From Crambe crambe (lineage: Eukaryota > Porifera > Demospongiae > Poecilosclerida > Crambeidae): a stretch of DNA of 64,000 nt. Below the pieces are notes generated by a model. The model was not told the origin of the DNA. It saw nothing but the letters and a program-made list of their open reading frames with translations, and searched no databases. Positions 1-64,000 of the stretch are shown here, in pieces. The stretch spans positions 4,973,488-5,037,487 of the forward strand of contig OZ004585.1 in assembly GCA_963924555.1 (NCBI GenBank), in the 5' to 3' direction. Both the position numbers and the translations under genes were made by a program. The stretch's first letter is position 1; the number at the start of each line of letters is the position of its first letter.

Positions 1-3000
1 TGATGCCATTTGCTTGGCAAGAGCAGGCCAAATAGTACGCAGAGATATATTTGCCCAATTATTCACTTTTGAAGGTTCAAATTGTCAGGAGAAGTCTGTT
101 TCTACAACACTTATTACTTTAATCAATATGTTGCTCGAAGGGCCAAACATAGCAAAGCAAGCTGATAGGCCAGTGCAATCAGAAGCTCTTACGATAGCCC
201 AGCTTATTAGACACAACAGTGTCAAGCATCAATGACGTAAATCATCCACCACAACATGTCATAATCAAAGCCAAGACACACCAATGCCACTTTATGTAGG
301 AATGATGTTGTATGCAAAGCGAGGGCTCATTGACCGAATGTTTGAACTTGGAATATCAGTATCAATCATATGACAAAGTACTTCAGTTATCAACAGATCT
401 TTCCAATGATGTAAGCGAACATTACAGAGAGAGCCAGGTATAGTTGTTCCAACTAGCTTTCGAAATGGCGTGTTTAACATTGATCACAACCCATCTTCAA
501 ATACAGCAACTGATTCATTTCATGGCACTGCCATTTCACTCTTTCAACACCCTGATTTCAATGGACAAGGAGCAGGGATGAATGACATAATCATTTCATC
601 AGCAGGGTTTCATCTACTGGGGGGGGGGGGGGGGGGGGGGGAAGCTCCCCCCCCCCCCCCCCCCCCAAGAAAAAAAAATAAAAAATTTTTTTTATGTTCA
701 TAAGGTTTATATAGTTAATCCCCTCCCTAATAGAATATTGGAATTAGCCAACAATGAGTCCTCCAAAAAATTTTCTTTCGCTCTCCGCGCGGGAGGGGGC
801 ATCAGGTTCGTCGAAGAGCATAAAGCCCTTGCCAGACTTCTACACATGCGTGCCCCCAGTTGCCAAACCTTCAAGAGACCCAACATTGCCAGTTGGTGCA
901 ATCATGGTCCCTCAAATTGATAGAGAGGCACTAGACATGCATATCCAAGAAGAACATGCATGGCTAGAAGAGGTCAGAAATGCAGTCAATGGTGATTTGG
1001 ATGATGGGCAATACATCTCTTGGTCTGCATATCATGCAAGCCACCAGTCGGGTATTGTTTGTCCTAAGGGTTCCACTGCACTACTACCATTATTTGAAGA
1101 CTCTGCACACTCAATCGCAATGATCTGCCATTCAATGACCATTACTATGGCTGCAATACATCACTTGAACCCAGGTCAGATACAAGCCCTGGCATGCGAC
1201 CAGCCACTCTATGCAATAGCCAAGAACATTCAGTGGACATGGCCAGATGTATATGGCGAGGATAAATTGCTGATGATGTTTGGAGGTTTGCATATCGAAA
1301 TGGCAGCCTGGAGTGCTGTAGGAGCATGGATGGATGGAAGTGGATGGACTGATGCACTTACTCAAGCTGATGTTGCTACAGCAGGAAAAGCTGAATCTTA
1401 TATTCATGCATCTCATCTGATGAGAATGAGGTATGCCCATGGGGTTACAGCAGCCTCCCTGTATATCTTGCAACATCAAGCGTATGGTGAGTATGTGGGA
1501 GATATTGAAAATGCCAGTGAGAGAATGATCTTTAAGAATGGTGCCAAGAAAAAGCAAAAAACCACCCATAGTTCAAGTATTGGTGTCTTGTTCTAAAACT
1601 GGAATTGAATGTCCTAATATTTGTGTGGTCCCTCCGATCTTCCAACTTCAAGATGTATGTTGAAACTCTTGTTCAGTTAATGCCCTGGCTCTTTGCACTA
1701 AACTGTACCAACTATTCGGTTATCTGTGCATGTACGTGATATGCAACAACTTCCAACCATTCATCCAGAACGTGCTAGGGAGTTTGAAGCTGGGAAATTT
1801 ACATTCACCAAGACTAACCATGCATTTTATACCATGCCTCTGGATCAAGGCCATGAGCAAAACAACCAGATGGTGAAAGGGGATGGGGGAACCATTGGCT
1901 TAACTGAAAATCCCCAAGCACTTCGTAGGTGGATGATTGGAGGACCACAGATTGCAAGAATCGTACAAGAATTTGAAGAAGCACTACATTCAACTACATC
2001 TGAACAGCTGCATCAACCATCATGAGCAAGTTCCTAACCAAATTCAAAACCCATGGTGGATACAATTACAGAATTTGGTAATCCATTTTTGGATGATAGT
2101 AAGGAGCTTCAGTAGCAAAGATGTTGCTGATGCATCTGTCGTGACAACTGTCAATGAAATTGAAAACATTGGATCACAGCAGTACCAAATGTTTGTTAAA
2201 GAGAGACTAATAGACCGCTCAAAGTCAATTGGTGAGACTATACCTAAAAACAAGTTGGCAATGATCAAAGATCAACCAAGATCAGCTGTGCTTTCTAAAT
2301 CAAAGCTTCAACTAAAATCTGCAAAGAATGACTGCCAGTTATTTTCTCGGCTTTATATCGGATGTCAAAACCATGGTAGTAATGTGGATGAATTCTTCAC
2401 CCATGAGAACCAGGCATGTCCACCTTCAATTTCTGATGGAGGCAAACTAAGACATGGCTCTAAGTCTGATCTTCTACAATGCTTCGAAAAACTCTATGAA
2501 ACAAGAGAAGACAATCCTGAGGTGTCAGCAGTGATGATTGATGGTGCTGCAGTGGTGCAAATGGTGAAACCTGGAATAGCCAAAACCTTCCAAGAATATA
2601 GTGATGTTGTTTTTGTGCCTCACATTGTACGATGGCTTCAAAGAGTGAGCAGAGTAGATGTGATATGGGATGTTGATCCTTTCCTACTCTCTGTTCCTTA
2701 CTTTCTTGAGCAATGGTCATCCCTACTTACATAGCTAGATAGTCATCTCAATATTTGTCTTCGACAGGTTGTACATGTATCTCACCAAGAAATATTGAAG
2801 ACATGTTTAAAGAGAGCGAGAAGATGATGTAGTTCAATCATGCAAATGTGATGATTTTGATTGGATTATGCACTGATGTGGGAGAAACTCCTTATATTGT
2901 TGTATACTTACTGGCAATCGAGTCTTTAATCAGAGAAAAACTAGGTGTAGGAAGAAGATGAAGAGTGATGCCTTCAGCTCCCCTGCCGAGGAATTGGTAA

Positions 3001-4022
3001 GAATTCTTGAGAGTGGATGAAAATAAAACAGAATTATTCCATTTTCTGTCACTTCAAATTGCACAGATCAAAGCAGATGGAAAGGAGGTTCTTGCTACAG
3101 ATGGTCAAGGTGTTCTTTGTTCACCAGATCAAGAAAACCAGTCTCAGCTCTCACCATGTTCACACGAGGAAGCCGACACTAGGATTTTTGTCCACTGTGT
3201 TCATGCTGCTAGCAGGGGTCATAGGTGTATTACAATCATAACTGTTGACACAGATGTTGTTGTGCTTGCTATTGGATCCTATTTTCTGCTAGGTGTTGAC
3301 GAATTGTGGATAGCCTTTGGGACTGGAAACAAATTCCGATATCTAACCATTCATCAGTATGCACTGAGTTTGGGACCAGAAAAAGCAAGAGCTTTGCCTA
3401 TGCTTCACGCCATTACTGGCTGTGATACCGTGTCATTCTTTGCTGGTCGTGGCAAGAAAACTGCATGGGATGTGTGGAATTCTAATGATGAAATTACTGC
3501 TGTACTTCTGATTCCCCCAATGAAATTCTTGATGACTAATTAGATCTATTGGAAAGATTTGTTGTTCTCCTGTATGAACGTACCAGTGAATTAGTAAAGG
3601 TAAGTATGATAATAGCTATAAAGACACATTCACTTATAGCATAACTATTTACTATAGGTCAATGATGCCAGAAGACACCTCTTCACGAAGAAAAACTGCT
3701 CAGTTGAAGGGATCCCACCTTCCAAAGCTGCACTGTTACAACATGTAAAACGTGCTGTATACCAAGGTGGTCACGTATGGGGACAATGTACCACTCCTAG
3801 GCCAATTCTTCCTGATCCTACTTCTTGGGGTTGGTCACTTGAGGGAACTACCTATCGTCCATTTTGGACAACACTACCTGATGCAGCAAAAAGCTGCCTA
3901 GAACTTGTTCGTTGTGGCTGCAAAAAGGGGTGTCTTGCTCAATGTAGCTGTGTAAAAGCAGCTCTTCAATGTACTGCTTTGTGTGCTTGTGATGGACAGT
4001 GTGCCAGAGACTCTACTGCATA
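1..4022 (+). pseudogene. Family A large gene with FEN-like and CXC-like modules (broken, 5' end outside window)
   Basis: I recognise this as a multicopy uncharacterised invertebrate family but know no assigned function. Pieces follow in family order: LARAGQIVRRD at the window edge, an LYVGMMLYAK segment (about 290-390), NIDHNPSS (470-530), DQPLYAIAKNIQW and GGLHIEMA (about 1200-1310), LDQGHEQNN and VKGDGG (about 1840-1890), LFSRLYIGCQ (about 2345), then EEADTR (about 3165), VDTDVVVLA (about 3245) and ITGCDTVSFF with GRGKKTAW (about 3412-3468). It ends with RCGCKKGC and a Cys-rich stretch before the stop at 4020-4022. The EEAD, DTD and GCD...GKKTAW spacing resembles the acidic site and helix-hairpin segment of FEN/XPG nucleases; this is inference. 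Frames change near 250, 400, 620-750, 1590, 2030, 2740-3000 and 3545-3660. At least one break near 3600-3658 looks like a real intron (GTAAGT...TATAG). The G/C run at 619-666 also breaks it. It starts before base 1. Confidence 0.72.
619..666. repeat. G23-AAGCT-C20 homopolymer palindrome
   Basis: A run of 23 G (619-641), the five bases AAGCT, then 20 C (647-666) makes a near-perfect hairpin inside the family A coding region. It separates two pieces that should be contiguous in the protein. It may be a real foldback expansion or an assembly or sequencing artefact at a G-rich stretch. Two other G runs of 20 or more occur in this window, both inside transposons. Confidence 0.85.
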
Positions 4023-4080
4023 AGGGGTGGGACCATTAATTTTTGTGATTTATCCAGCTAAAATGATATTTAACTAACAA

Positions 4081-4339
4081 ACAAACGATGGTTATCTCTC
4101 ATCTAAGCATGTTTTAAAGGTGTTATCATGTAATGAGATGGTGAAGGAGGATTGAAGAAAAACTGGCAACCCAAGTGACCCCGCAACCCACCAGCTGAGT
4201 TTGAACCCGCAGCATCTGACTTTAGCCGTCATAGCCACAGGACCCAACCGAATGAGCCACCAGGCACCCAGGAACCAGCTCTCTCCAATTCACCTTATAT
4301 ACTGCATTGGTGGTACTGCAATACTGCAGTCTCACACCA
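4081..4339 (-). mobile_element. tRNA-derived SINE, copy 1
   Basis: Read on the minus strand, the unit contains TGGTGGCTCATTCGG, matching a tRNA A box, and about 45 bases later GGGTTCAAACTC, matching a B box, as expected for an internal RNA polymerase III promoter. A tail of about 120 bases follows, ending near 4081. The segment recurs almost identically at 4442-4700. About 65 bases precede the tRNA-like head and are not tRNA-like. No poly(A) tail is evident. The tRNA identity cannot be judged by eye. Confidence 0.65.
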
Positions 4340-4441
4340 GTGCAAGCCACTTAGTATGTGCCTTCAGAATCCCGCTAGGGATCGACCGGAAACATCTCTC
4401 TATCAAGAGAGAAGCCATACTAGTAGACCCTCTGAAAATTC
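4340..4441 (-). repeat. Spacer between SINE copies with a second B-box-like motif
   Basis: This 102-base spacer separates the two SINE copies. On the minus strand it carries CCGGTCGATCCC, close to a tRNA B box, and a weak A-box-like TGGCTTCTCTCT upstream. It could be part of a dimeric SINE or the remnant of another tRNA-like unit. Confidence 0.35.
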
Positions 4442-4700
4442 ACAAACGATGGTTATCTCTCATCTAAGCATGTTTTAAAGGTGTTATCATGTAATGAGAT
4501 GGTGAAGGAGGATTGAAGAAAAACTGGCAACCCAAGTGACCCCGCAACCCACCAGCTGAGTTTGAACCCGCAGCATCTGACTTTAGCCGTCATAGCCACA
4601 GGACCCAACCGAATGAGCCACCAGGCACCCAGGAACCAGCTCTCTCCAATCCACCTTATATACTGCATTGGTGGTACTGCAATACTGCAGTCTCACACCA
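4442..4700 (-). mobile_element. tRNA-derived SINE, copy 2
   Basis: Second copy of the 259-base unit, offset by 361 bases from the first and nearly identical (one difference I noticed, TTCACC versus TCCACC). The same A and B boxes are present on the minus strand. Same orientation and near identity point to a local tandem duplication rather than two independent insertions. Confidence 0.65.
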
Positions 4701-5091
4701 TAAACTATTAATAGCTAATAATTTATTAACTATATGCTTTCCGAAGATTTAATAATTTTACCAAAAATTAGTGCCACATCACATAAATGGATGGTACTTT
4801 TCTTTTGGCACTATAGCAAAATATCTTCATTGTATCATGTACTATCTGGGTGCAAAGTTTCAAATTCTATACAAAAGTGCATGATCACACACATTTCATG
4901 TGCTTATCTGCCTAACTATACGTCATTAATGTTGATAGCTAATAATTTATGTTAGGAATAGTATTGAGCTGAATGGATGTGTGGGCTTCAATCTTATCCA
5001 TTCAACCCTTATATTCCAGTCTTTAACCAGATACCTCTACATCTATTACGTACCTCCAATTTTTTAAGTATCTATGTAACATAATTATTAC

Positions 5092-5364
5092 CTCGCACAA
5101 ACAAGCACAATGATGCTGGTTGTATAGTGTTATTATCCACTCCAGATCCACAATGGTAGGTGCCTTCTGCAAAACCATTAACCTTACGTATGGTCAACTC
5201 ATTTCCATTTTGGCGAAACGAATCATTCAGAGTTAAAGGTGCACCTGAACCATCCAGGGAGTCATTCCCATTCATGTATCTCCGTATGTACCAGGATGAA
5301 GAAGATGCATCAGGACCAGAGCACTGTGCTGATACTGCTTCAGAGTTAGGAAAGGGATCTAGAG
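5092..5364 (-). CDS. Immunoglobulin-like domain exon of an unidentified gene
   Basis: A single minus-strand exon of 273 bases (91 codons, so it keeps frame) is bounded by a TTTGTAG acceptor just upstream of 5364 and a GAG|GTAATA donor after 5092. The translation has Ig-like marks: a first Cys in VSAQCSG, a Trp in SSSWYIR, an LTIRKVNG strand, and the signature GTYHCGSG with the second Cys. This is the usual pattern of an Ig-superfamily domain in an extracellular or cell-surface protein. No signal peptide, membrane segment or neighbouring exon could be recognised within several kilobases, so the gene's identity is unknown. It is the best candidate here for part of an ordinary host gene. Confidence 0.6.
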
Positions 5365-7025
5365 CTACAAAGTGTTGAGACAACATAGAAAAAAATCATT
5401 AATACTAGTAGCTACACTTATTCAGCTAACAATCCCTACATACATAATGTTACACGATTGTAGCTATATCCGAAGCTAACCATAATTATTTCATAACTAT
5501 AGTGCAGTGTGAAACGGTATAACATATTTCCTTTCTGTACCACCCTACACATACATTGTTTGCTTATTATTATTTTAATCATCTCACACCTTGTATAGAA
5601 ACCAGCCAAATGAAAACAGAAGAAAGTACAAGTGGAAAATGAAATAATTCAGTAGAGGTCATCACATAATGATTTCGGAGTTTCAAACTCTTTCTTACCA
5701 ATTACCAAGCACTAAGCCCAGAATAGAACAATAAAGTACTGAAGGTAGCGTAGTATAGTAGATAGTAAATAGGGTCAATCTTGGTTTCATATATCCAACT
5801 AACAATATCTACATGAGCGCAAAAAATTGAGTGGAAAAACCCCATTTCAAAGTCATCAAAACATCTCTGAAATCTTGATTAGATGACTCATACCTTGTGA
5901 GTTATCATCTTTTTCAATTCACTATTAAAACTATAGAACACTTTGAGCTCTATGTGTGAGCCATACTAATACAAAGAATACATCATTCCTTGGCCATCAT
6001 CTATTACAAACAGCCATGAAAACTCATCACTCCACTTCGGGTCTATTCCACTCCTGTTTAGAAGTCGAAGAGCTTCCATTGCCTACATTAGGATGACAGC
6101 GCTTAGCCATGGTTGAGAAGGCTAAGAACGAGCAGCTGCAAAGGCTAATGTGACTAACTTAATATCAATATTTCTTATGAAATTCATACGTACGAATGAT
6201 TAATGAAGGGATAGCGCCCGCAATGCTTGTAGAATGGAAGAGATAATGGGCCGTTATCCTGAATAGCCTATGGAGAATACTGTCCATTTCAAAGCATATC
6301 CAACTGTAAATTAACTAATTTTTATAAAATAATTAATAATTTTATGTTGACACATAATTATTAGGTCGAAGTCATCTGATCAATAAATCAGCTAATATAC
6401 AACTGTCCCACTTGAAAGAGCTACCTAACAATCCCTAACTAGAGCTTGCAAGAACAGGCACAGAATCATCACACATAGGAAAATGCATGCACACAGATTT
6501 GTAACCACAATTGCCATGCTGTCATGCTAGTTAGCTCAGTCTGTTTTGTGATTCAGAACTGTCACTTCTTGGTCGTAAAATAAGATAATTCCTAAAGTAA
6601 TCTGTTGTGTTGTTAGCTAGTAGTAGCTTGTTACTAGTAGCAGCACTGGTGGTAGCGTACCTGTAGTGGAATTCCAACAGATCGGGGAATATCCATTATA
6701 ACAACGACCAACCTCTTGTGACTAGTGTATGCTATGAAGTGCCTACTTCTATAACATGTCTAATTGGCTTGTGATAGTACATTTCTAAGTAACAACAATG
6801 CTAGGCCTGCCTGTCTACTATATCAGCCCTTGATGGTGCACTTAAATATTACTGAAAAAAATTTTTTTTTTTGGTTTGCTGTTCAAAGTGACTATCACTC
6901 AGGAAAAGTTCCTTTTTTTTTTTTTTCTTTACAGGCTCATGCTCGCTCCGAAAAGCAAGATTTACAAATTGTAAAAATCATTCAGTCCTGTGAAAAATTG
7001 GTTCTCAACAGTTTTAGTAGTCTGG
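5365..7025. other. AT-rich non-coding stretch
   Basis: No open frame with recognisable content and no clear repeat was found. It holds short T runs near 6859 and 6911. It may be intron or untranslated sequence of the gene carrying the Ig-like exon, but nothing in the sequence proves that. Confidence 0.4.
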
Positions 7026-7500
7026 TGTAGTGGCAACCCTTACCAACCCAGGGGAAGCGAAAGGGTCTGGAGCTCGCTTCTGAGTCAGTAATTCTAACAA
7101 TGGCATACTTGCAGAAATGTTTCAATTCTATTGCCCCAAATCAGTTTTTAACAGAAAAGATCCCACCATTTCGAGAATGAAACTGGTGAGGAAGATTGTC
7201 TCGACATTAACATCAACAATTTGTGTCTCACATCAAGATTTTGATGCCACCAATCAGATCACTTAATGGATAATCGTTGCATTTTTGTGATGTACACGTG
7301 ATGTATAATGAACCGGTGAACTTAACTTAGCCCTTCTTTTCTATCTTGCCACGCAAATGATTACATATTTTATGTATATGCACATACCACACATGTGATA
7401 ATCTGGATAAAATTAACGTTCCTGGAATTCCAAAGTGACAAGTTGTTGATGCTAATGTCCCCTTTCCCTTCCCTTGGGTTGGTAAGGGTCACCACTACTA
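7026..7500. mobile_element. Inverted-repeat (MITE-like) element
   Basis: The left end (GTAGTGGCAACCCTTACC, about 7028) and the right end (GGTAAGGGTCACCACTAC, about 7483-7500) are imperfect inverted repeats of about 40 bases, each including a CAACCCAgGGGAAG-type stretch. The roughly 400 bases between have no coding content. This is the layout of a small non-autonomous DNA transposon. I could not define a target-site duplication. Confidence 0.5.
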
Positions 7501-7753
7501 CAGTTTCAGCTTCTTCTATATTCAATATAGACATTGTAGCTTCTCAACATCAATATAGTTATTCCTGCAGCTGCACAGTTACCTTATAAGACATCATCAC
7601 AAATGTGTAAATATTTACTAGAGGGCAAGCCGACAGACAGCATATTTGCCCTTGGACTGAGGTGATAAATCACATACAGCCCTCAAAGGCATGCTATAAC
7701 TATTACTTATGAAGAGGGGAAAAAATATGCTAAATAAAAGAAGGCCATGTGTA

Positions 7754-7862
7754 CTTTTACCTACATCAAAATTATGCTGCCTTCAATAATAATCCCTACA
7801 TCACTGCCTCCCACCTTTAATTGTTCATGTCAGTATAAAAGTGTTCTTCTTGGTTTAGGCAT
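7754..7862. repeat. Half copy of the 9988-10199 palindromic MITE
   Basis: TGTACTTTTACCTA, AAAATTATGCTGCCTTCAATAA and CCCTACATCACTGCCT match one arm of the palindromic element at 9988-10199 and run on into loop-like sequence (TGACATGAA / TTCATGTCA in opposite sense). Only one arm is present, so it is truncated, and a 3' hairpin block abuts it at 7863. Confidence 0.6.
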
Positions 7863-8340
7863 CAGAGAGTGTGCTAGCACTCTCTAAGTAGGGATGGCAG
7901 GTCAAAGGTCATAGGACTGTATAAACTAAAAACTCTTCTACCCTTACTCTACAGGTTCTCAGAAGGCTACAGTGAATCATTATACCTACAAAGAAGAGAA
8001 AATAATGTTAAATTCATTCGCTAACATGCGAAAAAAATGATATTTAAAATTGACTTTTGTTCAGTTTGTTCATAATAATAATAAATTTAAGATCAGCTTA
8101 CTGACTTTCTATGACATTGATACTGTTGCGATCTGCTCTAGCGCTACTTTCAGGCATGCCTTTTGCTATTTGTTCTAACTAAAAAGGCTTTATTCCAGAA
8201 AAAAAGGCACGATTCCAGCTGTGTACTATATAGCCTATACTCCATATAATGCACACTCTGTGCTGCCGACCATTACCTACTTCATCTAGGCTATACTACA
8301 AAATGAGTTGATTAGAGCAACAGAATAGATAGCTGGAGTA
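7863..8340 (-). mobile_element. Decayed family A-type palindrome element (3' hairpin block plus body)
   Basis: The terminal hairpin AGAGAGTGTGCTAGCACTCTCT at 7865 is followed by AAGTAGGGATGGC and a block that matches, in reverse, the 231-base 3' blocks at 35893-36818. An AATAATAATAA stretch then leads into a diverged copy of the body whose intact minus copy is at 32923-33295 (shared TTTTGCTATT and TAACTAA-type segments). The 5' palindrome is not recognisable. It is clearly older than the copies near 30-36 kb. Confidence 0.6.
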
Positions 8341-8648
8341 TCTTTAGTTACAAGTCTATGATGGCTTTATGCATTAGCTAGCTGCTGCTGTCATACATAC
8401 ATGCTTAATCATATCTATGCAGTTCTCCAAGCAGTATAATTTTACATGTGATAATTCAAAATGAGAATGTGGAGCCTGTAGTTCAAACACTGCTAACTAG
8501 CTCAACCGTATTGAATGCTTTAGAGATTATTCAAAATAAAATACCTAATCAGTTATCTGCTCAATATCCACAAACACACACATAGAGGGCTACTTAGCAC
8601 TTCACCCGCTTTTCACAGCACTGCTCATTTGCACTCATCCCCCATATA

Positions 8649-8800
8649 GTTGCTTAGTGAAATAATCGTTACCGGGTGGACAAAAGTGCCATTTTTTGCA
8701 CAAGAGTTCATTTTGTGATACTAAACGATATTAGCCTAGGAGCCCCCAACAAATTCTTAGCGTACTCGCAGAATAACAAAATGGCCGCCATATTCAGCAA
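8649..8800 (+). repeat. Left terminal inverted repeat of the N-RAG-type transposon
   Basis: Aligns by eye in reverse complement with 15070-15196 through GTTGCTTAG, GGACAAAAG, TTAGCCTAGGAGCCC and AACAAAATGGCCGCCAT, with indels between them. A second CGCAGAATAACAAAATGGC copy follows about 104 bases further in (near 8872), so the subterminal region is partly duplicated. Confidence 0.65.
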
Positions 8801-9172
8801 TTATGATAAATGACTGAAAATTGCAATAATTATTATTCACAATAGCAGTTACAAATGGAAAACGCACACTCGCAGAATAACAAAATGGCTGCCATATTCG
8901 GCAATTAACTGCAAATTGCATACAAAGTGAAGATTACAGTAGGCTATTGCAGTCACTTTTATATGAAGATACCTTACTAGGCTAGGAGCTAACTTCAACA
9001 ATAATTTAGCACTTGTGGTTAAGAACAAAATGGCTGCATGAAGCAATAATAACTGATGTAAAATTAGTTAAGTGTAAACAGAGTCATTATATTTGCATTG
9101 GCAAAGTGGTGAGCATTGAAGATTAGCTTTAGCATATTTGCATCTCCTTTGCATGAACACTTTATGAGTTCA

Positions 9173-10620
9173 CTACAACTTCTGTGATTGTAATCCACAC
9201 TGGAATCCAAGGCCCTGATGTTGACTCCTTGGTCCACGAGAATTCATGTGGTGAAGGAATAACTGGCTGTATTTACATGCAGGTGGTCCAGATTCCAGCT
9301 TGGACAGTGCACGCTGAGTGTGCTGAAGTAGTGCATCTTGTGTGGGTGGTATTCTGTCGATTGATCCACTCTTTCGACAGAAAAGTTCTTCTCTCGCTTG
9401 ATTGACTGAGCTCAAAGGACTAGTTCTATAATATATATTGACAGTTAGCCTATCAATTCTCTGAAAGTGAAGACATTCTACACTCAGATGCTCAAAAGCA
9501 TGACTGGCAAGGTGTACAAATGTGCATGTCTGTGACAGGTTCATAGATCTGCCAAGCTTGCCAAGCAGTCTTCTTGCCCTTTCCCTTAAAGACTGAAGCA
9601 GTGTCACAGCCAGTCAATACATGAAACACTGGTAGACTTCGGGATCTTGGCTCTCCTAGGGTGTTTATGGAGTAGAAGCAGTAGTTCTTCCCCATCCCAA
9701 AGGCAACCCATGCAGATGTCTGTTTGAGGTTGAATTGCAGTAAGGTCATAGAATGCGCCAATAAGGATTGTTACCACATCAGTGTCTTCTGTGCACAATG
9801 ACCCTGGTATCAGCTTCTTCGTGGTTGCAATCTAGCATTGGACAGACTTCCCCGATGTGATGATATACACAAACTTGCTCGTATTCAGCAACCTTGACTG
9901 TAAGAAAAGTAAACAGCTCCTCTTTATTCTTCGAGTCACAAAGGAAATCCTTCCAGTTACCAGAGAGCTTAGTTTAGCCAGACATGCTGTACTTATACCT
10001 ATAGCAGTTTCTGTGAACAAACATCAAAATTATGCTGCCTTCAATAATAAACCCTACATCACTGCCTAAACCAAGCAGAACTTTTACACTGACATGAATA
10101 ATTAGAGCAGCTTGGTGGGAGGCAGTGATGTAGGGATTATTATTGAAGGCAGCATAATTTTGATGTTTGTTCACAAAAACTGCTATAGGTAAAAGTACAG
10201 ACTAACCCTACATAGCCTTTTATTTAGCATATACTTGTTGAAAGTAGTAACTCCAGAGCTTGGCAAGCTGTGGATGATAACAGGACCATCAAGCACCATG
10301 CAGTCAAACATAGCAGGTGGCTCATTCTCTACAGATTGCTCAATACATTGCAGTAAATACTAATTCAGACTTAGCACTTGGCAAATTGAGCTTACCCAGC
10401 TCCGAGAGAGATGGTGGGGACGATTCACAGATGTTAAGCCTTCCGGGTACATGGAAATTAAGTTTTGAACATGAAAAGTACAAGCGTGACATATTAACCC
10501 ATAGCGACGACCTAGCAACCACAGATTCATTTCCTGAGGTCTTGAGTATATTCATGCAAACCACCACACCTTAGCGAGTTCTTTGCCATCTGGATGCAAC
10601 AAACTTGAAGAAAATCCGCC
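9173..10620 (-). pseudogene. Family A relic (FEN-like module), split by a MITE
   Basis: Minus-strand pieces match family A in order: MVLDGPVIIHSLP (about 10250-10320), KFVYITSGKSVQC (about 9832-9880), CTEDTDVVTILIGAF (about 9750-9798), FGMGKNYCFYS, then LTGCDTASVFKGKGKKTAW (about 9555-9615), and LTVNIYYRTSPLSSVNQAREE to IPPTQDALLQH (about 9320-9440). The GCD...GKGKKTAW motif is the same nuclease-like signature as in the 1-4022 copy. A palindromic MITE (9988-10199) interrupts it. Frames are shifted several times and the C-terminal Cys domain is not recognisable. The limit toward 10620 is approximate. Confidence 0.6.
9988..10199. mobile_element. Palindromic MITE inside the family A relic
   Basis: The arms TGTACTTaTACCTATAGCAG...AATAATAAACCCTACATCACTGCCT and their reverse complement (ending GGTAAAAGTACA near 10199) pair over about 85 bases around a 40-base loop. 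It interrupts coding-like sequence that resumes on the far side, so it inserted after the relic. A half copy lies at 7754-7862. Confidence 0.75.
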
Positions 10621-10855
10621 CACCACAGGTGCGTTTACACTAGATTGAAGTTAGGCTGTTGATTTAAGGTAGTCTACTAAATGCTGATAAACGGGGGATA
10701 ATCACTATTTCAAGAGAACTAAGCTGTGCTGGTGTAGAAAGAGGAGGAATATTACAAGCAACTTTTGAAGTCCAGGTATGGTGCCTACTTTTCTAAAGCT
10801 TGGAATAAACATGTTAAAATATGGTATATTTGCATGCAGATGTAGAATGTGGAGT

Positions 10856-13800
10856 TTATGGTTCAGCTGCTGTGGGGGATCTGGTATTCCTGCTCTTTCT
10901 CCTCTTGATGTCTGGAGTGGCTGCCACATGCTCTGGTGCTATATGAAGCAGATGTTCAGTCATGAGGGTTCGAAGTCTATCCACCTCCTCAGGAACACTT
11001 GCGTAGGTACGCTTGAGCCAGTTAAAATGGGCATGTATGCTCTCTATGCCCTGCTCTCCAAGAAGCCCAAATCCCACATGAAATTTCCTCAACCAAGGAA
11101 GCACACGCTCTTCACGCATGTGCATCTTTGGGAGTACTGTGGCATGTGGGAACTCTTTCCGATAGAAAGCCATGAATTCTTTTATGTGACCACCTGGTTA
11201 GGAGTAATGCATGACTAGGCACCACTTTAGATACACTACTAGACCTACCCACTTCTGTGATCTGCTCATCAGTGACATAATTACTGTCATACAGCTTGTG
11301 GCACAGGGCAAAGAGCCTAAATGCCTCCTTGAATTTGATGACGAGAGTGGTTGCTTCGGCAACTAGAGTAGGGCAGTGGGCCTGTGCTAGATTTAGCATT
11401 GAAGCACACATTGTATCGATATTTTTGGCCTATGAATATTGTAAGATTCAGTTGTGCATTATAATAGAGATGAGATACCTTCAAGCTGACATGCACATGG
11501 TTGCCAACAAAAGTGCCACTATAATAGGCCTGCCTCTGGACACAAAATGACTGAAGGGCCTTATCCAGTGCTCGAACAAATGGCCCCTCGTCTTTCTTGA
11601 AAGTTTTGGCCAGGGAACTCTGAAGCTGTTGCCTTTCTATTTTCTATTGGATGTGAATACTGTTATTATAGGTACACTAATGTTGAATTGCATACCATAT
11701 CATTCAACTCTTTCCTCTTGTCAGTTATGGCACTCTGAAGCTGTCCCAACTGTGCCAATTGAGAAGGGGTAGCAGCATTTGTAGTAGCGAGGGTGAAGAT
11801 GGTGACTAATTGGTCCAGAATGGATATTGCTGACTCAACCTGCCTACACTTGTCAGCCAGCTGCACTTCCCTCCTATAGGACTGGACGTAGGCTTCATAG
11901 GCAGCACCACCATCCACATTTCGGAGGAGCCCACGCACATCAAGTTCATGGCAAGCATCTTCTAGGAGGGTGAACAGCCTGAAGAAGATGCCCAAGGTAA
12001 TATGTAGACCTGGTGGGCAAACCTACCAAATTATATTATGTGTAAGTAATGTTACTCCTGATACTTTTTAACATGCCTTGTCTACACTGATGGCGAACAG
12101 AGGCTCCCTGATGACATTATGGAAGAATTTGGCTCGCTTAATGTTGGAACCATCTGCCTTAAATGCTGCCAAGTCACAAGCTAATGTGGCGTCAGACCTT
12201 AGCTGTACTGGTCCCCTCATTGATGGTGCCAGCTTCAGCTTATCGGAAGCAACATTGCACCACAAACAGCAGTGTTTTCCTGTGAGAATGGATGTGTAAG
12301 TCTTATCAATTGTTAGGAGGGAGCAGGTGTTTACCACTAGCTCCAGAGATGCCATATGACCTACAGAGGAGCTCGTAGTCTCCACAGTAGACCACTCTGA
12401 TCTTCTTGCCCCTATAATTGTGAGATTAAGCTAATCCAATTTTGTTTACTAGCTGCATGCTTACTTCCACTGTTTGGTCTCAAGGGTATCAACCTGTTCC
12501 TGGAACCTGTGTGCCATGACTGTTAGATTGGTCACACTGTCTGGCCCTTCAAATATGCAGAAGATACAAGTATTGTTGGGTGCATTGGGGTATAAAAGTA
12601 ATTCAATACACACTTCAAATTTGGATGTTATCACAGGCATGGACGCTTGAGTTGGCATCGGGGGAGGCTCCCAGAGGATGAAATCTGGATAAAGATTGGG
12701 GGGGGGGGGGGGGGGGGACAAAGGGGGTGGCACATTCAAGATGGCTGTCCAGATCGTGAATGTCATGGCTACTGTACCTCTCGTTCTGTTCCAGCAGTTG
12801 TTCCACCTTCTCCCACAGATCCGGGATATACCCAAATGGCCTCATCTTCACCTCTTCCCCACCATTACCATCTTTCAATGGGAAGGTAAGAGCCACTTTC
12901 TCAACCACCACCCCATCCCCAATCACTTCCCCAGCCCTCTTCCTCATCAGTTTCTCACTGGCCATGGATACATGGCACTCCTTGAACCACCTGTGTATTA
13001 ATTGAGTCTACATTACACTAGACCTCCTGATGGCTCTCAGCTTCGACCATGGAATGCCAAGATCTGCCTTCATGGCAAGGGCGTGGCTAGTGGGTATGAC
13101 CACCTTGATCCCACTCTGGAGCTCCATGAGAATCTGCTCTCTCTCCTCTAGGGAGCAAGCCTTGACTTCCTTGGCCAGCTGGAAACCCTGTTCCCCCCCA
13201 CTGAGAACCTCCCGGTGCTGATTCAGCTCTTTTGTGCGGGCAAGTACCGTTTTTGATGTGGCTTGAGAAGACAGCACTCGACAGCTCCTGGCCTTTACCA
13301 AGGTGATAGGCTAAATACAATCATAGTGATGGTTTTTGTTATTGTGGGTTTTTGAACTAATACCTGTCCTCCAGTTCTAAATTAATGCCGTCTCCTTGCG
13401 CTAGCTTCCTTTTGACAAGGGTTGTGGCTAGCTTGTCTTCTTGCCTCGATAGTGGGGTATTTAGGGGTGTAGCCATGATCTCTTCCAGGGAGTGTGGAGG
13501 TGGGGCAGCACAAATATGCTCTTCAAATCCCACTAGTACGTAAATATTTGTGACAAGATGTTGTGTTATGTTGTTTTTATTTGCACATACCTGCAGGAAC
13601 AGCTTGCTGGCATCTCTCACAAGGAAAAGCAATGTCTCTCAGCATCCTCTGAACAACTGTTGGTGCAGAAACTACAGAGGTTCTATCAATGGTGTGCGTT
13701 CCACCACATGGACACCGAAGGTCAGTGTATCTATATGTGTGCCTCACACAACATAACATACAAATTAATGTTTTGCAGATGGTCAGCTGTAAGGGCCTGT

Positions 13801-14263
13801 CAAGCATCAGATGGCACACCAGACACTTGAGATCTCCATCCATGGAGGGGTGGCAAGACAGCCTCTCTCTGAGGGCAAACGCTAGTGGTACACTTTGAGG
13901 TGCCTCCTCTTTCATGTATGCCACTAGCTCAACAATGAGGTGCGATGGCCTCCCAATGGGTGCTTTTTTGGGCTTTTGACCCACTATGCTCAAAACTGCC
14001 TCACTACCACTCTCTTCCCACTTGAATTTCGTTAGCCGAGGTGTATAGTCCCTCCCCTCTTTAATGGCTTTCTCTGTTCTTTTGCAGATATTATTACACC
14101 CTTAGCAAAATCTCTGTGGGTGGACCTCTATTCGATAATCTGCTGTGATCACCCCTATCTGTGCCAGCTTTGCCTTGTTGGTAGTGGTGTGGCAGTCATA
14201 AGACACTTTGTACCTTGAGAGTTTCCCCCCACACACTCTACACCTATCCTGCAACCAGGCCAT
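10856..14263 (-). pseudogene. RAG1-N-like RING-finger transposase candidate (N-RAG-TP type), ten exons, disrupted
   Basis: Exons, all by consensus splice sites: 14263-13591, 13532-13364, 13310-13024, 12990-12465, 12411-12335, 12279-12077, 12022-11696, 11636-11479, 11429-11249, 11193-10856. The start is the ATG at 14263 (MAWLQDRCRVCGG). The N-terminal CRVCGG...HPQRFC..CNNIC pattern and the later CLVCHLMLDRPLQ...C..C...CPCGG RING-like finger resemble the zinc regions of RAG1 before its catalytic core. Downstream come LAMKADLGIPW, GDYELLCRSYGISGAS-KHCCLWC, VCPPGLHITLGIFFRLF, GTFVGNHVHVS and GFGLLGEQGIESIHAHFN. Candidate acidic residues are the Asp in GGDKGG, the Asp in GDYELL and a Glu in GEQGIES; this is inference. 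Lesions are a TAA at 14102-14104 inside the first finger, a 128 bp inversion at 12645-12772 and a G run in it. The intron after 12077 appears to use a GC donor (AAG|GCATGT). Confidence 0.72.
12645..12772 (+). other. 128 bp internal inversion in the N-RAG-type gene
   Basis: Within a minus-strand exon this segment reads in family order only on the plus strand: WHRGRLPEDEIWIKIGG, then after the G run DKGGGTFKM and VQIVNV. The minus strand on either side continues correctly, with LEQNERY before it and NNTCIFCIFEGPDS after it. Reversing the segment restores the left junction exactly in frame (RY-S-LSWH). The segment also holds a 20 G run at 12698-12717 where about 7 G would fit the protein, adding a frameshift. 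Confidence 0.7.
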
Positions 14264-14659
14264 CAACCTAAATTATACATGTTTGTTTTTTATAATTTTT
14301 TATTAATTTTATGTCAGCCAATACTGACCTCCAAAAAAGTAGGCATCTTATCTTTACAAGATCACCGGAAAGACCTGAACTTCCTCTTCAAGATACTATG
14401 ATTATCATAACTACATAATTGTGGTTTAGACAGGATGTCCATTCTTACCGCACTACTTCAGCGTTACCTCAGGAATGCATACTGCTGTTTTGCCTGCGCA
14501 GTGCTATAGCGCTGCAGCTGTGACTGCTCAGTCTAGTACTATGGCAACAGTATGGGAATGGGTTTATATGGAGTGTTGTGGAAAGTTCTGATTGGTTGCC
14601 ATGGGCTGTATGGTGGAGCTCTGGAATGTGACTGATTTTCATGAGTTTCCCTCCTGTAC

Positions 14660-14700
14660 GTCGCTATGGTTTTGCCCGCGCATGCGTGAACTTGTTCAAA
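14660..14700 (-). promoter_or_regulatory. NRF-1-like GCGCATGCG motif upstream of the N-RAG-type gene
   Basis: GCGCATGCG at 14678-14686 lies about 415 bases upstream of the proposed ATG, between the gene and the right inverted end. This palindrome is the core of the animal NRF-1 promoter element. The same motif sits in the divergent promoter of the CACTA element and in the bodies of the family C elements. Function here is inferred. Confidence 0.35.
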
Positions 14701-15069
14701 ACTTAATTATTCAATAATAACAGCAGTGGATTGGATCTCATGAGCAAAAAATTCACTTTCGAAAAGCCACAATCCACAAGACGAAAAACTTCTATTTACT
14801 GAGCACATGGGATTTAGAATTCTATTCAGTGCACACCTTATTAAAGAAATTGTTTTGAGCAAGGAGAGCAGCGAAAAAAAACAACATACATTAATAAGCC
14901 ATAAAATGGTATTTTGAAGGATAAATAGCGGCCATTTTGTTGTGGGGTGAAAATTAATTTTTGAACATCCAAGAATAATTATAATGCTAATACACCACTT
15001 TTACCTCATGTGTAGAAAAATAGGTATTTGATGATAATAAGCCCATAAAAATAGTATTGCATCAATTAA

Positions 15070-15196
15070 ATGGCGGCCATTTTGTTCTGGGGCGTGAATT
15101 CACGAGGGCTCCTAGGCTAATATAGCAAGCTGCTGACAAATTTTGGCGCTTTTGTCCGTTTCGTAACGATTTCATGAAAATTTGCCTCTAAGCAAC
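15070..15196 (-). repeat. Right terminal inverted repeat of the N-RAG-type transposon
   Basis: Reverse complement partner of 8649-8800. Motifs in order on the plus strand are ATGGCGGCCATTTTGTT, GGGCTCCTAGGCTAAT, CTTTTGTCC, CGTAACGAT and CTAAGCAAC. A further ATGGCGGCC-like subterminal copy is near 14930. Bases just outside the two ends do not match, so no target duplication is visible. Confidence 0.65.
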
Positions 15197-15439
15197 CTGA
15201 CTAATACTCTCCTCCCTCAAGCAAGACAACCAAATCTCAGCAGCCATTATATAAATGTGATTAGTTTAGCTAATTATTCTGATCAGACGGTGTTCTACGA
15301 TAAAGCTTTTATGCTGCAGTCGCTCCTTCAAGGTGGTCATACTCTACTCACAAAACTTCAGCTATAGGCTACAAAGAAAAAGATAAATTCATTGCAAAAC
15401 ATCCTGAAAGTGTTCAATGAATTATCATAGCTATAGCTA

Positions 15440-15580
15440 AATATAATTAAGAATGGAAAATTTCTTATAAATAAAACTGTTAAGTAGGGATGGCCCCAAA
15501 ATTTATCGCTGCAGCATCATAGCTATCAAAATCTAGCTAGATTATGTACTTTGACTGTAGCAGATTATGTACTTTGATCA
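15440..15580. repeat. Relic palindrome arm (family A element)
   Basis: GTTAAGTAGGGATGGC followed by AAAATCTAGCTAGATTATGTACT matches the left arm of the family A palindromes near 31 kb with decay. The other arm is not recognisable. Confidence 0.4.
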
Positions 15581-15982
15581 GTGGTGGATCTAAGAGGGGG
15601 CATTTCAGGCACATGCCTTTTTTGGTGTGGCCACTTATAAGAATTACATTGGTGGCGTGCATGACAGTTTACAAGTTAGCTGCAAAGGGTGTGGTTAGGA
15701 AAAATGGGCGAATAATTTTTCCACGCGCAAGTGCACAAATATTTCACCATGAGCCTCCATCTACCTATTCTGGTCAGATGGCCACTCCTCAGTATATAGA
15801 TGCTCATCCTACATGGCTGTACGTATAGCTAGTCTGCTCACTTTATCATGCCAGTGTGTGCACCTCCAATTACACGAATTTTGTTAATAATCTTCCACAT
15901 CCAGTGCTACGTACTTATAAAAGAGGAAAAAAAAAAGGTTATATTATGAATTTCTAGCTAATTATAAAGAAAAAGAATGGAA

Positions 15983-16830
15983 ACAAGTGAGCGTAAAAAA
16001 ATTAAAAAGTAAAGCAGGGATAGCCATAAAATTTAGCTGGATTCCCATCACTCCTAGCCCTCCTAAATTTCAATAACCACGCCTATATATATTGCCCAAC
16101 TTAAATCCCTACTCTTCACTCCCCCTTCAGCAATAAGTGAGTCAAGTAACCCCTTACCCGTACCCATCACCAAACTCAAGATTCACAGCAATAATATTAC
16201 CGTAAATCTGGAAATTTTCGCTGTTAAAAATAATTCGCGGTTGGCTCAAACAACGAAAATTAAACACGTGAAATATTTTCTACAACGGATTATTAAAATA
16301 TTGAAAATATATACGGTAGGAAGCACATTGCATTGCGTACTAGTCTCTAGCTCTCCAAGTATTTGAAGGTCTTCCAGATCCCCCTGTTCCTTCTCGGGCT
16401 ATTGCTCGAGCGAATTGTGAAGTAGAGGCAGAGTTAGTTAGTTCGAGATAGTCTTTCGATCACGTCCTACAATCGTACCTGATTTCTTCACTGCCACCGT
16501 GTACCTGTCCTTTTCATTCGTTGGCTCCCTCACACTCTAGCGTTTCACCTAGACTGGCATCCCACATGTCACGGTACACATGGTAGCCACGAACACAGCA
16601 AGTGATCTGGAACTCTGCGCTAGCACTTACCGCCATTTTTCTCCAGCTGGATTTAGTAGCGAAATTTTCATTGTTGAAAATAATTCGCGGGTGATTCAAA
16701 AAACGAATAATAAACGCATCGAAAAAATAAAACGCGAAGATATTTTACGCGAAAATTTCCAGATTTACGGTATTACGAAACTACTATTCCTACTTCACTC
16801 CTAGGCCTCCTTAGGAGTGAAGTAGTGTCC
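15983..16830. mobile_element. Relic 450-type palindrome split by a CCGTA MITE
   Basis: ACAAGTGAGCGTAAAAAAATT at 15983 (preceded by AAGAAAAAGAATGGAA, the reverse of the boundary motif of intact elements) begins a left arm with CAGGGATAGCC and CCCTTACCC..ACCCATCA segments. The palindrome centre, CTATTCCTACTTCACTCC...GGAGTGAAGTAG, appears at about 16790-16825. The MITE at 16198-16772 lies between. The order matches the intact element at 29943-30391. Confidence 0.6.
16198..16772. mobile_element. MITE with TA-CCGTAAATCTGG ends
   Basis: The left end TA|CCGTAAATCTGGAAATTTTCG and right end GCGAAAATTTCCAGATTTACGG|TA are inverted copies, with TA at each border as in Tc1/mariner-type insertions. AAAATAATTCGCGG repeats occur just inside both ends. 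The interior has no convincing gene. It interrupts an older palindrome element. Confidence 0.7.
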
Positions 16831-17649
16831 GCCAAAAGTGATAAATGTGCTAAACTGCTAAAATTAGTTGCCGTAACCAAAAACTACAGCTTCATACTAG
16901 CATTGCAGAGAAACTTGACAGCTAAAGCAGCCATGCCTCGATTCATGTACTCCATGCTTATTCTTACCACATGAACCAGTGGGCAGGGCCAGAATATGAA
17001 ATTTTGCAAAGAAGTCAGTGCTATAATATTTTTCAGCCGTTTGATCATAAAAATGATTGGTGTTGCTTTTTCTTGCCAAAATCTCTCAATCTGGCCTTGG
17101 ACCTAGGTTTACGCAACAGGAATAAACACAAAAGACAGTCAACGGTCAACACAAGGCTGTAGAGTAGGAAGTTCTAGTGCAAATCTCTCCATGCCAGCTA
17201 GTTGGAATTTGTTCACTAAAAATGGGAGTCAAGGGCATAGACTAGAAAGTACTGCCCAATCACGTTAGTGGAAATAAAATAGTTATTGCATGTTGCCTTG
17301 GCATTAAGCCTATGCCCTGAGAGCAAGGGCTAATAAGCTTAGTGCCTTCCACAAGATCACTTAGTGCCCTCAATGAGGGCAATAGATTTAGTGCCCTGCA
17401 ATTGACCAATCAGATTCCTCTATTCAGCAGAGCTATGTCCTAAGTACAATTATTCCCGTTAAGTATTACACGTTCTGCATTATGTAGCTGATGATGTCAG
17501 TGTTATTACTATTGCTGCAAGAGTGTACTTCTAAGCCACACTGAAAGTGAATGTGTTAAGGAATGCTCTCTGTAAACTGTACTGTTTACAGGAAAATTAT
17601 AAACACAAATTATTATTACTCCAGTTTACATCATCATGCAGCATGTATC

Positions 17650-18205
17650 CCGTATAGCTGGAAATATTGATGGGATTTATATTATACAATTAATTTCCTC
17701 ATAAAAATACCAATGACGGTATTTGATTTGACAGAATCTGAAATCGCGCAAAATAAATAATGCGCGTGCGTCGTGCATGCGAGCTGTGTACTAGCTAGCC
17801 ATATAGCTATCATCGATTTAGCATGAGTTCTCCAGTTGTGTTAGGGGCCATCACGTCTACAAAAGCGTATGGACTCCAATTCTTGGGAGAGACTAACACT
17901 GATAGCGATCCTTATGCTGTAAGACGGCTGCAATTGTTGGACACATCCCTTGAAGAATTTCAGCCGCTTGTTCTCTCTTTCTTTATAATGATGGATGGCT
18001 CTTTGATTCGTTGCACCATCACAGGTTCAAGGCGCTACTCCTCCAGGGAGGCCTACAAGTTTTTCTTTCCAGCAGTGGTGTGCAATAAATGGAACGCAAC
18101 GTATCACGAACTTAATTAAACCGCACGATTTTTTGACAGTTTTATTTTTGGCAATTTGATGCTTAACCTGCCAAAAAATCTTCGTCAATATTTCCAGCTA
18201 TACGG
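17650..18205. mobile_element. MITE with CCGTATAGCTGG ends
   Basis: The left end CCGTATAGCTGGAAATATTGA and right end TCAATATTTCCAGCTATACGG are near-perfect inverted repeats of about 21 bases. The right border is followed by TA; the left border has two extra bases before a TA. The interior contains a 98-codon open frame at 17823-18119. The ends are related to those of the elements at 16198 and 18566. Confidence 0.65.
17823..18119 (+). CDS. Unrecognised 98-codon open frame inside a MITE
   Basis: The frame starts MSSPVVLGAITS and ends NKWNATYHELN. I do not recognise it and it shows no domain, signal peptide or membrane segment. GCGCGTGCG and GCATGCGAG motifs lie 30-65 bases upstream, which is promoter-like. 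It could be a captured host exon or a chance frame in a non-autonomous element. The ATG is the first in the frame. Confidence 0.2.
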   Translation: MSSPVVLGAITSTKAYGLQFLGETNTDSDPYAVRRLQLLDTSLEEFQPLVLSFFIMMDGSLIRCTITGSRRYSSREAYKFFFPAVVCNKWNATYHELN

Positions 18206-18565
18206 TATATACTTGTCAGGTCAGTGATTGTCTACTATTGATTGGCCCAAAAAAATGGTTGGCCATTTGGCCATGGCTAACCAAATCTCGAAGTGGTTGG
18301 CCATAATTATGGCAAGCTGCCTGAAAAAATTATTTCTAACTCTGGTAGTAGTAATCCTTAGTACATCTTACTTCTTGATGGAATTCCACCAGTTGTACAT
18401 ATATCTTCCAGTCCACATCTCTGAGTGAAAGCAACAGTTACTTGAAGTAACAATATCCACACAAACATTTTTAGCTGCAATAGGTAATAAGAACATAAAT
18501 GTACTAGCAATAGAGTCACCACTCTCTAATATTATGGGAAGGGGAGATACAGCTACCATATACAT
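18206..18565. other. Non-coding spacer between MITEs
   Basis: No gene is recognised. A short palindromic stretch, GGTTGGCCATTTGGCCATGGCTAACC with neighbouring GGTTGGCC repeats, lies at about 18256-18300. Confidence 0.3.
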
Positions 18566-18972
18566 ACCGTACAGCAGGTTTTTTGGAGATAAAATATTTC
18601 TTTAATCACCAAAGGATAATACAGATGAAGAATTACGGTAGTCTTTTATTCGGTATGATATGATTATTTTAGTGCATGCGCAACAATATCTACGGACTGC
18701 ACTGCTGAATCACTTGGCTTGCATACTTGCCCATTGTTAGCCTTCCTCATCGCGATTGTGGCGACTTTTAATTGATGGAATCTAGCTAAGAAGAAAGTGG
18801 ATCAAAAGGTCACCATAGTTAATGTTGAATGTACGAACGAAAATAATAACTCTACATGTGGTTAAACGGTGGCTTTATTTGGAAAAAAAATTCAATAGAA
18901 AAATTTTCGATAGGTAGACTGATTACCGAAATTACTGAAATTTTATCCCCACCGAAATTATCCCGCTGTACG
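18566..18972. mobile_element. MITE with CCGTACAGCnGG ends
   Basis: The left end TACCGTACAGCAGG and right end CCCGCTGTACGG are inverted repeats of about 12 bases, with looser similarity further in (GAGATAAAAT versus ATTTTATCCCC). TA borders the left end only. No coding content. This is the third member of a CCGTAnAnCnGG series. Confidence 0.5.
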
Positions 18973-19204
18973 GCTATTATCTAGCTATAGAGGACTATGA
19001 GGATGACATGGTAAAAAATGGCCACCCTATTATATAAAAATTCAGCCTCATCATATACCCAGGCCTATTTTTTTCTTTGCAGGGGGGAAAAAATAGGACC
19101 ATAGCTTTTTGCATGTATCCAAAATAATTATAGAGTCTTATTTTCTTATAGGCAACTGAATGCTCGCTAGTATGATCCTGCCTCATACTTAGACTTAATA
19201 ATTA

Positions 19205-20106
19205 TGAGAGTAAAAACATTTCTTCTAAATGAAAGAGTGATGTAGGCTTGAGTACATGACTATAAAAAGTACGGAAACAAGGTGCTGGCTGTGTACTTAC
19301 AGAACTGACAAACCCTACATCGCTGCTGCCATATTATCCTTTTGGGTACATCTTGCAACGATGTAGGGTTTGTCAGTTCTGTAAGTACACAGCCAGCACC
19401 TTGTTTCCGTACTTTTTATAGTCATGTACTCAAGCCTACATCACTCTTTCATTTAGAAGAAATGTTTTTACTCTCACTTGTTTGCATACTTTTTTCAAGG
19501 GGCGTGGCTAAGGATGTTAAGAACGACCCTCTACCAAATAAGCTTACCACGCCCACCGCAACTCAGTAAGACAGTTTTTTTCTCAGTGTATATTGCTAAC
19601 TGTGTCTACGAAGCGTTCTAGCATTCTAATGTTGTCTACGTAGCGTCTACGAAGTGTATAAACTAACTGTGCTGTCTACGAAGCGTTCGAGAATTTGAGT
19701 CGTCCACGAAGGCATTCGAACGGCAATTGACAGTTAGGACTTGAGCTGTACTTCAATTTGAACGATACCATTCCTTACCTGAGGTGTAGAGCTTCAAGAT
19801 GGTACCAAGATCGTAGATATAGGATGAAGCAATCGGGAGTTATGGCTGTCAAGCGTCCACGAAGGCACTCGAACGGCAATTGACAGCTAGGACTTGAGCT
19901 TTACTTTAATTTGAACAAGATCATTCCTTAGATCAGGTGTAGAGCTTCAATATGGTACCAAGATCGTAGTTATAGGATGAAGCAGTCGGGAGTTATGGCT
20001 GTCAAGAAGAAGATTATTATTATCTTATTATTATTATTATTATTATTAATGAGCGTGGGCGTTTTGCGTGTCAAGCCTACATAGAGAGTGCTACCGCACT
20101 CTCTGA
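19205..20106 (+). mobile_element. Family D palindrome-head / hairpin-tail element, complete copy
   Basis: The order is a 5' palindrome (TGAGAGTAAAAACATTTCTTC at 19205 pairing with GTTTTTACTCTCACTTG near 19480, centre near 19335), the boundary motif TTTGCATACTTTTTTC, a body with GTCTACGAAGCG repeats and two ~150-base direct repeats, an ATT microsatellite (about 20012-20048), then GAGCGTGGGCG...CCTACATAGAGAGTGC and the terminal hairpin ending CTCTCTGA at 20106. The bases outside are A on the left and T on the right, as at other copies. No protein-coding gene is visible, so it is non-autonomous. This is the clearest single complete unit in the window. Confidence 0.7.
19690..20006 (+). repeat. 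Two ~150 bp direct repeats in the family D body
   Basis: Each copy runs CACTCGAACGGCAATTGACAG-like, GACTTGAGCT, AGGTGTAGAGCTTCAA, ATGGTACCAAGATCGTAG, ATAGGATGAAGCA and CGGGAGTTATGGCTGTCAAG. The first copy ends near 19853 and the second near 20006. The pair recurs in the second family D element (about 21425-21700), so it is an element feature. Confidence 0.7.
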
Positions 20107-20899
20107 TAAAGATAAAGTTTGTCCCAAACATGTGTAGCTATGCAGTTCATCAGAGGTTTCATCATAATATCGTATGATGGTGCTGATGGAGCTCATATCT
20201 AATAAGGTTGTCATTGACAGTATTAGTATAAAGGCCTTTACTGGTGTTATGTATGTATCTGATACACTTTGGATGGCATACTGCAGCAATCATCAAGGCT
20301 TGATTTATAGCTAACACACGCCTAGAGTTTTTAGCAATCACTCACAACGCTCTGAGCATCGAGAGACCAGTTGACCTCAAGAGAGAAAGTTCACTTGTAA
20401 ATAGCTCTTCTTTGACCAATCAATCATTGCACATGAACACCCTGAGTACAGTCTAGATTTCCTAGTCAGACATCTACTCTTCCTATTCCATATATAATGC
20501 TTAGTTAGCTAAGCATGGCAAGACTAAGAGCATTTTGACAAAGAATGGATCAAAGAAACCAGGAACAGGTACCAGCTCTAATGGTAACTATTATAAGCAT
20601 AGATAGATGTATAGCTTCCTCTGCACACATAATATGATGTGCAGGTAATGCATCCATTAACAATCCAAGGGTGGGGTTAGGCAAAGTGGGCATGGCCAGG
20701 CAAGTGGGCTAACTGCAACCACCATTTTCACATCAGTCGTGTCCAATCGCAAAGAATGTGCTGTTATAATGTTCGTCACACATTTTGACTGAATGCGGTA
20801 GATGAGAGAACCAACAAAAAGAATGAGGGCACCGACTGCAAACTGCTTCTGTGAGAGCTCTGAAAGAATAAGCAGAAATAACGAGATGTTATAGGGTGT
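20107..20899. other. Spacer between two family D elements with one possible exon
   Basis: Mostly non-coding by eye. The only coding-like segment is described separately at 20711-20859. There is no recognisable repeat in the remainder. Confidence 0.3.
20711..20859 (-). CDS. Possible exon encoding one membrane helix
   Basis: A strong acceptor (TTATTCTTTCAG) precedes an open minus-strand stretch reading LSQKQFAVGALILFVGSLIY then RIQSKC and LRLDTTDVKM. The AVGALILFVGSLIY stretch would span a membrane. The donor side is ambiguous (ATG|GTGGTT) and no adjoining exon is convincing, so this may be chance. Confidence 0.22.
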
Positions 20900-21765
20900 A
20901 GTAACTGTCACAAAATTGACAAACTCTACATCGCTGCATGGACTGCATTTGTCACTGTGCTCTGCTAACTGTCATAAAATTGACATAAACCCTACATCGC
21001 TGCTGCCATATTATCCTTTTTGGCTACACATTACAGCGATGTAGGGTTTATGTCAATTTTATGACAGTTAGCAGAGCAGTGACAAATGCAGTTCATGCAT
21101 CAATGTAGAGTTTGTCCAGTACAAATGCAGTACATAGCCAGAACCTTGTTTCTGTACTTTTTATAGTCATGTACTCCAGCCTACATCACTCTTTCATTTA
21201 GAAGTCTCATTTGTTTGCACACTTTTTTCAAGGGCTAAGGACGTCAAGAACGACCCTTACCAAATAAAAGATACCACGCCCACCACAACAGTTTTTTCTC
21301 AGCGTATAAACTGTGTCTACCAAACGTTTTAGCATTCTAGTGTTGTCTACAAAACGTTGTCTACGAAGTGTATAAACTAACTGTGCTGTCTACGAAACGT
21401 TAGAGAATTTGAGTCGTCCACGAAGACACTCGAATGGCAATTGACAGTTAGGACTTGAGCTTTACTTCGATTTGAACAATACCATTCCTTACCTGAGGTG
21501 TAGAGCTTCAAGATGGTACCAAGATTGTAGATATAGGATGAAGCAGTTGGGAGTTATGGCTGTCAAGCGTCCACGATGGCACTCAGACGGCAATTGACTT
21601 GAGCTTGACTTACAATACCATTCCTTAGATCAGGTGTAGAGCTTCAATATGGTACCAAGATCGTAAATATAGGATGAAGCAGTCGGGAGTTATGGCTGTC
21701 AAGAAGAAGATTATTATTAATGAGCGTGGGTGTTTTGCGTGTCAAGCCTACATAGTACTCTCTGA
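20900..21765 (+). mobile_element. Family D palindrome element, second copy, 5' truncated
   Basis: An inverted pair around 21020 (ACTGTCATAAAATTGACATAAACCCTACATCGCTG) gives way to the right arm, the boundary motif TTTGCACACTTTTTTC near 21215, the GTCTACGAAG body and the terminal block TTTTGCGTGTCAAGCCTACATAG. The terminal hairpin has lost its centre: CATAGTACTCTCTGA instead of AGAGAGTGCTACCGCACTCTCTGA. The outermost part of the left arm is missing. Confidence 0.6.
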
Positions 21766-23236
21766 TAGAAACCTATAATTGACCAGGCAATAGAGATTGG
21801 GGTAGGCCACACCTAGTCTCGCAAGCCAGCCATATTTTTCACGTGCGAAAAGGGGGAGGAGGGGGAAAGGAAGAAAAATACGTCTGGTCAGACTTGCCGG
21901 GTTTTTGTGAACTCCACCAGAATCTTGGCGGAGCCAATCAGATCAAAGTAGTCATGTGATGTTCAATAAATCATGTGACATGATGACGTATTGCTACTTT
22001 TCTAGCTTGCACGTGAAAATGAACCGAAGCAGAAGAGAAGAGAAGCCACAGTGAAGAGGAGGTAGGCACAGCTATGGACGAGGCAACCAAAAGGCTTGGG
22101 TACTCTAGCTATAGAGAAAACCAAAGGCGCATCATAGCCAGTTTTTGCAAGTAGTCGAAGTGATGTCTTCGCTAGCATGCCTATTGGCAGTGGCAAATCA
22201 CTTTGTAACTGCATTTTGCCATTGCCATATATAGTAGTCATGTGATTTATAATGTGACTTGACGACTAAAATTAATTGATATGACTTGACGACTAAAATT
22301 AATTGCATTCCTTTTGTTCACCAAAATCCTGGTATATGGAATATTCAGGAGACTAGGCCACACCCATAACATAAGGATGATCTATGGTAAAACTCTCGCC
22401 CCTAGTAGCACCCTCACTACGCTCGGGCTGCCACAGCCCGGCCCTCGGGTTTAAAGCCTTACTTGAATTTGACGGCCTGTATACAGATACAAAAACTGGA
22501 TCCGGGTCTTCAGATCACACTTTTATTCGGCGAGCGAGCGAAGCGAGCGAGCCACACAAATTGAGATTTGATTACAGTCTATTCGCCACACGACCGGAAC
22601 AGTCTAGTCGCCGCCTACCGGAAGTGCCCATTAATTGCACTAGCCACTCCTTTTAATTTACGGTTTTCCGTATACTAAATTGTTATGAATCTTATTAATT
22701 CGCGAATCGTTTAGTCAGTCGATCGAATGGCCAGAGACCGGATCCGCGGAAATTCCATTATAGCGCGTACAATGTTACTTTTTATATAAATAACGATTAC
22801 GTCATTAAACAGCTGATAATAAAATCCACGTGTTTCGTGGGCTATGTTTAGTTCATTTTTTCTAAGTGACTAGGTGATCCTTTGTAAAAGTATCTTGGCA
22901 GAAAGGGAGAACAGTGCAAGAAGATCATGAAAGGACAAAATTTATCTCCTAATGAAAAAGAATAGAGGCATCAGACAGCTTAGAAAAAGGTAGGTTCTGA
23001 AAGGATCAGCTTGATATGGTTATAATTCTCTGTTCAAACATTAGTTCCCAAGGCTTCCCATATTAGATAAGCTGGCCTAAGAACATGCAGTCAATGTTTT
23101 TAACTAGGATGCAGTTTGTAGTTTGTTCCCTGTAGGTGGTTACAAGTTATTGTAGCTCAAATTTCAGGAAGATTTCAAGTATAATTAGTGAGGATATTAG
23201 TTTTATACATAGAGTTTCATCAATAATAAGAGTCTT
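21766..23236. other. Non-coding stretch with a GC-rich repeat block
   Basis: No gene is recognised. A GC-rich block at about 22400-22560 contains CACTACGCTCGGGCTGCC and CGAGCGAGCGAAGCGAGCGAG. ATGACTTGACGACTAAAATT is duplicated in tandem near 22252-22302. ACCGGAAGTGC, an ETS-type site, lies at 22617-22627. The last ~570 bases are downstream of the family B copy 1 stop codon. Confidence 0.35.
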
Positions 23237-26200
23237 TCAGTTGATTGTGTTTGTATCTTCATTATAATCGAAGTCACCAAAAACTTCCATCATTATATCA
23301 TCAACAGACATGCTGCCAAAAGTGTGATCTTCAGTATGGTCATCTTCATCTTCTGAGCTTGAGTCACTGTCAGTTGTCTCCAAATCAGTATTCGAGGGAT
23401 GGCTGGTAGCCTGTAAAGGCAGGTTAGTACATCCACTGCATTTGCATCCTACACCACAACATTGATGTCTTTTCTTGCATTTACAGCAGACTGTGTGGCA
23501 TCCAGTTTTGCAACCACATCCCTTACAAATGAGGTCAACCCTTGATCGTATCTGGGAGACATTACTCTCGCTATCCCAGTCAATGGAGAGCGTGTTTTGG
23601 TCAGGCTGTTTCCATCCATGATCATTTAATGGTGGATATGTGATATGATTTGAAGTTGATTGACTCCATACAGAACGTACCTGTACCCAGCATGATCGCT
23701 TCCAGTGTCTCAGAAGTGCATCATATGAAGGAATCATTTGATCTTCATACTGTATTCTTGTCCATATTTTTTCCCTTATTGTGTCAAGCCATATGCTGTG
23801 ATGGGAAGTATGTGGTTGATCGTCTATCACAAGTGAGTTGAAAAGTGTTGTTGGGTTGGGAAATGATGGTAAAAATGCTGCTTTGTGTTTCCTAAAATAG
23901 GCACATCCTACTAGTCTAAGGAAAGCCATAAAGCCTGGTGTGTCACTGTTAGTCAATATCCCTGGAGCATGCTCTGTATTTCCACAAATGAATTGGGAAT
24001 ATTCAAATAGTGTGGCTATAAAGGTGGCTTTTCCAAATCCATTAAAAAAGGAAATGAAATCACAACCTGTGCATATATATAATGTTTGCATAACAGAAGG
24101 AGAAAGGGCTTGATCCACCACAGCAAGATCTGGGTCATTTCTGAATGCTTTGATGAGAGCTTGCATATCAAGCAGACGGTGTTCCAATGAGCTAAAGGGG
24201 CTCAGTCGTACCACCACATCAAGTTCTGTTCTGGATATGATAGGTAAGCCTATGTGATATACATCAGTATCGGGGCTTAATACCAGTTTCTTTGAACCTG
24301 CCGAGTTTAGTACATGCAGCCAGATCCTCATGTCTGCTTCTTCAGCATTACATGATAGTGTACTACTGAAGTAGTGCTAGTGACAAACATTGCTTTGTTT
24401 TTCATAGGACCATCAAACCCCCCAGCAGTAACAAACTTTTGTTGAGGGCCAAGTTTTAGCTGAATTTTTTCCATAATATACGAAGACAAGAAGTTAACGA
24501 GTCTTCTCTTGCAGTTCCTGCAGTTCAATATGTTTTTCCTCCATTTAGGTGGAATTAACATGTCTTGAGAAAAATCAGAACAAGAATGATCATCGGGAAC
24601 CTGATTTGCTTGGTCACGATGTAGTCTTTCAAAGTGCTTTGGGCTTACTCCATCACAAATTGGATCATCAAAAAGTAAGTGTACTTCTTTTGACATACCT
24701 TGGAAGTGGGGAAGGATATGCTGCCTGATTAAAAAATCAGCATAGTCTCCCATGTTTTTGTGTGCACTCCATGGTGTGATGTTTATCAAGAACATGCCCT
24801 CCATGACCACTAGCTGTGTCAGGTATCCATCCAGATTTTAATGATGTAGTGATAATCTTGGGAGTTGCAGCTGCATACCTTTTCTCCAGAACTGTTGTAG
24901 TATTAGATTTATTGCCCTTGACTGGCTTACCATCGATTGTTGCTATTGCTCTAGGTAGTTCTAGACACTGTTCGTATGAAGTGTTTACTTGAGCTCCAGT
25001 GCTTATAGCAAAAGCAACTCTCTTTTTCCAGCATTCAAGCTGGAGTTTTCTCTCTCTCTCTATCTCAGACCCTTTCTTTTTCCTTCCTCGCCTTTCAGTA
25101 AATGTAAGTAGGCTCTTGCGGTGTTTGGGAGGATTTGCACTTGGGTTTCGTAGAATGTGGGATTTTACTTGCAAGTCGTACTCTCTTTGTCCAATACTCC
25201 TAAAGTTCATGAGATCATGTACTTGCTCCTTTGGTCCTTAATTAATGGGTTAATTATTTATGTTATCAGTTGCTCTTGAGATCAAATGAAAGTAAGATTG
25301 CCGAGTTTTTGCATTCTTGGATATCAAACAGATGTTGGAAAAGTGTGAGGGCATGGCGGGGGACGGCGTTACACATCAGAGGGAGATGTGTTGTTAATTA
25401 GTAGTGTTTTTTGATTGAATAGATGACAGAGTTCTGTGGAGTCGTTTGTTGCTAGAGAACTTGAGTCTAGCTTCTTTAGTTGGCAATGGACATTGCCTTC
25501 AAGTTTCTTGCTTTCAGGATCTGTAGCATGTATTGTTGTAATTGGTTTGAAGCTAGTATTTTTCCTTTCTGGAAAGAGCTGATTTTCTATGTTTTTCATT
25601 GCACTTGCTCTAATAGGAAGGAAAAGTGCAGTTCGATTGATGTAATCTGCTGATGGTTTGGTTATGAACTCCTTACATTCCCGATTAATGCACATCTCGT
25701 GTGCCTCATCTATTCCAAGAGAATGACAAGGCCTTACTTACTGAAAAGCCTCCTTGCTTCAGATTAGAAAGGACCTCTTCAGGAATTGTAAGCATGTCAA
25801 GTAGATGTTGAGGGATTAGCTTTTGATAGTTATGCCTATCAAAGGCTGTAAAAAGTGCTGCCATCTGTTTGATAGCTGCCATTCTTAGGTCCCAGTTGCC
25901 ACTTCGTATAGCTAAATACAATGCTACATAGGCAAAGCAATCCTCGAAGACAAATTGCAACCAAAATTTGTTCTTCCCAGATTCTTTTTCAGTTAGTCCC
26001 AAAAACTGATCTTGGAAGCCGCTATATTTTTCTGTTATATCTGTTATCATTTCATTCAGATTCCTGAATGCGCTCTCTTGGTTTGTGATGAAGGAAATGA
26101 ATTTATCCAGTCAGCACTATACCTTAAGAAATCTGGTGGAGCTTTCTTTGAGAGAAATTGAGAGAGAAAAAACCGGTAGATCGACTCCCATGCTTCTAAA

Positions 26201-28559
26201 AGAAAGTGGCGAGTTCTTTTAAAGTTAGAATCAACTGAGTTGGGCTGGTATCCACTAGCTTTGGCCAAGTCTCTAAGACCTGCATCCAAATAAATCTTCA
26301 GTAAAACCTCTTCATAATTTTTGAGAAAATGCCAGTCTCCTGGAAAAGGAACCATCCAGGATAGGTCATTTCCATATAATGCCTTAATGGACTGAAGCCT
26401 TTCGTATGTGGCTTGGTCACCCTCCAATAAAACAATTTTTTTCTTTCCAGATTGGACAAACTCTACAAACATATCATTGATGACATTAAGGAGTGTTTCC
26501 TTATCATCACACCTCTGATCTAAGACCTTGAAGAAAATGATATTTGACTGCTCTGGTTGTGGTACTTGGTTTGATAAGGAAAAGTAAGTGGTGAAGTCGA
26601 TCAAGGTGTTTTCATGAGTTGTGCTAGCAACTTTTAAAAGCATATAATTGGTGCTCATTTTTTTGAATTCTGTGAGAGCTTTGTTCTCATTGCTTTTTAG
26701 TTGAAAAGCTGTGATATTCACTTTAGGCTTTTCTAATGCTTTCCTTAGAGTGGAGACTCTGTCAATTGAGGGTAAGCTGTCCATTTCATCACCTGGACCA
26801 CCTTCCATACCTGTCCTTGAGCGCCTTTTTTTTTTAGGGCATGGAGAACAGGTTAGAGTTGTTTTTCTGGGAGACAATGTTAAGTGTGGCCTCTTTGAAA
26901 GGGTATCAGGTAATATGTTAAAGACCTCATTCTCTGAGTTAGTGACGTCTGTTATTGAGACAGTTACATTCATGTCAGTAGGACTGCTGAGATTATGGGG
27001 TTGTGGGTGTACAATTTGAATAGTGGTCCCATGCCAACTTGATTGTTGTTCTCCACAATAAACTCTTGCATAACCATGAATAAAGTCTAGGTTATCTGCT
27101 GACACAAACATGAAAGTGTTATTAGGGAATGCGGCCATGGGTCCTTCACTTTTTCTTTTCTGATTCCTAACTGAAGGTACCTAGCATGTGTTTCTGGACT
27201 AACACACACACCAAAGCGGTTTAACAATCTCATTAATCTATTTGATCCTCCACAAGTCTCTACAGCATCTGCTATGAGAGTATGGAGTGGGAAGGAACAT
27301 TGACTATTTATGGTAAAAAGAAGTGTACATATGCAAAAAAGTCTTCGAACTTTGCGAACATGTGATGAGTCCCTTTTAATTGCTTTTGTGGATGATGGTT
27401 TTGTTATTATGCACACTGCTTTCCATAAAATGGGGTCAATGCTATCAATAAATTCATCAACTTCAAAATTTTCAATGAGATGAGGACTTTCAGCATCCTG
27501 AGCTATAAGCTTCTTGATGTGGGCATGGCATTTTAGATTTACCAAGGAACAAATTTCGGAAAGTGAATCATTTTCCCTGGGATTTTCAGTATGACTTTGG
27601 CTTCCTAAAGCCACACTAAGTGCATGCACCAAGTCACCCCCAAATCGATATATAAGTGTACCATATCTCATAACTGAACATCAATAAGACATGTGGTGGT
27701 CTAGGTGTGTAGAAAGCTGGCTTCTAAGCCAAGCATGACTGGGAAGTTCTTCACTCGGTATTCCCTGTTCACTGGTGACTTTTACCAGGGTATCTTTAAA
27801 GATGGCATAAACTTTTGGAAGTAGCATAGCTGTTTGTTTTAACAGTGCTTCACCCAAGTGTATGGCTGATACACTGGAAGCATAGTGAAGAGCACTATTA
27901 AAAGTATGTAGATCTGTAATATGTGATAGTCCCTTATTGATTTCTTCTAATAATGCATGAAGATCTGTATCTGTACTATTCACCTTTTTTTTTAGATGCT
28001 TTATAATGATTAAATATGATTTGTAGCAAGTATAACATAGTCTATCTTGAGGGTGGATTTTGCTGGTGTAATCTTCATTTTCTTTCAAAAAGGTCTCAAT
28101 CAATGCTGGTTCTGGAAAACAACGACTCTTATTTTCAGTGATACTTCTATTGCATGTTTTACATTTCAAGTGTTGCGATGGGTGGAGATGCCTGTACCAT
28201 TCCCCATAGTGAGAAGTACAAAGAGGTGTACCCCCCATGTGAAACTCTGATTACTCAGGTGAATCACCACAGAAAAATGTTTGTGGTGTTTCACTGTCAA
28301 CAATTTTGGTGATTTTAGTATCAGTACTGTTACATCCAGGCACATAGCATACTGTACTTATATTGGATTTCCTCCACCTAGGGATGAAGCCATCAATACC
28401 GATGCTACTTACATCATTTCGACATGGTCGACAGATGTAGCTTTCAGGTTTGATGTCTAGAGATGGCTCGTATTCCTGAAGACATTTCATGCGTGGGTCC
28501 TTCCATGATTTAGGGTGGAAATACTTTGCAGAGAACACATGGACTGCATGGCTGTCCAT
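23237..28559 (-). pseudogene. Family B large gene copy 1 (Cys clusters, FEN-like, CXC domain), broken
   Basis: Reads from 28559 down to 23237. N-terminal Cys pairs (ICRPC, CKTC, CYTCYKS) precede a helical region. Then come FPGDWHFLKNY (about 26320), RTRHFLLEAWESIYRF (about 26180-26225), a PQHLLDM segment (about 25800), DEAHE (about 25705) and a basic KKHRKSLLTF-type stretch (about 25100). The nuclease-like module has ILSPDTD (about 24260) and ICTGCDFISFFNGFGK (about 24040-24080). The CXC domain GCGCKTGC...CKCKKRHQCCGVGCKC lies at about 23435-23525, followed by an acidic tail. Disruptions are a TAA at 28251, a TGA at 27681 and frame changes near 27137, 26053, 25700, 25290, 24770 and 24330. The intron found before the CXC region of copies 2 and 3 is absent here. 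The family relation is firm; the nuclease role is inferred. Confidence 0.72.
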
Positions 28560-29942
28560 GATGAATGCTGGAAGTGACTTCTGGGACAGGGGTGTTGCTG
28601 GTTCTGGTAGAATGACTCATTATCTATAATATTTTGTATTAATTTTTATGATAATTATCTATAGGTGGTATTCTAAGTTGGTGTTACCTAAGCTTTCACT
28701 TCTGTTAATTCCACTTCCTAAATTACCAATCTTATGCAAGTGGTGAATAACTTCATTCAGCTAATTTTTTGGTATACATGTAGTACATAACTGGTCAACT
28801 ATAGTTATGTTTGTTTACATACCTCAAACCTCAAGCTAAAGTTGTTGAAACCACTAACAGTGTACCTTCTGTGGACCATTCAACAGCAGTTCAACAGCAG
28901 TACAGTGCAGGCAGCTGGATCTTGTGCGCCAGAATTTATACAAGTAACATGTAGATCATGTAACCATGCATGATGCAGCTCAGCATAGCAGAACTAGAAC
29001 TAGATGCAATCCTTTTATAAGCTAAGGCTAACTAGGGCCTCACATGCAATGGTAGGCATATACTTAAGCTAACATGCTTAGTTACTATGATGGTTATTTC
29101 AAATTTGTGAGGCTAACCAGGGTAATGATTACTTTCACATCTAGTTAGTTCATATTAATTTTCTCAATTTTAATGGTATGAAAATAGCAACTATAGTCGA
29201 TAATCATTATAAAAGAACAACTTAATTTTTTGATGAATGGAAACAACAACTATCATTCTACTGGTACAGTAAGTTTGAGAGTGTAAAAGTCCTGGAAACT
29301 GATGTTTGAACGGTAGATACACAGCCACTATGATATGTACATGATGAAGTACTGCCAATGGATCTGCTGTCAAACTTGCAATGGCATTCTTAGCTGCTTT
29401 CATTTTTATATCATTATGATCTATAGGAAGTGAAAAACAATTTCATGTAATTTCTTAAACATCTTTGCCAAAATGACAGATATGATGGGTATAAAAAATG
29501 ACAAAATATTGTCCAAAAAATGAGCGAGCGAATAATTAACAGGAAGCACTTCCGGTCTGCAACTAAATTTGGACGCTGGCCATTCGACTGTAGTTGCTAA
29601 GGACCAAAATCGCAAAATTTTCTGCACTGAATAGTCTGCAAATGCAGCTCAAGTTAGGGATTTCTACCACAAACTAGGCGACATTTATAGCTACTAACAG
29701 TTCTGAAGGGCATAATCCTTCAACCTTGGGCCATTTGCTGAATAGTCCTCTTGGCACTTTCACACAGGTAAGACAAGTAGGCAAATAGCTGCAGTACTAA
29801 ACACCAATAGATATTAATTGTCCCATATTCCTACATAAAGAAAATTAGCTGCAAAATTCCTTAACTATAATTGGCCAGAGGTGTTTTTGAAACAGCATTT
29901 GGTTTCTTATGATATGCATGCAATGCACTTAGCTATATATAT
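28560..29942. other. Upstream region of family B copy 1
   Basis: No coding content is recognised. GCACTTCCGGTCTGC (29546-29560) is an ETS-type site on the minus strand and could belong to a promoter. TTGGGCCATTTGCTGAATAG at about 29726 matches a motif that recurs beside the other family B copies (48897, 49510, 54593). Confidence 0.35.
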
Positions 29943-30938
29943 ACAAGTGAGCGTAAAAAATTTCTTCGAAATAAAAATGTGAAGTAGGGATGCTATTATA
30001 ACTGCAGCTTCATTATGAAAATCAAGTACTGCAGCATCGAAGCAGTATGGCCCAAAAATCTAGCTGGAATATGTATTATAACTGCATGCAAGAGAGTGAA
30101 TTTAGTGAAGTGACCCTTACCCATCATCAAGTACGAGATACTATTCCTACTTCACTCCCTTGGCCCTTGATCATGGGAGTGAAGTAGGAATAGTATCTTG
30201 TACTTGATGATGGGTAAGGGTCACTTCACTAAATTCACTCTCTTGCATGCAGTTATAATACATATTCCAGCTAGATTTTTGGGCCATACTGCTTCGATGC
30301 TGCAGTACTTGATTTTCATAATGAAGCTGCAGTTATAATAGCATCCCTACTTCACATTTTTATTTCGAAGAAATTTTTTACGCTCACTTGTTTCTATCCT
30401 TTTTCTTAGTGCTTGAAGTTGAATGAGGGAGGCTACAGTACAGTACTATACAAAGCCAGCTCTACATAAACCTCTTTTGTAGGTACATACAGTGTCTCTG
30501 GTTGAAGAATTTGTTTAGCTATTTAAGTTTTGTTGATATAAAACTTTACAGCAACAGCAATGTAAATGACATGTACACGGCATGGTGAAGTGAGCTGACT
30601 ACACTACAGTACTGGCTATAATGCTACTATAGGATGAGCATCTGTACTGTAATTCAGCAAGGAGTGACTGGAACATCATCAGATAATGAATGAAGACCTT
30701 GGCTATAGCTAAATTTAAGCTTACGTGGCTCCGCCCATAAGCCCCGCCCCCTTCAAAATGGCGTACAAAGATTAGCAGCTGTGTTCCGAGTGCTATCGAA
30801 TAGTGAAGTAGAGCCTTAGTCAAAACTAATAGCAAAAGATCAGCCTCTAGGTGCCGCTCTAACAGATGGCCAAAGCAGAATTTTGATGACTATAGCCAGT
30901 AAGTCGGTACGTCGATCTTATACATTATTATTATTATT
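29943..30938 (+). mobile_element. Family A palindrome element, 449-base palindrome head
   Basis: A perfect-looking palindrome spans 29943-30391 (ACAAGTGAGCG...CGCTCACTTGT, centre near 30167, arms about 215 bases). It is followed by the boundary motif TTTCTATCCTTTTTCTTAG and a body with CTCCGCCCATAAGCCCCGCCCCC and CAAAATGGCG (about 30725-30765), ending GTACGTCGATCTTA and a TTA microsatellite. No 3' hairpin block follows; the next element begins directly. No coding capacity. Confidence 0.75.
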
Positions 30939-31797
30939 ACAAGTGAGCGCAAATAATTTCTTTTAAATAAAAAGGTTAAGTAGGGATAGCTTAAAATCTA
31001 GCTGGGCTATAATAATGTACTGCAGCCTTGTATGAAAACAATCCCTACATTTACATCCACTACCTATAGCTAGCTATGGGCCGTTGTAAAAGTAGGGATT
31101 GTTTTCATACAAGGCTGCAGTACATTATTATAGCCCAGCTAGATTTTAAGCTATCCCTACTTAACCTTTTTATTTAAAAGAAATTTTTTGCACTCACTTG
31201 TTTCCATCCTTTTTTCTTAGTGCTTGAAGTTGAATGTAAGTTTGTGTGTGTAAAGAATTGAGTGGCAGTTATGACTGTCACTTCAACTGAGAGTATATGC
31301 ATGCAGTGATTATTAATTTGACGTAGGTACATACACAATCTCTGGTTGAAGAATTTGTTTAGCTATTTAAGTTTTGTCTATTATTTAATATAAAACTTTA
31401 CAGCAACAGCAATGTAGCTAAATGACGTGCATGGCATGGTGAAGTGAGCTGACTACACTACAGCCAGGTACTGGCTATAATACTACTATAAGATGAGCAT
31501 CTGTACTGTAATTCAGCAAGGAGTGACTGGAACATCATCAGATAATGAATGAAGACCTTGGCTATAGCTAAATTTAAGCTTACGTGGCTCCGCCCATAAG
31601 CCCCGCCCCCTTCAAAATGGCGTAGAAAGATTAGCAGCTGTGTTCCGAGTGCTATCGAATAGTGAAGTAGAGCCTTAGTCAAAACTAATAGCAAAAGATC
31701 AGCCTCTAGGTGCCGCTCTAACAGATGGCCAAAGCAGAATTTTGATGACTATAGCCAGTAAGTCGGTACGTCGATCTTATACATTATTATTATTATT
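30939..31797 (+). mobile_element. Family A palindrome element, tandem unit 1
   Basis: A 263-base palindrome (30939-31201; inner arm with AATCCCTACAT, loop near TATAGCTAGCTATGG) and a body to the TTA microsatellite. It differs from the preceding unit in its palindrome but shares the body. Together with the next unit it forms an 859-base tandem duplication of very high identity. Confidence 0.78.
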
Positions 31798-32664
31798 ACA
31801 AGTGAGCGCAAAAAATTTCTTTTAAATAAAAAGGTTAAGTAGGGATAGCTTAAAATCTAGCTGGGCTATAATAATGTACTGCAGCCTTGTATGAAAACAA
31901 TCCCTACATTTACATCCACTACCTATAGCTAGCTATGGGCCGTTGTAAAAGTAGGGATTGTTTTCATACAAGGCTGCAGTACATTATTATAGCCCAGCTA
32001 GATTTTAAGCTATCCCTACTTAACCTTTTTATTTAAAAGAAATTTTTTGCGCTCACTTGTTTCCATCCTTTTTTCTTAGTGCTTGAAGTTGAATGTAAGT
32101 TTGTGTGTGTAAAGAATTGAGTGGCAGTTATGACTGTCACTTCAACTGAGAGTATATGCATGCAGTGATTATTAATTTGACGTAGGTACATACACAATCT
32201 CTGGTTGAAGAATTTGTTTAGCTATTTAAGTTTTGTCTATTATTTAATATAAAACTTTACAGCAACAGCAATGTAGCTAAATGACGTGCATGGCATGGTG
32301 AAGTGAGCTGACTACACTACAGCCAGGTACTGGCTATAATACTACTATAAGATGAGCATCTGTATTGTAATTCAGCAAGGAGTGATTGGAACATCATCAG
32401 ATAAGAATAAATAGCTAGCTAAATGAAGACCTAGCTAAGCTTACGTGGCTCCGCCCATAAGCCCCGCCCCCTACCGACGTGCGCTTTAAAATGGCGTCGA
32501 AAGATTAGCTAGTGTTCCGAGTGCTCGAATAGTGAAGTAGAGTCTTAGTTAAAACTAATAGCAAAAGATCAGCCTCTAGGTGCCGCTCTAACAGATGGCC
32601 AAAGCAGAATTTTGATGACTATAGCCAGTAAGCCGGTACGTCGATCTTATTATTATCCTTATTA
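31798..32664 (+). mobile_element. Family A palindrome element, tandem unit 2
   Basis: Starts 859 bases after the previous unit with the same palindrome (31798-32060) and boundary motif. The distal body is diverged (an ATAAATAGCTAGCTAAATGAAG insertion and CTACCGACGTGCG), so it recombined with another subtype after duplication. Confidence 0.75.
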
Positions 32665-33554
32665 TCAGAGAGTGCGCTAGCACTCTCTAAGTAGGGATGG
32701 CGGGTCAAAGGTCATAAGACTGTATAAACTAAAACTCTTCTTTCTCTTCTACCCTTACTCTACAGGTTCTCAGAAGGCTACAGTGAATTATTACATCTAC
32801 AAAGAAGAGAGGAGAATGTTCAAAAACCAAAAATTCATTCGCTAACATGAGAAAAAACGATGTCTAAAATTGACTTTTGTTCTTTTTCTTTATAATAATA
32901 AGGATAATAATAATAATAATAATAATAAGATCGACGTACCGGCTTACTTGCTATAGTCATCAAAATTCTGCTTTGGCCATCTGTTAGAGCGGCACCTAGA
33001 GGCTGACCTTTTGCTATTAGTTTTGACTAAGGCTCTACTTCACTATTCGAGCACTCGGAACACTAGCTAATCTTTCGACGCCATTTTGAAGCGTATGTCG
33101 TTAGGGGGCGGGGTTATGGGCGGAGCCACGTAAGCTTCTTAAGTTTAGGTCTTCAGTTTAATCGTTTAGCTAGCTATTTATTCTTATCTGATGATGTTCC
33201 AGTCACTCCTTGCTGAATTACAGTGCTCACCCTCAATTCTTTTATACATACACAAACTAATATTCAACTTCAAGCACTAAGAAAAAAGGATAGAAACAAG
33301 TGAATGCAAAAAATTTCTTCTAAATAAAAAGGTTAAGTAGGGATAGCCTAAAATCTAGCTGGGCTATATAATGTACTGCAGCCTCGTATGAATACAATCC
33401 CTACTTTACAACTGCTATAGCTAGCTATAGGTAGTGGATGTAAATGTAGGGATTGTATTCATACGAGGCTGCAGTACATTATATAGCCCAGCTAGATTTT
33501 AGGCTATCCCTACTTAACCTTTTTATTTAGAAGAAATTTTTTGCATTCACTTGT
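32665..33554 (-). mobile_element. Complete family A unit in minus orientation
   Basis: Read on the minus strand: a 259-base palindrome (33554-33296), TTTCTATCCTTTTTTCTTAG, a body with CTCCGCCCATAACCCCGCC and AAAATGGCG, a TTA microsatellite with the characteristic TCC interruption, then one 3' block ending at the AGAGAGTGCTAGCGCACTCTCTGA hairpin (32665). This shows head, body, microsatellite and tail together in about 890 bases. Confidence 0.75.
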
Positions 33555-33561
33555 TATTATT

Positions 33562-34395
33562 ACAAGTAAGCGCAAAAAATTTCTTCTAAATAAAAAGGTT
33601 AAGTAGGGATAGCTTAAAATCTAGCTGGGCTATAATAATATAATGTACTGCAGCCTTGTATGAAAATAATCCCTACATTTATATCCACTACCTATAGCTA
33701 GCTATGGCAGTTGTAAAAGTAGGGATTATTTTCATACAAGGCTGCAGTACATTATATTATTATAGCCCAGCTAGATTTTAAGCTATCCCTACTTAACCTT
33801 TTTATTTAGAAGAAATTTTTTGCGCTTACTTGTTTCTATCCTTTTTTCATAGTGCTTGAAGTTGAATATAAGTTTGTGTATGTAAAGAATTGAGTGGCAG
33901 TATTGACTGTCACTTCAACTGAGAGTATGCAGTGATTATTAATTTGACATGAGTATCTCTTTCTTTTGTAGGTACATATATATACACAGTCTCTGCATGG
34001 TTGAAGAATTTGTTTAGCTATTAAGTTTTGTCTATTATTTACTTTACAGCAACAGCAATGTAAGTATTTGTACTGTAATTCAGCAAGGAGTGACTATAAC
34101 ATCATCAGATAAGAATAAATAGCGATTAAACTGAAGACCTAGCCGAGCTTAGCTAGCTTAAGAAGCTTACGTGGCTCCGCCCATAATCCCCGCCCCCTAA
34201 CGACGTGCGCTTCAAAATGGCGTAGAAAGATTAGCTAGTGCCGAGTGCTATCGAATAGTGAAGTAGAGCCTTAGTCAAAACTAAGGGCAAAAGATCAGCC
34301 TCTAGGTGCCGCTCTAACAGATGGCCAAAGCAGAATTTTGATGACTATAGCCAGTAAGTCGGGGCGTCGATCTTATATTTATTATCCTTATTATT
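33562..34395 (+). mobile_element. Family A palindrome element
   Basis: A 272-base palindrome (33562-33833, ends ACAAGTAAGCGC / GCGCTTACTTGT), the boundary motif TTTCTATCCTTTTTTC, then the shared body ending GGCGTCGATCTTATATTTATTATCC. It sits head to head with the minus unit at 32665-33554, seven bases apart. Confidence 0.75.
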
Positions 34396-36818
34396 ACAAG
34401 TGAATGCAAAAAATTTCTTCGAAATAAAAATGTGAAGTAGGGATGCTATTATAACTGCAGCTTCATTATGAAAACCAAGTACTGCAGCATCGAAGCAGTA
34501 TGGCCCAAAAATCTAGCTGGAATATGTATTATAACTGCATGCAAGAGAGTGAACTTAGTGAAGTGACCCTTACCCATCATCAAGTACGAGATACTATTCC
34601 TACTTCACTCCCTTGGCCCTTGATCATGGGAGTGAAGTAGGAATAGTATCTTGTACTTGATGATGGGTAAGGGTCACTTCACTAAGTTCACTCTCTTGCA
34701 TGCAGTTATAATACATATTCCAGCTAGATTTTTGGGCCATACTGCTTCGATGCTGCAGTACTTGGTTTTCATAATGAAGCTGCAGTTATAATAGCATCCC
34801 TACTTCACATTTTTATTTCGAAGAAATTTTTTGCATTCACTTGTTTGCATTCTTTTTCTTTGTGATTATGAAAATTGATAGACACTAAAGGCTTCCTTGA
34901 TTGAACTAAATTTATTTAATGATCAGTATTTCATTCTGTTCAGGGAGGAGAGTTTGAAGGATGATCATCTGCAGTGTAATGGAGTACTGAAAGGAGTGAA
35001 CATTTTAAAAAGTGAACAGCATTAGCTAATTGTTACATATGTGATCACTGAAATAATTATTGAGATGGTACGTATGTCTTGCTTGAGGGAGGAGTAGCTA
35101 TGGGGAGTTTATGCATTTGGTGTAGTGATCATAATAGTGCATGCCATCAAATGGCCACATCCTGTGCAGGTGTTATATGAGGAGAACTGCTATTAATTGC
35201 CCCACCCCTTTTATGAGGTAATATCGCGAAGATTTTTTTCATACGAGGCTGCAGCACATTATAGATAGCCCAGCTAGATTTTAGGCTATCCCTACTTAAC
35301 CTTTTTATTTTTTACGCTCACTTGTTTCTATCCTTTTTCTTAGTGCTTGAAGTTGAATGAGGGAGGCTACAGTACAGTACTATACAAAGCCAGCTCTACA
35401 TAAACCTCTTTTGTAGGTACATACAGTGTCTCTGGTTGAAGAATTTGTTTAGCTATTTAAGTTTTGTTGATATAAAACTTTACAGCAACAGCAATGTAAA
35501 TGACACGTACACGGCATGGTGAAGTGAGCTGACTACACTACAGCCAAGTACTGGCTATAATACTACTATAGGATGAGCATCTGTACTGTAATTCAGCAAG
35601 GAGTGACTGGAACATCATCAGATAATGAATGAAGACCTTGGCTATAGCTAAACTTAAGCTTACGTGGCTCCGCCCATAAGCCCCGCCCCCTTCAAAATGG
35701 CGTAGAAAGATTAGCAGCTGTGTTCCGAGTGCTATCGAATAGTGAAGTAGAGCCTTAGTCAAAACTAATAGCAAAAGATCAGCCTCTAGGTGCCGCTCTA
35801 ACAGATGGCCAAAGCAGAATTTTGATGACTATAGCCAGTAAGTCGGTACGTCGATCTTATTATTATTATTATTATCCTTATTATTATTATTATAAAGAAA
35901 AAGAACGAAAAGTCAATTTTAGAACTCGTTTTTTTCTTATGTTGGCGAATGAATTTTTGGCTTTTGAACATTCTCCTCTCTTCTTTGTAGATATAATAAT
36001 TCACTGTAGCCTTCTGAGAACCTGTAGAGTAAGGGTAGAAGAGAAAGAAGAGTTTTTAGTTCATACTGTCCTATGGACTTTGACCTGCCATCCCTACTTA
36101 GAGAGTGCTACCGCACTCTCTGATTATAAAGAAAATGAACAAAAGTCAATTTTAGAACTCGTCTTTTTCTTATGTTAGCGAATGAATTTTTGGTTTTTGA
36201 ACACTCTCCTCTCTTCTTTGTAGAAGTAGTATCTCACTGTAGCCTTCTGAGAACCTGTAGAGCAAGGGTAGAAGAGAAAGAAGAGTTTTTAGTTTATACA
36301 GTCTTATGACCTTTGACCCGCCATCCCTACTTAGAGAGTGCTAGCGCACTCTCTGATAAAGAAATAGAACAAAAGTCAATTTTAGACATCGTTTTTTTCT
36401 TAAGTTAGCGAATGAATTTTTGGTTTTTTGAACATTCTCCTCTCTTCTTTGTAGATGTAATAATTCACTGTAGCCTTCTGAGAACCTGTAGAGTAAGGGT
36501 AGAAGAGAAAGAAGAGTTTTTAGTTTATACAGTCTTATGACCTTTGACCCGCCATCCCTACTTAGAGAGTGCTAGCGCACTCTCTGATAAAGAAAAAGAA
36601 CGAAAAGTCAATTTTAGAACTCGTTTTTTTCTTATGTTGGCGAATGAATTTTTGGCTTTTGAACATTCTCCTCTCTTCTTTGTAGATATAATAATTCACT
36701 GTAGCCTTCTGAGAACCTGTAGAGTAAGGGTAGAAGAGAAAGAAGAGTTTTTAGTTTATACTGTCCTATGGACTTTGACCTGCCATCCCTACTTAGAGAG
36801 TGCTACCGCACTCTCTGA
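34396..36818 (+). mobile_element. Composite family A element with a fourfold 3' block
   Basis: A 449-base palindrome (34396-34844) is followed by a body that itself contains a solo right arm of the shorter palindrome type (about 35239-35327), then the standard GC-box body, a TTA microsatellite and four tandem 3' blocks ending at 36818. Bases 34396-35866 recur at 56545-58030 with very few differences. The solo arm shows that a new head was added onto an element that already had one. Confidence 0.75.
35893..36818 (+). repeat. Fourfold tandem array of the 3' terminal block (230-231 bp units)
   Basis: Units at 35893-36123, 36127-36356, 36357-36587 and 36588-36818 each start TAAAGAAAwAGAAC or close to it and end with the hairpin AGAGAGTGCTASCGCACTCTCTGA. 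Units 1 and 4 are one subtype (GACTTTGACCTGCC, centre CTACCG) and units 2 and 3 another (GACCTTTGACCCGCC, centre CTAGCG). The next unit starts directly after CTCTGA, or after TTA in one case. Confidence 0.85.
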
Positions 36819-37120
36819 TAATAGCTACTTATTTATTTAAGAGTTCATCATAGCTCTCTTTATTATCCACAATATAGCTACTACAATGTGCCTCCATTAA
36901 GTAGCTCCGTCATCTCCGGTTAGCAGTGACTATGCACATCCACTATTAACTCCTTGCTAATAAATGACAGTAAATAATAACTTCTTAGTCACTCACATGC
37001 TCTGTGGACCGAGGAACCTTGCAGTTCAGGTACAATTCACATGAAACTAAAATTAATCCAGAATATGAATAATTATTGTTATCATTAATTTTCTTAGTTG
37101 CTCATTATATGCTCTGAACC
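36819..37120. other. Spacer upstream of family B copy 2
   Basis: AT-rich and non-coding. It must include any promoter of the family B copy that begins at 37121. I saw no clear ETS/CRE pair like that upstream of copy 3; CCGTCATCTCCGG near 36907 is only vaguely similar. Confidence 0.3.
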
Positions 37121-40100
37121 ATGGCCCTGGCTCACAAGTGTGGCCCATGCTCCTTGTGTAAGCAGGAGAGTACAAGGTACACTCACCCACCAAAAATGAA
37201 GCCAATAGTATTTGAGCTGGTTTGTTCCTGTATGGAAGAGGAGCAACAACTTGATAACATGTCCTGCATATGCCATGCACGTTATAAACAAGCCATCAGA
37301 AATGTAGGCACCAATAATTTCAACCCCAGATGGAGAGACAAACTTACTAGCAAGAAGGGATGCTGTGGGGTGGCTGGGTATAATGAGGATGCATATTATA
37401 GGCGAACACAGATGGCTTCACCAACATCCCTTCAATCTATACTTGGGAAGCATATTATCTCTGGTTCTGAGCAGGACACCCCACTGTGCAAGGGTCATTA
37501 CACCTACATGCAAAATGCACTACGTGCCCCGCGGCCATGCTCATCCTGCAACAGCAAACCAAAATGGGGTGAACAGCACACCAGACATTGCCCTGAACCA
37601 GAGCTGGTTAACTCGTATCTTACCACCATTATGTAATGAAACATCAGCACTCACTGCATCAAGTACCATCTGTAGTCACTGTTATAAGCTTTTCAGTAAT
37701 GTAGTCTTACAACTCAAGCACTCCAAGGTTGTGTTTGAGCACAAGCAGCATGTCTACAAGCATGGAGAGTGTAGTGAGTGAGCTTTCCTCTCGTGAAAAT
37801 TCCATCACATCTAGATGTGGCATGATAACTAGTGAAGACTCGATCAAGTTGGCATTCTGTAAATCTGCCAAATCAATAGCAGGTACTATAAGTAGGCATG
37901 AGGCATTGTTGTTACCTGAAGTATATAGGCAATTCTGTGAGTCAGTGGTGTTGGCAAGTGGAAGTAGCAATGAAATTCCAACTATCAGGTGGTTTGTCTC
38001 CATGATCTACCACTATTTTGGCAACAGCATAAGGTTCGAGTGCAAGCATCGTTGTTTCGGGACAATGAAAGATTGTGACATCTTGAAGGCTCTGTCCTCT
38101 GCTCTTGGGCAACATCAGAAAGAAACCAAGAGTTACACATCACGAAGTTGGACCTTCTCTTCCCTCAATGGATAAACAAGTCCAGCAAGTTGCCCTCCAC
38201 TTGCATGAATAATCAGAAAGAATGGTTGAAAAGTTCAAAAATCTGGAGGAATACACCACCATGAGCATAAGTTCACTCATAAATAGTGTCGACAAGCAAC
38301 TCCTGCAGTTCATCCGCCAGGTAACATGTTCTAAGAATGACATCCGAACTGAAAAGAAATGCCAAAAACTCCACCAGGAAACCACTTTTGACATGGTCAA
38401 TGATAAAACCCTCAAGCACTTTTATGCACTGTGTGTTCTCCTCTTCAATGCTAACAGAGAGTGCAGTGCACCTCTCCATGTGGTGTTGACTGAAGCTATC
38501 CTTTGTCATGGAGGTAGTCTTGAGCTGGTGAAGATATTGAATAATTTAGGAGCCGTGGCATGCAATGATACTCGCAATCGTCTTTCAGTTCAAGTTCTTG
38601 AACTTAAGCTCAGAGAAGGAGTCAAAAAAGAACTGGTACCAGGAAAGATCGCTGTAGTCTCAATAGACAACATCGACATTTTGCAGCCACATGCCCTAGT
38701 TTCTACTCTTGATGCTACAAGAAGTTGGCATGGTACATCAGTACAATGTATGCAACCTTTACCTCTGACAGGCACTCTGACCCCACAAGAAAAGGTAGCT
38801 CCTGATGTGACATCTCTCCCAGAATCACCAACCATTCCACGACCCACAAAAAGGAGAAGAACAATGACTGAGCAAGGCTCACATCCACAACAGGATTTGA
38901 ATGACCATCTTCCAAGTTTGTTCTGCAGTGATGAAAACATGTCACTGCATGATCTCGAAGGACAGACTGATCCAAAAATGGCTGACTTTTTGCTCAATCA
39001 ATCTGAAGATTTAATGCTTTCAAATTTGAAATCAGACATCCACAATGGTCATTAAGTTTTTCAACTCAAAGAGATCACAAGGTGCCATCTCACTTCCATC
39101 ACTCACCTCCTTTATTCATTGTTTGAAGAAGCAGTCAAATGACTCTGAGTGTTCCAATGTGGTATATCTGGATATTTTGAGCGAAAAAGCAGAGAGCAAA
39201 GCTACACTTCTCAAAATTTTTGGCAGAGTATACAAGACGTTTATCAGTGAGCTCAATCAAGAGTGGGTTTTTGTCTTCGGTGATGCAAAAGTTTATGAAG
39301 TTTTGCAAGAAGTTAAAAAGGAGTATGGTGAAGCCCTGAAGTGGTTGTGTCCATTTCCAGGTGATTGGCATATTTTGTATAATTTCCAGAAAGTGTTAAT
39401 GAAGCCATATGCTGATGCTGGATTGCTTAGTCTAGGCAAAGCTTCCGGATACAGGGCAGAGACACTAACCTCTTTAAGGAAAGCAAGTAACTTCAGGAGG
39501 ACACACCTTTTCCTGTTGCAATGCTTTGAGGCATTATACAGATATTTTCTGGAGTCCTTCTGTAGCAGTCTTGATAAAGATGTCCTTGATAAACTGCAGT
39601 CTTTAGCTTTGGACCAGATTGAGCGATGTATATTAGTTGGTAAAGCATCCAGCCTTGCTGCATTTAGAGAATCAAAAATGAGTGATGCCATGTACTGCAA
39701 TTCGTGGATAGTTTGAGTGATAAACATGATGTGTATAAATTCTGGTCCCGGTTCTTATTTGAAGACTGTTTGCCGTATATAGGGTTGTACATGTCACTGA
39801 GATATAGAATTTGGGATATGCGTATGGCTTCTTTAAAAAAAATGGTGCCACTTTTCTCAGCCTTTGATCACACTTGCTACCAAAAGCTCATCCCACAACA
39901 CTTGCTTGATGTCTTCAAACTTCCAAATTGTCTGAAAGTACACATGAAGAGAGGAGCTTTTTCTATCAGGTTGACACCAAAAGATTGGTGTGGAATAGCA
40001 TTAGATGAATGCCATGAAACTAAAATAAACAGTTAGCCATTATTAGGCCTAACAAAGATAAAATGTTTCATGTTGCTAATTACCTGGGCTTCTGGGCCAA

Positions 40101-42180
40101 GATGGTTAATAATTTCAAGGGCCAAATTTTTGATAAAGAAAAAGAGGAGCGCACTACAGCTTGCTACACTCTAACTAGCAGGTCAAGAAAATCCGATGAA
40201 AATATCACATCAATGTTGGAAACACTACAGATTCATGGGCTACACAGTTCCAATTGCACACACTTGTGTACACTCATTGAACACAAACAAGCCACTCCAG
40301 AGCAGAAAAATGACTTGCTCAGTTTCAGAGCAATTGGTCAACGTGCATTTGAGAGCTTCATTGAGTATCACATTTTGAATAGACCAAGTACGGCTGCTCC
40401 TGTGCGAAGAAAAAAGCTGTTGACTTTCACTATCAAGGAGAGCCAGAAGCACTGGTTGAGAAAGAGAGAAAGATAACACAGAAATTTTTAAAGCGACAAC
40501 TCGCTTGGATGGCTGAAAATAACATCACTTCACCTCCACATGACATGCTATGCTCCATCTCCAGCTTGCCTCGAGCACTGGCTGACAGTAGTGGGCTGCC
40601 TTACAAGTCAAGCAAAAGTCTTGTGACACAGTACTTGACAAAAAGATATAGTAGTGTGATCTTCAACAATCTCCCATGGGAGCCCTCTCTGGTTATTCTT
40701 GAAGGCATGTCAAGTGCTTTTCATTTGAAAGCAACGCACAAGTTTCTGGGAAATGGAGAGGTATACTAGCATGCAGAAAATGCAAGACAGCTCTTATTAC
40801 TTACCTAGGTAAAGAATTTATTCAAATGGCTCCTCCATACATGCCACATGGTTGTCACAACAGAGAGTTCATTGCAAATATTGGAAACATAGCATACAGC
40901 TGCACAAAATCTGAGGGTATTATTGAGCGGCCTACACTTTATACAAATACTGAAGAGGCAGATGAACGTATTTGGCTGCACTGTGTGTATTCTGGTGCAT
41001 CAAAAATTCTTATATTCAGCCCAGACACTGACACATGCCATGTTGGTCTAGCTCATCTTGAGAAAATGCCACAGAAGGACATTATTGTTCAGTTAAGCAG
41101 TAGTAGTACTTCGAATGGTGGAAGAACGAAATTTCTCCATCTCAATGCACCACTGGAAGGCTTGAGTAGAGACTCTGACCTTGGTGACATCCCTTTGAAT
41201 GACAAGTGCTACAATCTTTATATGCTTCTACAGGATGTGATTATGTGTCATATTTTGCTGGCATTGGAAAATGCACCTTCTTGTCAACTTTCTACCAGTA
41301 TGCAGGGTTCATTGCGGGAGGTAAATCACCAAATCCAGTTGGCTCAATTGGAAAAGCTTTACATGAAAGCTCTTTTTACTCATTTTTGAGATTGATAGGC
41401 TGTGCCTATTTCAAGAAACATGCTTCTGGATTTGAGCAGTGCACACCAGTGTCTCTCTACTACTCTGTGAAGAAACCAGCTGCAGACGAGTTTGATACCC
41501 ACAAGGAATGGCTAGACATTATTCGAAGAAGAGTATGGATGAGGGCAGATCTAGAGAGTCATAATGTTCCTACAACTGATGCACTGAGGCTCCACTGGCA
41601 TAGATGTCTATGGGTTTTGGAGTTGTGGCACTCGGCAACTGAGAATGAGATTGAGTTACCAGGTATGTAGTATGTACATAGCTATTATATGCAGCTTGTG
41701 GCAAACCTATATTATATTTGGTTGATTGCATGCAGCTTCATTACCTAGCTACATTTATAAAGATTGCTACGTAGCTCACTGCTCATTCTATATAATTATT
41801 ATGATGCAGCACTTGTTGAGTATGGATGGAAAAGGGAAAATGGAAAACTTGATGTGGTATGGGACACTGATGGCAACATTGCCAAGGCCAATAGAAGACT
41901 TGAGTATGTCTTGAAAGGCTGCAAGTGCAAAACAGGTTGCACAACACTGAGATGCAAATGCAGAAAAAACCATAGCAAATGTGGCCCTGGTTGCCAATGC
42001 ACTGGGTGTGCCAACCAGGAACAGAAAGATGATGATCTTCATCACATGGAACTGGAAGAAATGAATGATGACAAAAAGGAAATGGTTGAAACAAGTGACG
42101 AAGAAGACATTGAAGATGATGATGAAGTCAATGAAATTCTAAGCCATGTTTTTTGTGACTCAGAGCAAGAAAGTGACTAA
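37121..42180 (+). pseudogene. Family B large gene copy 2 (Cys clusters, FEN-like, CXC domain), broken
   Basis: The start MALAHKCGPCSLCKQES is the first ATG of the N-terminal Cys region. Next come CICHARYK, CSSCNSKPKWG, ICSHCYKLF, the segment ILNNLGAVACNDT (about 38536-38575) and SIDNIDILQPH (about 38660). Then VFGDAKVYEVLQ (about 39280), FPGDWHILYNF (about 39355), RRTHLFLLQCFEALYRYF (about 39500-39550), FDHTCYQKLIPQHLLD (about 39870-39910) and DECHETKIN (about 40005-40030). The nuclease-like module has EEADERIWLHCVY (about 40954), SPDTDTCHVG (about 41020) and TGCDYVSYFAGIGK (about 41230-41270). A GT-AG intron (41663-41809) precedes the CXC domain GCKCKTGC...CKCRKNHSKCGPGCQC (about 41920-42005) and an acidic tail. 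Frames break near 37620, 37770, 38170, 39045, 39710, 40034, 40474, 40765 and 41205, so it is not functional. A CACTA transposon begins 8 bases after the stop. Confidence 0.75.
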
Positions 42181-42187
42181 TAATATA

Positions 42188-42420
42188 CACTGTAAAAAAA
42201 TGTGTGTGATATGAACACGAGAGTGAGTGTGGAATTTTTGCCACATATATCACACTCATTCTATGTGTTCATTGCACACTAGTTCATAAGTGTGTGACCT
42301 GCACACATATAATATGTGCAGGTCACACAGCACCTTGTGTAATATCAACCACTACTATTGTGTTAAAGGATCATAATGTGCAGTTCACACAATAATTGTG
42401 TATTTTCATGTAAAATTTAA
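42188..42420 (+). repeat. Left terminus and subterminal repeats of the CACTA element
   Basis: The CACTG terminal repeat is followed by repeated GTGTG and CACAC words and by an internal inverted pair (ACCTGCACACATATAATATGTGCAGGT at about 42297-42325). Typical CACTA subterminal structure; it ends before the 3' end of the minus-strand gene. Confidence 0.65.
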
Positions 42421-42488
42421 CAAAGATCATAAAGAAAATGATATAACAGTAAAGATAACAAGCATCAGCAAGTTGGTTCCAAAGTTCC

Positions 42489-45333
42489 AAACTAATTAAT
42501 TACACTCAGTTGAGTGATAAAGTTAGACAATGTTCCACCAAGTAGTTGTGGTTTCTTTTCTAAGATGATATACTCAAAAAATGTATAAAAAGTGACGAGT
42601 CCTGGTGGATAGGACATATTATAGGAATAATATGCTGCAAGAAGAACTAAGGGTGCTTCAATTGCTTCAACTTTGGAAATAAGGCTCCCTTCGGCAACAA
42701 GAAAGACTTCTCTGACATTTCCAAGTCGTCCAATGAACATTAAACTTGGAGCCAGTTCAGTTACTTCTGCACAATAGCTTTCCAAGTCAACAGTAACCTA
42801 TTTTATAAGAAATGTATGACGATCACATGTAATTCATTCACAGAATAGTATCAGACTGTGACAGTTGAAGGTACACGTTTTAGTCAAAGTTTACTTTTAT
42901 AATGACTGATGGTTTACGATAAAATTTTTGCCTTTCGAACTTTTTTCAAAAGTAGAAAGTATGAATTACATTTGATTTCCACCCTCAACTGTCACGTCTG
43001 CTGTCTTAACAGACTGATCTTTATATTGCAGTTTTTGAGGCATCTGATTAGTCATATGTCATGTGATGAGCAATACCACAGTTTAATATTTAGCCAGCTA
43101 TTTTATAGTATATGGCGATCACCTCTGGGTTCAATTGAAATGATCTGAAGAGATTATAGTTGTCACTACATTTCAATTTGATGGGTCCAGAAAATAATAC
43201 TAGCCTTTATAGAAGGTATTGCTATATGAATGACTTACTGGAACGATGGAAAATAACTTCTCATGACAAATCTTTAATTTGTGGTCCTTTAAAATATATG
43301 GAAGGGCACAAAGGACTTTCAGTGTCAAATTAGCAACTATACGATAGAAAAAAATGTTGGTTAACTATTTGTAGTTATACATATTATATACCCAGCATAC
43401 GTGTGCAAAGCTTGCTAATAAGTACGTATAAGTTAAGAGCTTTACTTGTACACACAGCCCACAGACACATTTGTATAAATGCAATGCCATAATCAACCTC
43501 CTAGGAGGTTAGACTAGAAACCCTATTCATCACCATGGCATAATACATAACCATGGCCATGCTTGTATGTTTATCATTCTACTCACGTACCACAGTCATC
43601 ACGAAAGTCATTTTCGACATCTGTAAACCATATTTTCAACTGTTTTAGTAGTCCGGTGGTAAGATTCTCCCTGATAAAGGTGGTAATTTTTGGCAGCCAC
43701 TGTTGCTCCCAGCAATCACGATAGCTGCTTCTTAGATTGGGATTTGAAGTTACTCTGCACAACTCGTTCACTAACTAGAAATTATATTTAAAATATCTAT
43801 AACAAGGATTGCTTTTATGTGGGGAGGGAGACAAGACATAGTAGTGGCATAGGAAGATTTTTTTGTTGGTCACTCCTGGTACTTCCTGTACAATGTTGTT
43901 CTGAGTTGGGGGGGGGGGGGGGGGGGGGGCTGGTTCCAATGCCACTGACATGATATATATGAAGAAGTGCATACATACACTATAATACTCTTGTACTGTA
44001 ATCATCGTTACCTCATCCGAATCACCCAAGAAAGGATATTCATCCAAAATCTCCTTTAGAGGCTTGCCAGATAATTTGATGTCATTATGACGCATTTCAT
44101 AAGACAACATCATTAGCTCTTTGACAGCTGCTCGATTTGGTTTGGTTTTTTTTGACTCCAACTTTAGTGCACGGTTATGTCGTGAAAAGGATGCATCATC
44201 TTCACCATCTGGTATCTAGATAAAGAAAAAGGTAAGCTATTTATAAAATAGATATCGTATAGCTACCTCCAGCACAGAATTCTCCATCTTTATTTTCTTT
44301 GCCTTAGGTGTTCCTTCCACATTATTGCCTACTTTCCTGATGATAGTCATCTTTTGGGATGAATTTGATCGACGAATTTCTCGAAACCGATTCTTAAGAA
44401 TTATTATGATATGACTCTGAAATAAAGATAAGATGGAACTTCCATGGACTTTACAGTATTTGGACTTACATGGCCACTAATGGGATTTTTCATAAAAGGA
44501 TATCTCTTCACCACAGATCTAGCTACTCTGTCATAGTCTTCTCTTTTTGGATATCTCTTATACATGGACATGATACCAGCTATCCTTGTATAAAACTTTG
44601 CAGATGTAGCTGAATTCATCCTTGCTGAGGGAGTTTAAAAAACATATGAAGATGTGAGCATTAATCTATTGTGGTACGCTATATACCTACCTGAAAGTAA
44701 TCCTACATCTACATTAGTGCCATAAGTTTTAGGAAAGGGAAATGGATCAGGAATTTCAGATTCATCGTCGTCGTCGGAGAGCACAATTACAGTGTTGCTG
44801 CAAATCTGAGATTTCCCTTTCTTACAAGGATCTACTGTCTCAACATCGTCAACACAAGATGAATCTTTCTATTATAAAAAATAATAGTTACTGATGGTAG
44901 ATATCATAAGTAGCTACATACATCATGCTTGGAGATGTCCATATGTTCATTCTCTTTTACCTATAAAATGTGCGGTATGGTATGATGTTGTTACCCAAAT
45001 TAGCAAGCTAGCTAGCTACATACCTCATAAGAAGTATCTTCAGTCTTCTTACAAATTTGAAGTTTTTCCTTATTGATATAAATGTGATCTTCACTGGTAT
45101 CCACCCACTCTTCAAAGTCTTCATCAAAGTGTTGGATTACAAAAGGAGAAGTAATTGAGAAGAGTTGTTTAGCTTTCTCATTAATAAAAGTGAACCGGTC
45201 ATTAATTTCGGTATCGAGAGTGATGATCTTCCTTTGTGTACCGAATATCAGCATTATTCTTTCTTTTTCGATCTACTCAAATAACTAAATAACAAAACTT
45301 CGAAGTTCTGCAAATAAATGAACTCACCTCCAT
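42489..45333 (-). CDS. CACTA accessory protein, PB1-like N-terminus, ten exons
   Basis: Approximate exons: 45333-45328 (ATGGAG only), ~45270-45023, ~44962-44923, ~44873-44693, ~44632-44471, ~44416-44268, ~44217-44012, ~43776-43588, ~43337-43240, ~42796-42492. The N-terminus MLIFGTQRKIITL...FDEDFEEWVD resembles the beta-grasp PB1-like start of a multicopy animal family often annotated as SAMD3-like. Then come an acidic SDDDDESE stretch, YTRIAGIMSMYKRYPKREDY...VKRYPF (twice echoed by LDEYPFLGDSDE), and a C-terminus with SLMFIGRLGNVREVFL. No stop or frameshift is visible. The 22 G run at 43908-43929 falls in an intron. It is transcribed away from the transposase-like gene from a ~105 base shared promoter. 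A role in transposition is inferred from position only. Confidence 0.6.
43908..43929 (+). repeat. G22 homopolymer in an intron
   Basis: A run of 22 G inside an intron of the minus-strand CACTA gene. It does not touch coding sequence, unlike the G runs at 619 and 12698. Confidence 0.9.
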
Positions 45334-45438
45334 AGTCCAGTTGCAGCTGCGCTGCGAAACAGCTGCTCATGCAACCGTATACGCTGTTCTTAATATTTTA
45401 CGCATGCGCAAACTACCGTATTTTTTTCGTAATCTCAA
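45334..45438. promoter_or_regulatory. Divergent promoter of the CACTA element with NRF-1-like site
   Basis: About 105 bases separate the two start codons. ACGCATGCGCAAAC at about 45408-45421 contains the NRF-1-type core GCATGCGC. No TATA box is evident. The short spacing implies that both genes share this promoter. Confidence 0.5.
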
Positions 45439-48400
45439 ATGAACTGCAATAGAGCGCACCTCGCACTAGAAATGTTCGTCTGCCCGTATTGTCATAGCTT
45501 CTCCTCCAAATTTTACGGCAAGGTGTTGAAACATTTGGAAGTACATCAGTATGAACCGAACTTCAAGATTACCTGTAGTCTCTGTCCACAAACGTATTCA
45601 AAACTATCTAGCTACAGGTAAGTAAATTATATCCCACCTATAATAACGGTAGCTAGTACATTTCTTGGCATCATGATTTTATTTTTATTTAGGTCACACA
45701 TATATAGGAAGCACAGAGACAGTCAGGAATTGAGAGATCAAGATATGCCAAGTTATTGTGGCGATGAACCAGACGATGTGAACTATAATGAAATTACTGT
45801 ACTTGATGATGTGATAAGCACCTCTGGGCAATCATCCAAGGTAGAAGATCAAAGAAGAGCAGCTCTATTCATTTTGAAAGCCAAAGAAGAAAGGATGCTT
45901 ACTCAGAACGCACTCGAAGGACTATTGGACGACATCACAGGTATTGACATGTTTTCACTTTTTGTCCATGCAGAGAGCAAATACAGTATCATGTTTCATG
46001 CCTAGATTTTATGAAGCATCAACTTCAATCTGTTGAAGAGAAAGTTAGGAAAGTGTGTGGTGATGAATGTATACCTAGATTGGATGAGCTGTTCCTTAGC
46101 TTATCGGACACTAAACCTTTTTCTGGCCTTGATACAGAGTATTCTCAAGCAAAGTATTTCAGAGAAAATATGAGGCTATTGGTAAGATATCACACTAAAG
46201 TTGATACAGCTTCTATACCTTGCATGATTACTCTAGGAACCAGTTGAAAGGGTGTTAGGTCAACGAATACAGTCCAGCTCTTCTGGCTTGCACTGTAGTG
46301 TAGCTGACTGTTGTTATGACATCCCATTACTTCAATCTCTTCATCAATTACTAAGCAATGAAAATGTGTTGCAACAGGTACTTCATCTCTCTCTTTTTTT
46401 TTCAGTCCCATTTATTATAATATCCAGGTCCTTAATCCACACATGAGTAAAGATGGTAGGTTGAGGGATTACTGCGATGGAAAACAGTTTAAAGATCACC
46501 CCATTTTTTCATCAGAGCCTAATGCTCTTCAGATTCAGTTATATTACGATGACATTGACGTTTGTAATCCTATTGGATCTAAATCAGTTATTCACAAACT
46601 TGGTATGTTGAATCTACCTCACTCAAGTGTAAATTTCTTCTGCATTATAGGTCTTTTCTACTATACTCTTGGTAATATTGATCCAATGCTACGGTCAAAA
46701 CTACGAACGATTATGCTAGTGGCAGTCGTAAAGACATCATCAATTGAAAAGTATGGCATTGATGTTGTGTTGGAGCCATTTGTTGAAGATATGAAACATT
46801 TGGAGAGTGTAAGTACGTGTCTAATAAGATTGTATAATGCATGTACTATATATTCAACAGTCTGATGGTGTCCCATTTGTGTTGAATGGCCATACTTATC
46901 ATTTTCGAGGTGGACTGACTTCTGTTGTAGCAGATAATCCTGCCAGCTGCCTAATAGGAGGCTTTAAGAGTCTTTCCTCAGCCTTTCGAAAGTGCCGCCA
47001 CTGCCTTGCAATTGCTGAAGATATCCAGATCAAGGTATTATAAATACATTAATAATGCACACCTCACCAACTGCTACATCATCAATATGGTGTGGATTAT
47101 TTAGAGTGTACAGTCTTTAGATTGTTTTTATCATGATTTTCTGTATTGTGATCTGCAGTTCACATCAGAGGAATTTACCTTAAGAAGTAAGAGCGTACAT
47201 GAACGGCACGTCTCTAAGCTTAATGGTCCACTTTGTGATACTATTTCCACCACCTATGGTGTCAGCAATGATTCTATTTTGAATTCCTTGGAATATTTCC
47301 ATGTTTCATCTGGCCTTCCACCAGACATAATGCATGATATATTGGAGGGCGTTGCTGTTGTGGAATTGAAATGTTTGTTAACTTTCTTGAGCCAAGATCT
47401 GCATCTATTCAATCTTGCCACCTTGAATAACCGGATCAAGTGTTTCCCATATGGGTATTTCGATTCCAGGAACAAACCACTTCCATTTCCTTCAAACTTC
47501 TTTTCTGCAAGCTCCATCTCTCTGAAGCAAAGTTGTATGTTATTATAATCATATCAAAGCTAGTTCTATGGTTATATTACATATCCAGCATCTCAGACAT
47601 GGTGTTTAATTCGTCTGCTTCCCCTCATAATTGGGGATCTTATTCCTGAAGACGAGCCCCATTGGAAGAATTTTTTGCTGCTTTCCACTATAATTGACCT
47701 TGTATGTTCACCACAAACTACTGTTGGTATTGCTGGGTACCTCCGTGACTTGATAGAGGAACATCACTGTCATTTCAAGCAACTTTACCCTCACCGGCCA
47801 CTAACTCCCAAGTTTCATTATATGATTCATATACCACAATGGATTATACAGTGAGTTGTAGCTACATGTTAGTGTTATGAGTCCGATCAGTATACCCCTT
47901 TGGTAGACATGGCCCTTTGATTCGTATGTGGTGTATGCGGTATGAAGCTAAACATCGGTACTTCAAGCGATGGGCATGTATTATGGGAAATTTTAAGAAC
48001 ATTGCAAAAACTTTAGCTATGCATCACCAGCGATACATGTGCTACCAGTTCTCAGGAGACCTCTCATCTTATTTATCACCAGCTGATTCTTTGGGTCCTA
48101 GTAAGTAATATTGTAATCATTTCTTGGGTTAAATCTGTACAATATTCTTTTTTATCTGATGTGTACCCATTTGTATCACTTGCCCCAATTAAAGCCCTCC
48201 ATTGTGTTGAATTGCTGTGTGGCCCCAATGCAGCTAAACCATGTACTGTTGGCATATTACCGTGCAAGGATCTTCTTTTGGAGCACTGTTCTGACATCAC
48301 AGAGGAATCATCTATTCACTGGTATAATTATCATGCTATAGCTATCATCTTAATAATAATATTCTATGCAGCGTCAAATGGGTGGAGTCAATGGGAAATC

Positions 48401-48699
48401 ATTACAAGCCTTCATCAGTGGTATTTGTGTGCTTCAAGAAAGATGTCCCTGTATTTGGACTAGTAGAGGATATTTTCAGCGTACATGGGACTGTATACCT
48501 CTTAGTTAACCTTCTACACACAGAAAAATTCAACTTCCATTTCCATGCATATGAAGTGAAACACACTTCTTCTATGCATCTTGTCCCTCTCCATTCGCTA
48601 GAAGATCATCACACATTATGGATTTACCAAACTTATTCCCAATTCCAAACTCTTTTTGTACCATTAAAATATTATGTTCTTAGTGACACTGACCAATAA
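45439..48699 (+). CDS. CACTA transposase-like protein with N-terminal C2H2 finger, about 11-12 exons
   Basis: Exons by splice consensus, partly approximate: 45439-45617, 45693-45940, ~46004-46181, ~46229-46377, ~46432-46601, ~46651-46807, ~46860-47033, ~47159-47533, ~47589-47850, ~47907-48100, ~48150-48320, ~48371-48699. The N-terminus has a C2H2 pattern (FVCPYCHSFSSKFYGKVLKHLEVH) and a second Cys pair (CSLCPQTY). Diagnostic family stretches are YYTLGNIDPMLRSKL, KYGIDVVLEPFV, ADNPASCLIGGFKS, FRKCRHC, and LPPDIMHDILEGV with ELKCLL, known from a multicopy transposon-linked family in fish, cnidarians and sponges. FHYMIHIPQWI and MRYEAKHRYFKRWA follow. The catalytic acidic residues could not be assigned by eye. 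No stop or frameshift is visible. A later in-frame start exists (MFVCPYC, 45469). Confidence 0.65.
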
Positions 48700-48842
48700 T
48701 AATAATTGTGTTGTGAACACTTACTAATGTGTGTATATAACAACTAGATCAAGTGTGTTGGGCACAACTAGCGTGTAAGTAACAGATTGTGTGATTGACA
48801 CACCACCAGTGTGTAAATATCACACACAGTTTTTTTACAGTG
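48700..48842 (-). repeat. Right terminus and subterminal repeats of the CACTA element
   Basis: GTGTG/CACAC words in both directions lead into the terminal repeat ending TTTTTTTACAGTG at 48842, followed by TA. Mirror of the left end at 42188. Confidence 0.7.
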
Positions 48843-49214
48843 TAGCCTTTTATACACTGATATTGATGTTGCTTCATAAGTTAGCTATATTGGAGGGTGG
48901 GCCATTTGTTGAATAGAGCATGCTACATGCTGCAATTGTGTATATAACTTCTACATGCAATAGGGTGTGAAATGATATTAAGACTTGTGTCCAAGCTTCT
49001 TTCTTGATGAACATAATGGTTAAGCTACACTATGTACTTCAAGGCATAATATTTTACTGAGGAATTATGTAGGCAGTACAAACACAATGGTAACTTACTT
49101 CCCTACCTTTTGACTGAAGCTTGAAGTAGTTTTCTCTTTCTTCAAATACAGAAAAAAGAGAATGCCACAGAAGAAAGACGATGAATCAGTGACACTTCCG
49201 GAATCGATCATTTA

Positions 49215-49240
49215 ACTTCCGGTATGACGTCATCGCGTAA
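49215..49240. promoter_or_regulatory. ETS plus CRE composite site upstream of family B copy 3
   Basis: ACTTCCGGT is followed directly by TGACGTCATCGCGTAA. These match consensus ETS and CRE (CREB/ATF) sites. The 16-base CRE part recurs identically at 54924-54939. It lies about 770-800 bases upstream of the first family B copy 3 ATG. Confidence 0.4.
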
Positions 49241-49885
49241 TTAATTTTCCGTATAATTCACGGTGGCGATTAGACTGGGAAGTGCAATGACATTTTCATT
49301 TGCAGCTACGTAGAACGGAAATTTATCAAAGATTACTATTACATATATTTCCAGCTCTTGTAATTAACATGTCATATCACCATAATTATGCAGCCTATGT
49401 TTGCAAGATAGTTTACTACATGTTCATGTAAAATTGTGTTGACCAGCCAAAGTGAATTTAATACCGGAAAGAAATATTGCTTCCTTCGTAACCTCCGGTA
49501 CTAATTAGTGGGCCATTTCCTGTTAGACAACAATTGCGAGAATTTGCAGGTAATAATAAACAGTGTAGTAAATAATATTGGAAAACTGTGACTGAGTCAC
49601 CTTCCTGTGTAGAGAAAATAGGCTCAACTTTAAGGGTAAATTCTTAAGGGCATGCCAGAGGGTTCAATTTTTCAAACAAGCAATACAGGCTTGTTGAAAT
49701 TAACAAAAGTAGCTTGATATAATAGCTTTAAATAATAGCTTCATAAATCTTGACCAGTAACATGTGTGCTAAGGTAGTGCATGGATGCACAGATATTGCA
49801 AAAAGATTTTTTTTTTTCACAGATCTTCCTATACACTTCTTACTTTGGTCAAACATCCCTCAGTTCTGTGTCAAGTACGCTGTAG

Positions 49886-49887
<2 letters not shown>

Positions 49888-49922
<35 letters not shown>
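49888..49922 (+). repeat. GT dinucleotide microsatellite
   Basis: About 17 tandem GT units. Confidence 0.95.
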
Positions 49923-49923
<1 letters not shown>

Positions 49924-50009
49924 ATTATACAGTACAGAAAGAGAATTCACGTACTTACACATGCTGGAGTTGAATTACGCATGCCCTAACCCTAGCCACA
50001 TGGTAATTA

Positions 50010-53000
50010 ATGTGTCCACTGTTTCTGTTCTTTGAGAAACATACATGCGGTCCATGTGCTCTATGTAAACAGGAGAGTAAACGATACACTCATGCTGAAA
50101 AAATGAACCCTGGTGTGTTCAAGTTGATTACAGAGAAAGAAAACATAAAAAAGGATGCATGTATATGCCATGCCTGTTACAAACATGTAGCACAAAACAT
50201 CAAAAATTACAATTATCAACCACAGTGGAAGCTGAAGCCACCCATTTGCAGAGTATCTTGTGGTGTGTTGACTTGTCACAAAGAAGTATATAGGCACACC
50301 AGTATAGCTTCACCATCTCTTATTGAAAGCTTACTTAGTGAAAAACTTTGCACATTAACACTCCACTCTGCCAATCCCATTACAATCAAGTCTATAGTAG
50401 TCTTCATGGTCCTGTCAATTGTGATTCTTGTAAATCAAAGCCTAAAAAAGGAAGTCAACTACACTACAGGCACTGTCCAGCAATAGAATTAATTAATACT
50501 CATCTTGGTTTCATTAGCGATGAGCAGCCTACCCTGATGGAGTCAAGCAGAATATGCCATTCTTGTTATATATTTTTCAACCGTATTTTAAATAACTTTC
50601 ACAAGAATTCAATTACCAACAGTCCTGAAGATCGCACCCTTGATATTGACTCAGTGCTAAAAGTATTATCCAAAAAAATTAATTCGATTCTTGCCAATGG
50701 AAAGAAAATTAGCAAATAATTCGATCTCGTACTGTGTTATACAGCAAAAATCATTGCCACTACTATAGCCAGGAATGAAGCTATCAACAATTCCTTAGTT
50801 CTATTCACACTGAAGTGACATCCTTCTCACATATTAAAGTTACTGCCTGTGAGTTGCCTTCAAGACGCTGGTTTGTTTCTTAATTTCAGAGATACTTTAG
50901 CAATTGAATGCATGCACCGCCACATTGGAACAATACTTTTGCACAAAAATTGTGATCCGCTCTTGGTCAACAAAAAAAGGCAGAAGGAACTGTTTCTCTT
51001 GATGAACAGATTGACAAAGTTACTGACCACTTCAACAAAAAGCTTCATACTCAGTCAAAGAGATATATTAGTGAATTCAAGTCACCTGAACAGTTCACTC
51101 AACCTTAATGAAGAATACTGATGATGCACTGCTAAAATTCATTGGCCAACTCACATGCTCAGTGCATGATAGTAGACACAACAACTTCACTTTACCACAA
51201 GAATTTTCAAATCCCAAGAGTATCCGCCAGTTCTACATTCTTTGCCTTCTTTTATTTAGCACCAATAGTGCTTGCAGTGGACCTCTGCTTACTGAAGCAA
51301 TTTTGTGCCATGGTGGTAGCTAATGCTGAGCTTGTACAAATCCTGAACAGAGTTGGGGCTGTTGCATGCTTGGACACTTGTAATCGCTTGGCAACTGAAG
51401 CAGTGCAGCAAAGGGTGAGAGTTGGGATTAGAATGTCTCTGAAGCCCGGACTGTTCTCAGTTGCATCAATTGACAATATTGACATTCTTCAAATACACCA
51501 GATGGTCCTAGCTCTGGATAAAACACGCAGCTGGCATGGTACCTCTGTGCAGTGTGTGCAACCCTTACCTGAAACTGGCATGTTGAGCATCCAAGAAGTT
51601 GAAAATACATCAAATCCAGACAGGCATCTGAATCTGAGAATTCAGAAGTAGCATATGTGGACATTATAAGTGAAAAGGCTGTAGGGAACATTTTCATCAA
51701 CTAATTGCAGTGGGGGATGCAAAAGTCTATGATCTTATTCAAGATCTCAAAACAGAATATGGTGATAATTTACAATGGCTTATTCCATTTCCAGGGGATT
51801 GGCACCTGCTGCTTAATTATCAAAAGGTCATTATGAAGCCTTATGGTGATGCTGGGTTGATGAGCCTTGCTAAGGTGGCTGGTTATCGAGCACAGACATT
51901 GAAGTTAATATAAAATGCAACCAACTTCAGGAGGACACATCTGTTCCTCTTGCAATGTTTTGAAGCTTTTTACAAATACTTTTTTGTATTTATTTCTCGG
52001 TGAAGCTCGAGAAGGAAGAATGAAGATCATTGTAGATGACCTTTTGGATGGATTGAAGACCATGAAGGATGAAAGATGTTTAGAGGCCTTCCGAGTCCGA
52101 GCATCTGTAGTTCTTTCAGATATCATACCTGATCTGTACAAGGAATTCACTGCATTTCTCGACAAACTGTGTGTACAGCAGCTGCATATTATCACAGATG
52201 AAAAAGGGGGCTTTGCTGTCAGATTATCAGCCACAGATTGGAGGGGGGTGGCAATTGATGAATGTCACGAGATGAAAGTGAATAAAGATGCCAAGCTAGC
52301 AGTGATTCGTCCCACACCAGAAAGAATGCAATATATTGCACATTACCTTCCATTTCGTGCAATGTGCATCAAGAATCTGAAAGTTCAACTCTTCCCCGAA
52401 AAGTACAAGCATAAGGTGGAACATCCCTTCATTGCCAGTAGCCGGGACAAAGCTCTCAATGTGAACACAGAGAAAATGCTGGAAGAGGTGAAATCAAAAG
52501 GAGCAATATTTATTGATACTACCAACAAAGGCTTGCTTAATTTCCTTGATGATGTGCATGCTACACCTGAGCAGTCCCATGACCTGCTGAATTTCAGAAA
52601 TGTTGGCCAACAAGCATTTGAGAATCTGGTTCAGTACAAGCTACTGCAGAAGGCCAGCACCAATGCACCTGAGAGGAAGAAAAAGCTGCATACTTTCAGT
52701 TCACAAGAGTCAAAGAAGAAAAGGATCAGACAAGTGGAAAAAGAAAGGAAGATTTCCCAGCGTTTTCTCAAACGACAGCTAGTATGGCTGACTGAGAAAG
52801 GTCAAGCACCATGCTCCACTGATCATCTCTTTACTTCCATTTCATCCATACCAAAGGCGATTGTAGATAAAAATGGACTGCCATATAAATCTGCCAAAAG
52901 TCTCTCAACAGACTATCTGATGAAAAGGTACAAAGACTTACCTATTTGCTTCACAAGTCTCCCATGGACTCCCACATCTGTGATACTTTCATTCAGCACC

Positions 53001-54545
53001 ATTACCTACATCAAAGAGCATGCTACAATGCTGTTTTTGAAGTATGTAAGGCCTCATTTCAGGTCAGGTGCTCTTGAAGTGCACACAATCCTGGTGGTTG
53101 TATGAAACACCAAAGGAGTTAGAACAGGGAAGGAAAAAAGCTCAGAATTGGCTAAACACCACCACTGTCTATCAATTTTGGATGATAGCACTGATCTTCC
53201 AAATGAATGGGAATTATTTTTATCATGCAGAGCATGCAAGTCCAAATTAACATCATATCTTACACAAAAGTTTCTGGAAATAGCTGCTGAATAACTGTGA
53301 GCAAGAGTTCTTTGCCAACATCAAAAAAACTGTATACAGTATAGATATGGAAGGAATCTTGCTACAAAGACCATCGTATTCAATAAACATGATATGAGAC
53401 TCTGGCTTCATGTTCTACATACATACATGCGGACGCAAAATTTTAATATACAGTCCAGATACCGATGTTTACCACATAGGGCTGGGAGTAGCAGGGAGCG
53501 CCATGAGAGAGAAGCACATAATGATTCAGTTGAGCAAAAGCTTGTCTTACTCACCAAGACTATTTAATTAGATCTTAATGCCCTAATGATTGCTTTAGCC
53601 CGGGATCCTGATTTGTGTAACATTCCACCAGACATACGTCCACAAGCCTTGCAAACATTGTATGCTTGCACAGGAAGTGATTATACTTCCTTCTTCTACA
53701 ACATAGGAAAATGCACTTTCCTCTCTGTTTTTCACCAGTACGCAACTTTTATTGCTGGTGGTTCTGACCCACCTGGTTCTATTGGCAAAAATATCTCTCG
53801 ATCATAGTGACTTATCACTATACTCGTTTTCGCGTCTGGTAGGCTGTGCTTACTTCAAGTCACATGCATCTGCATTTGAATTTACTTCACCCATCTCACT
53901 GTACCATTCAGTAAATATACTCAAGATCTGGATACCACTCACAAGCAATGGCTTTTGTTAATACAAAGGGGTGTGTGGCTCAGAGCTGACAAGGAAGCTA
54001 ACAATATGCCATCAATGGAGGCACTTCAGCTTCACTGGCATAGGTGCCTATCTAGCATTCATCAACTGCAAATGAAATTGAATTAGCTACCACGTAAGCT
54101 AGGCTACACAAATTATATCATGTTATTATCTTTATTGTTTATGCATGCAGCACTTACTGAATTTGGCTGGCAGCGGAGTGAAGGAAAGCTACAAGTGAAG
54201 TGGGAAACTGCAGAGAACATTGCAGAAGTGAACCAGAGAGTTAATTTTATTCTTTCTGGGTGTAAATGCAAGACAGGTTGTGGAACTAAACGATGCAAAT
54301 GTAAGAAGGCAAATAGATCTTGTGGTCCTGGTTGTCAATGCATCCATTGCATTAACGGTCCTGCAAGTATGTTGCCAATGGAGGAAGAACAGGCATTTCA
54401 GGAAGATCAGCAACCATCTGAGTCTGGAGATGAGTACACTGACACGAGCTGTGATGAAGATGAGGAAACTAATGATGCTTGTGATGTTACTGATATTATG
54501 AAAGCAGTATTTGATGACTCTGGAAGTGAAAATGAAGAAGTATAA
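50010..54545 (+). pseudogene. Family B large gene copy 3 (Cys clusters, FEN-like, CXC domain), broken
   Basis: The start region MCPLF...CGPCALCKQESKRYTH mirrors copy 2. CICHACYK, CDSCKSKPKKG, ILNRVGAVACLDT, SIDNIDILQIH, GDAKVYDLIQ, FPGDWHLLLNY and DECHEMKVN follow in the same order. The longest surviving stretch is 51915-53105, which includes VRLSATDWRGVAIDE, RKKKLHTFSSQESKKKR and TSLPWTPTSVIL. The nuclease-like module is damaged, but CTGSDYTSFFYNIGK survives (about 53665-53710) with Gly-Ser instead of Gly-Cys. A 57-base GT-AG intron (54094-54150) precedes the CXC domain GCKCKTGC...CKCKKANRSCGPGCQC (about 54258-54345) and an acidic tail. Breaks occur near 50340, 50720, 51121, 51323, 51650 (with about 100 residues missing), 51910, 53100-53585, 53810 and 53940. 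It is closer to copy 2 than to copy 1. Confidence 0.75.
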
Positions 54546-55032
54546 TTGCAATATTCTTGTACAAGTCATTAGCTATCATAGCTATAAGAATCTGGGCCAT
54601 TTCCTGTTAGCTACAGATCATAACTTAAAATTTTGATAGGAATTCTTACAGGCTTTGGGCTATGTATAGAAAGAGAAAACTCAACTGAGTCATGCTTAGG
54701 AAGTCTGTTTTGGGAAGAAAACAACAATTTCTCACCTGCAAAAACCACCATTCTCTAGCACACTGTAATGGTACTTATTTGCTTCTTTCTCTAATAATTT
54801 ACGGAAAATAGGCACCCTTATAGCTAGAACTCTAAAATTAGCTCCTTAAATAGTTGTAGAAAAGAACCCTCTGACTAAAACAGCAGAAATTCTAGGTGCA
54901 AAAGAGCCATCTCTTACCGGAAATGACGTCATCGCGTAAAAGGAAGTGCACGTGCATGTTGCGAATAGCATTATTTTTAGCTATAGCTATGACTTCATCA
55001 TAATTATTTGCGATCGTATACGTATAATTATT
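54546..55032. other. Downstream region of family B copy 3
   Basis: No gene. CTGGGCCATTTCCTGTTAG at 54592 repeats the 49510 motif. An ETS/CRE pair is at 54916-54939. Confidence 0.35.
54916..54939. promoter_or_regulatory. ETS plus CRE composite site, second copy
   Basis: ACCGGAAAT runs into TGACGTCATCGCGTAA, the same 16-base CRE part as at 49225-49240 but with the ETS core in the other orientation. The pair flanks family B copy 3 as direct repeats about 5.7 kb apart. No gene is recognised directly downstream. Confidence 0.4.
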
Positions 55033-55874
55033 ACAAGTAAGGGAAAAAGCATTTCGTGAAATGAAAAAAGATGTAGGGATGACCACTGCTCAAAAAAGTA
55101 AGGAAACAAGAAGGATGGAAATGGGATCAATCTTTATTCTGTATATCCAGCCAACAATCCCTACATATACATCGGGTAGCTTCCGATTATAGTGTAGTAA
55201 TGTACCTATATGTAGGGATTGTTGGCTAGATATACAGAATAAAGATTGATCCCATTTCCATCCTTCTTGTTTCCTTAGCAGTGGTCATCCCTACATCTTT
55301 TTTCATTTCACGAAATGATTTTTTCCCTTACTTGTTCCTGGTCTTTTTTCCTCTCTTTTATGGTTTTAGCTATGTATAGAGTTCATTCTTCTATGTGTAT
55401 GCAGGGACAGATGAAAGAAGAATAGTTCTCCAATAGTTCTCCAGCATACCAGCCCAATCATTCTCAACGAGTCAAGGTGTTGTGTTATTGTTGAGCTATA
55501 CTTGGAGGTCGAAGGAAGATACTGAAATAGAGTCTACCGTCGTGAATCTAAATCCCCGAGTCGATACAGTAGTCTATCATCATTATCTAGAGCTAGCTAG
55601 CTAGCTAGCTAGAGACAGCTGAGTAATATTATAATTTCGAATAATTGGATATCAAATACATGCGCATGCGTATTATAGAAAAAATGGCTTCCTAATTGAA
55701 TTAGTCGAGTGCTGTGCTCCGTAGTGTCTCCTTTTTCATCTACTCTTTCGAGGATCAACGAGTAGAAAAGATCGTAGTTCGTAGAATTTGGAGTGGATTT
55801 ATCCAGAAATCATAGCTGTAGCTTGAGTGGTTCGAGAGATACGGTTGTCTAAGAAGAAGAAGAAGAAGAAGAAT
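55033..55874 (+). mobile_element. Family C palindrome element, copy 1
   Basis: A 303-base palindrome (55033-55335; ACAAGTAAGGG / CCCTTACTTGT, inner AATCCCTACATATA) is followed by the boundary motif TCCTGGTCTTTTTTCC. The body has a GCTAGC repeat, ACATGCGCATGCGTATTATAG (NRF-1-like, about 55660), AAAATGGCTTCC and GTTCGAGAGATACGGTTGTC, and ends in an AAG microsatellite. No 3' block; copy 2 follows directly. Confidence 0.75.
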
Positions 55875-58800
55875 AAAGGAAAAAGCATTTCGTGAAATGA
55901 AAAAAGATGTAGGGATGACCACTGCTCAAAAAAAAGTAAGGAAACAAGAAGGATGGAAATGGATCAATCTTTGTTCTGTATATCCAGCCAACAATCCCTA
56001 CATATACGTCGGGTAGCTTCAGATTATAATGTAGTAATGTACGTATATGTAGGGATTGTTGGCTGGATATACAGAACAAAGATTGATCCCATTTCCATCC
56101 TTCTTGTTTCCTTACTTTTTTGAGCAGTGGTCATCCCTACATCTTTTTTCATTTCACGAAATGCTTTTTCCCTTACTTGTTCCTGGTCTTTTTTCCTCTC
56201 TTTTATGGTTTTAGCTATGTATAGAGTTCATTCTTCTATGTGTATGCAGGGATAGATGAAAGAAGAATAGTTCTCCAATAGTTCTCCAGCATACCAGCCC
56301 AATCATTATCAACGAGTCAAGGTGTTGTGTTATTGTTGAGCTATACTTGGAGGTCGAAGGAAGATACTGAAATAGAGTCTACCGTCGTGAATCTAAATCC
56401 CCGAGTCGATACAGTAGTCTATCATCATTATCTAGAGCTAGCTAGCTAGCTAGCTAGAGACAGCTGAGTAATATTATAATTTCGAATAATTGGATATCAA
56501 ATACATGCGCATGCGTATTATAGAAAAGATGGCTTCCTAATTGAACAAGTGAATGCAAAAAATTTCTTCGAAATAAAAATGTGAAGTAGGGATGCTATTA
56601 TAACTGCAGCTTCATTATGAAAACCAAGTACTGCAGCATCGAAGCAGTATGGCCCAAAAATCTAGCTGGAATATGTATTATAACTGCATGCAAGAGAGTG
56701 AACTTAGTGAAGTGACCCTTACCCATCATCAAGTACGAGATACTATTCCTACTTCACTCTCATGATCAAGGGCCAAGGGAGTGAAGTAGGAATAGTATCT
56801 TGTACTTGATGATGGGTAAGGGTCACTTCACTAAGTTCACTCTCTTGCATGCAGTTATAATACATATTCCAGCTAGATTTTTGGGCCATACTGCTTCGAT
56901 GCTGCAGTACTTGGTTTTCATAATGAAGCTGCAGTTATAATAGCATCCCTACTTCACATTTTTATTTCGAAGAAATTTTTTGCATTCACTTGTTTGCATT
57001 CTTTTTCTTTGTGATTATGAAAATTGATAGACACTAAAGGTATAGCTAATGCTTCCTTGATTGAACTAAATTTATTTAATGATTAAATTTTATAGTATTT
57101 CATTCTGTTCCGGGAGGAGAGTTTGAAGGATGATCATCTGCAGTGTAATGGAGTACTGAAAGGAGTGAACATTTTAAAAAGTGAACAGCATTAGCTAATT
57201 GTTACATATGTGATCACTGAAATAATTATTGAGATGGTACGTATGTCTTGCTTGAGGGAGGAGTATGGGGAGTTTATGCATTTGGTGTAGTGATCATAAT
57301 AGTGGATGCCATCAAATGGCCACATCCTGTGCAGGTGTTATAATTATGAGGAGAACTGCTATTAATTGCCCCACCCCTTTTATGAGGTAATATCGCAAAG
57401 ATTTTTTTCATACGAGGCTGCAGCACATTATAGATAGCCCAGCTAGATTTTAGGCTATCCCTACTTAACCTTTTTATTTTTTACGCTCACTTGTTTCTAT
57501 CCTTTTTCTTAGTGCTTGAAGTTGAATGAGGGAGGCTACAGTACAGTACTATACAAAGCCAGCTCTACATAAACCTCTTTTGTAGGTACATACAGTGTCT
57601 CTGGTTGAAGAATTTGTTTAGCTATTTAAGTTTTGTTGATGTAAAACTTTACAGCAACAGCAATGTAAATGACATGTACACGGCATGGTGAAGTGAGCTG
57701 ACTACACTACAGCCAAGTACTGGCTATAATGCTACTATAGGATGAGCATCTGTACTGTAATTCAGCAAGGAGTGACTGGAACATCATCAGATAATGAATG
57801 AAGACCTTGGCTATAGCTAAACTTAAGCTTACGTGGCTCCGCCCATAAGCCCCGCCCCCTTCAAAATGGCGTAGAAAGATTAGCAGCTGTGTTCCGAGTG
57901 CTATCGAATAGTGAAGTAGAGCCTTAGTCAAAACTAATAGCAAAAGATCAGCCTCTAGGTGCCGCTCTAACAGATGGCCAAAGCAGAATTTTGATGACTA
58001 TAGCCAGTAAGTCGGTACGTCGATCTTATTATTATTATTATTATCCTTATTATTGTTATTATTATGAGTGCAAAAAATTTCTTCTAAATAAAAAGGTTAA
58101 GTAGGGATAGCCTAAAATCTAGCTGGGCTATATAATGTACTGCAGCCTCGTATGAATACAATCCCTACATTTACATCCACTACCTATAGCTACCTATAGC
58201 AGTTGTAAAAGTAGGGATTGTATTCATAGGAGGCTGCAGTACATTATATAGCCCAGCTAGATTTTAGGCTATCCCTACTTAACCTTTTTATTTAGAAGAA
58301 ATTTTTTGCACTCACTTGTTTCTATCCTTTTTTCTTAGTTCTTGAAGTTGAATATTAGTTTGTGTATGTATAAAAGAATTGAGGGTGAGCACTGTAATTC
58401 AGCAAGGAGTGACTGGAACATCATCAGATAAGAATAAATAGCTAGCTAAACTTAAGAAGCTTACGTGGCTCCGCCCATAACCCCGCCCCCTACCGACATG
58501 CGCTTCAAAATGGCGTCGAAAGATTTAGCTAGTGTTCCGAGTGCTCGAATAGTGAAGTAGAGCCTTAGTCAAAACTAATAGCAAAAGATCAGCCTCTAGG
58601 TGCCGCTCTAACAGATGGCCAAAGCAGAATTTTGATGACTATAGCCAGTAAGCCGGTACGTCGATCTTATTATTATTATTATTATTATTATAAAGAAAAA
58701 GAACAAAAGTCAATTTTAGACATCGTTTTTTTCTCATGTTAGCGAATGAATTTTTGGTCTTTGAACATTCTCCTCTCTTCTTTGTAGATGTAATAATTCA

Positions 58801-59293
58801 CTGTAGCCTTTTGAGAACCTGTAGAGTAAGGGTAGAAGAGAAAGAAGAGTTTTTAGTTTATACAGTCTTATGACCTTTGACCCGCCATCCCTACTTAGAG
58901 AGTGCTAGCGCACTCTCTGATAAAGAAAAAGAACGAAAAGTCAATTTTAGAACTCGTTTTTTTCTTATGTTGGCGAATGAATTTTTGGCTTTTGAACATT
59001 CTCCTCTCTTCTTTGTAGATATAATAATTCACTGTAGCCTTCTGAGAACCTGGTAGAAGAGAAAGAAGAGTTTTTAGTTTATACTGTCCTATGGACTTTG
59101 ACCTGCCATCCCTACTTAGAGAGTGCTACCGCACTCTCTGATTAGTCGAGTGCTGTGCTCCGTAGTGTCTCCTTTTTCATCGACTCTTTCGAGGATCAAC
59201 GAGTAGAAAAGATCGTAGTTCGTAGAATTTGGAGTGGATTTATCCAGAAATCATAGCTGTAGCTTGAGTGGTTCGAGAAATATGGTTGTCTAA

Positions 59294-59331
<38 letters not shown>
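55875..59331 (+). mobile_element. Family C palindrome element, copy 2, interrupted by a nested composite
   Basis: The head palindrome is 55875-56180 and the body matches copy 1 up to CTTCCTAATTGA at 56544. The body resumes with ATTAGTCGAGTGCTG at about 59141 and ends with the AAGAATAATAAT microsatellite near 59331. Everything between is a foreign insertion. Comparison with copies 1 and 3, which read straight through CTAATTGAATTAGTCGAG, fixes the junction to the base. Confidence 0.8.
56546..59141 (+). mobile_element. Nested composite family A element (2,596 bp), precise A^T insertion
   Basis: Starts CAAGTGAATGC with a 449-base palindrome (56545-56993), then a body matching 34845-35866 including its solo arm (about 57413-57496), a TTA microsatellite, a second palindrome (58065-58319) with its own body, another microsatellite, and two 3' blocks (58691-58920 and 58921-59141) ending CTCTGA. 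The first and last bases are the 5' head start and 3' hairpin end of the family, so the whole chain seems to have inserted as one unit. The host family C sequence is restored exactly when it is removed, without target duplication. Confidence 0.75.
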
Positions 59332-59335
<4 letters not shown>

Positions 59336-60411
59336 GTAAGGAAAAAAGCATTTCGTGAAATGAAAAAAGCATTTCGTGAAATGAAAAAAGATGTAGGGAT
59401 GACCACTGCACAAAAAAGTAAGGAAACAAGAAGGATGGAATCTTTGTTCTGTATATCCAGCCAACAATCCCTACATATACGTCGGGTAGCTTCAGATTAT
59501 AGTGTAGTAATGTACATACATGTAGGGATTGTTGGCTGGATATACAGAACAAAGATTCCATCCTTCTTGTTTCCTTACTTTTTTGTGCAGTGGTCATCCC
59601 TACATCTTTTTTCATTTCACGAAATGCTTTTTCCCTTACTTGTTCCTGGTCTTTTTTTCCTCTCTTTTATGGTTTTAGCTATGTATAGAGTTCATTCTTC
59701 TATGTGTATGCAGGGACAGATGAAAGAAGAATAGTTCTCCAATAGCATACCAGCCCAATCACTATCAACGAGTCAAGGTGGAGGTAGAAGATGCTGAAAT
59801 AGAGTCTACCTTGTTGAATCTAAATCCCCGAGTCGATACAGTAGTCTATCATCATCATCATCATTATTCTAGCTACATATACCTATACCTAGCTAGCTAG
59901 CTAGAGGCAGCTGAATAATATTATAATTTCGAATAATTGGATATCAAATACATGCTCATGCGTATTATAGAAAAGATGGCTTCCTAATTGAATTAGTCGA
60001 GTGCTGTGCTCCTTAGTGTCTCCTTTTTCATCGACTCTTTCGAGGATCAACGAGTAGAAAAGATCGTAGTTCGTAGAATTTGGAGTGGATTTATCCATAA
60101 ATCATAGCTGTAGCTTGAGTGGTTCGAGAGATATGGTTGTCTAAGAAGAATAATAATAAGAAGAATAATAATAGAGAAGAAGAAGAATATAGCGATTTAC
60201 CTGCTTGCCGTATTTCTGAAACGGTAAGCTCCCTGGTCCTGAAACTTGGTCTGCACATTGTAGTAGGCTCTAGTAGGCTGGATAATCATTCACAGTAGCT
60301 TTTGTTAGGTCTAAGTGGGAGAACTAGAATTTCACTTTAGTATTAGTCTATAGGCGGCGCGCGCGGCCGTCCGAGTCATCCCTACATAGAGAGTGCTACC
60401 GCACTCTCTGA
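59332..60411 (+). mobile_element. Family C element, copy 3, with 3' block
   Basis: A palindrome at 59332-59643 (with a duplicated GCATTTCGTGAAATG on the left arm), the boundary motif, the body with CATGCTCATGCG in place of the NRF-1-like site, an AAG/TAA microsatellite, then one 240-base 3' block (60172-60411) beginning TAGAGAAGAAGAAG and ending with the AGAGAGTGCTACCGCACTCTCTGA hairpin. This is a complete head-body-microsatellite-tail unit. Confidence 0.75.
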
Positions 60412-60424
60412 TAATAATAATAAT

Positions 60425-61770
60425 AAGGGAAAAAGTATTTCGTGAAATGAAAAAAAGATGTAGGGATGACCACTGCTCAAAAAAGTAAGGAAACAAGAAG
60501 GATGGAAATGGGATCAATCTTTGTTCTGTATATCCAGCCAACAATCCCTACATATACGTCGGGTAACTTCAGATTATAGTGTAGTAATATACGTATATGT
60601 AGGGATTGTTGGCTGGATATACAGAACAAAGATTGATCCCATTTCCATCCTTCTTGTTTCCTTACTTTTTTGAGCAGTGGTCATCCCTACATCTTTTTTT
60701 CATTTCACGAAATGCTTTTTCCTTTACTTGTTCCTGGTCTTTTTTCCTCTCTTTTATGGTTTTAGCTATGATTAGAGTTCATTCTTCTATGTGTATGCAG
60801 GGACAGATGAAAGAAGTTCTCCAATAGTTCTCCAGTACCAGCCCAATCATTATCGAGTCAAGTTGTTGTGTTGTTGAGCCATACTTGGAGGTCGAAGATG
60901 TTGAAATAGAGTCTACCGTCGTGAATCTAAATCCCCGAATCGATACAGTAGTCTATCGTCATCATTATCCAGAGCTAGAGCTAGCTAGCTAGCTAGCTAG
61001 AGACAGCTGAGTAATATTATAATGTCGAATAATTGGATATTCAAATACATGCGCATGCGTATTATAGAAAAGATGGCTTCCTAATCGAATTAGTCGAGTG
61101 CTGTGCTCCATAGTGTCTCCTTTTTCATCGACTCTTTCGAGGATCAACGAGTAGAAAAGATCGTAGTTGGTAGAATTTGGAGTGGATTTGTCCAGAAATC
61201 ATGGCTGTAGCTTGAGTGGTTCGAGAGATATGGTTGTCTAAGAAGAAGAAGAAGAATATATAATAATAATAATAGAGAAGAAGAAGAATATAGCGATTTA
61301 CCTGCTTGCCGTATTTCTGAAACGGTAAGCTCCCTGATCCTGAAACTTGGTCTGCACATTGTAGTAGGCTCTAGTAGGCTGGATAATCATTCACAGTAGC
61401 TTTTGTTAGGTCTAAGTGGGGGAACTAGAATTTCATTTTTGTATTAGTCTATAGGCGGTGCGCGCGGCCGTCCGAGTCATCCCTACATAGAGAGTGCTAC
61501 TGCACTCTCTGATAATAATAAATAATAATAATAGAGAAGAAGAAGAATCCAGCGATTTACCTGCTTGCCGTATTTCTGAAATGGTAAGCTCCCTGGTCCT
61601 GAAACTTGGTCTGCACATTGTAGTAGGCTCTAGTAGGCTGGATAATCATTCACAGTAGCTTTTGTTAGGTCTAAGTGGGGGAACTAGAATTTCACTTTTG
61701 TATTAGTCTATAGGCGGCGCACGCGGCCGTCGAGTCATCCCTACATAGAGAGTGCTACCGCACTCTCTGA
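60425..61770 (+). mobile_element. Family C element, copy 4, with two 3' blocks
   Basis: A palindrome at 60425-60731, a body with ACATGCGCATGCGTATTATAG (about 61048), an AAGAAG/TAA microsatellite, and 3' blocks at 61273-61512 and 61532-61770. The blocks contain CCTGCTTGCCGTATTTCTGAA and GGCGGCGCGCGCGGCCGTC-like GC-rich stretches before the terminal hairpin and do not match the family A 3' blocks outside the CATCCCTACwTAGAGAGTGC end. Confidence 0.75.
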
Positions 61771-61900
61771 TAATGTACGAGTGATCGGCGCGCGTGCATG
61801 CAGTGAGCTGCCGGATTCTGAATTCACGTGATCCCCGGAATTATCAACACCGCTATAAATTTACGTTGCCATTCATGCACATTACCGCACGGAGCAATAA

Positions 61901-62248
61901 CATAGGCGTAGGAAGATGATTTAGAGCATGGGGGCACCAATCACATGTAATAAGAGGGTTTCATCTAGGAATTTCACCTTGGGAGCCGGGGGAAGCTCAC
62001 CGATCACATGGCCATAGGCCAACAGCGAGCTGGGGGAGGGTGCGGTAGGGAGATGTGCCCCCCTCCTGCAAAGCCAAAAATGCTTAATACTCCCCTTTGT
62101 AACAACCTGTGGTCACCAAGGGAGTAGCCTATACCTGCAGTCAGAATGAGTATAGTTGGTAGCTCAGAGGGCATGGGGGCCAGGCCCCCATGAATAAAAG
62201 AGCATGGGGGCCATGGCCCCCATGGCCGCCATGCTTCCTATGCCTATG
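61901..62248. mobile_element. MITE with CATAGGCGTAGGAAG ends and AATAA target duplication
   Basis: The left end CATAGGCGTAGGAAG and right end CTTCCTATGCCTATG are inverted repeats. AATAA flanks both sides (61896-61900 and 62249-62253). Near the right end, GC-rich palindromes (CATGGGGGCCAGGCCCCCATG and CATGGGGGCCATGGCCCCCATG) form strong hairpins. No coding content. Confidence 0.75.
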
Positions 62249-62640
62249 AATAATATATGTAACTCAGCAAATAAACAAACACTACGGCTACAAGAAGAAT
62301 CTGAAAGTGAAAGCAAACAATAGCTAGTTTTTCTGAACTCTGTTATACTTATCAATCATCATTATCTTCTAATTTTACTTATGTTTAATTTTACGTTTCG
62401 GTATAGAAGAGTATTATCATCTTTAGGTCCTTTTCTCTGCTCCTCTACAATTTCCTCAGACTTGCCCACACACACTACTTATTACACACAGTGCTGGTGT
62501 GTTCTCAACAAATTGTTGAACTGAGGGATTTTCATTCATTCTTCCCTCTGACTTTGCTGTCCAAAGAAGCCTTCAACAGGATCTTGGCACAGTCTGTTAG
62601 CTACTCAGGAATAACTTAACACCTGGAATGGTGAAAACAT
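62249..62640. other. Spacer without recognised features
   Basis: AT-rich, with no gene or repeat recognised. Confidence 0.3.
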
Positions 62641-63176
62641 AAGGGAAAAAGCATTTCATGAAATGAAAAAAGATGTAGGGATGACCACTGCTCAAAAAAG
62701 TAAGGAAACAAGAAGGATGGAAATGGGATCAATCTTTGTTCTGTATAGCTATCCAGCCAACAATCATTACTACACTATAATCCTGAAGCTACCCGACGTA
62801 TATGTAGGGATTGTTGGCTGGATATACAGAACAAAGATTCCTTACTTTTTTGAGCAGTGGTCATCCCTACATCTTTTTTCATTTCATGAAATGCTTTTTT
62901 CCTTACTTGTTCCTGGTCTTTTTTCCTATCTTTTATGGTTTTAGCTATGTATAGAGTTCATTCTTCTATGTGTATGCAGGGACAGATGAAAGAAGAATAG
63001 CATACCAGCCCAATCATTATCAACGAGTCAAGGTGTTGTGTTATTGTTGAGCTATACTTGGAGGTCAAAGATGCTGAAATAGAGTCTATCGGTAGATGGA
63101 TTGGTGAATCTAAATCCCCGAGTTGATACAGTAGTCTATCATCATTATCTAGAGCTAGCTAGCTAGCTAGCTAGAT
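62641..63176 (+). mobile_element. Family C element, copy 5, 3' truncated
   Basis: A palindrome at 62641-62910 with an internal deletion (the right arm lacks TTCCATCCTTCTTGTTT), the boundary motif TCCTGGTCTTTTTTCC, and a body that stops in the GCTAGC repeat near 63176. The NRF-1-like part, the microsatellite and the 3' block are missing. Confidence 0.7.
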
Positions 63177-63486
63177 GGTATTACACGGTATGAAAACTGT
63201 GGAAGGACCCATTCGTTAGGACCCAAATGACGTCACCATAATTCATTTAACCCTCTAGCTATGTACTAGCTAGCGCTATAGCTACTACAGAATTATCGGA
63301 CTGTAGTTGGAGATCCAGCACGAAAATGCTGCTATGCATGATCATACCATCAAGAAACAACTACAGAACAAATCAAGAATAGGTAAGTAGGAATATCATC
63401 AGTAGATCATCAGCTGATGCAGCATAACGTCATAAATGCTGTAGCATTTATTATTGATTTTTAGAAAAAAGCATAGATTTATGTTC
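63177..63486. other. Spacer before the terminal tandem repeat
   Basis: No gene recognised. A CRE-like ATGACGTCACC occurs near 63228. Confidence 0.3.
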
Positions 63487-64000
63487 TTTCCCCCCTTGTA
63501 AACTGTTACTAGTAAACCACTGCAAACTCTTACTGCATCCATATACACTTCTCTATTTAATGCTAGAGAGCTGTTCGCCGTTTTATTTGGAGATTGGACT
63601 AAGGACCCGAGGGCATAGCTGTGGAATAGAATCATGTACGTTCTTACTGCATCTCACGTACACTTCTCTATTTAATGCTAAGGAACTGTTTGCCGTTCTA
63701 TCTGGAGATTGGACTAAGGACCCGAGGGCATAGCTGTGGAATAGAATCATGTACGTTCTTTTTTGTTACTAATAAACCACTGCAAACTGTTACTGCATCC
63801 TTGTACACTTTTCTATTTAATGCTAGGGAGCTGTTCACCGTTCTATTTGGAGATTGAACTAAGGACCCGAGTGCATAACAGTGGAATAGAATCATGTACG
63901 TTCTTCTTTTCTTATGAATTGTTACTAATAAACCACTGCAAACTGTTAATGCATCCATGTACACTTCTCTATTTATTGCTAGGGAGCTGTTCACCATTCT
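63487..64000 (+). repeat. Tandem repeat running off the window end
   Basis: TCTATTTAatGCTAgrGArCTGTT recurs at about 63553, 63671, 63813 and 63968, with GGAGATTGgACTAAGGACCCGAG and GTGGAATAGAATCATGTACG between. Unit length varies (about 118, 142 and 155 bases) because a segment with TACTAATAAACCACTGCAAACT is absent from one unit. It continues beyond base 64000. Confidence 0.75.

Follow-up and report, generated by a model that had tools for sequence, protein, structure and literature searches.

A 2.6-kb insert at positions 56546-59141 of the 64-kb stretch of Crambe crambe DNA analysed here (the window) raises the question of what kind of element it is, which of its ends is the 5' end and how it came to hold more than one tail, body and palindrome. 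The insert splits one of the four units of a repeat chain, termed family C, at an A^T position, with neither duplication nor loss of bases. When the 100 bases on each side are joined, they match the uninterrupted family C units at 55.7, 60.0 and 61.1 kb in 198/200, 196/200 and 196/201 positions, respectively, with no gap at the junction in any of them and, in the third, a single gap farther off. This bears out the precise insertion without target duplication that an earlier note on this DNA had claimed. The ends and coordinates given there are also confirmed, as the plus strand of the insert begins with CAAGTG (56546) and finishes with CTCTGA (59141), between A and T. However, the note had taken CAAGTG for the 5' end and CTCTGA for the 3' end, which has to be inverted, because the order of the ends around the transposase ORFs of autonomous relatives puts the element on the minus strand. 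Its 5' TC end is CTCTGA (A^TCAGAG, with a hairpin), and its 3' end is formed by the palindrome with CAAGTG (CACTTG^T).

Read 5' to 3' on the minus strand, the insert consists of tail alpha, tail beta, (TAA)n, a type 1 body, a palindrome, again (TAA)n, a type 2 body with a half palindrome, and a final palindrome (Table 1). Simple elements (window 32667-33553; L058-L060, L062, L063, L065, L066) have the order of a tail of about 230 nt that starts with a hairpin, (TAA)n, body and palindrome. The eight simple elements that were typed all combine a beta tail with a type 1 body; the alpha tail, which belongs to type 2, was seen in nests only, and no free un-nested type 2 element was read. The inner palindrome breaks off five bases early, before ACTTG, which leaves the outermost 3' end as the only complete one in the window copy. 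The outer 3' palindrome folds as a single hairpin (-260 kcal/mol, z -47). With the sequence between it and the half palindrome as query (56996-57430), the 40 best-scored matches of 432 candidates have 92-100% identity. The half palindrome of type 2, this 438-bp stretch and the new palindrome together look as if one arm had been lost and a new 3' end gained. Elsewhere in the window, two ORFs have a weak Pfam match to DUF6589 (26056-27138, minus strand; 39045-39716, plus strand, the latter match below the cut-off), and two-copy tandem repeats lie at 19701-20006 (153 bp) and 63528-63760 (115 bp). A tRNA scan and an Rfam scan of the 64-kb window found nothing.

Table 1. Features of the insert, its host chain and a second chain in the window; ^ marks the junction between element and flank or between two elements.
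Feature	Position	Strand	Remark
Host: chain of family C Helitron units, 3 tails and 4 bodies	55034..61770	-	A^TC at 61770, CTTG^T at 55034
Insert: putative non-autonomous composite Helitron in a family C unit, at A^T	56546..59141	-	5' TC end at 59141, 3' CTTG end at 56546
Outer 5' tail, subtype alpha	58921..59141	-	starts A^TCAGAGAG; hairpin with 9-bp stem two bases from the end; fold z -5.4
Inner 5' tail, subtype beta	58692..58920	-	meets the outer tail at TTTA^TC, where the outer microsatellite has its first A^T
(TAA)n microsatellite of the inner element	58667..58691	-	tandem repeat
Body of the inner element, type 1	58319..58666	-	body comparison
Inner 3' palindrome, arms about 118 nt	58066..58318	-	terminal ACTTG missing in the window copy
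Remaining (TAA)n of the outer element, putative entry site of the inner element	58026..58065	-	tandem repeat
First part of the type 2 body (outer element)	57494..58025	-	body comparison
Half palindrome, apparently the entry arm of a former 3' end, second arm gone	57431..57493	-	
Stretch from the half palindrome to the present 3' end, found in type 2 elements	56993..57430	-	
Outer 3' palindrome, 447 bp, 221-nt arms, 99% complementary	56546..56992	-	ends CACTTG^T
Second composite chain, four tails and five bodies	29944..36818	-	begins with A^TC and finishes with CTTG^T
Complete element of the simple kind (beta tail, body and palindrome, one each)	32667..33553	+	reversed inside the chain 29944..36818

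Autonomous partners, ends and target sites

The earlier note had proposed to search the genome for a Rep/helicase element sharing these ends, and such elements exist. A search of the sponge's own genome (143 Mb, 119 contigs) with the Pfam profile Helitron_like_N gave 67 matches, and two Rep/helicase loci were read whole. Their ORFs of 2397 and 2428 aa are free of stops, contain Helitron_like_N, PIF1 helicase and OTU domains (Pfam, ORFs scanned in pieces) and have a PHFH/PHYH motif, a two-tyrosine region and the Walker A sequence GVGGTGKS. The helicase part is matched in the PDB by PIF1 chains and by the Helraiser chain (E 6e-33 for Helraiser); the Rep part of the autonomous protein alone has no PDB match. 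At L041 and L043, an OTU cysteine protease domain lies towards the end of the transposase ORF, which also encodes Rep and helicase, and the C-terminal part of the two Pfam-scanned ORFs contains no endonuclease domain but OTU instead.

Upstream of both ORFs, and of a third one that is cut by the end of its locus, stands A^TCAGAGAG...CTCTCT, the reverse complement of what had been described as the 3' hairpin. Downstream of the autonomous ORFs lies a long palindrome ending in CTTG^T, and the flanks differ among the copies. The termini, which the note had regarded as functional, are indeed of the same two kinds as those carried by autonomous Helitrons of this genome. The own 5' tail of the autonomous B element is 80% and 85% identical to the alpha and beta tails of the window, respectively (about 230 columns). 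Between its 3' palindrome and the inner palindrome of the window, the identity is 74% (258 columns). The alpha tail of the insert is closer to the tail just outside the autonomous B element (95% over 231 columns). For family C, the 3' end is 80% identical over 333 columns to the autonomous 3' end of L051, and it is through the 3' end that family C is linked to this putative autonomous partner.

Genome-wide, two patterns of the 5' hairpin occur 820 and 885 times and their reversed controls 0 times; the end pattern is not due to chance. In the loci read, A precedes 52 of 53 distinct exact-pattern 5' tails, the exception being L054 with T, and T follows all 52 ends of 3' palindromes (53 hits minus one false hit, W_-1091), in agreement with the assignment to Helitrons at A^T made before. 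All 14 complete elements as well as the autonomous 5' and 3' ends start with TC and end with CTTG, respectively, the latter in place of CTRR. For the comparison with empty sites that had also been proposed, joined flanks of 19 insertions (13 + 6, one chain excluded) were searched, and for seven of them an uninterrupted relative was found and the site read. Four sites are clean: the 4.2-kb five-tail chain L068 (197/200, gapless), L060 (198/200), the C11 composite (195/200 at each of two sites) and L058 (174/195, with two gaps that are both off the junction). The remaining three, those of autonomous A and of the C1 and C21 composites, have gaps beside or near the junction, for the most part within TA-rich sequence, which are compatible with a duplication of 1-2 bases. 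The other 12 of the 19 have no junction-spanning match among the matches listed, and as the genome searches scored the best candidates only, a missing empty site or free copy is weak evidence.

Place among the known Helitrons

Parts of PMC4067079 and PMC6544945 describe canonical Helitrons as starting with TC, ending with CTRR, inserting at A^T and having a palindrome of 16-20 nt that stands about 11 nt before the end. With canonical Helitron1 elements such as the bat Helraiser, the Crambe element shares the TC 5' end, the A^T site without duplication, the Rep HUH and PIF1-type helicase in one ORF and the presence of a 3' palindrome. In contrast to them it ends with CTTG instead of CTRR, its 3' palindromes run up to the last base with arms of 85-221 nt, where those of canonical elements measure about 16-20 nt and lie about 11 nt upstream, and it possesses also a 5' hairpin and an OTU domain in the same ORF. 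It is a non-canonical Helitron, with the Rep/helicase, the TC start and the A^T site of the group and without its CTRR end and short palindrome. The long terminal palindromes and the CTTG end are non-canonical for Helitrons and would suit another kind of HUH element with palindromic termini, Replitron-like or otherwise. However, Helitron_like_N, PIF1 helicase and OTU in one long ORF together with the TC 5' end and the A^T site leave this explanation hardly any probability.

Helentrons, HINEs and DINE-1 have in common with the Crambe element an internal microsatellite, short end palindromes, an OTU protease and non-autonomous forms, as far as parts of PMC4067079 and PMC7492417 describe them. 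According to the same parts, Helentrons insert at TT and carry an endonuclease domain, whereas the target site in Crambe is A^T and the two ORFs contain no such domain; the element is therefore not a Helentron. Helitron2 was considered as well and rejected, since it inserts between TTTT and T or C, and the site in Crambe is A^T.

Nested chains and their movement

The insert is very probably a non-autonomous Helitron on the minus strand that was moved in trans, and in its sequence a type 1 element sits within the (TAA)n of a type 2 element. The earlier note had likened its layout to a product of read-through or to a concatemer. In such a rolling-circle product, several units copied from a tandem or circular template would have been inserted in one event. 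In favour of this, circles and read-through beyond the 3' end have been shown experimentally for Helraiser, whose hairpin is a terminator that can be bypassed, according to parts of PMC4778049. A concatemer predicts alternating tails, bodies and palindromes, but the insert reads tail-tail-body-palindrome-body-palindrome. Sixteen multi-unit chains with tails and bodies were parsed, L004 and L007 (no intact upstream tail) and L049 (no body) being omitted. All tails precede all bodies in 12 of them (window insert, 29.9-36.8 kb chain, L005, L006, L008, L053, L054, L056, L057, L061, L068, autonomous B locus). The other four (L002, L003, L067, host C chain) have a palindrome, a short TAA stretch and then a 5' tail, an order which side-by-side insertion or a concatemer would give.

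The subtypes, too, are paired like brackets. The outermost tail and the last body are of the same subtype in all 12 testable chains, which are partly related by descent (window insert, 29.9-36.8 kb, L005, L006, L068, L053, autonomous B, and the C13, C20, C21, C11 and C1 composites; of these five composites the outer ends alone were read and the interiors are known from coordinates). Ten chains are cut or have one subtype and cannot be paired (L002, L003, L008, L054, L056, L057, L061, L067, host C chain, C8:3210790). The clearest examples are L053, in which C tail and C body enclose a complete beta/type 1 element, and the autonomous B locus (L042-L043), in which an alpha tail and a type 2 body enclose an autonomous element. 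Among 44 bodies placed in a tree, the outer ones of type 2 are near-identical and the inner ones belong to several subfamilies, which implies that type 2 elements were hit repeatedly; independent nestings explain this contrast, which counts against a concatemer. A type 1 element with its beta tail within the (TAA)n just inside the alpha tail of a type 2 element is thus the better fit, and given both the order and the match between outermost tail and last body we regard the concatemer as improbable.

It could also be that local tandem duplication by unequal exchange or slippage made the arrays of tails and the arrays of bodies and palindromes separately. Such duplication does seem to happen, as two neighbouring body units at 30.9-32.6 kb are sisters with an identical joint. 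Nevertheless, the joints between tails use different A^T positions of the TAA array (the first one in the window), alpha and beta tails are mixed inside runs, and the inner element of L053 is of another family than its host, which makes duplication highly improbable as the general origin. Of the 85 5' ends of one pattern that are listed for contig C1, 36 stand in runs, with 22 spacings of 222-242 that cluster at 230-231, 234 and 236-237. On another contig, one set of element matches is present three times, about 40 kb apart (G000:C7:22611, 62567, 102519), perhaps as a large tandem repeat. At L005 (from the tails at 4633 to the first body at 3401), the start of the microsatellite has given way to some other sequence of about 1 kb, perhaps another insertion. 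The numbers of tails and bodies are unequal in several chains (L068, 5/2; L008, at least 3/2; 29.9-36.8 kb, 4/5; host chain, 3/4), so that early stopping, loss or local duplication must be added to nesting.

The query from L007, which joins inner body, nested joint and outer body, has 14 full-length matches among the best 40 of 1651 candidates scored, ten of them at 94-100% (query included) and four at 87-92%; one inner-only match (98%) is among the matches listed. Outer flanks were read at three of the ten L007-like copies (C13, C20, C8). Their 3' flanks all differ from each other and from that of L007, and the 5' flanks of C13 and C20 differ as well, the stretch read at C8 ending before the outermost tail. 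Judged by these flanks, nested composites can move as units. The inner terminator is an intact CTTG in 10 of 13 chains with a visible inner 3' end (L002-L005, L007, L008, L053, L061, L068, 29.9-36.8 kb chain) and is damaged or missing in three (window insert, L006, L056). The copying of composites whose inner end is intact implies bypass of that end.

For the window copy, unit and stepwise insertion leave an identical outer junction, and the subfamily to which its inner element belongs is often found free, so that insertion as a unit is one of two possible histories here. Within the nesting explanation, we consider it a serious possibility, though short of an even chance, that the chain was built stepwise, type 2 having entered family C and type 1 later type 2. 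This is consistent with the different inner elements that type 2 elements received and with the loss of the inner ACTTG, which occurs in no other chain read. On the other hand, the same alpha-beta and type 1-type 2 composition is present at L005, and a related composite moved as a unit.

We propose that a Rep/helicase like that of the autonomous B elements of the same genome acts in trans. It would nick at the outermost 5' end and displace the strand, the long 3' palindrome would serve as terminator, and the ends of the displaced strand would be joined into an A^T site. New copies would often land in resident elements, as the (TAA)n array beside the 5' tail offers an A^T in every repeat. If the inner terminator is bypassed, the nest would move as a single element, and if it is obeyed, extra 5' tails would be left. 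In the window copy, the loss of the inner ACTTG would aid bypass. Chains with surplus tails such as L068 would fit stops at an inner end in earlier rounds, by analogy with the Fusarium model in parts of PMC5148889.

These parts propose self-insertion for the multiple 5' termini of composite FoHeli elements, which are Helitron2-like elements of Fusarium oxysporum. The idea of self-insertion is shared with the Crambe elements, and FoHeli1/2 also start with TCAG and a hairpin. As described there, FoHeli elements have several 5' ends and a single 3' end, since the first terminator stops, and differ in their 3' ends and targets, whereas in Crambe copies of a nest with two 3' palindromes occupy several places, and the elements land in a TAA microsatellite of their own. 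Tandem Helitrons of plant centromeres have more 5' than 3' ends (Xiong et al., 2016, as reported in part of PMC12628747), and in that account their arrays arose by rolling-circle amplification once the terminator had been lost. In Crambe, in contrast, the bracket-like pairing points to nesting.

Arms of the 3' palindromes

Five autonomous 3' palindromes have arms of 159, 103, 159, 85 and 149 nt that are 98-100% complementary. In type 1 palindromes (33 copies) the arms differ by 0.9% within a copy compared to 5.7% between copies, and the same change is present in both arms in 85 columns and in one arm in 30. For type C (7 copies) the values are 2.1% and 18%, with 85 both-arm and 56 one-arm columns. 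For type 2 (12 copies) they are 0.8% and 1.2%, with 14 both-arm and 11 one-arm columns; here the own arm is joint-nearest in 2/12 copies, and 24 departures are in one arm and 15 in both. Hence the arms co-vary in types 1 and C, whereas type 2 gives little contrast. Two type 2 palindromes (L093:1549-2061, L094:235-740) are about 60 nt longer than that of the window and still palindromic, their length apparently having been altered in both arms; the comparison of type 2 palindrome and body divergence, which took in the loop, was used for palindrome lengths only. In search listings of the openly licensed literature, no description of long 3' palindromes of Helitrons was found.

The likeness of the arms could be due to conversion between them, to fold-back synthesis or to selection on the hairpin. 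It is conceivable, if doubtful, that the 3' palindrome is rebuilt during movement, in that the displaced strand folds back, its 3' end primes and one arm templates the other. Such rebuilding would explain that arms are alike within a copy and drift among copies in types 1 and C, and would resemble the hairpin-primed step of parvoviruses.

Taken for their biology, the Crambe elements mean that Helitrons of this kind can grow by self-insertion. So far self-insertion has been proposed from repeated 5' ends, as in parts of PMC5148889, whereas here nests with paired subtypes are directly readable, together with at least one nest that has copies at several places and with the site that the element itself offers to its kin for landing. 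The choice of a rolling-circle transposase among several start and stop signals in one DNA thereby becomes testable, and the co-varying 3' palindromes raise the question whether the Helitron cycle includes a hairpin-primed or a conversion step.
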